Shown here: positions 1-64,000 of the stretch, in pieces | How the letters are laid out: each line of letters begins with the position of its first letter | Numbering within the stretch: position 1 is the first letter of the stretch | Assembly (NCBI GenBank): GCA_025769875.1 | Contig: JAGFNK010000194.1 | Span: 1 to 64,000 of the forward strand | Reading direction: 5' to 3' | Origin: Russula earlei | Lineage: Eukaryota > Basidiomycota > Agaricomycetes > Russulales > Russulaceae | Length of the DNA: 64,000 nt | The notes under the pieces: model-generated | The model's database searches: none | Told to the model about the DNA's origin: nothing | Seen by the model: only the letters and a program-made list of their open reading frames with translations | Program-made: the position numbers and the translations under genes

Positions 1-493
1 TGCTACTGGATTGATGACAGATACTAGGATAGGATGACTCACACATGGGTCATCATTGATACTTTTGATTTGGAATCCCTCTCCTTGGATAGTAGAGGGT
101 CTCAGCTATATGCTCTCCAAGTTTCATATGAATCAGATCAGCTGTTGTCAAGATATGGTATAAATACTCTGGTGTATCAAGGTTGAGCCTTGCACTCAAC
201 TTTCTGAATTACTACCAAATTCTCTCTCTATCTGAAATCTACTGCTCAAAGTGATAAGAGGCCCCTCTCATCTCTTCCATTCACTTTTACCTGAGATAAT
301 ATCATAGGTGTCAAAGTTTAGTGCTTGAACTATATCAAGCAACTCTATCACTTGAGTAGCATTTAATATTTGTGGAATCTTAACATACATATGGTCCGGA
401 TTGTCCATTTGCATGGCACTAAGCGGTTGCATGTCCAATAAGAAGTCAATGTTGATTATCACTTGCCAGCACATCAGGTTTTTCCTGATGACC
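1..493. other. Unclassified sequence left of Gypsy-1
   Basis: This is the left half of the locus that Gypsy-1 entered; the right half resumes at 7862. A 78-codon minus-strand frame (268-504) and a minus-strand frame on the far side (about 7862-8051) are both open. They do not join in the same frame across the insertion site once the element and one target copy are removed. I do not recognise a domain in either part, and it may be an older decayed repeat. No RNA gene or promoter was evident. Confidence 0.4.
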
Positions 494-498
494 ATTGA

Positions 499-988
499 TG
501 TCACCGACTGGGGGCGGTGTCACTGACAAATCGTTTCACGTGCGAGACGTGCGCACTGAGTCGAGCGAGATGATAGGTTCTCGCGAGATTCGGGGATCTC
601 GGTGACAGCACAGCAAATGCTAGTGTGTACCGCAGAGGGGAAGTGCAAGGAATATGTCTTTGCATTTGAAGACCTGAAGAGTGGAAAGAGTTTCTAGTTG
701 ATTGCTTGATTCCCTGCAAGCCTACAGTCCCAAAGCTAGAATCCAGTGATATTCACAAGAGAACAAGCTTAGAGCTTGTTCTCTTCTACAGACAGGTTTA
801 TATAGACAATGTATCCTATATCAAATAGTAGACACAAGGTAACGGTGAGGCAATCGAGACTAGGACACGCTGGAAGGTGCTGGTACATGCGAGGCTGAGT
901 GAGTCATGGAACACGTGGGAATCGTGAGGTCTGTCTGGGTAGGCTTGTCCGGTTGCCAGTCCGGTCCGAAGAGCCGGTTCTTGTGACA
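499..988 (-). repeat. Gypsy-1 3' LTR
   Basis: 490-bp long terminal repeat, downstream LTR of the minus-strand element. It begins TGTCACCGAC and ends CTTGTGACA on the plus strand. A purine tract lies next to it at about 989-1003 in the sense orientation of the element, as expected for plus-strand priming. It matches the other LTR (7367-7856) without length change, and every substitution I found between them falls in a CpG. Confidence 0.96.
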
Positions 989-1007
989 TCACCTCCTTGT
1001 TAACGTC

Positions 1008-2255
1008 TTAAGCGGCATAAGGGAGGATAGTCGATTGGCAGCGATGAGTATGGAAGTGGAGTTGGTCGCGAGGAACCCGACATATTTTGTTGGTTTTGCA
1101 TCGTCGATGCAGATTCCTGCAGTGTTCAGCTACGTGCCCATGACGGTTACAAAGGACACAGATGGCAATTTTGGGGCATTCGAACGTATCGTGTCCTCCG
1201 TCGTGACACCATGCGCATTTGTCTGAAAGTCGAGGAAGGAATTGATACCATGGGTCTAGTAGGGCTTCTTTAGCATCCTTATGCTCTTGGTCAGTAAGTT
1301 GGGGCATGGTTCCGAACAGGACCCGTGGTTTGAGACGAATCTTGGTGTTAGCCCTGGCTAATTTGATTTCCGAGTCCCTTACTTCCCATACCATGTCATG
1401 GTATCTTTTGCGAGCGGTGACGAGACTGTTTGCCATCTGTCGTGTTTTCTTTATGGCGAATCGATAGCGACGCACTTCCGCTTCTAAGGATAGGTCTTGT
1501 TCGAACATAAGTGCCTCGTCTATGGCTTTAGTGTGTCTGAGACCTTCTTTGAACAAGAAGGCATCTTTCTGTGTAAGCAGGGGGCAAGGGTAAGGGTCGG
1601 CTCGAGCTCGAATAGGGATGCGGTGAGTGGGACATCTGGGACCGTAGGTGGCTAGCAAGGAGGGGAAGCCATGTGTTAGGTCGGGGAGAACAAAGCGAGG
1701 GGGAAGTGTGTCATCTTCATTGCCTGGATCTGGGATTAGTAGGTCTAGTCCAAGGTCTCCTTCTTCCCATCCTTCTCCAAGTTCTTCTAGTTCCGTGAGT
1801 TGGGTGTGATTGGTGGGCGGCTCGTAGACAGGGGGTGGAGTTCTTTCGAGGTGCGTTGGGGCAAAGTTCTCGTTGAGTAGAACGATGTCTCCAACTTGTT
1901 GGACGATGGGTGTGATAGTGCGTGGTGGAATTGGAATGGGGTCAGGTGAAGGGGAGCAGACGTGATAGGAGGGACTGCGGGTTCTGACGGGTGAGTTAAC
2001 TCCTCGGGTAGGAGATTGATTGCCAAATGCTCTCAGTATGGTGGTGAGGGAATCGTCTTCCCATAATTTGCGTGCCTGTACAATCATCGCAGCATGTTGT
2101 GCGGCTCATCGGACAAGTATTCTGGTGTTGATGGTCGCCACTGTCGAGGGGGAAGGTTCCCTAGACAGTGGCAGGTGGATAAGTGCAGGGGAATAAGGTG
2201 GAGTGGGTACGAGAGTGGCGGTGGAAGCAGTAGGAGAGTTCTGGGTGGAGGACAT
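1008..2255 (-). pseudogene. Chromovirus accessory ORF, double CCHC zinc-knuckle protein (Gypsy-1 copy)
   Basis: About 415 codons in env position: after the integrase/chromodomain and directly before the 3' LTR. The frame starts with MSSTQNSP at 2255 and is open except for one TGA near 2104; an uninterrupted 359-residue frame follows from the internal Met at 2087. It has a Pro/Ser/Thr-rich N-terminal third, an acidic patch, and a charged, probably helical middle. The C-terminus has two successive CX2CX4HX4C knuckles (CAWC...H...C and CVLC...H...C) followed by more Cys and His. No signal peptide or membrane segment is visible, so it is not a classical envelope protein. A nucleic-acid-binding, nucleocapsid-like role is an inference from the knuckles. 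The same ORF occurs in all four gypsy copies here. Confidence 0.85.
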
Positions 2256-2312
2256 GTTTGTTGTGTTTGGGGGGGTAGAGTGGTAAGGGACAATCGCTTG
2301 TAGGTGGTGCTT

Positions 2313-3944
2313 TTATATCTGAGGTCGTCCAGCCGAAGTGGAGTAATATTCTGTTAGAAGTTCTGGGGCATTAAGGTCATGATGGTCGACCCATGAGTCA
2401 TCTGATGCAGGGTATCCTTTCCAATGTACGAGATATTGAAGTTTACGTGTTCGTCCAAATCTTCTTGTGTCTAGAATCACCTCAATTTCGTATTCTTCCT
2501 CATTTTCAACAGTTGGTGGAGGTCGTGTGAATGGCGTGCCATATTCTTCTGTCTCCTTATAAGGGAGAAGTAGGTTGACATGGAAGACGTCATGTATCTT
2601 CATTGATGGCGGAAGTTGTAACTGATATGCGACTTTGGAAATTCTTTTTGTGATAGGAAATGGGCCGTATCTCTTAGGCATCAGCTTGCGTGTTCCTCAT
2701 GTTTTGAGGTTCTTTGCTTCTAGCCATACAAGGGTTCCTTCTTCCATTTCTTTGATGTCAGGTCTTAGGGGTTGTTGTTTACGTTCAAGGAGTTGTTGGG
2801 CGTCTTCTTGTCTTGCTTCTTCTAGTTGTTTTAGGCGGTTGGTGGATGAGGGTACGTTGTTGTCTTCTAAACTGATGTTAATCTGGGGTTTGAATCCCAT
2901 GAGGAGTTCGTGTGGTGATCTTTGTGATGTTTCATGTTTCCATGAGTTGTGTGCATATTCTGCCAAAGGAAGCATTTTTGCCCAGGAATGTGGGTGAGTC
3001 GTGGTCCAGGGTCTTAGGTATTGTTCTAGCCATGCATTCATCCTTTCTGTCTGTCCATTGGTTTGGGGGTGGAACATGGTAGACATGTTTTGTTTGATGC
3101 CTAGGTTTTTACATAAGGCTTTGGAGAAGTTTGATGCAAATCGAGGGTCTCTGTCGGAGATGATTCTTTTGGGGATGCCGAACCAGGGCATGAGGTGTTT
3201 CAGATACTCATGTGCGATGCCTGTTCCATCAATCGTTTTGTTGCATGGGATGAATTTTGTTGCTTTGGAGCATCCTTGGTCGACTATGGTAAGGACGCTG
3301 TCAAACCCTTCTGATTTGGGTAGGTCGGTGATAAGGTCCATTGATATGTATTGAAAGGGGCCTTGTTCAACGTGTGTGTTGAGTGGAAAAGTCATGGCTT
3401 TCTTTCTAGGTATATTGGTTTTGGATTCTTGGCATTTGGCGCAACCTTTGACATATTGTTCTACGAATTGTTGTAATCTAGGTCCTTCGTAGTGTTGTTT
3501 GACTAAATCCCAGGTGTTGGCTATTCCTGGGTGTCCTGCAAAAGGGGTGTCATGAAATTGTCTCAGAATTTCTCGTCGTTTGTCAGGTTTGTCTGGTAGG
3601 TAGGTTTTTCTTGCGAAGATTTCAGGTGGTAGTAAAGTGGTTTTTTGTTCTTCTACCCCCTTGTTAAGGTCTTTGCGATGAGAAAGTGTGTCGGCAATAG
3701 TGTGTGTGTGTCCAGGGACGTGTTCCATGGTAATATTAAAGTCTTGCATGTATTGCATCCATCTGGCTTGTCGTCCTGTTAATTTCTGTGGTTCTTTGAA
3801 GTAAGTGAGATTTTTGTGGTCTGTTCTTATTCTGACTGGTTTGTTGGCTCCTAGGAAGAATGGTCGTCCACTTTTTAATCCAAAGATCACTGCTGCTAAT
3901 TCTTTGTCATGAGCGTCGTAGTTTCTTTCCATGTCTAATAACAT
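2313..3944 (-). pseudogene. Gypsy-1 pol 3' part: RNase H, integrase, chromodomain
   Basis: Begins inside RNase H (the DAHDKELAAV and RTDHKNL blocks). It continues through an integrase zinc domain (H...H with CAKC), the catalytic core (MDLITDLP, SDRDPRFAS and an E in NGQTERMN) and the GPF/Y-like KRYGPFPI module, to a chromodomain around 2330-2500 (EVILDTRR...LQYLVHWKGYP). One in-frame TGA at about 2694-2696 separates the integrase core from the KRYGPFPI part; the same stop is shared with Gypsy-3 and Gypsy-4. The chromodomain is known in this clade to direct integration to particular chromatin. Reading frame upstream is lost in the RT-RNase H linker. Confidence 0.92.
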
Positions 3945-5619
3945 CCTAGAATAGTATGCAATTGGGTGTAAACCATCTTCATATTCTTGGGATATGACTG
4001 CTCCTATGGCGAATCCTGACGCGTCAGTGTCTAGAATGAATTGCTTTGTCCAGTCTGGAGTGCGGAGTACAGGATAGGATACACAAGTTTCTTTCAGGAT
4101 TTGAAAGGCTTGATCCTCCTTTGTCGTCCATTCCCATTCTTTGTTAAGTCGTTTCGTGGTCTTGCCTTTATGGAAAAGTTGGGTATAAAATTTCGATAAA
4201 AGTTACAAAATCCTAGGAAACTTCTGACTTCTTTTAGTGTTGATGGGGTTGGCCAGTCTTTAATTCCCTTGACTTTGACGGGGGTCCATAGTTATTTTTC
4301 CTTCTCCTATGATTACTCTGAGGTATTCTACCTTCTTCTTGTGGAATTGACACTTTTCTGGTTTAAGATAAAGATCGTGTTGTTTCAATTTAGACAGTAT
4401 GTGGTTGACTTTGAATGTGTGTTCTGTTTCATCATTTTGTGTAGCAATGATGATGTCGTCCATGTAGATTTTCAACCATCCTTGTGCAAGCTCTTCTTGA
4501 AAAATGTCGTCCATCATAGTTTGAAAGGTGGCTGGGGAATTCATTAGTCCGAAGAACATTACTGTAGGTTCGAACAGTCCGTCACTAGTCTTGAAGGCTG
4601 CTTTCCATTCGTCTCCTTCTTTGATCCGAATGTTGTTATAGCCCCATCTAACATCAAATTTAGTAAAGAGTTCTTTTCCTGCTAAAGCGTGAATAAGTTC
4701 TGGGATTAAGGGCAGTGGATATACATTGGGTATCGTCCATTTGTTCAGATTCCTATAGTCTTGTACTGGTCAAAATTTTCCGTCTTTCTTTTTTATAAGG
4801 AAGAATCCACTGGCGTATGGTGAGTTGGATCTTCTTATTCGTTTAAGTCATAGGTTTTGTTCAAGGAATTTCTCTTGCTCTTCCTTTTCCTTTGGTGAAA
4901 GGGGGTATACTCTGCAGTTGATTGTTGTCGGAGCGTCTGATTTTAAGTCAATGGCGTGATCCCATTTTCTTGGTCCAGGGAACCTTTCTGACTCTTGTTC
5001 CATGAATACTTGTCCATATTGGTGATATTGATGAGGAACTATTTCTTGCCAGGTTTTTGGTTTATCCTGTATTTGTGATTCTGCCAGTTGTTGTGCTATG
5101 GTAGTTTTACGTATTTGGGTTTGTAGCCATAGCTCATCGCCTTCTTCCCAGTCTACTAATGTCTTGATCCATGCTGGAGTTTCTTGGTCTCCTTTGAGGG
5201 TGACCCTTCCTACAATGGTTCCTCTGGACCAATTTATTTTTGGGTTAGTTGATTCTAGGAATGGATATCCTAGGATGATATCGTCTTGCCCTATGTCTGC
5301 AACCAGGAATTGATGTATATGCTTTTGTCCCAGTAGCTTCAGTTCTAGCTGGACTGTTTGGGTGACTTTTCCTAAGCGGTTAAGCGTTCCATCGACATTT
5401 TTGACATTTTTGGTTGGGATTAGTTTTTCTGGTTTGCAGGCGTAATTCCTTTGTCAATTTGGGAGATATGAAGCATTCAGTAGCCCCACTGTCTATTAGG
5501 GCTTTCTTTTCGGCTTTGTTCGATCCGATGTAAATAGTAGTCATCACTGATATTGACTTTCTTTGGGACTTGTACATGGGATCGATACCTAAAGCTTGAG
5601 CAATCGCCATAATGCTCAA
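3945..5619 (-). pseudogene. Gypsy-1 pol 5' part: protease and reverse transcriptase
   Basis: The protease (5380-5619) carries the aspartic motif ALIDSGATECF. A frameshift near 5400 is followed by the ADIGQDDIILGYPFLES flap region and the RT. RT blocks include [35 protein letters not shown] and the catalytic IYMDD near 4460. Nonsense codons at 4770-4772 and 4848-4850 are TGA where Gypsy-2 has CGA, so both are C-to-T changes at CpG. A further frameshift lies after the YMDD block near 4265. Function is lost in this copy. Confidence 0.9.
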
Positions 5620-7286
5620 GCGTCCGAAAAATCCTTTTCTTTATCCTCATCATCTCCCATCAGGGCCTTAATGAAGGCTTCTCTTTCCTCTTCCGATAGT
5701 GCCTTTGCTGCCTTTGCGAGTTTGTCGGCCATATTTTCTTCAATTACTTCCACAACGGAGGATTCGGATGTGGTGGTAGCCGTGTTTGTGGCACGTGCGC
5801 AAGTTGTTTTGCGTTTCAGCTTCGTGGGGCAGTCGCAGGCCAAGTGTCCTCGAAGAGAGCAGTAGAAACACCTTCCTTCTTCTCGGTGTTTCTGCTTTTC
5901 AGCCTCAGTGACTGCTTTGCGAGCGGCGCCTGCGCTGGTGTCCATTGCGTTTGGGTCGTGTGGTGGGAGGTGAGCACGTGGTGCAGTGGCATTATTGGTG
6001 GTGTTGCCGCGCATGCCCCAATTTGAAAGGCGGGCCCAAGGGCGGTTGGTGTTCGAGTTGGTGTTTCTGTTGTGGGTGTTAGCATGGTCTGTTAGAACCG
6101 CTTGTCGGCGCATCCAGATGCAATGTTGTTTTTGTGCCGCGCTGATCCAATCGTTGAAGGAAGTTGGATCTTCGAAATTGATGCACGCTTCAACTAGTGG
6201 CTTAGGAAGACCGCATGCGAACAGTCGCATAACGGTCGGGTCATTCGTGAAAAGTCCTGCGCGTTTTGCGAGGACTTGGAAGGCTGAAATGTAGCCGTCT
6301 AGGTTGTTATCCTTCATTTTCAACTCTCGGAGTTGATCTTGCGCGCATTCGCGTTCTGCGTAGTCGACGAATGCGTGTTTGAATTTCTGTTGCATGGCCT
6401 GCCAGGCATTGAGACCAAAGGGGAGTTCTTCAGGGTTGTCAATGATTTCTTGTAGCCATTCATCCATAGTTTTGACCCAGCCTTCGACATCCGGTCCCTC
6501 AAGGAGTGACAGGAAGTACGCACATTTCTTGATGGGGTCGCGCACAATCTTGCTGTCATGATTTAAGGTCATGAACCTATGGAACGCTGTTAGGAAGATG
6601 TGGGTGCAGGCCCTGTTGCCATTGAAGGCTTTCGGGGGAATGCCTTCAAGTTTTCTGTTGTCAGAGGAGCGTACATCACGACCATAATTGGCGTGTGTGT
6701 CATAGTCGTCGGGATCGGGGCTCGCGGGTCATCTTCCGCGTCCTCCGAAGCCTTGGAATTGACTGGGTCGGGGAAAGGCTCGTGTCGTACCGGACGACGC
6801 AAGTTGCTGGGGAACGGGTGCTTCTGGTTTGTTGTCGGCGACGTGGACTTGAGTTGTCGTGGGGGGTTCTTGTTCCATCGCTTCTGCAGGTGCTGGGGTT
6901 GAAGCTCGAGAGGAGTGTGGTACTGGTGTTCCTGAGGCAACCAGTGCATCCATGTCCAGTCCTGGAAGAGGATCAAATGTCAGTTCAAAAATCAGGCATG
7001 CGACGCGTACAGCCGCAAAGTAGTCTTCGCGCCGTTCGACTTCGAACCACACTCCATAGAGTGTTGCGAGGGCTACCTTTGCTTGTTTGTAGGGTGCAAA
7101 GAACCCAGTCCATGGAGTGGAATCTGTCCCGAGTCGTAAGAATAGAGTGTTCTCTCTGAATTGCTCTGGAACTAGAGCAATGTCGGTATCCAGGGTTATC
7201 CTGAATGGAAGTCTGAGTTTTGCCAATCCTTGTTCAGAAGACTTCCCTTGGCCCTTGTATCTCCAGTCTCTGGCCATTGAGGTCAT
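5616..7286 (-). pseudogene. Gypsy-1 gag
   Basis: The N-terminal frame runs from 7286 to about 6729. A one-base shift then continues in another frame (from about 6725, open past 6572) to 5616. The first part is a family-specific N-terminal domain ending in a Pro/Gln-rich linker and GGRGR. The second part is a retrotransposon gag capsid domain (YFLSLLEGP, AERECAQDQLRELK) followed by one CX2CX4HX4C knuckle, CFYCSLRGHLACDC. It overlaps the protease frame start by a few bases, which suggests a frameshift- or reinitiation-based gag-pol arrangement in the ancestor. In Gypsy-2 the equivalent junction is in one frame, so the shift here is probably a mutation. Confidence 0.9.
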
Positions 7287-7353
7287 CTTTCAAAAATCGT
7301 TGTATTCGGGGGTGGATGTGTGTGTACGCGTTCGGGGTTGAGAGTTCGAGGGA

Positions 7354-7364
7354 AAGCTTGTTCT
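7354..7364 (-). promoter_or_regulatory. Gypsy-1 primer-binding site, self-complementary type
   Basis: Two bases inside the 5' LTR, the minus strand reads AGAACAAGCTT. This is the exact complement of AAGCTTGTTCT at 7638-7628 within the LTR, about 34 nt downstream of its TATATAA box and so near the expected transcript start. Fungal Tf1 primes reverse transcription with the first 11 nt of its own mRNA, and the spacing here fits that model. Gypsy-2 has the same 11-mer at 42433-42443. Confidence 0.7.
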
Positions 7365-7366
7365 AA

Positions 7367-7856
7367 TGTCACCAACTGGGGGCGGTGTCGCTGACAAATC
7401 GTTTCATGCGCGAGACGTGCGCACTGAGTCAAGCGAGATGATAGGTTCTCGCGAGATTCGGGGATCTCGGTGACAGCACAGCAAATGCTAGTGTGTACCG
7501 CGGAGGGGAAGTGCAAGGAATATGTCTTCGCATTTGAAGACCTGAAGAGTGGAAAGAGTTTCTAGTCGATTGCTTGATTCCCTGCAAGCCTACAGTCCCG
7601 AAGCTAGAATCCAGTGATATTCACAAGAGAACAAGCTTAGAGCTTGTTCTCTTCTACAGACAGGTTTATATAGACAATGTATCCTATATCAAATAGTAGA
7701 CACAAGGTAATGGTGAGGCAATCGAGACTAGGACACGCTGGAAGGTGCTGGTACATGCAAGGCTGAGTGAGTCATGGAATGCGTGGGAATCGTGAGGTCT
7801 GTCCGGGTAGGCTTGTCCGGTTGCCGGTCCGGTCCAAAGAGCCGGTTCTTGTGACA
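7367..7856 (-). repeat. Gypsy-1 5' LTR with TATA box and hairpin
   Basis: 490-bp upstream LTR of the minus-strand element. In the sense direction it has a TATATAA box at 7672-7666, then an inverted repeat (GAGAACAAGC ... GCTTGTTCTC) centred about 30 nt downstream, at the likely transcription start. It differs from 499-988 at 16 sites, all CG/TG or CG/CA alternatives. Confidence 0.96.
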
Positions 7857-7861
7857 ATTGA

Positions 7862-8305
7862 GGGTATCGTCCTCATCTAGATGTTGTTTGCCAAGAAGGG
7901 TCTGAGGAAACATGAACACCTCCCAGTCTGACACCGGCACACCCGAGGTGGGTAAGTGTAACTTAGCTTGCCTGTATCCTGCATGAAACCTGGAAGTGGC
8001 AACCTTTGCAAAGGTCACCCTGTCTGCACAACACTGATCAGAAGAGAGCACATATGTTGATTCAAGCCTGGCAAGAACAAAAGATGTTGCATTGGGGTTC
8101 GATGGGATTCACCCCATTATGTTCTTGTATGCATTGGGGCAATCCAGCAGACCCAGGGATCAGCCTTGTTTGAATGGCCAGGTCAAGTCAACATGAGAAG
8201 TGGGCGCTGGTGTCACACATCCGCTTGGGACCACCATAGGAAGAGTAGTCAACAATGTTTGGGGAGTTGTGGTCCTGTGGGACCTTTATGATTGGATCAG
8301 TGCCA
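7862..8305. other. Right flank of Gypsy-1, no gene recognised
   Basis: Continuation of the sequence interrupted by Gypsy-1. A minus-strand frame to 8051 gives a Thr/His-rich peptide without a recognisable domain. Nothing else was identified up to the MITE-like repeat at 8306. Confidence 0.35.
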
Positions 8306-8900
8306 CATCAGTAATTGTGCCTCTCAGTTTCCAGAGGTTTCTCAAGTTGAGAAACCACCAAAAACCACCAAAAACCAGCTAAAACCTGGAGAGTTAGACA
8401 CTTGGAAACCCAGGTCCATTTCCTTGGAAACCTGGCCAGACAATCTGGGATGGAAACCTAGGAAACCTACTGGAACCTATGTAACTTCAGATCTAGGTCC
8501 TATAATATACAATTTCTAATGGTGCTGCAAGATAGGAATTAGACATGAAGGCATAGAATCTATGTGGAAAGGCAAGTAATCAAATGTGAGCCCTAATAAA
8601 ACACTATTCTAAGGGCTTTGTGGAATGTACAAGTCTTCACAACAGGCAGATAGCATTGACTGATCTACAGCATCATTGTCATTGCCATGCTCCAGGATGG
8701 CCTTCCAGCACCTCTTGCTCACATGATCTACATGGCTGAGAAGGACTTGTAATGGTTGCCAGTAATGCTTGTGTGTGAATAATGGTAGATCTGAGTTGAG
8801 TAGTATAGGTTTCTGAGTTTCTGGGTTTCAAGTTCCCAGAAACCTGGAAACCAATGGAAACCAGTGGAAACCTGGAATCTAATCTGCCAGTTTACTGATG
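8306..8900. repeat. GAAACC-rich MITE-like repeat, copy 1
   Basis: About 595 bp with inverted ends CATCAGTAA (left) and TTACTGATG (right). Dense GGAAACC/GGTTTCC motifs in opposite orientations lie at about 8330-8470 and 8810-8880, so the ends can fold back. No coding frame. A second copy with the same ends and motif layout is at 26013-26591. This fits a non-autonomous TIR element; a superfamily cannot be given because no clear target duplication was found. Confidence 0.6.
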
Positions 8901-9427
8901 CACGTGCAATGAGTGGTAGAAGTAGCCATTGCGAGCCGTCCATTCGCATAGGAGGGGCGACGAGATCAGAACAAGGGCATTGCTCTCTGCGCCGTGTTCA
9001 AAGATGCGGCAACATGTTGGGAGTCGAGCATCGATTGCGATCAAAATGTGGGAGCGTTTTATCGCGCATTGACAAGAACCTATCAGGGGTTCCCAAACCA
9101 AGTTGACGTCGCCACATTGAGCGACACATGGCCGACGGTTGTTGACGATATCGTGTGATTGTGGTGACATTTAGTCGGTAGTTCGTCGATCGGAGTCGGG
9201 GCTGATTGATCGTTGGGGGGCGGGAGAATGATGAGGCCTTAACAAGCGACGTGAGCACAGATCTACACGTGTATTCCGTACAACGGGAGTTGTGTCTGTG
9301 GTGGGTTCCAGGTATCGTACGAGATTAGAAAGATAGGAGAACTGAATAATGGTACCGTGACTGACGTCCTTTGGAGACAATCATAGGAAAGGAAGATGAT
9401 ACCAGATGGATGGAAAGCCTAACAAAC
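8901..9427. other. No gene seen
   Basis: Short overlapping frames on both strands without domain signal, codon consistency or splice structure. It probably holds the 3' flank of the F-box pseudogene, which reads toward it. Confidence 0.4.
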
Positions 9428-10837
9428 TCATCGATCCTGGCCCACCGGTCCCCAAGGGTAGACATCCACAGGGCGACCAGAGAGTTGTCGCGCAGCGATG
9501 AATCGCTTGATGGAATTCGGAGCAGATTCCAATGACCGGAAATGGCGCAAGAAAATGTTCTGTAGCGTGGGTAACGCTTCTGTTGCTCTTTCTTCCGCGA
9601 GCCCTTCCAGCACGCGGCAGACATGTCGCCCAACGGGTTCGGTTAGGTACAGATCCTTCACAGTAATGAACAGGTCCAGGAATTCCAGGCATTGAGTGGC
9701 TTCATGATCCCAGTATACTCGCTGATTTGAAAGATCAGGATCCCGGATATGGAGCTGTATTAAAGTCGACGGGAGGAGCAAGGACGGGCTGCAGAGCTGG
9801 GCGAGCGACGAAAACTGTTGACCCGGGGACTCGCTGCACATGATTGTCAAGGAGAGCTCCGGAGACTCGTTCGTTTCTCTGAGAACTGCAAATTGGATTG
9901 TAGTAAAGTGAACGGACACAGCTGCTCGGTCGCATGTCCTGAACGATTCTGTGTGATTGATCAACTGGTGAAGTTGTGGGACGACAAGTTGGGTTCCATG
10001 AAGAATTCCATCACGAGTCTGTTGAGAAGGGGAACCTCGATTGGGCCAGTAACTCCTCCGAGTACTTGTGAAAGCCTTTGAACCCAAGTTCGGTGAGAGC
10101 GGGGAGGACCGAACGTGTGGGTGAAGGTCGACCTCCCGGATCGGGGCGATGGTGAAAGAAGTGATCGAATCCAAGGCGAAGGGATTCGAGGCTGTCCATG
10201 ACCGACAAGACGGGGATCAAAGTCTGCGACGAAATGTAACCGGAATAGGGAATGTTCTGAACGCAAAGAGTGACTAGGCGATTGGCAGATAAAAGCAGCT
10301 TCGGGATTCCCGGAAACGAACACTTTCGCAACTCGACGTGTCGCAGAAGTGGGGCTGATCCGCCTAAGAACAAATCCGAAAGGGACATCCTTTTACTATA
10401 TCCAGCACAGATGCGCAGATGTGTCAGCTGCGGGAATGGTTTCTGCATCGCCGCTGCCAATATTTCCATTTGTGAACCGGGAACGTCGGACAAGTCGATT
10501 TCACATATGCGATGGCAGTACTCCGACTGGAGCGATGCAGCTGTGTTTGACCAGAAGGGGTCGAGGGACGGATTCGGATTCGGATATGGTGGATCATATA
10601 TGGCGAGACTTATCACCACCGGCAAGGCTGACGAGACGTATGGCATCTCAGAGATCGGCCTTTTTCCTTGTAAACAAGTCTCAGGTTCAGCCGACGTGGC
10701 GATGCAAACACGACATCTCGCCATCTTTGACACACATGGGTCAGCGTTTGCCATCCGTTTGCCGTCATGCTCCGGTCCTTCACAAAGAAATAGAATATGT
10801 CCAGCAGGACATCATCGGGGAGTGTGTTGATCGTCAC
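9428..10837 (-). pseudogene. F-box/LRR protein pseudogene
   Basis: Starts MTINTLPDDVLLDIF with a clear F-box (LPDD...W..LTHVCQRWRDVVFASPRRLNL) in residues 5-55. The LRR-like body continues in a second frame (10754-10011: QLTHLRI, LLRHVELRKC, LVTLCVQNI, SLESLRL). It then passes briefly through a third frame near 10050 (VPLLNRLVMEFF) and finishes in a frame running 10174-9428. Such F-box proteins form a large agaricomycete family, where they act as SCF ubiquitin-ligase adaptors. At least three small indels break this copy, at about 10670, 10050 and 9985. The spacing does not fit introns, because homologous sequence is continuous across the breaks. Sequencing error is the alternative. Confidence 0.75.
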
Positions 10838-11754
10838 CGAATCTAAATCGATCGGTCAGTGGTCATCATGGACACTGTGCTGAAGACATACCCGGGCAAC
10901 ATGCACGATCTTGCTCTTTCCACGCGGCTTCAAGATCGGAGGAACCACCGATCGTAGTCGACGAGGGGGAGCCACAAGGCATTAATGACCAGACGAAGCT
11001 AATGAACACTGAGGGGACGTCAAAACGGGGAGTTCGAAGACGGCTGTGTGAGTTTTTGTTACTGGAAGGATGAAACGATGAAGCTCGCTCGACGTACAGG
11101 CGAAAGTTGATGTAGTGTCTCAGGCTGGTGGGTAAGGTGGTCGTCGTGGAATCACCCGCTAGCAGTGGGGTCACCGCCACGTTGCGAGACGCTGGATTCG
11201 AATAGGGTGAGAATGGGTTGAGTAGAGGGACTGACGCCCTTGTGGGTGAATAGAATGAGAATGAAAATGAGACTATGAGACAAGATATCTGGTGCTCCTG
11301 GAGAGCCTGAGAGCTCTCGCAAGTGGCCTATATATGAGATGGCGCAGCGTGCGGCTGCAACGTCCGATTCATGAAACGCGAGAACAGTCTAGACCGAGCA
11401 GAGAGAGCAAGAACGCGGTATCGTACGCGAATCGTAACTGCTTCCCAGAGTTGCGGTCTTTCAAAGAGAGGTGATCGATCAATCGATCACTGCAAGGGCC
11501 ACCGCCGGTCGCTCACGCCCTCCACGAGGGATCATAGTATCATCGCCCGGCACATTTCGATTTCGGGATAAACGCATCTGCGGCACTATATGTAGCGATG
11601 GGTCTCAGTCTTTGGGTATTAAAACTGTAGTAGTAATGAACGGGCCGCCATGGCAGTGTAGCAGCGATAAATCTACAGCTGTGAAGCCTGTGATTAGAGT
11701 GATAAGTGAGAGTGTTACTGGTATGACAACAGAAACAGTTCATAAGTGGGCGGA
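10838..11754. other. No gene seen
   Basis: Presumed upstream region of the F-box pseudogene and downstream region of the membrane-protein pseudogene. Open frames here are short, overlap on both strands, and lack splice-supported extension. Confidence 0.4.
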
Positions 11755-12905
11755 TCATTGTATATGTATATGTGGGATGAATGAAGCCCAGCGTACAACG
11801 TGGTACGCTGCAAGAGTCAGCGATCTACGACATAAGAAAGGGAGTACGAGCCCCACCAATCGGCCGAGCAGATAAACGAATGGCATAGTGATGGAAAGCA
11901 TACTGCTAACCCAAAAATTGAATCGACAGAATAGAGTCGTCCATTCACCCGGCGTGAACACAAGTGGGACTGCAAATACGGATACCGAATAGACACGCCA
12001 GAGGACTCGCTCAGCGCTTGAGGGAAAAGTGAACTAGTGAACGACCAACCGATACAGTGAATGCCGCCGAAGGCCATCGCAACGACGGTTTCGACGAACG
12101 CCGCCCTGCCGGTGGCCCACATCCCAGGATAAAACGTGTCGACCCACTTCGGGTGAGTCCTCACGTTCTTCATATTCACCGGAAATAAAAGCAGGCTTGA
12201 AAATTGGGCCGCATGAGGACGCGGACTAACCACGGCGCGTCCAGATGGTCTATTTGCCCAGAAAATCCCCGGTCCACGGACGATCGCAGCCGGCAGCTCA
12301 AGAAGGTGCTTCTCGAAGTGCGCCCCAAAATCCGACCGAGCCTGTGGATTCGGCATCGCCGTCGCCCACGGGCCGCCCTCGGTGCTTCGCTTCCTGTATA
12401 CGCGCACTCCACGTCGCACGTTCAGCGGCTTGTCCCACCACAGGAGGCACATCACGAAGTTGAGACTCGCAAAGGCAACCGTGACGAGCTCCAATTCGGT
12501 GATCGATGGATCTTGGGCTCCTCGCGCGATGCACTGCGTCACGAACCATCCCGTCTGCAGGACGACGAGGGATTTGGGAGATGAAGTCCCCCTTGCTCTT
12601 GTCCTCGATCTCCTCTTTCGCGATCCGGGGAAAATCGCCGTTGCCTGTCAAGAATAGGACTCTAGGTGTTCAAGCAACAGTGTTTGGATGGGCCGGTTTC
12701 CTTCGTACTCCATTAATCATGAGTCCCACGCGTCGCACAGTGACCCTTGGCCATTTAGACTTGGGATATTAGGGTGCACAGACACCCAAGTACACATCAA
12801 TATCGTGACGGCACAACTCCGTACAATGTCCCAGAGCGACCTGCGTCCATCTGGACCATCACAAGAGTGGGTTCAGGGTTGCAACTGGCCGAAGGAGAGG
12901 TGAGG
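11755..12905 (-). pseudogene. Polytopic membrane protein pseudogene (agaricomycete WW..KPL family)
   Basis: Blocks of a common basidiomycete membrane-protein family follow each other in order but in changing frames. They are TWVSVHPNIP near 12800, EYEGNRPIQTLL near 12690, DFPRIAKEEIEDKSKGD near 12610, WFVTQCIARGAQD and ITELELVTVAFASLN near 12530-12450, LLWWDKPLNVR near 12430, then MAFGGIHCIGWSF near 12060. The final part, VYLLGRLVGLVLPFL near 11860, follows a plausible 50-bp intron with GTGAAT at its 5' end. Breaks occur at about 12720, 12660, 12590 and 12020, and roughly 80 residues expected after the N-terminal part are missing. I infer a decayed copy; the family's function is unknown. Confidence 0.65.
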
Positions 12906-13692
12906 TGAAGATTGGACAATAGGGGATGCGCGGGTTGTTGCGAGAATGGAAAGAACGACAATCATGGTACGAGAGTGAGGACAAGGACAGGGTCAATAGT
13001 AGCCTCCAGCCTGGTGCTGGGCATGCCGGCATTGAAATGGGCGCCTGGCAGTCATTCCAACGCGAACACAGGTACTTTCCCTTGACCCGTCCTTGCTCTA
13101 TATTCTCCCCTGTGGCGTCCCGTTTCTGCCTCGAACCCGGTCGATGTCTTGGAGAGATTGATAGACAGCGGTCCATTGTGGTATGCAATGCGGGCAAACC
13201 CGACAAGCTCAGGTGTTGATTTTGTTGTGAACAGCGCTTTGCTCAATCCGTCCACGCCTATCACATTTCTAAAAGTGGTTATCATTGAATCTTCACGCAC
13301 TGGGGACGCGACCATTAGCGATGTGCTACCGTTTCCTCTTCTCTCAACCGCCAACGGCTCCCCATCACTCACCAGAGTATAGTTGCTTGTTTGCTGTACA
13401 GCCGCAGCGCCTTATGGCGTCCATGCGCGAGAAAAGTAAACGACGCCGAGTGGCGACCAGACGAGACCGATCCCACAGAAGAACCCAAATGTTGTGCCCA
13501 CCGTGCCAGCCCACTCTAGACGAGAAAACTCAGATGTTGATGCAGGGAGAGATCAAAGCAATATAGTTTCTCACCGTGCTGTTCCGAAAGAGGGGCACTG
13601 AGTCCGTAGAGTTCGAGGAGGTTCACAACATGGTGCGCTGCTCGCATACCCCTCCGAAGTCGCCGAGCCTGCGGGTTCAGCCCATCAACAAC
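12906..13692. other. No confident gene; minus-strand coding-like stretches
   Basis: A minus-strand frame at 13052-13372 and hydrophobic stretches near 13400-13500 and 13570-13670 look partly coding, including a possible transmembrane segment. I could not link them into a gene with consistent splice sites. They may be a remnant of a neighbouring membrane-protein gene. Confidence 0.3.
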
Positions 13693-14365
13693 TCAACCTA
13701 GGAAATGGCCTTTACTGACCCTCCTCCAGGCATAGTGCACGCATGCCATAAAGCAGACGTAGATTACCAGCCAAATATCGAGAGGGACGCGCGGAATGAA
13801 ATAGGCGAGTATGAATACGGGAAGGCAGCTCAACGAAGTGATAGTGAGTGTTCCTTGGAGGGCGAAGAGTACACCAACGACTGTGCATTGGTTCCGTTTG
13901 AGTCAGTGTCAAGGGTGCAAGGGTGCCCCAGTGGAATATGCTCACGTCCTCCTCCGAAACGCTTCAAGCAATAACCGATTGCGTGCGCCAGGTCAACCCG
14001 GAAGAACCAATCCCATCTCTCGGTACATTCAGACTCGTACAGGCCTATCCAATATAAGCTTGCAGCTGGGATCGGTTCTCCGCCGCGTGGATTCAGAGAG
14101 GGCAGACAGCTCACAAAACTGCTAGAAATGACCCCAATATCCAATCCAACGTCGTCGGCGCGGCGGATTGGCCCATATAGGTGAGGATGGCCTTGGTGAG
14201 GCCAAACAGGAACACCACGCTCATGTTCAACAGTCTGTATCCTGTAAGCTTGACCCCGAGTGGCGGGCGGGGATCGTCAAAGGTTGTCGAATGGCCATCT
14301 TCAGGAGCTGGTCCGCTGTGTGGGAGTGAGGAAGTGAGAGTCGTTGAGAGGGTACTAGTATTCAC
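13693..14365 (-). CDS. Four-TM membrane protein, three exons
   Basis: Spliced gene of 183 codons plus stop: exons 14365-14115, 14058-13946 and 13880-13693. Introns are 56 and 65 bp with GTGAGC donors and CAAG/ACAG acceptors, and frames join exactly (552 nt in all). The N-terminal 45 residues are Ser/Thr/Pro-rich. Then follow two hydrophobic segments (from GYRLLNMSVVFLFGL and ILGSFLAVFLYWIGLY), a polar loop with WDWFFRVD, and two more segments (LFALQGTLTI... and DIWLVIYVCFMACVHYAW). The TLDWILG...YWLGLYE block resembles a small membrane-protein family common in agaricomycetes whose role is unknown to me. No frame damage is seen, unlike its neighbour. A further 3' exon cannot be excluded. Confidence 0.72.
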
Positions 14366-15348
14366 AGTAGCACACTCACTCGGCGTTCAACATTGGTGAC
14401 AATGCCTCACGGGAGTGCGAGTTAGCCGGCATCACTAGATCCTCTCCGCCGGACACGCGGTGTAGTGGATGTGGCTGAGGACGTCGAGCAAGCTTCAAGC
14501 CCAGAATGGAAATAATCACAGTATAAAGCCTATGCGTTAACGATTGAAACTACAACACGAGGGCAGAAGCGGAATGCTCCAGGTGCGTTATGTGTAACTC
14601 AGTCAGTAGACGTTCTGCCTCGATCGTAGGGCATCTCGCTTCGTTCGAGGACAATGTAGATTAGACCACCCATTCACAGCGCACGCGCCGTACGCGCACA
14701 CCTTGGTTCTCGCTCGCACATCGATAGCTGGCCCGGCGTGAGACTTTGAGAGCGCAAGTCCATCTGCGATCCCCGTTCGAGCTCGCAGACCCTGCAAGTT
14801 AGGGTCCGGAAGCGCGGCCAGACGTGGAACTTTTGAAAGAGCTGGTTCCTTCTGAGCAAACTTTGGATGCAAACCTGCGCGCCGGTTCGGGAATCGTGGT
14901 TCGCTCTGACGTAGTGTCCATCGGCAATCTTCACGCTCTGCACTACACGTACATGAGGTCGTGGCATCTCATATGGCTGTGGATGAGATCACTGCGTTTA
15001 TGTGCTAAACCGCTGTTGGAGTCATGGCGATCACGCCCATGAACCGTCCGAAGAGCAAAGGTAGGCACCCACAACGAAAGCCTTCGCGTCGCGGACGGTT
15101 CTAGCAGGGAGACGGTGAAAAGGAACAAAATCGTTTCATCCCGATCTCTACAACAGTAAAAAGGACCCTCTCATTTTATATCTCGTAAACGATACATCGA
15201 CACAGACTGGCGACACATGCGGGAGTAGTGGAAACAAACAGATACGAGTGGACGAGGAAGTGAAAGAGATTGAGAAGCGCCATTTTCAGGCCAACCAAAT
15301 CCAGGTGACATCAAGTAGTGCAAACGACGACGCAAGACTAACAATCGT
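14366..15348. other. Intergenic, no gene seen
   Basis: Upstream of the four-TM gene and downstream of eEF1B-gamma, both on the minus strand. It would hold the promoter of the first and the 3' UTR of the second. Frames here are short and overlap on both strands. Confidence 0.45.
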
Positions 15349-16984
15349 TTACTTGAACTATCAGAAGACGTTAGCTCAAGTGGAGGATATCAAAGACAGG
15401 GCGACGTACGTTCTTCCCATCTACCCACTTCTTGTCTCCGATTTCGAGGTCCCATGCAAGCGCAGCTTCGAAGAAGGCCTTCTGCTCCGCATTGGTAAGG
15501 TCAATGCGCTCGTACGTGTAACTTTCCCAATCAGGCGCGACATCGACGACGGGTTTGATGTCCAGCCCACGTGCAATAAGCGCGCCGCTGATGATCGAGT
15601 TGTTCCGCGTGCCGAGCACGCCAATCGAGCCGAACAGATACTTGCGCGAAGCCTCGAGGCGGTTGAAAAAGCCACCGATCTGATTCGAAGACATGTACGT
15701 CTGCGTGAGCTCCTCGTTGTACTTGAAGTCCACACGCCAGAGCGAGAAGCCCTCCTTGTCGAAGCTGCGTAGCATGATGCCATCAGCAACGCAGGATCGA
15801 AAACAGCGTACGAGACGAACTTCTGGTAGAACCACTCGAGCGCCCCACCGCTTCCGCGCGTCTCTTTGTTGGAGTACGCGCGTTTCCAATCCTCAAGGTT
15901 GAACGTCGATTTGGGTAGGAGGTCAAGGGGGTTCTTCTCCTTCGGCGCCTCCTGGGTCGGCTTGTCGTCGTCGTCATCGTCGTCGACAGCTTCCTCCTTC
16001 GGTTTTTTCTCGGCTTTTGGTGCAGGGGGAGCAGGCGCCTTCTCCTTCTTCTCCTTCGGGGGTGGCGTATACTGCAACGCCTTCTCGGCGAACGTAGTGG
16101 ATCCGAATATAGAGGCAAGATTCGGTTGGTTCACTATGGTCTCAAAGTGGCGGAGGACGTTCGGAAGTTTCGCACGGAGCGCTGCGTCGACGGTGGTGGA
16201 GAAGGCGGATTGGAGCTCGGAGGCAAGCGTAATGTCTGCAAGAGTGATGCGTTCCGTCGCGAGGTAAGTACGGGTAACAAGGTGTTTCTCGACGGTGATA
16301 AGAGCGGAAGCCAGGCGGTCCTGAAACACGGTGTGGATCTGGAAGAGTGTCTGAGTAGAACAGAAGAAGAGAGAGGTGATGACGCACGGGCTTGTTGTAG
16401 GGGGTGATGGTACCCTTGACAAGATGAAGGATGAGGGTATTATAACGAGAAATATCAGCGTCCACAAACGAAACCCATTGGTCGACTAAAGCGGCCTCCT
16501 TAGCTCCGCGACCAATGAGGGTAGAGCTGGGGGCTAGGGACGCGACTTGATATCAAAATGGTCAGCAGAGTCCGTTGAAAAACACAAATCCAATGATCCC
16601 GGCGTCGTTAACTGTAGCATGTACAAAGTGACAGCACTTGGGAGAACAGTCCGATGGACACGCCCCTGAACGTGTCGTCGAAGACAACGATCTTCGCGCC
16701 ATTGCATCTGGTGCTGTGATGAGACAATATGACTCACTGTAGCGGCCGATGGCGCTGGCTTCAAAGAGGGAGAATCCATCTTTACTGGCGAGGGTTGGGG
16801 TCTTGACAATCCCCGCGGTGCCTTCCTTGACCTCGACAGAAAGTCCAGCAAAGGCCGCGATGGCACTGATCTGTCGAGTGAGGGTGTTGTCTTGGTTCGT
16901 GGAGCCCCATACTATAAGCGATACGGAAGAACGTACGCGCTTTTTCTCAACCTCTGAGGTTGTATATAAGGTTCCAGCAGACAT
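15349..16984 (-). CDS. EEF1G: Translation elongation factor eEF1B subunit gamma
   Basis: Five exons (16984-16738, 16545-16388, 16338-15821, 15764-15410, 15357-15349) give 428 residues with every junction in frame. Introns are 192, 49, 56 and 52 bp. The first 80 residues are a GST-like N-domain, followed by a GST C-domain to about residue 220. A Lys/Pro/Asp-rich linker (KEKKEKAP, a run of seven D) covers about 226-268, and the conserved EF1-gamma domain runs from NPLDLLPKSTFNLEDWKR to the C-terminal ending GKNFK, which needs the 9-nt last exon. Donor 3 is chosen as GTTCGT because only that gives WFYQNFDKEG. The protein scaffolds the eEF1B complex that recycles GDP to GTP on eEF1A. The copy is intact and almost certainly a housekeeping gene. 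Confidence 0.95.
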
Positions 16985-17004
16985 ATCTACGTTGTATTTT
17001 TTTC

Positions 17005-17050
17005 TTGGTGTGAAAGAAGAGGAGTGGAGGAAGCGAGGAGAGGAGACGCG
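17005..17050 (-). promoter_or_regulatory. Pyrimidine-rich leader upstream of eEF1B-gamma
   Basis: The minus strand shows an almost unbroken C/T tract (CTCCTCTCCTCGCTTCC and similar) ending about 20 bp before the ATG at 16984. CT-rich tracts just upstream of the start are typical of strongly expressed fungal genes and often mark the transcription start. No clear TATA box was found further up. Confidence 0.5.
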
Positions 17051-17060
17051 CGCGACTTGA

Positions 17061-18246
17061 TGAGATTTTGATCAAAAAATTCAAACAATCGATATCTTCA
17101 TTATGTAATATCCAGACAATCCGTCGCACCTGCTCACCCGCGTGACATCGACGAATGCAAACGGCGGATTGCACCCGTTCCTCCCCCTAGTCGGCATACC
17201 AAGTTTTCCTGGTGCGAGTGTAGCCCAAATGGCACCTTAGGCCCTCATGGATAACCTTGGTGCTACGGTGCCAAGGGCCCGAATTCACCAACCTCGTCCC
17301 AAATTCTTTAGCTGAGCTTCCAACGGAGTGCTACAGCGGGCCCACCCATCATCTATCGGGGCAAACATCTGCGCTAGGCGACATTCACCCTTCTCCCTGC
17401 ACAGCCATTTTCTTGAAGAACGCAGAATTGATCGTGTTGATAGCTACCTCATCTAGATCTGACGTCCTACGTCAATGTCCAGCATTCAGGCTCAGTGCGT
17501 GTCAAGTCACCGCATGATTTGTCGCATCTGCAGTAGCAGCTTCCTTGGAATGAATCGCTCACGCGTACCTGACGTTGCCACAGACGTCACAGCAAGTCTC
17601 AATTCACTCCCACAAAAAACGGTCAACCCGGCTGAGATTCCAGTACCCCTTGTCAGAGTACCAGGACTGTCGAAAGACAGCACAGCCTGAGACAACATCA
17701 CAACGACTGCTCGGTAAGCTAGGGCTCCTTTGCATGCATTCACACTTACATGTTCTCAGGTCATCGTCATCTCTGTCACTCATGTCTCAGATCTCCTTCC
17801 TCTCGGAGCTTAGCATTTCAGATATGAGACATCTCGTTATTGGGCGGGAACCACTTGGACTGTTCACAAAACACATCGCATTTTCTTGACGCACAATGCG
17901 TAGAACTAGAGGATGACGGTTTGGTAATCGTCAAAGGGTGAGTCCCATACAGGATCTGCAATAAAAGTGCCAGAATAAGAATAAATCGACGATGAAAAAG
18001 AGTTGATCGAATCAGAAAAAGTGGAACTAGTTGTCGACATAATGTCTTAAGACAGGGATAACTGATTGTGATAGTCTCATCTCTGGAAAGGCCAGGCAAC
18101 TGGGGAATATGACTCACGTTGGTGATGATACGCACGTTCAAGGACTATGTGAAGTGAACAACCCAAGGTGAAAAAAAAGTGTACTTTAGGGCGGGCAGGT
18201 TGAAATCCGGCATGGCGGGCCGCGCGCAATACACGTCTGCCGCCGC
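17061..18246. other. Intergenic, no gene seen
   Basis: Promoter-side region of eEF1B-gamma up to the retroposon target site. Frames on both strands are short, and no splice-supported gene or RNA gene was recognised. Confidence 0.4.
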
Positions 18247-18263
18247 GAAACCCATCTACCATC

Positions 18264-19194
18264 AGGGACTCCTTGAACCGCTACCACCACCGGTGCGGAT
18301 TTTCCCACGGTAAAACTGGGGCAAGGATGGGCAACAATGAAGACGACAGTGGGCTCTGCAAGGTCAGAACCACCTGTCTGAGCCATGGCCAACAACGGCC
18401 CCCGACAAAGACAATAACACTATATCCCTACATTAAACTGCCTACCCCAGTAAAGCATTACCACTAAACAGTGATATGAATATAACATGACGGCCTGCAC
18501 TACCATGCCTTCAACCCCCATCGGGTCAGTCAACACGCCCACCCTCTACAATGGACTCCCATGTCCCACCCTCCCACTGAGAACAGAATGCTACACTCAT
18601 GGCCAACCTGCCAACCACTCCCTCCTACCCCATCCTCCATGCCACCACACCACACCCATGCCACCACGAGGCCTTTTCACTTCCAATCCCCACCCTCAGT
18701 TCCCTTTCATCCAATGAAACTCAGCTCCCTTTGTTACCCCTTCACACAGAACTCGCCTCCACAACTTCCCCCCCTCTCCACCCCCCAGTGTGAGGTGGTT
18801 ATGTATCATCAACACGAGACTTACCGACAACAAAATTACCACAACCAAAATTAAAAGAGATAAAGGGTCCTGCTGATTAGTTAAGGATACCTGGGAACAC
18901 CTCCTCAAGAAAACCATGGAACTCCCAATGAACTGGCTCTCATTCCGTGAGGTTTTAGTGGGTAGGAGGTCACCTTAGCCCCGCCCCCCAGGCTAGGTGC
19001 CCTGAGTCCCACACTGTCCCCTAACGGGGTTGTGCATAAGCGCATTTTACCCTCACACCCGGTCCGCACACCGGCTACAGCGCGTTAGATAGGGCTGAAC
19101 CTTTTTCTCCTGCTATCTAACACTTATTCTGAGTAGTTACCGTACTTAACTACCAGAATAAAACACTTTCCAAAAAAAAAAAAAAAAAAAAAAA
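18264..19194 (+). mobile_element. Poly(A) retroposon with 17-bp target duplication
   Basis: A 931-bp insert ends in AATAAA (about 19157-19162) and a run of 23 A. It is flanked by identical 17-bp copies of GAAACCCATCTACCATC at 18247-18263 and 19195-19211. Long target duplications plus a 3' A-tail are the hallmark of target-primed reverse transcription (LINE machinery). The body is C-rich around 18480-18790 and has no recognisable endonuclease or RT. It may be a 5'-truncated LINE, a SINE-like element or a retroposed transcript. The A-tail gives the plus-strand orientation. Confidence 0.85.
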
Positions 19195-19211
19195 GAAACC
19201 CATCTACCATC

Positions 19212-19688
19212 CTGTGCCCTTGTTCGGACACCATCAATTTCTCACATATCTCTTACTCAACAACTATGATACTTTGCATACTTGTATACAATACCTTCTA
19301 TCTACACACCCAATAATTTCGTGTGGTTTAGTGAAATCAAAAAATGGCTGTTTGTCATGCTTGCCGGCCGATGCCGTGTCGGAGTTCTTAGTCTGAGGGT
19401 CACGAGTCGCACGCCATCAATGGTCAATTAGGCCTACAGTATGTATATACATTGGTGATTTAATTACTATTGGATTATGCGAGATCAGTTTATTGAGTGA
19501 GTCTTGAGTGGGTGAGCGTGCAGCGTCCAAATGAGAATGTCTAGATAAGCGAAGCTCAGTCTCCGGTGCCGGTGAAAGCCGAGAGCAACCTGGCGGGATT
19601 TGAAACTTTTGGGGTGACAGAGCGTGACTGTCCGAAGAAGGGCGCAGGGATAGGACACTTCCTTGCTACACCCAATCACATATCAAAA
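19212..19688. other. Upstream region of the acidic-tail membrane gene
   Basis: No gene recognised. It contains the presumed promoter of the gene starting at 19689; a TATA-like stretch could not be singled out. Confidence 0.4.
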
Positions 19689-20201
19689 ATGGCCCCTCCT
19701 CTTCCCCCAGGAGGTCAGAGTTACCCCAGGACCCACACCTCTCATACTCACTGCTAACCTCAAGCCTAGAGGCACGTCCCGCTCCCAAACCGCAGCCTAT
19801 AGGATCGTTTCCATTCCTCTTCCTCATCACCACCGCAACCGTTTGTGGGCTTTTTATCATATGGAGACGGTCCGATACGCTCAGAACTGTTGTCGCGCAT
19901 CAGTGCGTGCAACGTATCCCTCTGTCACGTCTCCCTTAGTCTCCCTCCTTCCAGACTTAAGACATGGACACGTCAAGAGGGTGCCGTGCGCCTCTCCGAA
20001 GATGACGGGCCGCCAGCGCATTCGTTTTTGGAAGATGATGAGAATCAGGAAGAAATGGTTGGGGAAGATAACGAAGTCGACGGTCGAAACGGAAGGGGAA
20101 GCACACCGCGCGTGCCCCCCGCAGAGCCTCAGCCTCAGATAACACGGATAGCCGGTCTCGATGATGCGCCTCCAGCTCCACCACCAAAGAATCGAACCTA
20201 A
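19689..20201 (+). CDS. Small single-pass membrane protein with acidic C-terminal tail
   Basis: Three exons, 19689-19713, 19770-19902 and 19955-20201, joined by 56- and 52-bp introns, give 134 residues. Intron 1 has a textbook branch point (TGCTAAC) and a CCTAG acceptor; its donor GTCAGA is weaker. Intron 2 is GTGCGT...TTCCAG. A short Pro-rich N-terminus leads to a hydrophobic segment, FPFLFLITTATVCGLFII (about residues 22-40), followed by WRRSD, positive charges that would face the cytosol. The tail has an acidic part (LEDDENQEEM, GEDNEVD) and a Pro-rich end (PPAEPQPQ, PPAPPPKN). I do not recognise the family. The frame is intact and the gene converges on Hsp20. Confidence 0.7.
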
Positions 20202-20461
20202 GAAACGAGGTGTATCAATCTAACCTATTGATGCCTGAGGCTGGATCCAGCGCGTTTATTCGACTCTTTCTTACATTGTATTCTTTTGAACTAGTGAACA
20301 GCGACTTCTTTTTTACATCGCGCTACAAAATGCATCGCTACCTTGTCGCTCTTCTCAATCGCCGCGTAACACACCAAAAAGGAACACGAGACTGTTTGTT
20401 CAACGCCGTCATTTTCAGTATCGGTTCTGTGCTTCTCGTCCGGTCCAGAAATTGACGTTAT

Positions 20462-21010
20462 TCAATTGATGGTAATTTTAGTAGGAGATGTTTCCGGAGC
20501 AGATTTTGGGAAAGTGATACGCAGGACCCCATTTGCCAGATTCGCTTGAATATCCTCGTTCTGAAGGAGACAGTGGGCTGGTACCCTCGATATGGAGAAT
20601 CGATAAAGGGACCGACCTTCACGCCGTGCGGTAGCGTCAGTGTCCTTGAAAATTTGCCGTACCAGCGCTCGCGGAGTGCATACCCTTCCTCATCAATCTC
20701 AGAGGATTCCCTCCTCTCCCCAGAAACGGTGAGGATGTCGTTGTGGATGTCGATCGACACATCCCCCCTTTGCAAGCCGGGCAGTTCGAATGTCGCCGTC
20801 ACGGTGTTGGCTCTGTCGTCATGATGTATATCCAACCTGCGTAAACAACGATAAGCTTGCTTAGGCAGGAAATCGTCTCCGCGGAGACTATTACCTTGGG
20901 CGGAAAACGTCAACCTGCTGTCCCAGGCGATACCGTCGGTTGCTGAAGATATCGTCAACGATGCGGTCAAGGGGAAAGGCGTATTCGTTGAGGTAGTGAG
21001 TGAGTGACAT
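20462..21010 (-). CDS. Small heat-shock protein (Hsp20/alpha-crystallin)
   Basis: Three exons, 21010-20895, 20836-20617 and 20560-20462, with introns of 58 and 56 bp, encode 144 residues. The N-terminus is MSLTHYLNEYAFPLDR. The alpha-crystallin domain starts at about residue 40 (LDIHHDDRANTVTATFELPGL) and holds the typical ELPG, ILTVSGER and, after intron 2, LANGVLRITFPK blocks. It ends in KITIN, matching the C-terminal I-X-I motif used in oligomer contacts. It is an ATP-independent holdase that binds unfolding proteins under stress. The frame is intact. The 3' end faces the convergent small membrane-protein gene with about 260 bp between them. Confidence 0.93.
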
Positions 21011-21063
21011 TTCGATACAGGGGTTGCGCGGGTGTCCTCATTTCATTGCGTCAACGTCAAGTG

Positions 21064-21071
21064 CTTTTATA
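21064..21071 (-). promoter_or_regulatory. TATA box of the Hsp20 gene
   Basis: The minus strand reads TATAAAAG, 54 bp upstream of the Hsp20 ATG at 21010, a consensus TATA box at a plausible distance for an inducible gene. I could not pick out a clear heat-shock element (alternating GAA/TTC) by eye. Confidence 0.6.
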
Positions 21072-21157
21072 ATCTCAGGAGGATGCGGAGATACATTCGC
21101 GATGATCACATGTTCCTCTGCTCCAGTGTGCCGTCAGCCTCCGAATGATCAATGTGG

Positions 21158-21249
21158 ATCTCGACAAGGACTCTAGATGGCTCTCGACAAGGACTCCAGA
21201 TGGCTCTCGACAAGGACTCTAGATGGCTCTCGACAATGACTCTAGATGG
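21158..21249. repeat. Four tandem copies of a 23-bp unit
   Basis: Units at 21158-21180, 21181-21203, 21204-21226 and 21227-21249 are built on CTCTCGACAAGGACTC plus TAGATGG, with one or two changes each. The array lies about 150-240 bp upstream of the Hsp20 start, so it could act as clustered promoter sites or simply be a minisatellite. Confidence 0.85.
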
Positions 21250-21589
21250 CAAACGGCGCCGGGTCAAGGCCAAAAAGGCCAAATGGCCACTGAGCGTAAG
21301 TTCTGCCTTGCCAGAAACGGAAGGTCGATTATTTCTATTTCTACCTGCCGTTGCATCCGTGCATGCAATATCATCATCGCTTGGATGAACTAGTCTCTCT
21401 GTTCTGTCACGTTTTTGAGGTGCCGCGTTCAAAGACAACATGTGCATTGGGACATGTGCAGTGAGAGAGGCCAACTTGGGTCGACAAGCGCCCACCGTGT
21501 CGAGTCTGCTTCAGAACCGTCGTACCTCTCCCCACTATGACACCATGTGACCTTCGGGAAACTGGCCCGGCCCGGTTCATGAATTTCAT

Positions 21590-23480
21590 AGACCGGTCTG
21601 TTGTGGTTGCCCCATGGTCACTGGACCAGTTCAGACCAGTTTATAACTGGTCCAGACCATGCATTTATAATTATAACATTATGTTATTGTGGTGCAGTGT
21701 GCTACATACTACAGATATGAACACATAGTTTATTATCTATGTGCTCTGCAGTATGTGACTATGTTCCTTCCGTTGCTCCTGTATGGGTATGGGATCCATG
21801 TGCGAGGACGATCAAGTGTGTGACATGTCCTTGTCTGAGTCTGAGCCTTGCGGCATGTTGAAGGTGTTGAATGCGGGTGTGGTGTGTCGAAGTAGGGAGG
21901 GGATGAGGTGTGCTCGCGGCATGTCGAATGCATTGTCACGCCTTGTGGTGTAGCCAAGCATCAGCTGTGTTGCTGCTGCTGCTGCTGTCTATGCAGAGGC
22001 GATGGCAGCAAGAGCAAGGGCGGTGGTGAGAGAGGGTGGCAGCGCCGGAGGGTGAGGGTCGTGGGAAACAGAGGCGACGGAGAAGAAGGTAAGGGCAGTG
22101 GCGAGATGGTGGGGTTGTCTCCACAACAGGTGGTGGTGGGACGTGTTGATGATAGTGCGTGAGTGAGTGACGAGACAAGAGGTGGTGGACGGTGATGGTT
22201 TGCCTTGTGAACGCTTGCCGTAGTCATTGAGCTAGAGAGTGTGTGATCAGTGTCCAAAACCAAGATGTGAATGGGTCTCTGGTAATCATATTGTGGCTGT
22301 GGCGACAAGGTCTTTGCCACTGCAGGAGGTGGCAGCACACGTGGATGAGGGTGTACGTGTGGGCAGGGATGCGATGGAAGGGGAGGTGTGGTGTGGTGCG
22401 GTGCTTGCATCAGCGGCTTCTCCTGTGACGACGGTGTGGTGGCAGGGTCTGACATTCTTTCTGCAGGGTGGCATTGTGACATCTGCTCTTCTGAGGCAGC
22501 GGTGTGCTCTTCGTTTTCTGGTTAATTGTGTGTTCTTTCTCGGTGGTGCAAGGCGGCGTAACAGCTAGCAACGGAAGTGAGAGGGCGGTGTGGTCAGGAA
22601 GCAGAGCGGTGGCTGGGACTAAACCCAGAATGGCAGTGGACGAGGCTGAGGGCATGGTGGCAATGACCGATTGAGCTGGGCTTGAGGTGGCGGGCGGTGC
22701 TAAGATGTTGGTGGGCGAGGCTGAGGCTACAGGTGTGGCAGTGCACGAGACAAGGACTGGGGCGGCGATGGGAGACATAGAGGTGGTTGGCAATGCTGAG
22801 GCTGAGACTGGGAGCGTGGAGGCTCTGGCTGATGTGGGCAGAGAGGAGACAAGTGAGGGCATGGTGGCGGACAAGACTGGGGTGGTGATGGGAGACGATG
22901 CTCAGCCGGATTACATACCTTACAGCATCCTTCACGGGTTGCAAGAAAATGAGAATATTCAATTGAGTAGGAGGGAGGGGCTCTAATTCAGATATTGAGC
23001 TGTGAAGAGTAGAGTTGGGGCGGGTGTTGATACAGTTGACGATGATGATGCTGGAGTATGCAAGTAGGTGCTCAAGGGTGTCCATATAATTGAGGGTTGG
23101 ATAGAGGTATAGGGGCCCAAGTGCACGAGCCACAGGGCATACAGTGGGTAAGCACAACTGACATACTGAGTGGTGGTGTAAAGATAAAAATAAAAAGTAG
23201 CCACGGAAACGAAAATGAAATACTGCACATGCAAATCCATTCCAGCTGAGCCAGGAATGTGGTTTGCTTTGGGTAATGAGGTGGAGGCCTGTCCAGGGAG
23301 GTGGTCATGTGTTGGCCATGGAGAGAGGTTTAGTGAGAGGGGAGCAGAGGATGAGAAGCGTGTGTGAACTGAACGAAACAAACGCACCGCGGATACCGCT
23401 GACACAGCTACAGTTCGGTTGCCATCGGTCCGGTCTGGTTCGAGCCGCGGTCCATTTTTGGTCCATGGACCGGACTTTTA
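21590..23480. repeat. GC-rich repeat region related to the interior of the 48.7-51.2 kb element
   Basis: The left end is rich in CTGGTCC/GGACCAG motifs (about 21600-21660) and the right end in GGTCCGGTC/GGACCGG (about 23420-23480). The middle (22000-22900) is GGTGGC/GGCTGAG-type repetitive DNA whose minus strand reads as Ala/Ser/Thr/Pro-rich peptides, similar in sequence to 49750-50550. No enzyme domain is visible. It is best viewed as a non-autonomous element or repeat remnant, not a gene. Confidence 0.45.
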
Positions 23481-24232
23481 AACACTATTTGGGATGAAAT
23501 TTTGTGTACGTACCGAAATACGGCCCACATTTGTCACATGACCACATCTTTGTAAGCTACTATATAATATATGATATATGGAAATGTCATAGGTGGGGTA
23601 GAGGTGTCAGAGCTCCACCTCGCACTAGTTCTGTCTCAACAATCCACATTCAGCATTCCATGCCAGTATCGTGTGCGGCCGATAACTACCTGATCACGGG
23701 TAGTACGTACCACCGAGGTGATTACGGGCGGACGAAACGACGGATCCTCCAAACCAAATACAATATTGAAGCACTCATGTGGTTGACATGAACATGTGAG
23801 GACTCAGGCTGGCTCGCCCAGCGGACATGTACAGCAGCGTACCGACATACAGTGCGATGGCCCAGCCATAACGAGTCCAGTTCTCACTGTGCTTATTATA
23901 ATCTCTGAATCCTCGGCCCCTTCGGCAAATGACCAAGGCCATAGTGGTGCGATTTCAGTCATTTCTCTTGGATTCTCCAAGGCGTGGAGCTGATACCAAC
24001 GGAAAGCATATACTGGATTGTCAATGTTCTTCGGGTTTAGTTGCCACACTTAATCTACTATTTTCATTCAACTTTCGTTGGAAGAGGCGAGCATTTTGCC
24101 ATGGGACACCTTTGCTTGCTCGCTTGACGCCGACCTATTCGAACCTCGGTGTACCCTTCGTCCGTCAACGCGCAGTCACCATCACCTCATTCGATTGTGT
24201 TGAATCGCGCAGTGATGAGGTAGATTAGATCG
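23481..24232. other. No confident gene
   Basis: A minus-strand frame near 23780-23900 could encode a transmembrane segment (WAIALYVGTLLYMSAG), and another minus frame covers 23804-24049. They are in different frames and I could not join them by convincing introns. Confidence 0.3.
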
Positions 24233-24450
24233 TAATAGATCTAATAAAAATGATATTCAGTTTCTGTGAGACGAAACTATTGTGTCATATTTACCTAATA
24301 AAAATGATACTACAATGCGTAATCAGCTACTGATAAGATCGTGAGATAGTAAGTACTTACTTCAGTTTCTGTGAGACGAAACTGAAGTATCTACTGTATG
24401 TACGACGCTCTTAAGTATCTGAGAGCATCCCTAATTATTTTGTCTAGTAA
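24233..24450. repeat. AT-rich fragment with fold-back motifs
   Basis: It contains the near-palindrome ACTTCAGTTT...AAACTGAAGT around 24360-24390, and the 26-bp near-palindrome GACGCTCTT...GAGAGCATC around 24403-24430. A diverged copy of the same order of motifs lies at 43945-44147, and part of it near 26890-26960. It is probably the end of a DNA transposon or MITE. Confidence 0.5.
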
Positions 24451-24975
24451 CTATCAAATTGTTTTCACGATCGCTATGTGCTAGCTACCGATTGTCTTAG
24501 ATCACCCTATCAATTTTGTTATCGTACGCGTTTCAGCAACTGATCTGAAACGCTTATGTGGTCCGGGCCTGTGGGCCGCCCGGGCAGTTTGGGCCGACGC
24601 GTCAAACGCTTCGGCTACTCTTTATCTCAACAGATTGCCTCCCTGTAGTTTTGTGCTAGCCGATTTCATCCTGCGGGTCCGTCAATATTGGTTTGTGGCA
24701 TAGTCCGCGTGCACTAAGCCTGAGTTAGGGTTACTGTGATCCCACATACGATCGTTTCCATGGTTGACGCAATGATGGGCTAAATGTGCAACTCGGCGAG
24801 TTCGGAGGGGGTGTGAGCTAGGCAATGGCCAACCTGTCAACCTTCTCTCTCGTCCACAAACTTGGTGTGTCATTCAGAATAACATGATGAGCATACATTT
24901 CCTTTTTCTCTAGAGTGTCGTAACTGACGGTATGTCCCACCGGACCAATTACTGTAAAAACTCGGGCGGCCACCT

Positions 24976-25482
24976 CTAAACTTTACCTGGCTGGCGTCCA
25001 CCCTGTGTACGACCACTGCCACCTTTTGTATGCTTAGGGTTATTGTACCCTACAGGCCCCGAGGGTTTACCACCTCCACGGGGCGTGGGTAAATTGTTCT
25101 CTTTTGTATACCCATGCACCGGGTTCTTGTACTCGACTGGACGAATTCCTTGTGTATTTACACCGAAAGCGGGGTTGTTGGAGGGAGGGACCAGCTTCGG
25201 GCCCGATGCGGGTTTGTTGGGGGGAGGGGTCTGGTCCGATCCGTGTACTAGTAAGTTGGAGGCTTTTGTAATAACACCAGCGAGGAGGCGAGAGCCTGTG
25301 AGTTTATTCGAATTTGGGTCTGCTGTACTGGGTTGATCGCCTCTACAACGTAAAATATACTAAGGGGTGTAATAATAGAGCTTAAAGAGGTGGGCGCACC
25401 TAGCAGAGATTGAAGCAAGCGAGAAGGAAGGAGCAACGCCGAGGGCGAGGCAGATAAAGGTAAGGGCAGCGGAAGGGCGCAT
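24976..25482 (-). CDS. Small secreted protein, Pro/Gly/Asn-rich, two exons
   Basis: Exon 1 (25482-25400) and exon 2 (25342-24976), joined over a 57-bp intron (GTGCGC...TTGTAG), give 149 codons in frame. The first 27 residues are a typical signal peptide: MRPSAALTF, then a Leu/Ala-rich core, then a polar SLASISA cleavage region. No further membrane segment follows. The mature part has repeated Pro/Asn/Gly stretches (PPPNKPASGPK, PPSNNPAFG) and ends in a basic Gly-rich tail. No Cys pairs are visible in the mature protein. I do not recognise the family. Secretion is an inference; an effector or wall role is only a possibility. Exon 2 could end earlier at a GTAAAG donor just before the stop. Confidence 0.62.
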
Positions 25483-26012
25483 TGTTGTTATCAGCGGGAT
25501 CTTCGACTGAAAATGAAAGTCGCGGAGGCTGTCGAGGGGAGAAAATGCTGTTGGTAACCAGTACCAAGTGTGGAACGAATAGGAGCGCTGCTGGAGGGCA
25601 TTGGGACTGCAGGCATCGGCTCTTATACTCGCTGATGAGCCCCTTCTTGTAGACGGTAGACGGCGAATCTCCGACGACTCAGAGGATCGGAAACATTACA
25701 GGCAGAGGCAGACATCCGCTTGATCACATCATGATGACGCACATTGATGGCACAGATACATTGATGTTTCCACCACTAGGACGCTTGAAAACGGCGGTGA
25801 GCGCATGAGGAGCACTTCCGAGGGGCTGGGCACGCCGGAGATGGCATCTTCAAACTGGATGGGAATATCAGTTCTCGTTAATATGTTATGTGACGCGCAT
25901 ACATCGGATCACTATGGCTGACCAGGGAATCACGCATGTGTATTCATCATTGTCCTTTGTCTTTGTCGTGAGCCCAGCCACTTGCAAACCGAGCCCGGAA
26001 AAGCCGAGCCCA
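25483..26012. other. Upstream region of the secreted-protein gene, no other gene seen
   Basis: It contains the presumed promoter of the minus-strand gene ending at 24976. No coding frame of note. Confidence 0.4.
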
Positions 26013-26591
26013 CATCAGTAAAGATGGATTTTAGTTTCCATCGGTTTCTCACCTCAGGAAACCGAAAAAAACCAGCGGAAACCGGGAAACTGGGAGACTG
26101 GAAACCCATGTCTGGTTTCCTGGAAACAACCTGAGAGTATCTTTCATGGAAACCTAAGAAACTAACAGAAACCTGTCGAAAGTATGGAAACTGGTAGAAC
26201 TATAGTATAGTAGGAAAAAAATCACTGAGAATGGTCAGAAATAGGGTATATGTTGTTTCTACTTGTAATTGGAAGTCAATTCGAGCTGGTATGGATCTAA
26301 GCCTTGAGGGGACTCTCAGGTATATACAGATCAGCATGGAATGCAGATATCATCAAGGCATCAGCACGATGAAGGGATTCATCGTCACCATCGTTGTCTG
26401 CACATTCCAGTGCAAGGTGCCAGCGTCGCTCACTCAGATGGTCGATGTGACCATAGAAAACTTGAATTGTTTTCCAGTGTGCTTCATGATGTCTACCAGG
26501 TTTCCCAGTTTCCGGGTTTTCAGTTTCCGGAAACTGGGAAACCAGCAGAAACCAATGAAAACCTGGGAATTTTTTTTGTGGTTTGCTGATG
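26013..26591. repeat. GAAACC-rich MITE-like repeat, copy 2
   Basis: About 579 bp with the same inverted ends (CATCAGTAAA left, TTTGCTGATG right) and the same GGAAACC clusters near each end (26040-26200 and 26500-26570) as 8306-8900. An AGCCCACA octamer occurs on both sides (26006-26013 and about 26600-26607). This could be an 8-bp target duplication if the right end extends a few bases beyond CTGATG, but the boundary is uncertain. Confidence 0.6.
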
Positions 26592-27453
26592 CAAGCTCAA
26601 GCCCACACCACGACTCATGGCTTGGCTTCATTCCTCTGAGGCCATGGGCCCTCAGACTGTATAGTTATAACATTTACTGTAATAAACATCTGTTGAGACT
26701 TAGCCGAGTTGCGTGCTCGCATCGGCTCAACTGTCTGGGGGATAATTGAAGGGTGGTGGCCCAGGATAAGCAATAACCGATCGTCTCACATGTTACTGTA
26801 CGTCTAAGTTCCCACTGATAAGGGGTTTGAGGAATTAGTATACTCTGATCCCCTGCAGTCGAGAGATGCTACCTACAAGTGCTACAATTATGGGACACTC
26901 TTGGGTACTTGAGAGCGTCGTAGAAACTTCACAAAGCCGAAGTGAGTACTTTTTGTATTATCGTCCGATTAGACAACTAACGCATCTGGAAAGGTTATTA
27001 TAGTTTTGTGTAAAGAAAACACATGATCTGTTCCGCGTTTCCCGGTCCGGCTACACTCGAATATCTACCAGCTCGGTACGCAGCCACACAGGCACCTGTA
27101 GCGAGCCGGGTCAGGGCAGACTGAGGGCAGATGGAACAGGGGGATAGCCTACTACATGCGCGATGAGTTTTGTACGTCCTTTCTTGAGACGCACAAAATG
27201 ATATAAAGACAAGACACAACTGAGCTCTATTCGAGTTGCTGCTGAGGATTTTATATACATCTACTAAGGACAAAGAAAGAGAACCACTGAAAGGCAAACG
27301 ACATAGTGGAAGGGAGCTAGAGACGATGAAAGAGAAATTGAGACCGCAAGGATCGAAACGCAAGGACACGAGGCACCAATCGAGGGGTGGGGAGCGATAG
27401 GGACAGCCCTTTCACTTGAGAACGGGTGATGTGGTGACATTATATACACAACG
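26592..27453. other. No gene seen; hairpin fragment inside
   Basis: It includes CACTCTTGGGTACTTGAGAG near 26899, a 26-bp near-palindrome shared with 24403-24430. It is followed by AAGTGAGTACT, also shared in inverted form with 44085-44100. Otherwise there are only short frames without domain signal. Confidence 0.4.
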
Positions 27454-27845
27454 GGCAGGAAGGGATAAGTCGACTCTGCTTATAGTCAACTCAGTGGATA
27501 ATAAAAGTAAAATATTTCAAGTGCTGAGTAGGCTCTGTTGCGGCCACAAATTATATTACATAAGTAATGACCTTAGTTGAGCACAAAAAATGTGACAAAA
27601 AAGGTTAAATATGGAGAGTCTACTCATTCCGGCACAACTTTTACCCTAGCCTGGGTAAAAGTTGTGCCGGAATGAGTAGACTCTCCATATTTAACCTTTT
27701 TTGTCACATTTTTTGTGCTCAACTAAGGTCATTACTTATGTAATATAATTTGTGGCCGCAACAGAGCCTACTCAGCACTTGAAATATTTTACTTTTATTA
27801 TCCACTGAGTTGACTATAAGCAGAGTCGACTTATCCCTTCCTGCC
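27454..27845. repeat. Palindrome: 193-bp arms, 6-nt spacer
   Basis: 27454-27646 and 27653-27845 read as exact reverse complements by eye, separated only by TAGCCT. The arms are AT-rich, non-coding and not seen elsewhere in the window. Such a structure can arise from a fold-back transposon, a break-induced inverted duplication, or a sequencing or assembly hairpin artefact. Confidence 0.9.
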
Positions 27846-29399
27846 TGTCGTGATAGTAGGGCGAGACGAGATGCATGTGAATGAGTGGTTGCGCACTCCA
27901 GGCCCTGGCTAGCCCACTGGCTCACCTTACACCCCAGGGGGGAGGTTGAAATTTGTCCGTCCTTGGTCAAACACCAACAAAAATTTTGTATTTCGTGGTT
28001 CTCCATAGTGCAGAATGAAGTGGTAGTGGTGGCTGACGAGCTGGACTCCTGTGAGCTAGTGATGATGAGAATCCACGGTGAGGTTGGGGTTGTCAGTGCG
28101 TTGCGGTGTGTGTTGCGAAGAGGTGGCAGGGGGCGTGTGAGCGTTGACAGGTCTGCGATGGTGCGCATCGTGGTGTTGGTGGGTGTCATTGACGTGCTGC
28201 TGCTGTTACCATACTGCTGCTGTGGTGGCGGCCTCATTGAGTTGAGTGCTCGTGATACAGTGAGCTACCACGGGAAGAAGAATAACAAAGGCAAAGGCCA
28301 GATGTGGTAAATTTTTGAATGATCGTGACGCATGTAGTAGCCACTTGTCTTTTCCTCTCACGCGTCGAAGCTTCCCTCATGCTTCTTGTTCTTTCTCCTG
28401 TTTTACTTCAGGTTCCTGATACTACGATCTCTCGAATGTACGACTAGGTTCTGATCTGTTAGCCAGGTATATAAGACATACAAAGGCCTCACTAGGAGGT
28501 CAAGTCGAATCTCCTGTCTAAACTACTTGACAATCGATTCTATTTTCCTCTTGCAACTGCCTGACTAACAGTTACATTCTTCCATCCCTACTCAATGAGT
28601 CTATTGTTCGTCACCTTAGTCATTTGGTGGTGACAGCTCGGCTGGGGAAAAGCAGTAGGGTGCCAGTGGAAAATGTCAGTGGCGGAGAGTGATGCTTGCA
28701 TATTCATCTTCTGGCCGTGGTGTCGAGGGTCGTCTCAATCTGACATGCAAGTGAACCAGGGACGAGCTGAGGCGTGACGTGTAGTTTGCTGCTGCGTCAA
28801 CAGTAGGTCCTGGGGTGTTTGCTAACCCCTCGTGATGGCGACAGCTTATTCTCAAAGGCAGAATTATGCTCTTTGCTTTCCATGTTATCTGGGTGTTCGT
28901 CTGGGTAGGGTTTGTACGGTTCTTTGGAATGACATTGGGATTCTCCTGAGGCATCGGTGTCGGGTGCTCTGTTGTGATTGCCCACATATGACTGCATGCG
29001 TGATTGAGATAAGATTGCAGGTGACTAATGCTGTTTGTGTCTGTGCAAAGGCAATTGAGAGATCTCTTTGATTGATAGATTTATGATGTGATACTACTTA
29101 GTGATTCAGAAAGTTTACATCTTGTCTTGTAAGATAGTGCAGCTGATGATCAGCCATGATTTACCTTTGATTGCTCAAGTTACCTATGATTGCAGGCTTG
29201 CATAGCCTGCAGACTTATTTACTTAGTAGTTTACTTAGTTCATCTTTCCCCTCAGTGATTGCTTTTGCGATACTGAGTGCCTTGCTTAATCTTATCTAGC
29301 AATTCCCACATGCATATGCTGCATGTGCATTTGGACACTGCCTGCCTACACACTGCACACTCAACAAATATATTACTGTGGTCTATTAATTAACAGGTT
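27846..29399. other. Mixed repeat region with Copia 5' LTR end
   Basis: At 28457-28570 an LTR-like stretch begins TGTTAGCC, has a TATATAAG box, and ends CTAACA. The sequence before 29396 ends ATTAACA and is followed directly by GGTT and the gag ATG at 29400, as in Copia elements where the LTR abuts the primer site. The start of that LTR could not be fixed. A minus frame at 28676-28987 has no recognised domain. Confidence 0.45.
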
Positions 29400-29810
29400 A
29401 TGGGCCCTGGTCCTCAAACCACTTCAACATCCTCTACCCCCACTGAAACAATATTGCCAGTGTCATTGCCAGTGCCTGGAATGTTTGATCAACTCCTAGC
29501 AGTCATACCCCACCTTGAAATAAATGGTTCCAACTGGGCCATGTTCTCCATGAGATTTAAGCAGGCCATGGAAGCCACTGACAGATGGGGGTATTATGAA
29601 GGAACAAACAATTGACCCACCCTGGCTGATCCACAGAACCTGACCACTGATGAAGATCTAGCCAGAGATACCTGGGATCAGAACAATCACATTGCCTGGT
29701 TCCTGCTTTGCCAATGCTTGCTAGACACAGTTGCAGTACATGTGACACACCTCACCACAGCTGAGGAGTGTTGGGAGCAGGTGTTACAACACTTTCCCTC
29801 TACATTTACT
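29400..29810 (+). pseudogene. Copia gag N-terminal fragment
   Basis: The frame opens with ATG at 29400. It carries the Copia-type gag signature LEINGSNWAMFSMRFKQAM followed by RWGYYEG, and later (after a stop near 29613) DTWDQNNHIAWFLL and TTAEECWEQVLQHF. This is the UBN2/Retrotran_gag_2-like domain. The frame ends where an LTR-like sequence takes over at about 29782-29810, so only the first part of gag remains. Confidence 0.75.
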
Positions 29811-31100
29811 TCTTACCTTTTACTATGGACTGCTTGCTTTCGTACGTCCCTTTACTTACTGGTCTCATGATCTCTTATGCCTTGTGATCCTTTCTCTGCT
29901 ACATCATGTGATCCATACATGTCCAGGTAACACTGGATTGCTGTTACTTTCCCTTTGTTTGGTTCTCTTTCCTTTTATATTTGCTTCTTAGTTTCGACTG
30001 TGCAAAGCTGCACACCTACTGTGCAGCACAGTCATTTGGTTCTGACTCATTCATGGCCTCATTTCTATGACTCCTACTTATCATGACTCCTACTATACTA
30101 GTAGCACAGTCAAAGTGCAGCTATTGCTGTGCTTCTCCTGTATATATAAGCTCAGTACTTTGTGCCCAAAGCCCTAAGCTTGGTCTCTTGTAGAATCCAA
30201 CCTACTCTTGTCCAACATATTTACCTGCAACCCACTCCACTCCTAATCCTCAAACCACATCCACCTCTCCATTTCATCAACTCATACACACACACACACC
30301 ATCTACCATCTACTCTCCCTATCCCTTCCTCCCCTAATCGTCTCTCTTCACTCTACTGAGAAGAGCTCTCCTTGTCACAAGGACTGGTACATTGAATTGG
30401 ACCAGCAACTGGACAAGCCTACCCAGACATATCTTGCGTTTCACACATGTTTCTATGACTCATCTGCCTTGCACATACCAGTAGTTTCCTGCATGTTCCC
30501 ATTCAATTGCCTCACCATTGCCTCATGAGTACTATTTGATATAGTGTTCTATATGTATATAAGCCTGCCATTTGATGAGAACAAGCCTTAAGCTTGTTCT
30601 CCTGCCTGTGAAATATCACTGGTTCAGCTTCAGGACTTGTAGGCTTGCAAGACATCAAGCATTTTGTCTGAAAACTCTTCCCACTCATAAGTCTGTCATC
30701 TTAACACAAAGACTTATTCGCATCTCCCCTCTTCCGCAGAATATGACTACAGGGGTAGTTGCATCTCCAAGAACCCCGATCCTCATGAGAACTTCATGTT
30801 CTTGCTTGACTCAGTGTACACGTCTCATGCGTGAATGGATTTGTCAGCAACACCACCCCCAGTCAGTGACACTCCTCCTCAAAGACCTACCTTCCTCTCC
30901 TCTCTGTGTGTTCAAGGTCTACAACAGACTTGAATGCATATAGCTAGTGGAACAGGCCCTAGTCTATCTCATTACAAACTTACTCTAGCTTCTCAATGGA
31001 CCAAGTCATACTAGGAAGGGTCTATTGGCCATAACCTGCTTAGCATAAAACACTTTGACCACTGCAGGGATCCTTACTCTTTACAATGGGAACCAGCCCA
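29811..31100 (+). repeat. LTR-like sequence interrupted by a solo chromovirus LTR
   Basis: It has a TATATATAAG box near 30143, followed by CCCTAAGCTTGGTCTC, the same promoter-plus-hairpin layout as the chromovirus LTR. It is interrupted at 30373-30871. The segments 30280-30372 and 30877-31066 are present uninterrupted and inverted at 33420-33739, which proves the interruption and shows a second, opposite copy. Homology to that copy ends just after ACTGCAGGGAT. The family is not certain. Confidence 0.55.
30373..30871 (+). repeat. Solo chromovirus LTR
   Basis: 499 bp in sense orientation on the plus strand. It starts TGTCACAAGG and ends CAGTCAGTGACA, with the 5-bp target duplication CTCCT at 30368-30372 and 30872-30876. 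It has the TATATAA box and the AAGCTTGTTCTC hairpin of the Gypsy-1 family. A solo LTR forms by recombination between the two LTRs of a full element. Confidence 0.93.
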
Positions 31101-31189
31101 TTCTTTGAACACACTCCTACTATTAATTTGATTTCAGGCTTGAGAACTTACACAGCTAGTTACTGTGACAGCAGGTCTCCCAAGAGTAC

Positions 31190-31440
31190 CAGTTAAAGAG
31201 TGAATATGCACAGAGCAATCAAGTGAGCTTCACTGGATGCTTGGAATCAAGGTCCAGTGCAACCATGCAGGTGGCACCATCCACCTATCTTAGTGGGCAT
31301 ACATAGATGCCATTCTCTGCTGCTACCACTTCAATGAGCTCAAGCCCTTATCTACACCCATAGATATACAGGTGCACCTCACTACTGAGAAATCCCCTTC
31401 AAGCACAGTGGAATCCACTGCCATGCATGATGTGCACGTT
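31190..31440 (+). pseudogene. Copia reverse transcriptase fragment
   Basis: One frame reads LGIKVQCNHAGGTIHLSQ...YIDAILCCYHF...LKPLSTPIDIQVHL. This matches the C-terminal part of the Copia RVT_2 domain (LSQ..YI..IL..F....P..TP.D). It breaks down after about 31400. It is probably part of the same degraded Copia element as the gag fragment at 29400. Confidence 0.7.
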
Positions 31441-31569
31441 CCAGCCATTGGGGGTGCAGGGGATGGTGCTGCAGAGGTGGAGCACCTCAAGCACAAGAAG
31501 CCACTAGATGAGGCCAATTGCATAGCATGACTTGTTCTTTTGTAGGGATGGCCACATTGACATACCTGA

Positions 31570-32531
31570 TGTCAAGACTCACTGTTGAACTATCCAGTTC
31601 AAGAGCAAGGGATAAGCTCGAAGACGAGTTGATAGACGTCCAAGACCGCGTGGGCAAGGAGTAGAGTCCAGAGTAGTAACAAATACCAGAGAGGCACTGT
31701 TACTGTGAGAGTAGAGCAGTCACGCAGAGAAGAGGCCAGGATAGTCACAAGGGGACGGTCCTTAAAGGAGTATCCCAGGGTTGGAGAGTGCCGTAAACAA
31801 ATGGACAGTCTGAGGACTGTCCGCTACTTTATTGAGCACTTATATACTACAAGAGAACTGCTAAATAGGGAACAAGTCATAACCTTGTTATCAAGCACAA
31901 TAGAGTGATGAGTAAGAAGTCGAAGTGCGCTTACTGAGCATGCTCAGTCATGCTCAGTAAGCTGCTGAGTAAGAAGGCTTCTCCTGATGAGTAAGAGCTT
32001 TCATTGTCCACGTGTTCACTGCTTTAGTGCACGTGTGAGCACCTGATTCATTTTCTGTTAGTTAGTTTGGGGTCGGTCATTTGAGGACTTGTAATTTGGT
32101 TAGGGAGTAGTGTTATCTTATAAGGCCCTTATATAGTTCTATTAGGGTCCTTAGAGTCGACCCTAATACTTCTATTAAGGTCCTTAGTATTGCCTTATAG
32201 TTCGTTCTATAGTTATTAGAGTTGGTCTAATAATGTGTTGTAGGGCCTTTGATACTAGGTTAGTGCCTATTGTAGAGCTCCTAGAGTCATTCCAAAGGGT
32301 CCTTAGGAAGGCCCTAATACTGTCCTTTGTTGCTAGAAGGGTTGCTTTTAAGTGGGGTTTGCTGTATGTCAATTGTGCTGAGAATCGCTCGCGCAACAAT
32401 GCGCACGCAATATTGTGGACACCTCTACTCACCCCTTTTGCTCGTGTGAACAGGGTGACACCATAGAGGCTGGGTTTCCTCCTATAAGGAAGGGTCCTTC
32501 AAGGGCCCTCTCTGGAGAATGGTTCATGACA
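31570..32531 (-). repeat. Solo LTR of the 960-bp family, copy A
   Basis: 962 bp from TGTCAAGACTC to GGTTCATGACA, flanked by CCTGA at 31565-31569 and 32532-32536. The sense direction is minus: there the order is TGTCATGAACC, then TATATAAG, then a GGACAGTC...GACTGTCC hairpin, ending in CTTGACA. No internal retrotransposon sequence accompanies any copy in the window. A roughly 67-codon frame recurs inside each copy but is not convincing as a gene. Confidence 0.94.
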
Positions 32532-33419
32532 CCTGAGTGGTGTACCTGTGAGTGCAATGATGGGGATGTTGACATAGGATGCCTCATGGATCACTTTGTG
32601 GTCCATGCATGGGTCTGTCACAATGATCAGCTGGGGCTCCCTGAATGAGCATGTGAAGTAGTTTGTGAATGAGCCTGGAGTAAAGTGGTAAAGCAGCCCA
32701 TGAAATTGTGCATGTGGGAAAAGACATGTTGCATGCCAGGTGGAGGTGGTGATGAGGTGAGATGTGGTGAGGGGGGAGGCATGGTGGTGATGGGAAACAT
32801 GGGCTGTGGCACACAAGTGGGTGGGCATGGTATGAACACAAACATGTGAAAATGCAGCTTGCAAAGTGGAATGAATCAGAAAGCCATGAAAATGAAAGAA
32901 AGATGAAAAAAAATGCACATGGCTCAAGGCATGAAAATTGTGCTTGCAGGACAAGATGCATTGTATGCCATCAGGGTTTCAAGTCCATGGATTGGCCAGA
33001 TGAGAGAAAAAAAAAAGGTACAGCTTAATGTGTGATTTTTGTGCACATGGGAAGCTCATTTGTGTGTCATCATGGATTCATGTGTCAGAATTTGCCCAGT
33101 GTGCATGGAGGGAGGGAGCATGTGAAAGTAGTGCACTGTGTGATTCCCAAGCCATCAGGAATCCACCTTACAGTGCATGCAACAAGGGTGGTGGTGGAAA
33201 GTGGCAGTAACATGAGAGAGAGGGCAGTGGCAGCATGGTCAAGTAGTGGCAATGATGATGCAAGGTGCCTGGATTCAACTGGTCTGAACTGGGTCAATTG
33301 ACTGCATGTAACTGGTCACATGTGGTCCAGTCCAGTTTTTTGTAGATTTGGCAAACCAGTAGCCAGTCATGGTCTCAGTCACACCAAAAACATGGGAAAA
33401 ACTGGACTTAACCAGACCT
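32532..33419. other. Repeat-derived region without gene
   Basis: Continuation of the sequence split by LTR copy A. It is purine-rich (ATGAAAATGAAAG, GGTGGTGATG) and carries CTGGTC/GGTCCAGTCC motifs near 33270-33350 like those at 21600. No protein domain was recognised. Confidence 0.4.
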
Positions 33420-33739
33420 TGGAGCACTAATCCCTGCAGTGGTTGAAGTGTTTTATGCTAAACAAATTATGGCCAATAGACCCTTCCTAGTACAACTTGG
33501 TCTGTTGAGAAGCTAGGGTAAGTTGTAATGAGATAGACTAGGGCTGGTTCCACTAGCTATATGCATTCAAGTCTGTCAGAGACCTTGAACACATGTAGAG
33601 AGAGAAGAGGAAGGTAGGTCTTTAAGGAGGAGAGGTCTTCTCAGTAGAGTGAAGAGAGACTCTTAGGGAAGCTCTTAGGGAAGGAAGGGAGAGGTAGAGT
33701 AGACGGTAGATGGTGTGTGTGTGTGTGTCTGTGTGTGAC
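33420..33739 (-). repeat. Inverted copy of the 30.3-31.1 kb LTR-like sequence
   Basis: It is the reverse complement of 30280-31066 without the solo LTR, with scattered differences and a (GT)n tract at its end. Together the two copies form an interrupted inverted repeat around 31.1-33.4 kb. It ends exactly at the Gypsy-2 LTR. Confidence 0.75.
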
Positions 33740-34231
33740 TGTCACCGACTGGGGGCGGTGTCACTGACAAATCATTTCACGCGCGAGATGTGCGCACTGA
33801 GTCGAGTAAGATACTAAGTTCTTACGAAGATCGGGGATCTTGGTGACGACACAGCAAGGGCTAGTGTGTACTGCGGAGAGGAAATATGATAGGAAAGTCT
33901 TCGCGTTCGAAGACTTTCAAGACAGAGAGGATTTCTGGGTCGTTTGCTTGATTCTCTGCAAGCCTACAGTCCGAAGCTAGAATCCAGTGATATTTCACAA
34001 GAGAACAAGCTTAGGGCTTGTTCTCTGTTACTGACAGGTTTATATAGACAACTGTGTCCTATATCAAATAGCAGACATGAGGTAGTAGCGAGACGATCGA
34101 GAATGGAACACGCTGGAAGGTAGTGGTACAGGCGAGGCTAAGTGAGTCATACGAACGTGCGGGAATCGTGAGGCTGTCTGGGTAGGCTTGTCCGGTTGCC
34201 GGTTCGGTCCGGGGGACCGGTATCTGTGACA
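33740..34231 (-). repeat. Gypsy-2 3' LTR
   Basis: 492 bp, TGTCACCGAC to ATCTGTGACA. Adjacent on the internal side is the purine tract AACAAGGGGGTGA (sense orientation). It differs from 42446-42937 in blocks such as 33802-33825 and 33885-33935, including non-CpG changes. Confidence 0.95.
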
Positions 34232-34249
34232 TCACCCCCTTGTTAACGT

Positions 34250-35498
34250 CTAAGCAACGTAAGGGATAACAGTAGAACGACAGTGGTGGGTGTGGAAGTG
34301 GATTTGGTCGCGAGGAACTCGACATATCTTCTCGGGTCTGCATCGTCGGTGAGGACTTCTGCAGTAGTCGGCTATGTGTCCCTGACGATTGCAGAGGATA
34401 CAGACGGCGATTTTGGAACATTCAAAGGTGTCATGCCCTCTGTCTTTGCACCACGCGCACCTATCAGAGAGTCGGGGGGGGAATTGGTACCATGGATCAA
34501 GGAGGGCTTGCTTGGCATCCTGATGCTCTTGTTCGGTGAGTTGAGGCATGGTGCCGAATAGTACTCGTGGTTCGAGGCGTGCTTTGGCGTTAGCCTTAGC
34601 CAACTTAACTTCCGAGTCCCTTACTTCCCACATCATGTCGTGGTATCTTTCTCGGGTGGTGACGAGGGAGTTTGCCATTTGTCGTGTTTTCTTTATGGCA
34701 AAACGATAGCGACGTACTTCGGCCTCTAGTGACAGGTCTTGTTTGAACCTGAGTGCTTCGTCTATGGCTTTGGTATGTCTGAGACCTTCTTTGAACAAGA
34801 AGGCATCTTTTTGTGTGAGGAGGGGACGAGGATAGGGATCAGCTCGAGCTTGAATGGGAATGCGGTGAGTAGGACATCCAGGACCGTAGGTGGCCAAGAG
34901 GGAAGGAAAGCCGTGTGTGATATCAGGGAGAACAAAGCGAGGGGGAAGTGTGTCTTCTTCATTTCCTGGATCTGGGATTAGTAAGTCTAGTCCTAGATCT
35001 CCTTCTTCCCATCCTTCTCCAAGTTCTTCCAGTTCTGAGCGTTGTGTATGGTTGGTGGTTGGTTTGTAGACAGGAGGTGGTGTTCTTTCGCGGTTTATTG
35101 GAGCAAAGTTCTCGTCAAGCAAGATTACGTTTTCGACTTGCTGGATGATGGGTGTGGTGATGCGTGGAGGAATTGGGATAGGGTCAGGTGAGGGAGTGCG
35201 GACGTGATAAGATGGGCTACGAGTTCTGATAGGTGAATTGGTCCCTAGAGTGGGAGATCGATTGCCGAAGGCACGTAGTATCGTGGTAAGGGAGTTGTCC
35301 TCCCATAGCTCGCGTGCTTGGACAATCATGGCGGCGTGTTGTGCAGCACATTCGGATGAGTAGTCTGGTGTTAATAGTGGCTGCTGTCGAGGGGGATGGT
35401 CCTCGAGATAGTGGTAAATGGATGAGAGTGGGGGAGTAAGGTGGAGTGGGTACTAGGGTGGTGGAGGAAGCGGTGGGAGAGTTCTGAGTGGAAGACAT
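34250..35498 (-). pseudogene. Chromovirus accessory ORF, double CCHC (Gypsy-2 copy)
   Basis: The frame begins MSSTQNSPTA at 35498, shifts by one base near 35335, and then runs uninterrupted for 359 codons from the internal Met at 35329 to 34250. The C-terminal knuckles CAWCKDRGHDTFEC and CILCNRQGHIADYC are both canonical CX2CX4HX4C, followed by a Cys/His-rich end (HFHTHHC). The middle has a charged, heptad-like stretch (EALRFKQDLSLEAEVRRYR and onward). This is the best-preserved long copy of the ORF. Protein-level similarity to the Gypsy-1 copy is high along the whole length, which argues for past selection on the reading frame. Confidence 0.85.
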
Positions 35499-35547
35499 GT
35501 TTGTTGGGGGTAAAGCGGTAGGGAGTAGTCGTCTATGGGTGGTGTTT

Positions 35548-37258
35548 TTATATCTGGGGTCGTCCAGCCGAAGCGGAGTAGTATTCTTTTAGAAGTTCTG
35601 GGGCGTTGAGGTCATGATGGTCGACCCATGAGTCATCTGATGCCGGGTATCCTTTCCAGTGTACGAGGTATTGAATCTTACGTGTCCGTCCAAATCTTCT
35701 TGTGTCTAGAATTGCTTCGATTTCGTATTCTTCCTCGTTTTCAATGGTTGGTGGAGGTCGTGTAAACGGCGTGCCATATTCCTCCGTCTCCTTATAAGGG
35801 AGAAGTAGGTTGACGTGAAAGACGTCATGTATCTTCATCGATGGCAGAAGTTGTAATTGATACGCAACTTTGGAAATTCTTTTTGTGATAGGAAATGGAC
35901 CGTATCTTTTGGGCATCAGTTTGCGTGTTCCTCAGTGTTTTGAGGTTCTTCGCTTCTAGCCATACAAGAGTTCCTTCTTCCATTTCTTTGATGTCGGGTT
36001 TTAGGGGTTGTTGTTTACGTTCGAGGAGTTGTTGGGCATCCTGTCTTGCTTCTTCTAGTTGTTTTAGGCGATTGGTGGATGAGGGTACGTTGTTGTCTTC
36101 TAGACTGATGTCGATCTGGGGTTTGAATCCCATGAGGAGTTCGTGTGGTGATCTTCGTGATGTTTCATGTTTCCATGAGTTATGTGCATATTCTGCTAAA
36201 GGGAGCATTTTTGCCCAGGAATGTGGATGAGTCGTGGTCCAGGGTCTTAGGTATTGTTCTAGCCATGCGTTCATCCGTTCTGTCTGTCCATCGGTTTGGG
36301 GGTGGAACGCGGTGGACATGTTTTGTTTGATGCCTAGATTTTTACATAAGGCCTTTGAGAAGTTTGATGCGAATCGAGGGTCTCTGTCGGAGATGATTCT
36401 TTTGGGAACGCCAAACCAGGGTACGAGGTGTTTCAAGTACTCATGTGCAACACCTGTTCCATCGATCGTTTTGTTACAGGGGATAAACTTTGTTGCTTTA
36501 GAGCACCCTTGATCGACTATGGTGAGGACACTGTCAAATCCTTCTGATTTTGGTAGGTCAGTAATGAGGTCCATCGATACATATTGAAAGGGGCCTTGTT
36601 CAACGTGTGTGTCGAGTGGGAAAGTCGTGGCCTTCTTTCTGGGTATATTGGTTTTGGACTCTTGGCATTTGGCGCAACCTTTGACGTATTGTTCTACTGA
36701 ATTGTCGTAGTCTAGGTCCTTCGTAATGTTGTTTGACTAAGTCCCAGGTATTAGCTATTCCTGGGTGTCCTGCGAAGGGAGTGTCGTGGAATTGTCTTAG
36801 GATTTCTCGTCGTTTGTCAGGTTTGTCGGGTAGGTAGGTCTTTTTCGCGAATATTTCGGGTGGTAGTAAAGTGGTTTTTTGTTCTTCTACCCCCTTGTTA
36901 AGGTCTTTGCGACGAGAGAGTGTGTTGGTGATAGTGTGTGTATGTCCAGGGACGTGTTCCAAGGTGATATTAAAGTCTTGCATATATTGCATCCATCTGG
37001 CTTGTCGTCCTGTTAATTTTGTGGTTCTTTAAAGTACGTGAGATTTTTGTGGTCTGTTCTTATTCTGACTGGTTTGTCGGCTCCTAAGAAGAATGGTCCT
37101 CCGCTTTTTAATCCAAAAATCACTGCTGCTAGTTCTTTATCGTGAGCGTCATAGTTTCTTTCTGCATCTAATAGTGTTCTGGAATAGTAGGCAATTGGGT
37201 GAAAACCATCTTCATATTCTTGGGATATAACTGCCCCTACAGGCGAATCCTGATGCAT
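35548..37258 (-). pseudogene. Gypsy-2 RNase H, integrase and chromodomain
   Basis: RNase H (37258-37013) has DAHDKELAAVIFGLK and RTDHKNLTYF. Integrase covers about 36992-35930 with GHPGIANTWDL, MDLITDLP, SDRDPRFAS and TDGQTERMN. The chromodomain frame (35916-35548) starts KRYGPFPITKR and carries YLVHWKGYPASDDSW. One-base shifts lie near 37016, 36705 and 35935. Confidence 0.9.
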
Positions 37259-38830
37259 CAGTGTCTAGAACGAATTGTTTTGTCCAATCTGGGGTGCGGA
37301 GTACTGGGTAAGATACGCAAGGTTTCTTTTAGGATTTGAAAGGCTTGGTCTTCCTTTGTTGTCCATTCCCATTGTCTGTTTTTCTTTGTTAGGTCGTTCA
37401 ATGGTCTTGCTTTTATGGAAAAGTTAGGGTATAAAATTTCGATAGAAGTTACAGAATCCTAGGAAACTTCTGACTTCTTTTAGCGTAGATGGGGTTGGCC
37501 AGTCTTTAATTCCTTTGACTTTGACGGGGTCCATAGTTATTTTTCCTTCTCCTATAATTACTCCGAGGTATTCTACCTTTCTTTTTGTGGAATTGACACT
37601 TTTCTGGTTTAAGATAGAGATCGTGTTGCTTCAGTTTAGATAGTATATGATTGACTTTGAGCATGTGTTCTGTTTCATCATTTTGTGTGGCAATGATGAT
37701 GTCGTCCATATAGATCTTCAACCATCCTTGAGCGAGCTCTTCTTGGAAAATGTCGTCCATCATAGTTTGAAAGGTAGGCTGGAGAATTCGTTAGTCCGAA
37801 GAACATTACTGTAGGTTCGAACAGCCCGTCACTGGTTTTGAAGGCTGCTTTCCATTCGTCTCCTTCTTTAATCCGAATATTGTTGTAGCCCCATCTGACG
37901 TCGAATTTAGTAAAAAGTTCTTTTCCTGCTAGAGCGTGAATAAGTTCTGGGATTAAGGGTAATGGGTATACAGTTGGGTATCGTCCATTTGTTTAAGTTC
38001 CTATAGTCTTGTACCGGTCGGAATTTACCATCTTTCTTTTTTATAAGGAAGAATCCACTGGCGTATGGCGAGTTAGACCTTCTTATCCGTTTAAGTCGTA
38101 AATTTTGTTCGAGGAATTTTCCCTGTTCTTCCTTTTCTTTAGGTGAGAGGGGGTATACCCTACAGTTGATTCGTGGTTAGGGGCGTCTTGTTTTAGGTCG
38201 ATGGCGTGATCCCATTTTCTTCGGTCCAGGAAATCTTTCCGATTCTTGTTCCATAAATACCTGTCCATATGGATGGTATCGATGAGGGACTATTTCCTGC
38301 CAAGTTTTTGGTTTTTCCTGCATTTGCGATTCTGCTAATTGTTGTGTGATGGTGGTTTTGCATGATTGAGTTTGCAGCCATAGTTTCGTCGCCTTCTTCC
38401 CAGTCTTTTAGTGTTTTGATCCAAGCGGGAGTTTCTTGGTTTCCTTTAAGGGTGATTCTTCCCATGATAGTTCCTTTAGACCAATTTATTCTTGGGATTA
38501 GGTCGACTCTAGGAATGGATATCCTAGAATGATGTCGTCTTGTCCTATGTCTGCAACTAGGAATAGATGCGTATGTTTTTGTCCTAGCATTTTTAATTCC
38601 AGCTGGACGGTCTGAGTAACTTTTCCTGAACGATTGAGCGTTCCGTCGACGTTCTTGACGTTTCTGGCCGTGGTTAACTCTTTCGTTTGTAAGTGTAGCT
38701 CTTTTGTCATCTTGGGGGATATGAAGCATTCAGTAGCCCCACTGTCTATTAAGGCTTTTCTTTCGGCTTTGTTCGATCCAGTGTAAATAGTAACTGTGGT
38801 CTGTATTGATCTTTTCTTAGCATGGTACAC
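37259..38830 (-). pseudogene. Gypsy-2 protease and reverse transcriptase
   Basis: The protease frame (38830-38498) contains ALIDSGATECFISP and VADIGQDDIILGYPFLES. The RT has CGA arginine codons where Gypsy-1 has TGA (around 38029 and 38098), and a YMDD box near 37706 ([13 protein letters not shown]). Frameshifts occur around 38497, 38185, 37975, 37780 and 37580, so the polyprotein cannot be made from this copy. Confidence 0.88.
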
Positions 38831-39668
38831 TGGATCTGTATTTAAGGCCCGAGCGATCGCCGTCGCACTCAGGCGTCCGAAAAACCCTGTTCTTCGTTCT
38901 CATCGTTCTCCTCTGAAAGCATCTTGATGAAGGTTTCCTTGTTTTCCTTGGATAGGGCCTTCGCGGCATTGACGACTTTAATGGCCGCGTTCTCTTCAAT
39001 AATTTCCACCACGGGGGATTCGGATGTGGTGACGGTGTTGGCGGCGCGTACGCGAGTTGTCTCGCGTTTCGGTTTCGTGGGGCAGTCGCGGGCCAAGTGT
39101 CCTCGAAGGGAGCAATGGAAGCACCTTCCTTCTTCTCTGTGTTTCTGTTTTTCGGCTTCGGTGACTGCCTTGCGAGCGGCGCCCGCGGTGGTGTCCATCG
39201 TGTTCGGGTCACGTGGTGGGAGTCGCGGTCGTGCAGGTGTGGTGTTGCCTTGGTTGTTTCCACGGTTGGCCCATGCCGAGTTGACTAATCGTCCCCAGGG
39301 TCTGTTGTTTTGTGGTTGATTGGGGTTGCGTCCGCGTGTACTGGAATGGTCGGACAAGATCGCGCGTTTGCGCATCCAGACCCTGTGGTGTTTCTGTGCT
39401 GCTGCAACCCAATCTACAAAGGAGGTGGGGTCTTCGAGATCGAGGCACGATTCGACCAAAGATCGTGGGAGTCCCCACGCAAATAACCTCATGACTGTCA
39501 GTTCGTCGACGTCGAGTCCCACACGTCTGGCCAGTAATTGGAATTCGGATATGTAGTCATCAAGCAGGCCATCCTTCATTTTTAGTTCTTTGAGTCGGTC
39601 TTGGGCCTTCTCGCGTTCCGCGTAGTCGGTGAACGCGCGTCGGAATTGCTGTCGCATGGCCTCCCACG

Positions 39669-40497
39669 TGTCAAGACACATACTGCTGATCCGTGTGGAC
39701 TCAGGAGCAGGTGGGCAAGGGTCGGAACAGATGATATGCAGCGAAGGCGGCGTTGAACAAGAGGACGAGCCAAATGACGAGGAGGTACCAGATGGGGACT
39801 GGTAGGTGTTGCAAGAGACAAAGGCGAAGGCTGGAGGCCAGTGTAGCAAGGGGACTTTAAACAAGGCGGTCGTTGAAGAGTACCTTGGAAGCGAGGGGAA
39901 TCTTTAGACTGAGCGGTCGCAGGGGAGTACCCAGGGAGATGAGAGTATCACAAATGGACAGTCTGACGACTGCCATACTTCATTGGGGCTTATATACAGT
40001 GTACAGGGTCGATTACAAAGACCTGGGACTATTCTAGACTCTTTGGTACCATCCAATAGGACTACAGAGGCATAAACTTGCTTGTGTCAAGTTTCAGGCT
40101 TACTGAGCGCATTACTGATCATTGTGGAGCGATGACATCATTATGATGTCACTGTGGAGTGCTTAGTGAGCCTATGAGGTCACTGTGGAGTTGCTCAGTC
40201 AGCTATGATGTCATTGGAGCCTGGATGACATCAGATGATTTATGCAACAGTTTCTAAGAGTTTGTGCCGCTGTTTCGGGTCCTTGGTGGCTGGGTGGCCA
40301 TGTGGCTGCCACGCGATGATTACCCGATTAGGAAACGGGTGCCTGGTCGTGTTATAGTGCCTTTGCAATAGCGATATCTTGCACTGCAAGGGGAATAGCC
40401 CAGAAAACGGAAGGGAGTTGGTAATGCAAAATGAGAGAGGTCTCTCTTGAGTGAAATAGGACCATCTACGGTCAGGGCCTGGCCTTGGTTCGTAACA
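39669..40497 (-). repeat. Solo LTR of an 829-bp family
   Basis: The plus strand starts TGTCAAGACAC and ends GTTCGTAACA; target duplication CCACG at 39664-39668 and 40498-40502. In the sense (minus) direction it has TATATAAGCC, then a GGCAGTC...GACTGTCC inverted repeat, echoing the layout of the 960-bp family. The two families share short blocks there, so they may be related. Confidence 0.93.
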
Positions 40498-40674
40498 CCA
40501 CGCTGTCAGCCCGAGTGGGATATTAGTGGGGTCATTTTGTACGTCTTCGAGCCACTGGTCCATGGCCTCGAGCCATCCTTCGACTTTGGGTCCTTTCATT
40601 AGTGAGAGAAAGTATGCACATTTCTTAATAGGATCTCTGGCAATTTTACTGTCGTGGTTCATAGACATGAATCT

Positions 40675-41636
40675 TGTCAAGACTCACTGTTGAACTATCC
40701 AGTTCAAGAGCAAGGGATAAGCTCGAAGACGAGTCGATAGACGTCCAAGACTGCGTGGGCAAGAAGTAGAATCCAGAGTAGTAACAGATACCAGAGAGGT
40801 ATTGTTACTGTGAGAGTCGAGCAATCACGCAGGGAAGAGGCCAGAATAGTCACAAGGGGACGGTCCTTAAAGGAGTATCCCAGGGTTAGAGAGTGCCGTA
40901 AACAAATGGACAGTCTGAGGACTGTCCGCTACTTTATTGAGCGCTTATATACTACAAGAGAACTGCTAAATAGGGAACAAGTCATAACCTTGTTATCAAG
41001 CACAATAGAGTGATGAGTAATAAGTCGGAGGACGCTTACTGAGCATGCTCGGTCATGCTCAGTAAGCTGCTGAGTAAGAAGACTCTTCTTGATGAGTAAG
41101 AGTTTCCACTGTCCACGTGTTTACTACTTTTAGTGCACGTGTAAGCACCTGATTCATTTCTTGTTAGTTAGTTTAGGGCCGGTCATTTGAGGACTTGTAG
41201 TTTGGTTAGGGAATAGTGTCATCTTATAAGGCCCTTATATAGTTCTATTAGGGTCCTTAGAGTCGACCCTAATACTTCTATTAAGGTCCTTAGTATTGCC
41301 TTATAGTCGTTCTATAGTTATTAGAGTTGGTCTAATAACGCGTTGTAGGGCCTTTGATACTAGGTTAGTGCCTATTGTAGAGCTCCTAGGGTCGTTCCAA
41401 AGGGTCCTTAGGAAGGCCCTAATACTGTCTTTTGTTGCTAGAAGGGTTGCCTTTAAGTGGGGCTTGCTGTATGTCGATTGTGCCGAGAATCGCTCGCGCA
41501 ACAATGCGCGCGCGATATTGTGGACACCTCTACTCACCCCTTTTGCTCGTGTGAACAGGGTGACACCATAGAGGCCAGGTTTCCTCCTATAAGGAAGGGT
41601 CCTTCAAGGGCCCTCTCCGGAGAATGGTTCATGACA
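40675..41636 (-). repeat. Solo LTR of the 960-bp family, copy B
   Basis: 962 bp, target duplication AATCT at 40670-40674 and 41637-41641, inserted in the Gypsy-2 gag. Very similar to copy A along its whole length. Confidence 0.95.
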
Positions 41637-42432
41637 AATCTATTGAACGCAACTAAAAATGCATGTGTGCGCGCGCGGTCGCCATTGAAGAAGTCGGGGG
41701 GAATTCCCTCGAGTTTTCCATTATTGGGGCCACGTGCGTTGCGGTCACGGTCTGCGCGTGTGTCGTAATCGTCGGGGTCGGGGTCGGGGCTCGGGGGTCG
41801 TATTCCACGGCCTCCCATTCCGGGGAATGAGGCGCGAGTGGGGGGTTGTGCTGTTCCGGATGAAGCGGGTTGTGGCTGGACCGGGTCGGGGTCGGTGGCG
41901 GCGACGAAAATGTTCGTCGTTGTCGTTGGTTCGAGCTCCATTGGAGCGTGAGTGACGGGGGTTGGTCCTGGCGCTGGGGCTTGGCTAGGAGCTCTAGACC
42001 TAGGGAGGGGTGTTCCTGAGGCTGTCAGTGTGGTGATATTGATGCCTCGAAGAGGACTTTGTTGGAGCCTAAAGGCTGGGCGAGCGATGCGTGTCGCTTC
42101 CCACGTGTCTCCATGCCTTTCGATTTCGAACCAAAGGCCATAGAGGTGGCCAAGGGCTACCTTGGCACCCATCCAGTTGGCATAATAGCCGGTCCACAGC
42201 ACACTGTCTTTCTGTATGGTGTAGAATTCGACACCATCGTCGAACATGGTTATGCTGGGGACATTCTTCTCTTGATCAGGCAACAGCTCAAAGGGGCATT
42301 TGAGAGCAGCCAGTCCTTCAATGGTAGGGACTTGATACCCTTTAGTCTTCCAGTCTCGAGTAGTAGTCATGTTGGAAGGATTCGATATATTTTCTGATGA
42401 GCGTGTGGTTCGGGGTCAAGGGTTCGAGTGCA

Positions 42433-42443
42433 AAGCTTGTTCT
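42433..42443 (-). promoter_or_regulatory. Gypsy-2 primer-binding site, self-complementary type
   Basis: The same 11-mer as in Gypsy-1 (AGAACAAGCTT on the minus strand), two bases from the LTR. It is complementary to AAGCTTGTTCT downstream of the TATA box inside the LTR. Conservation of both partners in two elements supports pairing. Confidence 0.68.
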
Positions 42444-42445
42444 AA

Positions 42446-42937
42446 TGTCACCGACTGGGGGCGGTGTCGCTGACAAATCGTTTCACGCGTGAGACGTACG
42501 CACTGAGTCGAGCGAGACGACAAGTTCTCGCAAAGGTCGGGGATCTCGGTGACAACACAGCAAAGGCTAGTGTGTACCGCGGAGTGGAAAGACAATAAAT
42601 AAGTCTTCGCGTTTGAAGACTTAGAGAGTGGAAGGAGTTTCTGAGTCGTTTGCTTGATTCCCTGCAAGCCTACAGTCCCGAAGCTAGAATCCAGTGATAT
42701 TCACAAGAGAACAAGCTTAGAGCTTGTTCTCTGTTACTGACAGGTTTATATAGACAACTGTCCTATATATCAAATAGCAGACATGAGGTTGTAGCGAGAC
42801 GATCGAGAATGGAACACGCTGGAAGGTGGTGGTACAGGTGAGGCTAAGTGAGTCATACGAACGCGCGGGAATCGTGAGGCTGTCCGGGTAGGCTTGTCCG
42901 GTTGCCGGTTCGGTCCGAGGGACCGGTATCTGTGACA
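42446..42937 (-). repeat. Gypsy-2 5' LTR
   Basis: 492 bp, TGTCACCGAC to ATCTGTGACA. Its outer edge joins the protease of Gypsy-3 directly (KALIDSGATECF in plus-strand reading). Confidence 0.95.
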
Positions 42938-43919
42938 AAAGCTCTGATAGACAGTGGAGCCACAGAATGCTTCATATCCCCCAAATTGACAAAAGTGTAA
43001 ACTAGCAAATTGTCCCCAGCTAGGAATGTCAAAAATGTTGATGGAACACTCAATCACTTGGGAAAAATTACTCAAGCAGTTGACTTAGAGTTGAAACTGC
43101 TAGGGCAAAGACACACACATCAATTCTTAGTTGCAGACATAGGACAAGACGATATGATCTTGGGATACCCATTCCTAGAGTCAGTTAACCCAAAAATAAA
43201 TTGGTCTAAAGGGACTATGATGGGAAGAATTGTCCTATCAGGAAGTCAAGCAACACCAGCATGAATAAAGGCATTAACGGACTGGGAGGAAGGGGACAAA
43301 CTATGGCTACAAACTCAAATATGTAAGACTACCATAGCTCAACAATTGGCAGAATTTCAAATGGAAGACAAACCCAAAACTTGGCAAGAGATAGTTCCTC
43401 ATCAATACCACTGATATGGACAAGTATTCATGGAACAAGAGTTAGAAAGATTCCCTGGACCAAGAAAATGGGACCACGCCATCAACCTAAAATCAGATGC
43501 CCCAATGACAATCAACTGCAGGTATATCCCCTTTCACCAAAAGAAAAAGTGGAACAGGGAAAATTCATTGAACAGAATTTATGACTCAAATGAATAAGAA
43601 GATCCAATTCACCATACGCCAGTGGATTCTTCCTTATAAAAAAGAAGGACGGTAAATTCTGACCAGTACAGGACTATAGAAATCTAAACAAGTGGATGAT
43701 ACCTAACGTATACCCACTACCTCTAATTCCAGAGCTTATCCATGCCTTGGCAGGAAAGGAACTTTTCACCAAATTTGACATCAGATGTGGCTACAATAAC
43801 ATCTGGATCAAAGAAGGAGACGAATGGAAAGCAGCCTTCAAAACTAGCAACGGGTTATCTGAACCAATGGTAATGTTCTTCGGACTAACAAACTCTCCAG
43901 CCACCTTTCAAACCATGAT
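42938..43919 (+). pseudogene. Gypsy-3 protease and RT fragment
   Basis: It reads KALIDSGATECFISP, VADIGQDDMILGYPFLES, then RT blocks up to [16 protein letters not shown] at 43919. Several stops interrupt it, for example near 43262, 43412 and 43661. The catalytic YMDD block that should follow is missing; about 300 bp of RT are lost at the insertion point of the next fragment. Confidence 0.88.
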
Positions 43920-44147
43920 GGTGTTGAGGCAGATGGGCACAGGTTATGATAACAATGATAAGATCCTTAAGATCTATCAAAAGATATTTCAGTATTGTGT
44001 AAGACAAGACTATAATTCAGTAATACCTATCAAAAGATATCTACAATGGGTGATTAGATGTGAGAGATAAGATAGGAAACAGTAAGTACTCACTTCAGTA
44101 TTGTGTAGGACAAGACTGAAGTGATCTATCAAAATACGACACTCTTA
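43920..44147. repeat. Hairpin-rich fragment inserted in Gypsy-3 RT
   Basis: It contains two copies of TTCAGTATTGTGTA plus GGACAAGACTGAAGT-type motifs and ends in TACGACACTCTTA. It is a diverged relative of 24233-24450. The Harbinger element entered at its very end (TTA target). Probably a MITE or transposon end. Confidence 0.5.
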
Positions 44148-44552
44148 GGCCCCATTTACCAACCGAGAATTCTTGAATCTTGAACTTGAACTTGGATTTC
44201 GGTATTTTCCAGGGGTGACAGGAGTCACAGGCGTGATGAACGATAACTCAATTAACTAATATGAGTTTCTTTAATTATAATTTCTTTAATTATAATTATG
44301 AGCTCTTTCCCACCAGATTTGCAAATTCGCTTGTTGTGATTGCATATTTGCATGTGTGCATATTCACATGAGGTAACACATGATTTGTAAAAAAAATATT
44401 TCTACATCGTGTCAGCCAGATGGTGATATGGAGGGCATAGTTTGTACATACATAAAATTCTATGCTAGTCAACATGCACCCTTTGGATTCTCATTCTCAC
44501 ATATTGCTCCCACATGTCACCAGCAATTCTGTCTCACCTGTGATTCACTCAC

Positions 44553-45640
44553 TCCCTCTCACACTGTGTCACTGGGCCTTCAGCAAGTTCACCAGCCTCC
44601 TCCTCATCTTGAGAGCCCATGTGGAGCTCAGCCACATCATCAAAGGCAGAAATCTCCCTAGGATCATACTCATGAATAAAATTGTGCAGTGCTGCAAGCG
44701 CAGCTGGGATGCATGCCTGAATTGACATGTTATAGTTAAGGGGACGATTGAGTAATTGGAACCATTGCTTGAGGATTCCAAAGATGCGTTCTACGACATT
44801 GCAAGCTTGAGCATGACGCAGATTGAACAACTCCTCACACATGCATGGCCTGGGACAAATGTCAGTGAGAAAACTCAGGAGACAAGAAACATTACCTTGT
44901 GTTTGCACAACCCCATTTGGCAAGATAGTACCACATGCCTCAATAAGGGGTGAGAAGTACATCTGATGAGGCAAAGCCTCCATTGCCAAGATAATACTTT
45001 CCACTTGGGATAAAAAAAATCAGAAAGTCGTGTGTCAAGGAAGAGTGTCACATTAGCAGTGGAACCCTCCCAACCAGTCAGGAGATAGGTGAAGCAGAGG
45101 TCAAAAGAACATGCCACAAGGCAGTTCTGTGTGATTACTCCTTTGTGGTTCCTTGCCATGTCATGCTCATCAGCAGTGGCAGAACACTTGATATGTGTGC
45201 CATTGACAGCACCTAGGGCATCCTTGAGATATGGATAGAGCTTAGGGTTACTTTGGATAAAGGGGTGAGGGGGCGAATTGGCATCAGGGAGCTGCACAAA
45301 TGTGGTATAGAAGGGGGGGCTTGAGAGAACTCCAAGAATTTTTTAAAATACCTAACTGCCTGTCAGAACAAGTGTGAAGAAACCCAAGTGATATGTACTT
45401 TGAAATGGTGTGGGGTGACTGCTGGAAACGCTCTCCAACATGAGTTGATGACAGCCCTGTAACAGCAGTATAGAGGAAGATGGCGATTTGTTCTTCAATT
45501 AGGACATGTCATGATGAGGCAACACTGAGGTTTTGGATGGTCTGCCAGAGGGGTGTCAAAGACATGTTTATGTACTCCAAGCTTGCTCCGAATGCGCTCT
45601 GGATGGCCAGTGAGTAGTTCATGAACTCATGCAGCCCCAG
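44553..45640 (-). pseudogene. Harbinger DDE transposase
   Basis: The N-terminal part has GHPERIRSKLGVHKHVF and EEQIAIFLYTAVTGLS, in different frames. The DDE_4-like core is LGAVNGTHIKC, RNHKGVITQNCLVACSFDLCF, LLTGWEGSTAN, then after a GTAATG...CCCAG intron near 44837-44883, LFNLRHAQACNVVERIFGILK and ALHNFIHEYDP. The first catalytic Asp, normally in DGTHI, is Asn (NGTHI). A TGA near 44945 stands where the family has Arg (PYRG), again a CGA-to-TGA change. The transposase is therefore inactive in at least two ways. Confidence 0.85.
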
Positions 45641-45960
45641 TTAATGCTGATGTGTGATATAGAATACGACAAGGACAGATGGCTTGGAGGAGTTGTATAT
45701 ATGCTTCACAGCAAAGCAAGACAAGAGTTGACATATGCAAGAGGACCACAAGTCGTTGGCGTCGCTTCTTTACCAGTCATTGATTGGGCATTGGGGGGGG
45801 AAATGATGGGATGGACAACGCAACGCTTTGAAAGTTTTTCTTTGCCGCCAAGCAGACTGAGTCAGCATAGACAGACTCAGTCCACCCTGTGACCCCATGA
45901 TACCATCAATGACAAATTTATTTTACATACACATAACACATGACAACATGACATTTGAAA

Positions 45961-47160
45961 TTAAAATTTCAATTTGGTTTGTGCTAACATATTACATATG
46001 TATTGACATGCAAGATCACGCAATTCTGGATCCTTATCTAATCCAAGTGTGAGGTAACTATCAACATCTGCAATATTGCCATTGGAGAGGAGGCTGAGTG
46101 CTGGGACAATGTTGCCCGTTGGCAGCCAGTGACCATCCTTGATATCAGTGGCAAGGGTTTTGACTGCCAGCGACTGACGCGCATGCTCAGGATTTGTCAT
46201 AAGCACAGGTACAACAGCACCCATAGATGCATTCCCAAGTTGTTCATCAAGTGAGGGTGCAGCTTCAAGGGCGGGCTCAGGCTTGGGCTCATTGAGAGCT
46301 TGCACAGTCAAGTCAAAGGACTCAATGACCCTGTTCATGACTGCTGACATACCAATGACAGTAGATGCCACAGTGTTGGTCCTTTGTCTTTTGCTTGACA
46401 TTTCACTTATGGAGACATGATTGGATCTATGCTTCTGAACTGAGAAGCAGGGTGAGAGGAGAGGCATTTGATAGTGAAGTTGATGAGAAACGCACCACCA
46501 TCAAATTGAGATCTGAATGAGTTGGGGGACAGACAAGAAGGTGACTGGGATGGAGGAACTGAATCTGCACAAAGTGTTTTCTGTGTACCCCAATAGGCAC
46601 TTTTGCCTTTGGATTTTGATCCAACGAGAGACTCCATAGCCTCACAATGTGACCAGCCCTTGTTGCGGTACTTCTTGGCACTTGGTTTTTTCTGCTAAGG
46701 TCAGATGTTGTTAAAGAAGCAGGAGTTATACACACACCTTGACTAAATTGGCCCACTGCCCCTCCATTTCTAACCCTACATCCACTCCTTTCTCATCATC
46801 CCAGGGAAACCTAGACTGTAGCTTGAGGAAGGAGATGATACTGTATTCAGTCTTCAACTGTTGGATGGCATCAGCATTGAGGGAAGGGATGAAGTGGACA
46901 ATACAGCACCCTGTTCCATTTTGTTTTGCATGTGCTCTCAGTCTTGATGCCACCCTTCTCATGAAGGGGGTTGATCTGAGAGGCTGCGTTGTTGAAGATG
47001 TGGTCCTTGAACATAGAGTTGGAGGTCATTTTGTCCCTATGCTCCAAAAGAAAATCTAAAAAGGCCACTTCATCCTTAGTTGTCCATGTGGCATTACCAT
47101 CTGCTTGACTTTCTCCCACAGAAGAATCAGAGGCTGAGTGGGTCTGCATGTATGATGGGG
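45961..47160 (-). pseudogene. Harbinger Myb/SANT-like DNA-binding protein
   Basis: The N-terminal Myb/SANT-like domain reads ATWTTKDEVAFLDFLLEH and CKTKWNR, then continues after a roughly 50-bp intron (GTGCTG...CAACAG) with LKTEYSIISFLKLQSRFPWD and a second W (GQWANLVK). After another short intron (GTGTGT...CCTTAG) it continues with KKYRNKGWSHCEAMESLVG. The C-terminal half (to 45961) is acidic and ends MLAQTKLKF. In PIF/Harbinger elements this protein binds the TIRs and brings the transposase into the nucleus. The frames look mostly intact; it is listed as a pseudogene because the last junction could not be resolved. Confidence 0.7.
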
Positions 47161-47541
47161 GTACCAAACAAAGGAGGTATGGAGGGAGGAGGGGATTAAA
47201 AAAAGAAGGCAAGAGAAAAATGCACGCCACGCATACATGGAAAAAGACAACAGAGGGAAAGTCCCGAACAAAGCCAAGTACCAACTCCTGAGTCAACTCC
47301 GAGTATGCAGACATCTAACTTCACACACACAAATATGCAATCACAACAAGCGAATTTGCAAATCTGGTGGGAAAGAGCTCATAATTATAATTAAAGAAAT
47401 TATAATTAAAGAAACTTGTATTAGTTAATCAAGTTATCGTTATCATTCATCACACCTGTGACTCCTGTCACCCCTGGAAAATACCAAAATCTGAGTTCAA
47501 GTTCAAGATTCAAGAATCCTCGGTTGGTAAATGGGGCCTTA

Positions 47542-48732
47542 GGGTTTTGCTATTTCTACCAGAACTTTATACCCAACTTCTCTATAAAGCCAGGCCATTA
47601 AATGACTTGATGATGAAAAATAAACAATGGGAATGAACAACAAAGGAAGAACAGGCCTTTTAAACCCTAAAAGAAACCTGTGTATCCTACCCAGTGCTTT
47701 GCACCCCAGATTGGACAAAGCAATTTGTTCTAGATACTGATGCATCAGGATTTGCCATTGGAGCAGCCATATCCCAAGAATATGAAGACAGTCTACATCC
47801 AGTAGCATACTACTCTAGAACATTACTAGATGTGGAAAGAAATTATGATGTGCATAACAAAGCACTAGCAGCAGTAATTTTTGGACTAAAAAGTGGACAA
47901 CCATTCTTTCTAGGGGCTGACAAACCAGTTAGAGTAAGAACGGACCATAAAAACCTCACCTATTTTAAAGAACCACAAAAATTAACAGAAACTTTTGCAC
48001 AAAAAACTTACCTACCAGATAAACCTGACAAATGATGAGAAATTTTAAGACAATTCCATGACACCCCCTTCGCAGGACACCCAGGAATAGCTAACACCTG
48101 GGACTTAATCAAACAGCACTATGAAGGACCTAGACTATGACAATTTGTAGAACAATATGTCAAAGGCTGTGCCAAATGTCAAGAATCTAAAACCAATATA
48201 CCCAGAAAGAAAGCCATGTCCTTCCCACTCGACACACACATCAAACAAGGCCCCTTTCAATACGTATTGATGGACCTCATCACCGACCTACCTAAGTCAG
48301 AAGGATTTGACAGTGTTCTTACCATCGTTGATCAAGGATGTTCCAAAGCAACAAAATTCATCCCATGCAACAAAACAATTGATGGAACAGGCATCGCACA
48401 CGAATACCTGAAACACCTCGTGCCCTGGTTCAGCATCCCTAAAAGAATCATCTCTGACAGAGACCCTCGATTCGCCTCAAACTTCTCTAGAGCCATATGT
48501 AAAACTCTAGGCATCAAACAAAACATGTCCATTGCATTCCACCCCCAAACCAACGGACAAACAGAAAGGATGAATGCATCGCTAAAACGATATCTAAGAC
48601 CCTGGACCACAACTCATCCTCATTCCTGGGCAAAAATGCTTCCTTTAGCAGAATATGCACACAACTCATGGAAACATGAGACATCACAAAAATCACCACA
48701 CAAACTCCTCATGGGATTCAAACCCCAAATTA
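47542..48732 (+). pseudogene. Gypsy-3 RNase H and integrase
   Basis: Resumes in the RT thumb (near 47550) and reads TKQFVLDTDASGFAIGAAIS, RTDHKNLTYFKEP. An internal deletion removes about 40 codons near 47986. The integrase core has MDLITDLPKSEGFDS, SDRDPRFAS and NGQTERMNASL. It stops at LMGFKPQI, where the TA-flanked element begins. Nonsense codons near 48034 and 48139 are present. Confidence 0.88.
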
Positions 48733-51247
48733 TTGCCATTTTCAGCGCACTTGGTGGAGCTTGAATTCCACCCAAATTGGCACAGAAACCCCCTCAAACA
48801 TGCAGGATGAATATCTCCCTCAAAACAGCTTCAGTTCATATGAAATTTATTGTCCCTGAATTGCCTGAATGAGGGCTAGGCAGCCTCATTGTTTTCATAA
48901 GATTTGAGTGAGAATTGGTGGAGCTGGACTCAAGCCACCTCCATATGTGTATTAGATGAATTACAACTCAAAATCATGGTCTATATCTATTATTTTTCCC
49001 TCATGTTGTACCCATGGGCTGTCTTGAGGCAGCCCCATAGTGTTTTTGACTCAAGTGTTGTGGTGTGCAGCGTTGTTTCCAGTGCGATTGGAGTCACGGC
49101 CAGCCACTCATCACCCCTCTTGCCTCTCGATTCTGACCATCCTTCTTGTTTTTCACAGACAGAGAGGAGTGGGTTGCAAAGAGGGGTCCTATTCTGAACT
49201 CTTTCTACTACAGAGTAGCTAGGGTGTTTTTATATACAGGAGTCGTCTCCATTGCAGGTGGTGGCAGCAGGCGTGGACGAGGAGCGAAGGCATAGGCGGT
49301 GAGCGGTGAGTTCGTAGATAGAGATGTAGGTGGCAAGGACTTGAGAAAGAGGATGTGTGGGGCGGCTTGTGTGGGGGTGGGATCTGTCATCTTGTGGCAG
49401 CGGTGGCGGGGTCATCTCCACTGCAGGTGTCGGCAGCAGACATGGGCGAGAGTGTGTGAACAGATGGGGAGGTGATGTGGGAGGCAGCATGCGGTGTGCT
49501 GTTGGCATTGGCAACTGCTTCTCCTGCGGTGGCGGCAGCATGGTGGCAGCTTCTGCTCCTGTTATGGCGTGTCATGGCTAAGTTTGTGGCCGAGGCCTTC
49601 TTGGTCTTCTGGGGTGGTGCTGGTGGCGAGGGGTTGCGACGGTGCGGCAGTGCTGGTGTCGCGCGAAACTACTAAAGCGGTGGCTGAGACTGAGAAGACT
49701 GAGGCTGAGACTGAGAAGGTGGTGGCAGACTGAGCTGGTGCAACAGTAGAGGCGGATGGGGTGGAGGCAACAACTGAGGGTGACACAGGGGGCGATGGTG
49801 GCTGTGGCTGACAAGGGCATGGTGGCGGTGGCTTGTGAGATGGTGGTGGAGGTGGCGGCATGTGGCGCTAAGATGTCGGTGGCTGAGGCTGAGGCTACGG
49901 TGGCGGCTGACGAGACTAAGGTGGCTGGCAAGGCTAAGAGCACGGTGGCAGCGGTTGACTGATTTGAAGCTGGGGCGATGGAGACGGCTGGAAAAACTAG
50001 GCGCGTGGTGGCGGCGGCTGAGACTGAGAAGGCTGAGGCTGAGGGCAGGGTGGAGACGGTGGCGGCTGGCAATGCTGGTGCTATGATGGACTGGGCTGAA
50101 CTGACGAGTACAGGCAAGGCTAAGACGGAGACTGATGCAAAGTCAGCAGCTGGCACAACTGAGGCTACTGTGGCAACGGATGAGGTGATGGACCAGACTG
50201 AGGGCAACAAGACAACTGAGGGCGCAGGAGCAGATGAGATGAAGGTGGGGGTGGCAGACGAGGCTGTGAGGGGCTGAAGTGGTGGGCGGTGCTAAAACAT
50301 CGGTGGGTGAGGTTGAGATGGTGGTTGTGCATGGAGCTGAGACAGTGGCCATAGCAGGCGACACTGAGGGCACGGGAGCTGGTTGGGCAAAGACGGGGAC
50401 AGTGGCGATAGGCAATGTCACGGCTGAGGCTACAGCGGCGGGGACAGACAAGGTGGTGACAATGGCAAATGCGGGTGATGCTGGGACGGCGAGGGCAGGT
50501 GGAGCCAAGGCGATGATGGCTGGCAAGTCGAGGATGGCGGCGGTGAACAAGATTGCCCTGAAACTCCGGTAGTATTCATCTATGTCTTCCCAGTCACACA
50601 TGCGGAGTCTTGACAAGGAGGCAATAAGGTCCTCCAGATCCCACTTGAACTTGAGGTATTCTAACTGAGGTGGCATGCTGAAGGAGTGCGGCACGGGGTG
50701 AAGACAGATGGCAGGTCGAGGCAGGCAGTGTGACTGGTGTGGCTGCGACTGTGGGTGTGGAGGGCCAAATGCAAGTTGGAAGGGAGTGGTGCGACTGATG
50801 CAGCTGAGACAGCGGGTGTGGTGGGAATGAGGGCAAAGGATGGTCAGAATGGAGAGGTGAGAGGGGCAATGAGTGGCTGGCCATCACTCCGATCACACTG
50901 AGAACAATGTTGCACACCACAACACTTGAGTCAAAAACACTATGGGGCTGCCTCAAGACAGCCCATAGGTACAACATGAGGGAAAAATAATAGATATAGA
51001 CCATGATTTTGAGTTGTAATTCATCTAATACACATATGGAGGTGGCTTGAGTCCAGCTCCACCAATTCTCACTCAAATCTTATGAAAACAATGGGGCTGC
51101 CTAGCCCTCATTCAGGCAATTCAGGGACAATAAATTTCATATGAATTGAAGCTGTTTTGAGGGAGATATTTATCCTGCATGTTTGAGGGGGTTTCTGTGC
51201 CGATTTGGGTGGAATTCAAGCTCCACCAAGTGCGCTGAAAATGGCAA
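48733..51247. mobile_element. Non-autonomous element with 412-bp TIRs and TA target
   Basis: 2515 bp. The left arm 48733-49145 and right arm 50836-51247 are inverted copies beginning TTGCCATTTTCAGCGC, with TA on both sides (48731-48732 and 51248-51249). Removing the element and one TA restores the integrase codons KPQI-NISLED of Gypsy-3. The interior is GGTGGC/GGCTGAG repetitive DNA plus a gag-like minus-strand frame, and no transposase is present. A TA target fits Tc1/mariner-type integration, but such long TIRs are unusual for that group. Confidence 0.88.
50143..50694 (-). CDS. Ala/Pro/Ser-rich ORF with gag-like head inside the TIR element
   Basis: 183 codons. The first 50 residues (PPQLEYLKFKWDLEDLIASL, then CDWEDIDEYYRSFRAIL) resemble the helical part of retrotransposon gag proteins. 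The rest is low-complexity Ala/Val/Pro/Thr produced by the GC-repeat. It may be a captured gag fragment. A similar Ala-rich reading exists at 22410-22874 on the minus strand. Expression is not supported by any visible promoter. Confidence 0.35.
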   Translation of the reverse strand: MPHSFSMPPQLEYLKFKWDLEDLIASLSRLRMCDWEDIDEYYRSFRAILFTAAILDLPAIIALAPPALAVPASPAFAIVTTLSVPAAVASAVTLPIATVPVFAQPAPVPSVSPAMATVSAPCTTTISTSPTDVLAPPTTSAPHSLVCHPHLHLICSCALSCLVALSLVHHLIRCHSSLSCASC

Positions 51248-51785
51248 TAACATTAGTCTAGAAGACAACAATGTGCCCTCATCCATCGGTCGTCTGAAAC
51301 AATTAGAAGAGGCAAGACAAGATGCACAACAGCTTCTAGAACGTAAACAACAACCCCTAAGACCTGATATTGTGGAAATGAAAGAAGGAACCCTCGTATG
51401 GTTAGAGGCAAAAAACCTCAAAACATGAGGAAACACGCAAGTTGATGCCCAAAAGATACGGCCCCTTTCCTATTGTAAAAAAAATCTCCAAAGTCACCTA
51501 TCAATTACAACTCCCGCCATCAATCTACTCCTTCCTTATACAGAAATGGAGGAATATGCCATGCCGTTCACTTGCCCCCCTCTGATCATCAAAAATGAAG
51601 AAGAATACAAAATTGAAGCAATTCTAGACATTAGAAGATTCGGATGAACACATAAACTCCAATACCTTGTACATTGGAAGGGCTACCCTGCATCAGATGA
51701 CTCCTGGGTCAACCACCATGACCTCAACGCCCCAGAACTTCTAAAAAAATACTATTCTGCTTCGACTGGACAACTCAAAATATAA
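51248..51785 (+). pseudogene. Gypsy-3 integrase C-terminus and chromodomain
   Basis: Continues NISLEDNNVPSSIGRLKQL to TLVWLEAKNLKT, a TGA, then KRYGPFPIV and the chromodomain (YLVHWKGYPASDDSWV near 51663-51717). Small deletions and TGA codons, for example near 51645, interrupt the frame. Confidence 0.85.
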
Positions 51786-51840
51786 AAACCCCCATCCACG
51801 AATGATTATCCCCCACCACTCTACCCTCAAACACTACAAC

Positions 51841-54060
51841 ATGTCTTCCCCACAAAACTCTCCTACTGCCTCCACTGCCACCCTCATACCCACTCCTCCT
51901 TACTCTCCCACACTCATCTATCTGCCACTATCCAGAGAACCATCCCCTTTGACAGTGGCAACCATTAACACCAGGTCGCTCATTTGAGATGCTGCACAAC
52001 ATGCAGTGATGATCATACAAGCACATGAACTGTGGGAGAACGACTCTCTCACCACCATACTACGTGCCTTCGGCAATTGCTCCCCCACACAAGGAACCAA
52101 CTCCCCCATCAGAACTTGCAGCCCCTCCTATCATGTTCATTCCCCATCACCTGATCCCATTCCCATCCCTCCACGCACGACTACTCCTATCATTGAGTAA
52201 GTAGAAAATGTCGTCCTTCTCAATGAAAACTTTGCCCTGATAGACCTCGAAAGAACTCCACCTCCTGTCTATGACCTGCCCACTAACAACCAACTCATGG
52301 AGCTGGAAGAACTCAGAGAAGGTTGGGAAGAGGGAGATTTAGGGTTAGACTTACTCATCCCAGACCCAGGAAACGAAGATGACACACTTCTCCCTCACTT
52401 TGTCCTCCCCAACCTCACACACAGCTTCCCTTCCCTACTAGCCACTTATGGTCCCAGATGCCCCACTCACTGCATACCCATTCGAGCATGAGCTGACCCT
52501 TACCCCTGCCCCCTTTTTACACAAAAAGACACCTTCCTGTTCAAAGAAGGTCTTAAACACACCACAGCAGTAAATGAGGCACCCAGGTTTGAACAAGACC
52601 TATCCTTAGAAGCTGAAGTACATCACTACCGATTCGCCATCAAAAAAGTATGACAGATGGCAAATGATCTCGTCACTGCTTGAGAAAGGTACCACTGTCA
52701 TGATCCATTCTCCGGAGAGGGCCCTTGAAGGACCCTTCCTCATAGGAGGAAACCCAGCCTCTATGGTGTCACCCCTGTTCACACGAGCAAAAGGGGTGAG
52801 TAGAGGTGTCCACAATATCGCGCGCGCATTGTTGCGCGAGCGATTCTCGGCACAATCGACATACAGCAAGCCCCACTTAAAGGCAACCCTTCTAACAGCA
52901 AAGGACAGTATTAGGGCCTTCCTAAGGACCCTTTGGAACGACCCTAGGAGCTCTACAGTAGGCACTAACCTAGTATCAAAGGCCCTACAACACGTTATTA
53001 GACCAACTCTAATAACTATAGAACGAACTATAAGGCAATACTAAGGACCTTAATAGAAGTATTAGGGTCGACTCTAAGGACCCTAATAGAACTATATAAG
53101 GGCCTTATAAGATAACACTGTTCCCTGACCAAACTACAAGTCCTCAAATGACCGGCCCTAAACTAACTAACAGGAAATGAATCAGGTGCTCACACGTGCA
53201 CTAAAGCAGTGAACACGTGGACAATGGAAGCTCTTACTCATCAAGAGAAGCCTTCTTACTCAGCAGCTTACTGAGCATGATGGAGCATGCTCAGTAAGCA
53301 TCCTCCAACTTCTTACTCATCACTCTATTGTGCTTGATAACAAGGTTATGACTTGTTCCCTATTTAGCAGTTCTCTTGTAGTATATAAGTGCCCAATAAA
53401 GTAGCGGACAGTCCTCAGACTGTCCATTTGTTTACGACACTCTCTATCTCTGGGATACTCCTTTAAGGACCATCCCCTTGTGACTATCCTGGCCTCTTCC
53501 CTGCGTGACTGCTCTACTCTCACAGTAACAGTGCCTCTCTGGTACCTGTTACTACTCTGGACTCTACTCTTTGCCCACACGGTCTTGGACGTCTATCGAC
53601 TCGTCTTCGAGCTTACCCCTCGCTCTTGAACTGGATAGTTCAACAGTGAGTCTTGACAACCACAACCTGGTCTGGGAAGTAAGAGACTCAGAGGTTAGAC
53701 TGGCCAGGGCTAATGCTAAAGCTCATCTCAAACCACAAATCTTGTTCAGGTCCATGCCTCAACTCACTGACCAAGAACACAAAGATGCTAAGGAACTCAT
53801 CATGGACCCATAGTATCAGTTCTCCCCCCAGATCTCTGACAAATGTGCCTGGTGTCATGATGGAGGATACAACACTTTCAAATGTCCCAAAACTGCCATC
53901 TATGTCCTCTGCAATCATCATGGACACACAGCTGACCACTGTAGAAGCCCACATTGATGATGCAAGATCAACAAGATGTGTCAAGTCCCTCATGACCAGC
54001 TACACTTCCACACCCATTGTTGTCACTCCACTATTATCCCCTATGTCGCTTAGACACTAA
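51841..54060 (+). pseudogene. Chromovirus accessory ORF, double CCHC (Gypsy-3 copy), split by an LTR
   Basis: Starts MSSPQNSPTASTATL at 51841 and follows the Gypsy-2 protein. It is split at ERYH/NLVWEVRDSEV by the solo LTR 52696-53658 and ends with both knuckles (CAWCHDGGYNTFKC; the second has CNHHGHTADHC) and PYVA near 54050. Stops are scattered (for example 51985, 52198, 52489, 52651 and 53811). Confidence 0.85.
52696..53658 (+). repeat. Solo LTR of the 960-bp family, copy C
   Basis: 963 bp in sense orientation, TGTCATGATCC to AGTCTTGACA, target duplication ACCAC at 52691-52695 and 53659-53663. Contains the GTATATAAG box near 53382 and the GGACAGTCCTCAGACTGTCC hairpin about 30 nt further on. 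Confidence 0.95.
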
Positions 54061-54072
54061 CAAGGGGGGTGA

Positions 54073-54564
54073 TGTCACAAGTACCGGTACCCTCGGACCA
54101 GACCGGCATCCAGACAAGCCTACCTGGACAAGCCTCATGTTCCTATGCGTTCTCATGACTCACCTTGCCTCACATGTACCACTACTTTCCAGTGTGTTCC
54201 AGTATGATCGCCTTGTCTTTACCTCATGCATACTATTTGATATAGGTAGTATCTGTCTATATAAACCTGTCAGTAGAGGAGAACAAGCCTTAAGCTTGTT
54301 CTCTTGTAAAATATCACTGGATTCAGCTTTGGAACTGTAGGCTTGCAGGGAATCAAGCAATTGCCTCGGAAACTCTCTCATCTCATGAAGTCTTCAAATG
54401 CAAAGACTTATTTGTTGTCTTTCCTCTCTGCGGTACACATTAGCCTTCACTGTGTTGTCACTGAGATCCCTGAATCTCATGAGAACTCATCATCTCGCTC
54501 AACTCAGTGCGCATGTCTTGCACGTGAAATGATTTGTCAGCGACACCGCCCCCAGTCGGTGACA
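54073..54564 (+). repeat. Gypsy-3 3' LTR
   Basis: 492 bp, TGTCACAAGT to CAGTCGGTGACA, preceded by the purine tract AACAAGGGGGGTGA. It contains TATATAAACC and the AAGCTTGTTCTC hairpin. Confidence 0.95.
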
Positions 54565-54884
54565 GTTATTAGAGTTAGTCTAATAACGCATTGTAGGGTC
54601 TTTAGTATTGTGTTAGTGCCTATTATAGAGCACTTAGAGTCGTTCTAAAGGGTCCTTAGGGAGGTTATAATACTATCTTTCATAGCTAAAAGGGTTGCCA
54701 TTAATTGGGGCTTGCTGTATGTTGATTGTGCTGAGAATTGCTTGTGTGACAATGCACACACGATATTGTGGACACCTCTACTCACCCCTTTTGCTTGTGT
54801 GAACAGGGTGACACCATAGAGGCTGGGTTTCCTCTCATAAGGAAGGGTCCTTCAAGGGCCCTCTCCAGGAAATGGTTCATGACA
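54565..54884 (-). repeat. Truncated LTR of the 960-bp family, copy D
   Basis: The last 320 bp, in plus-strand reading, of the LTR, from GTTATTAGAG to GGTTCATGACA. The missing part ends exactly at the Gypsy-3 LTR, so Gypsy-3 inserted into this LTR at GTTAT. The other half, expected upstream of the lost Gypsy-3 5' LTR, is not in the window. Confidence 0.88.
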
Positions 54885-54900
54885 GCATGCCAGTCACACT

Positions 54901-57900
54901 TTGGGCAGTCCTGAACAGCGTAGGACACCTGCTGGCACCTCAACTGCCAGACAACCTGTTCAATTTCAAGAACAAGTCTATCATCACTTACCAGCTAATT
55001 TGGCTGCTCACATGGCTGCCCTTCAACCAATGCCTGCTCCTCCACAGCATTATGGACAAACCTCTGCCACTTCTCTCCTTGCCCCTCCCCCTGTAAGTCA
55101 ACTTCATCTCAAAATAGGCTTTTTTCAACAATGAATATGAGTTGCAGATTATTACAAGGTCACATTCTGCTGCCCCTGGCTCTGGCTCTGGCTCTGCTGC
55201 TGCTGCTGTCTATAGATCTGGCTCTGGCTCTCTGTTGACTCCTGATCTTACTACTAACCCACCTCTTCCTCATTCCAATAGACAGTATCAGTATTTGCCA
55301 GCTGACTTGGCTGCTCAGCTTGCTGCCCTTCCTCCTCCACTGCAAAGAGGTCATCATGTCCCTGTTTCTGTAAGTTTTAATCATCTAAAATAGTTTATTA
55401 AAGATTAACTTTCCTTACTATAGACTATTTCAATGGCCCCAATCCCTTTTGGGCCTTCCTCCATGTCAAGATTTCCTGTTAATCAGGCTTCTATTCCTGT
55501 TCCTGCCTTTCCTGTCCCTGTCCCTCCTCATTCTTCTAATGGGCAGTATCCCAACCTGCCAGCTAACTTGGCTGCTCAGCTTGCTGCCCTTTCTTCTCCA
55601 CAATTGAGAGGTCATCATGTTTCCACTCATGTAAGCTTGATTATACATGATTATATATATTTCAGCTAAATGGCTTGCATGACAATAGGCAAATCCAACT
55701 GCTGGTATCCTTTCTGGCCCTTCTTCTATGGCTCCTGCTCCTGCTCCTGCCCCCCCCACTCCTTCCCCTTCTTCTTCCCCTATTCCTTCTCCACCTCCTT
55801 CTCCATCCTCTGCTCCTCCAAGCCCTCTACAATATCCTCATGCCCAAGTTTATCCAGAAGATCCCTTGCCTGTAAGTTTCTATTCTTTAAAGGGAAACAT
55901 ATATACTTAATATATATTATAGCAACCTCAGCTGCCACCCCCTCAAGCCATGCCAATTGCACAATGTCCTTTTGATCCTACATGGGCCATTCATGATCTT
56001 AAGGACTTGACCATCCAATGCCCTTTCTGCAAGGCACTCCATTGGCTAGATGAGCACCTTACCAACTCATCTAAAAGGACCCCCAAGTTTGGCATGTGTT
56101 GCTTGAGTGGCAAGATTGCCCTTCCTGCTCTTCATCCATGTCCCCCTGAGCTTTACAACCTCCTCACTGGCCAAGATCCCACTTCTAAAGCATTTTGCCT
56201 TCATATTCTCTCTTATAATAATGCTTTGGCCTTTACCTCAGTGGGAAGACAAGAGGATCATTCTGTTAATCAAGGACAAGGGCCTTGGGTCTTTAAGCTT
56301 CATGGGGAGCTCATTCACAGAATTGGGTCTCTTTTGCCACCAGAGGGACCTGATGCTGCTGCCCCTTCTTCTTATGCTCAACTCTACATTTATGACCCTG
56401 ACCAGGCCCTCAATATGTGCATGGCCCATCCTGCCAACTCTCACTTGCATCAAAACACCATGCAAATTCTTCAGGACATGGTCTATTGCTCTCATGCTGC
56501 AGTCCAGAAGTTCAAGCAGGCTTATGAGTTGACTCACCACCTTCCTAGAGAGCAAGACTGTACTCTCTCACTTCACTTTGATGCTGCATGTGATAGGCAT
56601 TGCTATAATGCCCCTGATGCTGCCATCAATGAGATTGCAGCCATTATTCCAGGTGATGGGGATGAGCCTAAACATTCACAAGATATCATCTTACACCTTA
56701 GGGAGGGCCCTCTATAGTGCATCTCTGATACCCATCCTTTCTACCCCTCACTCAGATATGTCTTGCTTTATCCCACTGGCCAGTTAGGATGGTTCCCAAA
56801 CATCCCTTATCAAAATGTCCAAGGTGGCCCTGCTCAGAGAAAGTGTGTTTCCTTGGCTCAATTTCATCACTATCGCCTTCATATTCACCCTCATCTCTCT
56901 GACTCTCATCACATCTTCCTCTCTGGCAAACTCTTTCAAGTGTATGCCTGTGAGGCATGGGCAGTTGCAGAGCAGTATCACCTTAACTTCATCAGGATGA
57001 ATCAAAACAAGCTCAGGGTGGAGATCTATAAGGGTCTGGCAGATGCTGTTGCTGCCAATGTTGATGTTGACCCAGACCAACTAGGCAAGAGATTCATCCT
57101 TCCCTCTAGCTTCTCTGGCAGCACCAGAAACATGCAGCAGCATCTCCAAGATGCCTTGGCCATCAACTGCTTCTATGGTGGGGGTGACCTCTTCATCACC
57201 ATGACTGCCAATCCCTCTTGGCCTGAGGTTCACTCTGCTCTCCTCCCTGGGCAGACTGCCAATGAGCGCCCTAACTTGGTGGTCAGAGTCTTTCATGCCA
57301 AGCTCAGGTCCTTCATCAATGACATCAAGGCTGGCTTGCTGGGTGATTGGGCAGCTCACCTTTACACCATAAAGTTTCATAAGAGGGGCCTCCCCCATGC
57401 CCACATCATTGTCTTCCTTCAGCCCCACTCCAAGTTGCACACCCCTGACCAGATTGACAGTCTCATGTCTTCTGAGTTCCCAGAGGACCATCCTGAGCTG
57501 CTTGAACTCATCAAGAAGTTCATGGTTGACAGGCCCTGTGGTAACCAGAACAGTAATTCCCCTTGCATGATGAATGGCTTATGTTCCAAGGGGTTTCCTA
57601 AGCCCTTTAGGGAGAAGACTTCTGTTACTAAGGACTCCTATACATGCACCAGGAGGAGGGACACTGGCCATGCTCATCTCATTGGTGGCAAGAAGATCAT
57701 AAACTAATGGGTGGTCTATCATTTCCCTTTTCTCATCTGGAAGTACAGGTGTCACATCAATGTGGAGTCTGTTGCCTCTGTCAAGGCTCTCAAGTACATC
57801 TACAAGTATGTCTACAAGGGCCATGACAGGACCACTATGCAGTTTGGCAGGTGCATGGATGAGGTCGAGCTCTACTTGGATGCAAGATATGTTAGCAGCT

Positions 57901-58589
57901 GTGAGGCAGTGTGGAGACTCTTTCTCTTTGAGCTGCAGGAGCAGGTTCCCAATGTGGTGCACCTCCAGGTCCATCTTCCTGATCAGCACAGTGTTGTCTA
58001 CAATCCTCAAGTTCTTGAGGAAGTCCCAAATAAGCCCACCACACTCACCGGATGGTTTGAGGCCAATGCTGCTGCTCCAGAGGGCTCTGACATTCTGGAT
58101 CTTCTCTACCAAGATTATCCCTCCAAGATGGTCTGGAACAAAAGCACTCATAGGTGGACTCTGAGGGACAGGGGCTTTGCTATTGGGAGGATGTTCCATG
58201 CTCACCCTACTTCTGGAGAGCGCTTCTACCTGCACCTCCTTCTCACCTCTGTCAAGGGTGTAACCTCTTTTGAAAACCTTTGCTCATTTGAAGGCACTCT
58301 CTATCCCTATTTCAGAGAGGCTTGCATTGCAAGAGGTCTTCTAGAAGATGATCAAGAGTGGCAGCAATGCTTGGAGGAAGCCAGTCATATGTGCACAGGT
58401 GCTCAGCTGCGACACCTCTTTGTCACCATCCTCAAGGACTGCATCCCTTCTCAACCCAGGGCACTTTGGGACAGATTCTCTGCATCTATCTGTGATGACC
58501 TCAAGCACAAGCTCCAGCAGCATCTCAACATCCCAGAGCCAACTGAAGAACAGGTGAAGGACTATGGCCTCCATCTTATTGACCTCCTC
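54901..58589 (+). pseudogene. Helitron Rep/helicase protein (Rep part)
   Basis: The head is built of short exons ending at GTAAGT-type donors (55093, 55370, 55631 and 55872). The third exon's donor and next acceptor (about 55631-55664) frame a 34-base gap. A long exon from about 55923 follows, with the Zn-binding CPFCKALHWLD...FGMCCLSGKI region. Then comes the Helitron-like N domain (YACEAWAVAEQYHLNFIRMN), the HUH motif FHKRGLPHAHIIVFL near 57370-57420, and the two-Tyr motif ALKYIYKYVYKGHD near 57790-57830. There are stops at about 56716 (TAG) and 57705 (TAA) within otherwise continuous homology. Rep nicks and rejoins DNA during rolling-circle transposition. This copy cannot do so because of the stops and the missing helicase. 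Confidence 0.85.
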
Positions 58590-59539
58590 TGTCATGAACC
58601 ACTCTCCGGAGAGGGCCCTTGAAGGACCCTTCCTTATGAGAGGAAACCCAGTCCCTATGGTCTCACCCTGTTCACATGGACAAAAGGGGTGAGTAGAGGT
58701 GTCCACAATATCGCGCGAGCGATTCTCGGCACAATCAACATACAACAAGCCCCACTTAATGGCAACCCTTTTAGCAATAAAGGACAGTATTATAGCCTCC
58801 CTAAGGACCCTTTAGGACGACTCTAAGTGCCCTACAATAGGCACTAACACAATACTAAGGACCCTACAACGTGTTATTAGACTAACTCTAATAACTATAG
58901 AACAAACTATAAAGCAATACTAAGGACCTTAATAAAAGTATTAGGGTCGACTCTAAGGACCCTAATAGAACTATATAAAGGGCCTGATAGACAACTCTAT
59001 TCCTGGAACCAAACTACAAGTCCCCAAATGACTGGCCCTAAACTAACTAACAGCAAATGAATCAGGTGCTTTGCACGTGTACTAAAGCAGTGAACACATG
59101 GACAATAGGGGCTCTTACTCATCATTAGAAGCCCCCTTACTCAGCAGCTTACTGAGCATGACTGAGCATGCTCAGTAAGCGTACTCCGACTTCTTACTCG
59201 TCCATCTATTGTGCTTGATAACAAGGTTATGACTTGTTCCCTATTTAGCAGTTCTCTTGTAGTATATAAGCACTCAATAAAGTAGCGGACAGTCTTCAGA
59301 CTGTCCATTTGTTTACAGCACTCTCCAATCCTGGGATACTCCTTTAAGGACCGTCCCCTTGTGACCATTCTGGCTACTTCCCTGCGTACCTGCTTGACTC
59401 TGCCAGTAGCTGTACCTCTCTGGTACTTGATACTGCTGTGGACTCTGCTCCTTGCCCACACTGTCCTAGACATCTACTGACTCGTCTTCAAACTGACCCC
59501 TCGCTCTTGAACTGGATAGTTCAACAGTGAGTCTTGACA
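58590..59539 (+). repeat. Solo LTR of the 960-bp family, copy E
   Basis: 950 bp, TGTCATGAACC to AGTCTTGACA, target duplication TCCTC at 58585-58589 and 59540-59544. It is slightly shorter than the others and more diverged, with many small changes. Confidence 0.94.
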
Positions 59540-59706
59540 TCCTCCTCTCCCACTCTGCCAAAAGACTTCAGGATGTTAGGATTCTTATGTTCTCTTCCAC
59601 TTACCTATGCTTTGGTGACTCATCCCTGCTTACTGCCACTTACTCATCTGTGCTTACTCTTGCTTAGTGATTGATTACTCATTGCTTACCATTTGATGAC
59701 AGATAC

Positions 59707-60198
59707 TGTCACCAACTGGGGGCAGTGTCTCTGACAAATCATTTCATGCATGAGATGTGTGCACTGAGTCAAGCAAGACAACGAGTTCTTGTGAGATTCG
59801 GGGTTCTTGGTGACAACACAGTGAAAGCTAGTGTGTACCGTGGAGAGGAAATATAGTGATTAAGTCTTTGCGTTTGAAGACTAGAGTGAACGAAGGAGTT
59901 TGTGGAACAATTGCTTGATTTTTTGCAAGCCTACAGTCGCGAAGCTGAATCCAGTGATATTTCACAAGAGAACAAGCTTAGGGCTTGTTCTCCTCTACTT
60001 GACAGGTTTATATAGACAGATACTACCTATATCAAATGGTAGGCATGAGGTAACAATGAGATGATCAGACTGGAACACGTTGGAAGGTGGTGGTATGTGC
60101 AAGGCAAGTGAGTCATGAGAACGCGTGGGAATTGTGAGGCTTGTCCAGGTAGGCTTGTTTGGTTGCCGGTCCGGTCCGAGGTACCAGTACTTGTGACA
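59707..60198 (-). repeat. Gypsy-4 3' LTR
   Basis: 492 bp, TGTCACCAACTG to ACTTGTGACA on the plus strand. Many CG positions of the Gypsy-2 LTR are TG or CA here (for example CATGCATGAGATGTG at the start), so it is strongly CpG-depleted. Confidence 0.94.
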
Positions 60199-60216
60199 TC
60201 ACCCCCTTGTTAACAT

Positions 60217-61392
60217 CTAAGTGATGTAAGGGATGATGGTGGAGTGGCAGTGATGGGTGTGGAAGTGGAGTTGGTCATGGGGGACTTGACACATTCTGTC
60301 GGTCTTGCATCGTTGATGTGGATTTCTGCAGTGGTCAGCTGTGTGTCCATGGTGATTGCAGAGGACGCAGATGGCAATCTTGGGGCATTCAAAAGTGTTG
60401 TGTTCCCCGTCATAGCACCAAGCGCATTTGTCAGAGAGTCGAGGGGAGAACTGATACCATGGGTCCATTAAGGCCTCTTTGGCATCCTTGTGTTCTTGAT
60501 CGGTGAGTTGGGGCATGGTCCCAAATAAGACTCATGGCTCAAGGCAGGCTTTGGCGTTGGCTTTGGCTAGCTTGACTTCCAAATCTCTTACTTCCCAAAC
60601 CATGTTGTGGTATCTTTCTTGAGCAGTGACGAGGCTGTTTGCTATCTGTTGTACCTTTTTTATGGCGAATCGATAGCGGTGTACTTCGGCTTCTAAAGAC
60701 AGGTCCTGTTTGAACCTGAGTGCCTCGTCTATTGCTGTGGTGTGTCTAAGGCCGTCTTTGAACAAGAAGGCGTCCTTTTGTGTGAGAAGGGGGCGAGGGT
60801 AGGGGTTGGCTCGTGCTTGAATGGGTATGCGGTGAGTGGGGCATCCAGGGCCATAAGTGGCTAGCAGAGAGGGGAAGCTGTGTATGAGATCAGGAAGGAC
60901 AAAGCGAGGGGGAAGCATATCATCTTTGTTGCCTGGGTCTGGGATAAGTATATCTAGTCCTAGGTCTCCTTCTTCCCATCTTTCATGGTTTGTTGGGGCA
61001 AAGTTTTCATTGAGCAGGATGATGTTTTCAGCCTGTTCGATGATGGGAGTAGTTACACGTGAAGGGATTGGAATAGGGTCAGGTGATGGGGAGCGAACAT
61101 GATAGGAAGGACTATGGGTTCTGATGGGGGAATTGGTTCCTTGTGTGGGGGATCAATTGCCAAAGGCATGTAGTATGGTGGTGAGAGAGTTGTCTTCCCA
61201 TAGTTTGTGTGCTTGTATGATCATTGCTGCGTGTTGTGCGGCACATCGAATGAGTAACCTGGTGTTAATGGTTGCCACCGTTGAAGGGGATGGTTCTCCG
61301 GACAGCAGTAGATGGATGAGCATAGGAGAGTAAGGAGGAGTAGGTACGAGAGTAGTGGTGGAGGTAGCAGGGGAGTTCTGTGTAGAGGACAT
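60217..61392 (-). pseudogene. Chromovirus accessory ORF, double CCHC (Gypsy-4 copy)
   Basis: Starts MSSTQNSPATSTTTL at 61392 and passes without a stop through RCAAQHAAMIIQAHKLWED. This shows that the N-terminal extension before the internal Met is part of the same ancestral frame. After a stop near 61153 and a deletion near 60985 it continues LPPRFVLPDLIHSFPSLLATYGPG (60918 onward) and ends with CAWCYDGEHNTFEC and CVLCNHHGHTADHC (60516-60217). A TGA near 60530 splits the last part. Confidence 0.85.
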
Positions 61393-61457
61393 ATTGTAGT
61401 ATGGAGGTGGAGCGGTGGGGAATGATCATTTTGTAGGTGGTGTCTTTATACTTGGGG

Positions 61458-62420
61458 TCATCCAGCCGAAGTGGAGTAATATTCTTTTAGAAGTTCTGGG
61501 GCGTTAAAGTTGTGGTGGCCGACCCAGGAGTCATCTGATGCAGGGTATCCTTTCCAATGCACAAGGTATTGAAGTTTACGTGTTCGTCCAAACCTTCTAG
61601 TGTCTAGAATCACTTCAATTTCATATTCTTCCTCATTTTCAATGGTGGGTGGGGGGTGTGTAAATGGCGTGCCGTATTCTTCTGTCTCCTTGCAAGGGAG
61701 AAGTAAATTGATGTGGAAGACGTTGTGTATTTTCATTGATGGCGGGAGTTGTAATTGATAAGCAACTTTGGAAATTCTTTTTGTGATGGGGAATGGGCCA
61801 TATCTTTTAGGCATTAACTTGCATGTTCCTCATGTCTTGAGGTTCTTTGCTTCTAACCATACAAGGGTCCCTTCTTCCGTTTCCTTGGCGTCAGGTTTTA
61901 GGGGTTGTTGTTTGCATTCTAGAAGTAGTTGTGTGTCTTGTCTTGCTTCTTCTAATTGTTTTAGGCCATTGATGGATGAAGGCATGTTGTTGTCTTCTAG
62001 ACTGATGTTAATTTGGGGTTTGAATCCCATGAGGAGTTCATGCGGTGATCTTCGTGATGATTCGGGTTTCCATGAGTTGTGTGCGTATTCTGCCAAGGGA
62101 AGTTTTGCCCAGGAATGAGGATGGGTCGTGGTCCAGGGTCTTAGGTATTGTTCTAGCCATGCGTTCATTCTTTCTGTTTGTCCATCGGTTTGGGGGTGGA
62201 ATGCAGTGGACATGTTTTGTTTGATGCCTAGATTTTTACATATGGCTCTAGAGAAGTTTGATGCGAATTGAGGGTCTCTGTTGTAGATGATTCTCTTGGG
62301 AATACCAAACCAGGGCACGAGGTGTTTCAAGTACTCGTGTGCGACACCTGTTCCATCAATCATTTTGTTGCATGGGATGAACTTTGTCACTTTGGAGCAT
62401 CCTTGGACAATGATGGTAAG
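61458..62420 (-). pseudogene. Gypsy-4 chromodomain and integrase, downstream part
   Basis: The chromodomain frame is 61814-61458 (KRYGPFPITKR...YLVHWKGYPASDDSW). The integrase runs from about 62420 (QGCSKVTKFIPCNK) to 61830 with NRDPQFASNF and DGQTERMN. The usual SDRDPRF catalytic block reads YNRDPQF, with the catalytic Asp retained. The usual TGA separates the core from the KRYGPFPI part. Confidence 0.88.
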
Positions 62421-63382
62421 TGTCATGAACCATTCTCCGGAAAGGGTCCTTGAAGGACCCTTCCTTATAGGAGGAAACCCAGCCTCCATGGTGTCACCCT
62501 GTTCACACGAGCAAAAGGGGTGAGTAGAGGTGTCCACAATATTGCGCGTGCATTGTTGCGCGAGTGATTCTCGGCACAATCGACATACAGCAAGCCCCAC
62601 TTAAAGGCAACCCTTTTAACAACAAAAGACAGTATTAGGGCCTTCCTAAAGACCCTTTGGAACGACCCTAGAAGTTCTACAATAGGCACTAACCTAGTAT
62701 CAAAGGCCCTACAACACGTTATTAGACCAACTCTAATAACTATAGAACGGACTATAAGGCAATACTAAGGACCTTAATAGAAGTATTAGGGTCGACTCTA
62801 GGGACCCTAATAGAACTATATAAGGGCCTTATAAGATAACACTATCCCCTAACCAAACTACAAGTCCTCAAATGACCGGCCCTAAACTAACTAACAGGAA
62901 ATGAATCAGGTGCTCGCATGTGCACTAAAGCAGTGAACACGTGGACAAGGGAAGCTCTTACTCATCAAGAAGAGCCTTCTTACTCAGCAGCTTACTGAGC
63001 ATGACTGAGCATGCTCAGTAAGCGTCCTCCGACTTCTTACTCATCACTCTATTGTGCTTGATAACAAGGTTATGACTTGTTCCCTATTTAGCAGTTCTCT
63101 TGTAGTATATAAGCGCTCAATAAAGTAGCGGACAGTCCTCAGACTGTCCATTTGTTTACGGCACTCTCCATTCCTGGGATACTCCTTTAAGGACCGTCCC
63201 CTTGTGACTATCCTGGCCTCTTCTCTGCGTGATTGCCCTACTCTCACAGTAACCATGCCTCTCTGGTATCTGTTACTACTCTGGTTTTTACTCCTAGCCC
63301 ACGCCGTCTTAGACATCTATCGACTCGTCTTTGAGCTTATCCCTCGCTCTTGAACTGGATAGTTCAACAGTGAGTCTTGACA
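62421..63382 (+). repeat. Solo LTR of the 960-bp family, copy F
   Basis: 962 bp, TGTCATGAACC to AGTCTTGACA, target duplication GTAAG at 62416-62420 and 63383-63387, inserted between the integrase blocks TIV and QGCSK. Confidence 0.95.
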
Positions 63383-64000
63383 GTAAGAACACTGTCAAAT
63401 CCTTCTGATTTAGGTAGGTCAGTGATGAGATCCATCGATATGTATTGAAAGGGGGCTTGTTCAACGTGTGTGTTGAGTGGGAAAGTCATGGCTTTCTTTT
63501 GGGGTATGTTGGTCTTAGATTCTTGATATTTGGCGCAACCCTTGACATATTGTTCTATGAACTGTCATAGTCTAGGTCCTTTGTAATGTTGTTTGACTAA
63601 ATCCCAGGTGTCAGCTATTCCTGGGTGTCCTGCAAAGGGGGTGTCGTGAAATTGTCTCAAGATTTCTCATCGTTTGTCAGGTTTGTCTGGTAGGTAGGTT
63701 TTTCATGTGAAGATTTCGGGTGGTAATAGCGTGGTTTTTTGTTCTTCTACCCCCTTGTTAAGGTCTTTGCGATGAGAAAGTGTGTCAGCAATTGTGTGTG
63801 TGTGTCCAAGGACATGTTCCATGGTGATATTGAAATCTTGCATGTATTGCATCCATCTGGCTTGTCGTCCTGTTAATTTTTGTGGTTTTTGAAATAAGTG
63901 AGGTTTTTATGGTCTGTCCTTATTCTGACTGGTTTATCAGCTCCTAGGAAGAATGGTTGTCTGCTTTTTAGTCTGAAAATTACCGCCGCTAATTCTTTGT
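63383..64000 (-). pseudogene. Gypsy-4 integrase N-terminus and RNase H, partial
   Basis: The minus strand reads the RNase H end (RTDHKNL-like, near 63920), the VPGHTHTIADTL region, the integrase zinc domain (GHPGIADTWDLVKQHY) and MDLITDLPKSEGFDS adjoining the LTR. It is cut by the window end. Confidence 0.85.

What the first reader, a model, noticed from the sequence alone, without database searches (positions are those of the whole stretch)
1008..2255. Conserved extra ORF with two CCHC zinc knuckles in env position of a chromovirus
All four gypsy elements (1008-2255, 34250-35498, 51841-54060, 60217-61392) carry an ORF of about 415 codons between the chromodomain and the 3' LTR. It has a Pro/Ser-rich N-terminus, a charged helical middle and two canonical CX2CX4HX4C motifs, in addition to the one in gag. 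Chromoviruses normally end with the chromodomain. A second nucleocapsid-like protein, perhaps for RNA packaging, primer annealing in self-priming, or silencing resistance, would be an undescribed feature of this lineage. Its persistence in four copies suggests it was functional.
Basis: partly seen in the sequence, partly recalled or inferred. Interest (0 to 1): 0.82.

Follow-up and report, generated by a model that had tools for sequence, protein, structure and literature searches.

The report
Third zinc-knuckle gene in fungal retrotransposons
A family of mobile elements in what appears to be a fungal genome carries a real, selectively maintained third gene for a zinc-knuckle protein of unknown fold, apparently with its own start signal, where such elements usually have nothing; it looks like an accessory gene for the element's own life cycle.

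Summary
The ORF is real. Each of four Ty3/gypsy chromovirus copies in the window carries it between chromodomain and 3' LTR, though each window copy is damaged. The whole genome (66.6 Mb, unnamed, taken as fungal) gives 114 matches in a capped search, many open. It has its own ATG; its frame relative to pol is random (9/9/10). It is under strong purifying selection (dN/dS 0.06-0.10; gag 0.08, integrase+chromodomain 0.05-0.09; wrong frames 1.4-2.1). Distant relatives, mostly 27-42% identical, exist among unnamed public proteins; four carry the pol end upstream. It ends in two CCHC knuckles plus a conserved third Cys/His motif. It is not Env-like, shares little but the knuckle with Gag, and matched no family or solved fold. 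New here: the pol stop codon sits inside a [T/C]ATAAAA-type box about 60 nt before the ORF3 ATG (38 of 40 fetched copies), suggesting an internal promoter for a separate mRNA. The element also looks self-priming (Tf1-type). Best reading: an accessory nucleic-acid-binding protein made from its own transcript. Neither transcript nor function is shown. A 2010 survey already drew an 'add. ORF' of unknown function in some fungal chromoviruses.

The parts
1008..2255 (-). ORF3 of element E1 (own ATG at 2255; TGA in frame just before the core)
1008..2087 (-). ORF3 core of E1, 359 codons open
1176..1217 (-). E1 zinc knuckle 1 (CX2CX4HX4C)
1119..1160 (-). E1 zinc knuckle 2 (CX2CX4HX4C)
1038..1109 (-). 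E1 third Cys/His motif (H-x2-C-x5-C-x-V-x2-D-[HQ]-..-C)
2311..2317 (-). E1 TATA-like box TATAAAA overlapping the pol stop codon TAA (2313-2315)
2316..2669 (-). E1 integrase C-terminal SH3 (Tf2-1 type) and chromodomain, end of pol
2697..3944 (-). E1 RNase H / integrase part of pol
498..988 (-). E1 3' LTR (491 nt; 96.7% identical to 5' LTR)
7366..7856 (-). E1 5' LTR; TATATAA 7666-7672, predicted RNA start and self-primer 11-mer 7628-7638
7354..7364 (-). E1 primer binding site, complementary to the LTR 11-mer (self-priming)
5616..6572 (-). E1 gag fragment (Retrotrans_gag above cut-off; its CCHC only below cut-off)
34250..35498 (-). ORF3 of element E2 (own ATG 35498; frame change before the core)
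34361..34459 (-). E2 two zinc knuckles (34418-34459, 34361-34402)
34280..34351 (-). E2 third Cys/His motif
35546..35552 (-). E2 TATA-like box at pol stop
33740..34231 (-). E2 3' LTR (90.1% identical to 5' LTR 42446-42937)
42446..42937 (-). E2 5' LTR; PBS 42433-42443 next to it
38869..39864 (-). E2 gag part (Retrotrans_gag above cut-off)
51841..54060 (+). ORF3 of element E3, several stops, split by a ~964-nt solo-LTR-like insertion
51781..51787 (+). E3 TATA-like box at pol stop
60217..61392 (-). ORF3 of element E4, stops and a short deletion
61444..61450 (-). E4 TATA-like box (TATAAAG) at pol stop

Best explanation
ORF3 is a genuine third gene of a lineage of self-priming fungal Ty3/gypsy chromoviruses. 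Shown here: own conserved ATG, strong purifying selection, fixed place between chromodomain and 3' LTR, distant relatives, a C-terminal cluster of two CCHC knuckles plus a third Cys/His motif. Inferred: it is transcribed as a separate short mRNA from an internal TATA promoter whose box overlaps the pol stop codon, ending at the 3' LTR polyadenylation site. Its product is a soluble accessory protein: disordered Pro/Ser-rich N-terminus, small beta domain, long helix that may oligomerise, zinc cluster that binds the element's RNA or cDNA. It acts in trans on the element's own replication (RNA chaperone/packaging, or regulation of the element), much as retroviral accessory proteins do.
For: 114 matches in the genome, only 113 of 614 candidates scored; dN/dS 0.077 within subfamily A, 0.060 within B, 0.095 between, near gag 0.084 and int+chromo 0.051/0.089/0.075, against 1.4-2.1 in the shifted frames. 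Frame relative to pol 9/9/10 over 28 copies, ATG context with C at -1 in 31 of 33: not a pol extension. [TC]ATAAA[AG] in 39 of 40 fetched copies, 38 at 54-66 nt before the ATG, against 5.5% in shuffled 25-nt pieces, and in 4 of 4 window copies. Last pol codon: information 1.0 and 1.08 bits at positions 1-2 but 1.84 at position 3, the reverse of the rest of the pol stretch (1.78, 1.88, 1.34). The LTR's own TATATAA begins 34 nt before the self-primer 11-mer; the same spacing puts the ORF3 start about 20-32 nt before its ATG, and none of 40 copies has an ATG in the last 37 nt. 15 of 40 copies have no AG in the 50 nt before the ATG, against a fixed splice acceptor there. Four distant relatives carry the pol end upstream. 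Two copies of another chromovirus-like family here end at what by eye is the chromodomain, with no ORF3 match behind.
Against: No transcript, protein or binding data. TATA-like boxes occur by chance in A-rich DNA and the copies are related: 13 of 58 wobble columns and 11 of 52 other linker columns are as conserved as the box. L013 lacks the box and L019 has it only at 40 nt (mutated in place). Reinitiation after pol, or splicing to an acceptor inside pol (two YAGs conserved in 42 and 41 of 42 rows), is not excluded. No solved fold matched, so nucleic-acid binding rests on the zinc motifs alone.
Confidence: 0.58

Rival explanations
1. ORF3 is real and selected but is translated from a spliced LTR transcript or by reinitiation after pol, as retroviral env and bdelloid ORF3s are from spliced messages; the TATA-like box is incidental. 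(Concerns expression only, so it can be true together with rivals on function.)
For: Short distance pol stop to ATG, 37-71 nt in the 28 copies counted and 52-64 in most of them; two YAG trinucleotides conserved inside the chromodomain code; bdelloid LTR element ORF3s are described as typically expressed from spliced messages (PMC5408684, passages).
Against: No AG in the 50 nt before the ATG in 15 of 40 copies; random frame relative to pol; inverted conservation of the last pol codon.
Confidence: 0.27
2. ORF3 is a second structural Gag/nucleocapsid derived by duplication of this element's gag.
For: Two CCHC knuckles in addition to the one of gag; weak sequence matches to retroviral Gag/nucleocapsid over the knuckle region; retroviral Gag proteins top the non-significant list of the viral fold search (best E 0.28).
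Against: hhalign of ORF3 and gag profiles gives probability 1-4%, over the knuckle or a 53-column stretch ending in it; no capsid-like hit.
Confidence: 0.08
3. ORF3 is an anti-silencing or transcription-regulating factor that acts on host chromatin or on the LTR, like Grande gene23 or foamy virus Tas in position and own promoter.
For: Own promoter-like box; zinc cluster; [quoted passage not shown]
Against: No DNA-binding family found; Grande gene23 is antisense; no data on localisation.
Confidence: 0.3
4. It is a degenerate env gene.
For: Position only.
Against: No hydrophobic stretch (maximum 19-residue Kyte-Doolittle mean 0.89 and 0.65 in the two copies tested); zinc knuckles.
Confidence: 0.01
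5. It is a captured host gene, or a chance ORF kept by recent copying.
For: No annotated family; only one public relative with an organism name (Russula earlei).
Against: dS near 1 within subfamily A with dN/dS 0.077; relatives at about 30% identity with the pol end upstream. Stand-alone copies were not searched for systematically.
Confidence: 0.03

Closest known systems
Fungal chromoviruses with 'add. ORF' (PMC2864245, Novikova et al. 2010, Fig. 3 legend)
   Same: Chromodomain Gypsy elements of fungi with an additional ORF of unknown function.
   Different: The figure and supplement were not available here; position, sequence and zinc motifs of that ORF are unknown to me, so identity cannot be judged.
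Sense additional ORFs (aORF-3S, env-like) of plant LTR retrotransposons (PMC7264820)
   Same: Sense ORF between pol and 3' LTR.
   Different: Some plant ones have transmembrane domains or are spliced; this one has no hydrophobic segment and carries zinc knuckles.
Maize Grande gene23 (PMC7264820; primary paper not read)
   Different: Antisense to gag-pol; no knuckles mentioned in the passages seen.
Foamy virus internal promoter and tas/bel-2 (PMC7828637, figure legend)
   Same: Internal promoter, and accessory ORFs near the 3' LTR.
   Different: Retrovirus with env; works alike at most, no kinship tested.
Tf1/Tj1 self-priming elements of fission yeasts (PMC4600332)
   Same: PBS complementary to an LTR segment taken as the mRNA 5' end.
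   Different: The legend for Tj1 lists Gag, PR, RT and IN and no further gene.
Retroviral nucleocapsid CCHC knuckles (PDB 6t61, 2bl6, 1aaf)
   Same: CX2CX4HX4C pairs.
   Different: Sequence matches weak (E 0.005 at best) and confined to the knuckle region.

Membership tests
Ty3/gypsy chromovirus | RNase H-integrase order with a chromodomain at the pol end | tested here: met
   RT_RNaseH 6.1e-16, Integrase_H2C2 2e-17; SH3_Tf2-1 2.9e-14 and Chromo 7.2e-11
Ty3/gypsy chromovirus | LTRs TG..CA, 5-bp target duplication, PPT | tested here: met
   E1 491-nt LTRs, TSD TCAAT, AACAAGGAGG before the 3' LTR
Self-priming (Tf1-type) element | PBS complementary to the presumed RNA 5' end inside the LTR | tested here: met
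   11-nt match in E1 and E2, 34 nt after the start of TATATAA; the RNA end itself is inferred
Self-priming (Tf1-type) element | RNA cleaved to free the primer | not testable with these tools
   needs RNA
Retroviral Env | Signal peptide and transmembrane segment | tested here: not met
   maximum KD19 0.89 and 0.65 in two copies
Gag / nucleocapsid | CCHC knuckles | tested here: met
   two in E1 and E2; of 26 relatives, 8 hold two, 2 hold one, 16 (most of them incomplete or chimeric models) hold none
Gag / nucleocapsid | Capsid domain or profile homology to Gag | tested here: inconclusive
   hhalign probability 1-4%, little beyond the knuckle; no Pfam gag hit
Sense additional ORF (aORF-3S) | Conserved sense ORF between pol and 3' LTR | tested here: met
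Accessory gene with internal promoter | Promoter sequence at the right distance | tested here: inconclusive
   box in 39 of 40 copies, 38 in place; conservation pattern suggestive only
Accessory gene with internal promoter | Separate transcript | not testable with these tools
   no RNA data

The most novel reading that the evidence does not exclude
A widespread, undescribed family of accessory proteins of fungal self-priming chromoviruses, expressed from an internal RNA polymerase II promoter built into the pol stop codon (TATAAAA containing the TAA), giving these 'gag-pol' retrotransposons a separately controlled third gene as complex retroviruses have.
Probability: 0.5. Interest if true: 0.7.

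Novelty: new variant of a known kind. Interest (0 to 1): 0.55.

Why it matters
LTR retrotransposons of fungi are usually treated as gag-pol only. A conserved third protein under selection as strong as gag means these elements gain from more than gag and pol in their hosts, and an internal promoter would let the protein be made apart from the genome RNA. It also gives a marker family to find such elements, whose ORF3 relatives in the databases are so far hypothetical or unnamed proteins.

Tried and rejected

Limits of counts: the 40 fetched copies were picked from the list mainly for open frames, so they do not estimate the intact share; 34 of 42 (32 of 40 fetched, and 2 of the window) had an uninterrupted core and entered the dN/dS (28 A, 6 B; L041 has a foreign C-terminus and was kept), 27 of the 40 were open from their own ATG. 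Int+chromo used 17 of these copies (B-B only 3 pairs), gag 7 of the 20 loci. Of 101 integrase places scored (of 2925 candidates) 55 had a listed ORF3 place within 3 kb downstream; two of the other 46 were fetched and both carry ORF3 in broken form, the other 44 were not looked at. dS near or above 1 is close to saturation, so A-B ratios are rough. The frame control was run for A-A and A-B pairs only. Related copies are not independent in any of the counts.

Papers: PMC2864245, PMC3248453, PMC11963269, PMC5408684, PMC7264820, PMC4600332, PMC7828637: passages only; others: search listings. Tf1 without a third gene is recalled. That this ORF family is not in print rests on seven searches (two searches sought analogues) of an open-access library that lacks most subscription papers; Repbase was not available.

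Full report
Observation. The window belongs to contig C194 of an unnamed 66.6-Mb genome. Four Ty3/gypsy elements lie in it. E1 (minus strand) has LTRs at 498-988 and 7366-7856 (491 nt, 96.7% identical), target duplication TCAAT, and gag, RNase H, integrase and chromodomain parts. Behind the chromodomain follows ORF3, 1008-2255, whose stop lies 19 nt before the 3' LTR with the purine tract between. E2, E3 and E4 carry the same frame, but each window copy of ORF3 is damaged.

It is a gene. The core (359 aa) of E1 gave 114 matches in the genome, with only 113 of 614 candidates scored. I fetched 40 copies, chosen mainly for open frames. 27 of 40 are open from a conserved ATG and 415-418 codons long. 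In 28 copies the frame relative to the pol stop is 0, 1, 2 in 9, 9, 10 cases, so ORF3 is not an extension of pol. Pairwise NG86 over 34 open cores gives dN/dS 0.077 within subfamily A (378 pairs), 0.060 within B (15) and 0.095 between (168); the other two forward frames give 1.4-2.1 (A-A and A-B pairs). Integrase plus chromodomain gives 0.051, 0.089 (3 pairs only) and 0.075 over 17 copies, gag 0.084 over 7 copies. ORF3 is thus constrained about as gag is. Its synonymous divergence is about twice that of integrase plus chromodomain in the same copies (0.97 against 0.52 for A-A), correlated at r = 0.80 over 17 copies; I cannot explain the difference.

It is not confined to this genome. A first search of 5.8 billion proteins found one relative, in Russula earlei; profile searches then found five and 23 proteins, 26 distinct. 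25 of these 26 are unnamed or 'hypothetical' proteins from JGI, ENA and NCBI sources whose organisms are not shown; identity to the window ORF is 27-42% for 24 of the 25 aligned with it and 16% for P0026 (P0005 not in that alignment, 32%). Four (P0013, P0022, P0025, P0026) carry upstream residues matching the end of this element's pol: P0013 has 65% identity to the chromodomain region (E 6e-25), and all four match the +1 frame over the pol end (E 3e-7 to 0.006). So other, distant elements keep ORF3 in the same place. Two copies of a second, abundant integrase family of the same genome (L075, L076) end after what by eye is a chromodomain, with no ORF3 match behind it.

The protein. N-terminal Pro/Ser-rich stretch, a short conserved helical motif, 'TPSPDPIPIPPR', a small beta domain, a 47-residue helix, then two CX2CX4HX4C knuckles and a third motif H-x2-C-x5-C-x-V-x2-D-[HQ]-..-C. 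By pattern, of 26 relatives 8 hold two knuckles, 2 hold one and 16 hold none; 7 hold the third motif; most of the others end before it, P0001 is chimeric there, and P0002 has a shifted version. No hydrophobic segment in the two copies tested. No Pfam or NCBIfam family above cut-off, no fold match. Profile comparison with the element's own Gag aligns little beyond the knuckle. PDB sequence matches are weak; the better ones are nucleocapsid knuckles, the rest unrelated.

How it may be expressed. The linker between pol and ORF3 is variable, but the pol stop lies in a box [T/C]ATAAA[A/G]: 39 of 40 fetched copies, 38 of them 54-66 nt before the ATG, L019 with a match at 40 nt only and L013 without; all four window copies have it. 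Shuffled 25-nt pieces have it in 5.5% of cases, although copies are related and not independent. In the last pol codon, positions 1 and 2 are unusually variable (1.0, 1.08 bits; rest of the stretch 1.78, 1.88) while position 3 is unusually fixed (1.84; mean wobble 1.34), as expected if the DNA motif and not the residue is kept; but 13 of 58 wobble columns reach that value, and 11 of 52 other linker columns are as fixed as the two A after the stop. Nine of 26 relatives contain MYKR(P/L), four of them anchored to the pol end and five at the very start of the predicted protein; this reads TAY AAR, which fits a TATAAA box, though TAC is possible and their DNA was not seen. In the LTR, TATATAA begins 34 nt before the 11-mer AAGCTTGTTCT, which is complementary to the PBS AGAACAAGCTT behind the 5' LTR in E1 and E2. 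As in Tf1 and Tj1 (PMC4600332, passages) this 11-mer should be the RNA 5' end, so the LTR calibrates the TATA-to-start distance. With it, ORF3 RNA would begin 20-32 nt before its ATG, and no copy of 40 has an ATG in the last 37 nt. A splice acceptor just before the ATG is unlikely, since 15 of 40 copies have no AG in the 50 nt before it; acceptors inside pol remain possible.

Interpretation. I take ORF3 to be an accessory nucleic-acid-binding protein expressed apart from Gag-Pol. That it is a real, selected gene is close to certain (above 0.95); the internal promoter I put near 0.6; a role on the element's own RNA or cDNA near 0.55, regulation or anti-silencing near 0.3. The rivals on expression and on function overlap, so their odds need not sum to one. 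Since other self-priming elements seem to do without such a gene (Tj1 as listed in a legend of PMC4600332; Tf1 recalled), it is not needed for self-priming as such.

Prior knowledge. Additional ORFs in LTR retrotransposons are a known kind (PMC7264820, PMC11963269, PMC5408684, passages), Grande gene23 having its own promoter. For fungi, PMC2864245 marks an 'add. ORF' of unknown function in Fig. 3 (legend; figure not held). The passages found in PMC3248453 mention no such gene. Hence: new variant of a known kind, with a new protein family and a testable expression mechanism.

Noticed in passing
52695-53658, 62421-63382, 31570-32532, parts at 40675-41636 and 59074-59541: A ~960-nt repeat TGTCATGA...CTTGACA; three copies are flanked by 5-bp duplications (ACCAC in E3, GTAAG in E4; read by eye). 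It looks like solo LTRs of another family that broke E3's ORF3 and E4's pol.
   Followed up: partly
ORF3 against pol in 17 fetched copies: ORF3 has about twice the synonymous divergence of integrase+chromodomain in the same copies; cause unknown.
   Followed up: partly
genome matches listed: By hand count about 147 of the in-frame stops listed are TGA and 8 are TAA or TAG, as expected from C-to-T change at CGA codons.
   Followed up: no
55950-58622: Plus-strand ORFs that look like a Helitron helicase (recalled resemblance, not tested).
   Followed up: no
15248-16467: Host gene resembling translation elongation factor 1 gamma with introns (recalled resemblance, not tested).
   Followed up: no
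L075, L076: A second, abundant integrase family, many places with identical scores and open frames up to 1275 aa; the two copies read end at a chromodomain-like stretch without ORF3.
   Followed up: partly
P0001 (Russula earlei): ORF3 N-terminal half joined to an unrelated duplicated domain; probably a chimeric gene model.
   Followed up: no
L027, L028: Two copies in which pol reads through into ORF3 (open frames of 709 and 618 codons).
   Followed up: partly
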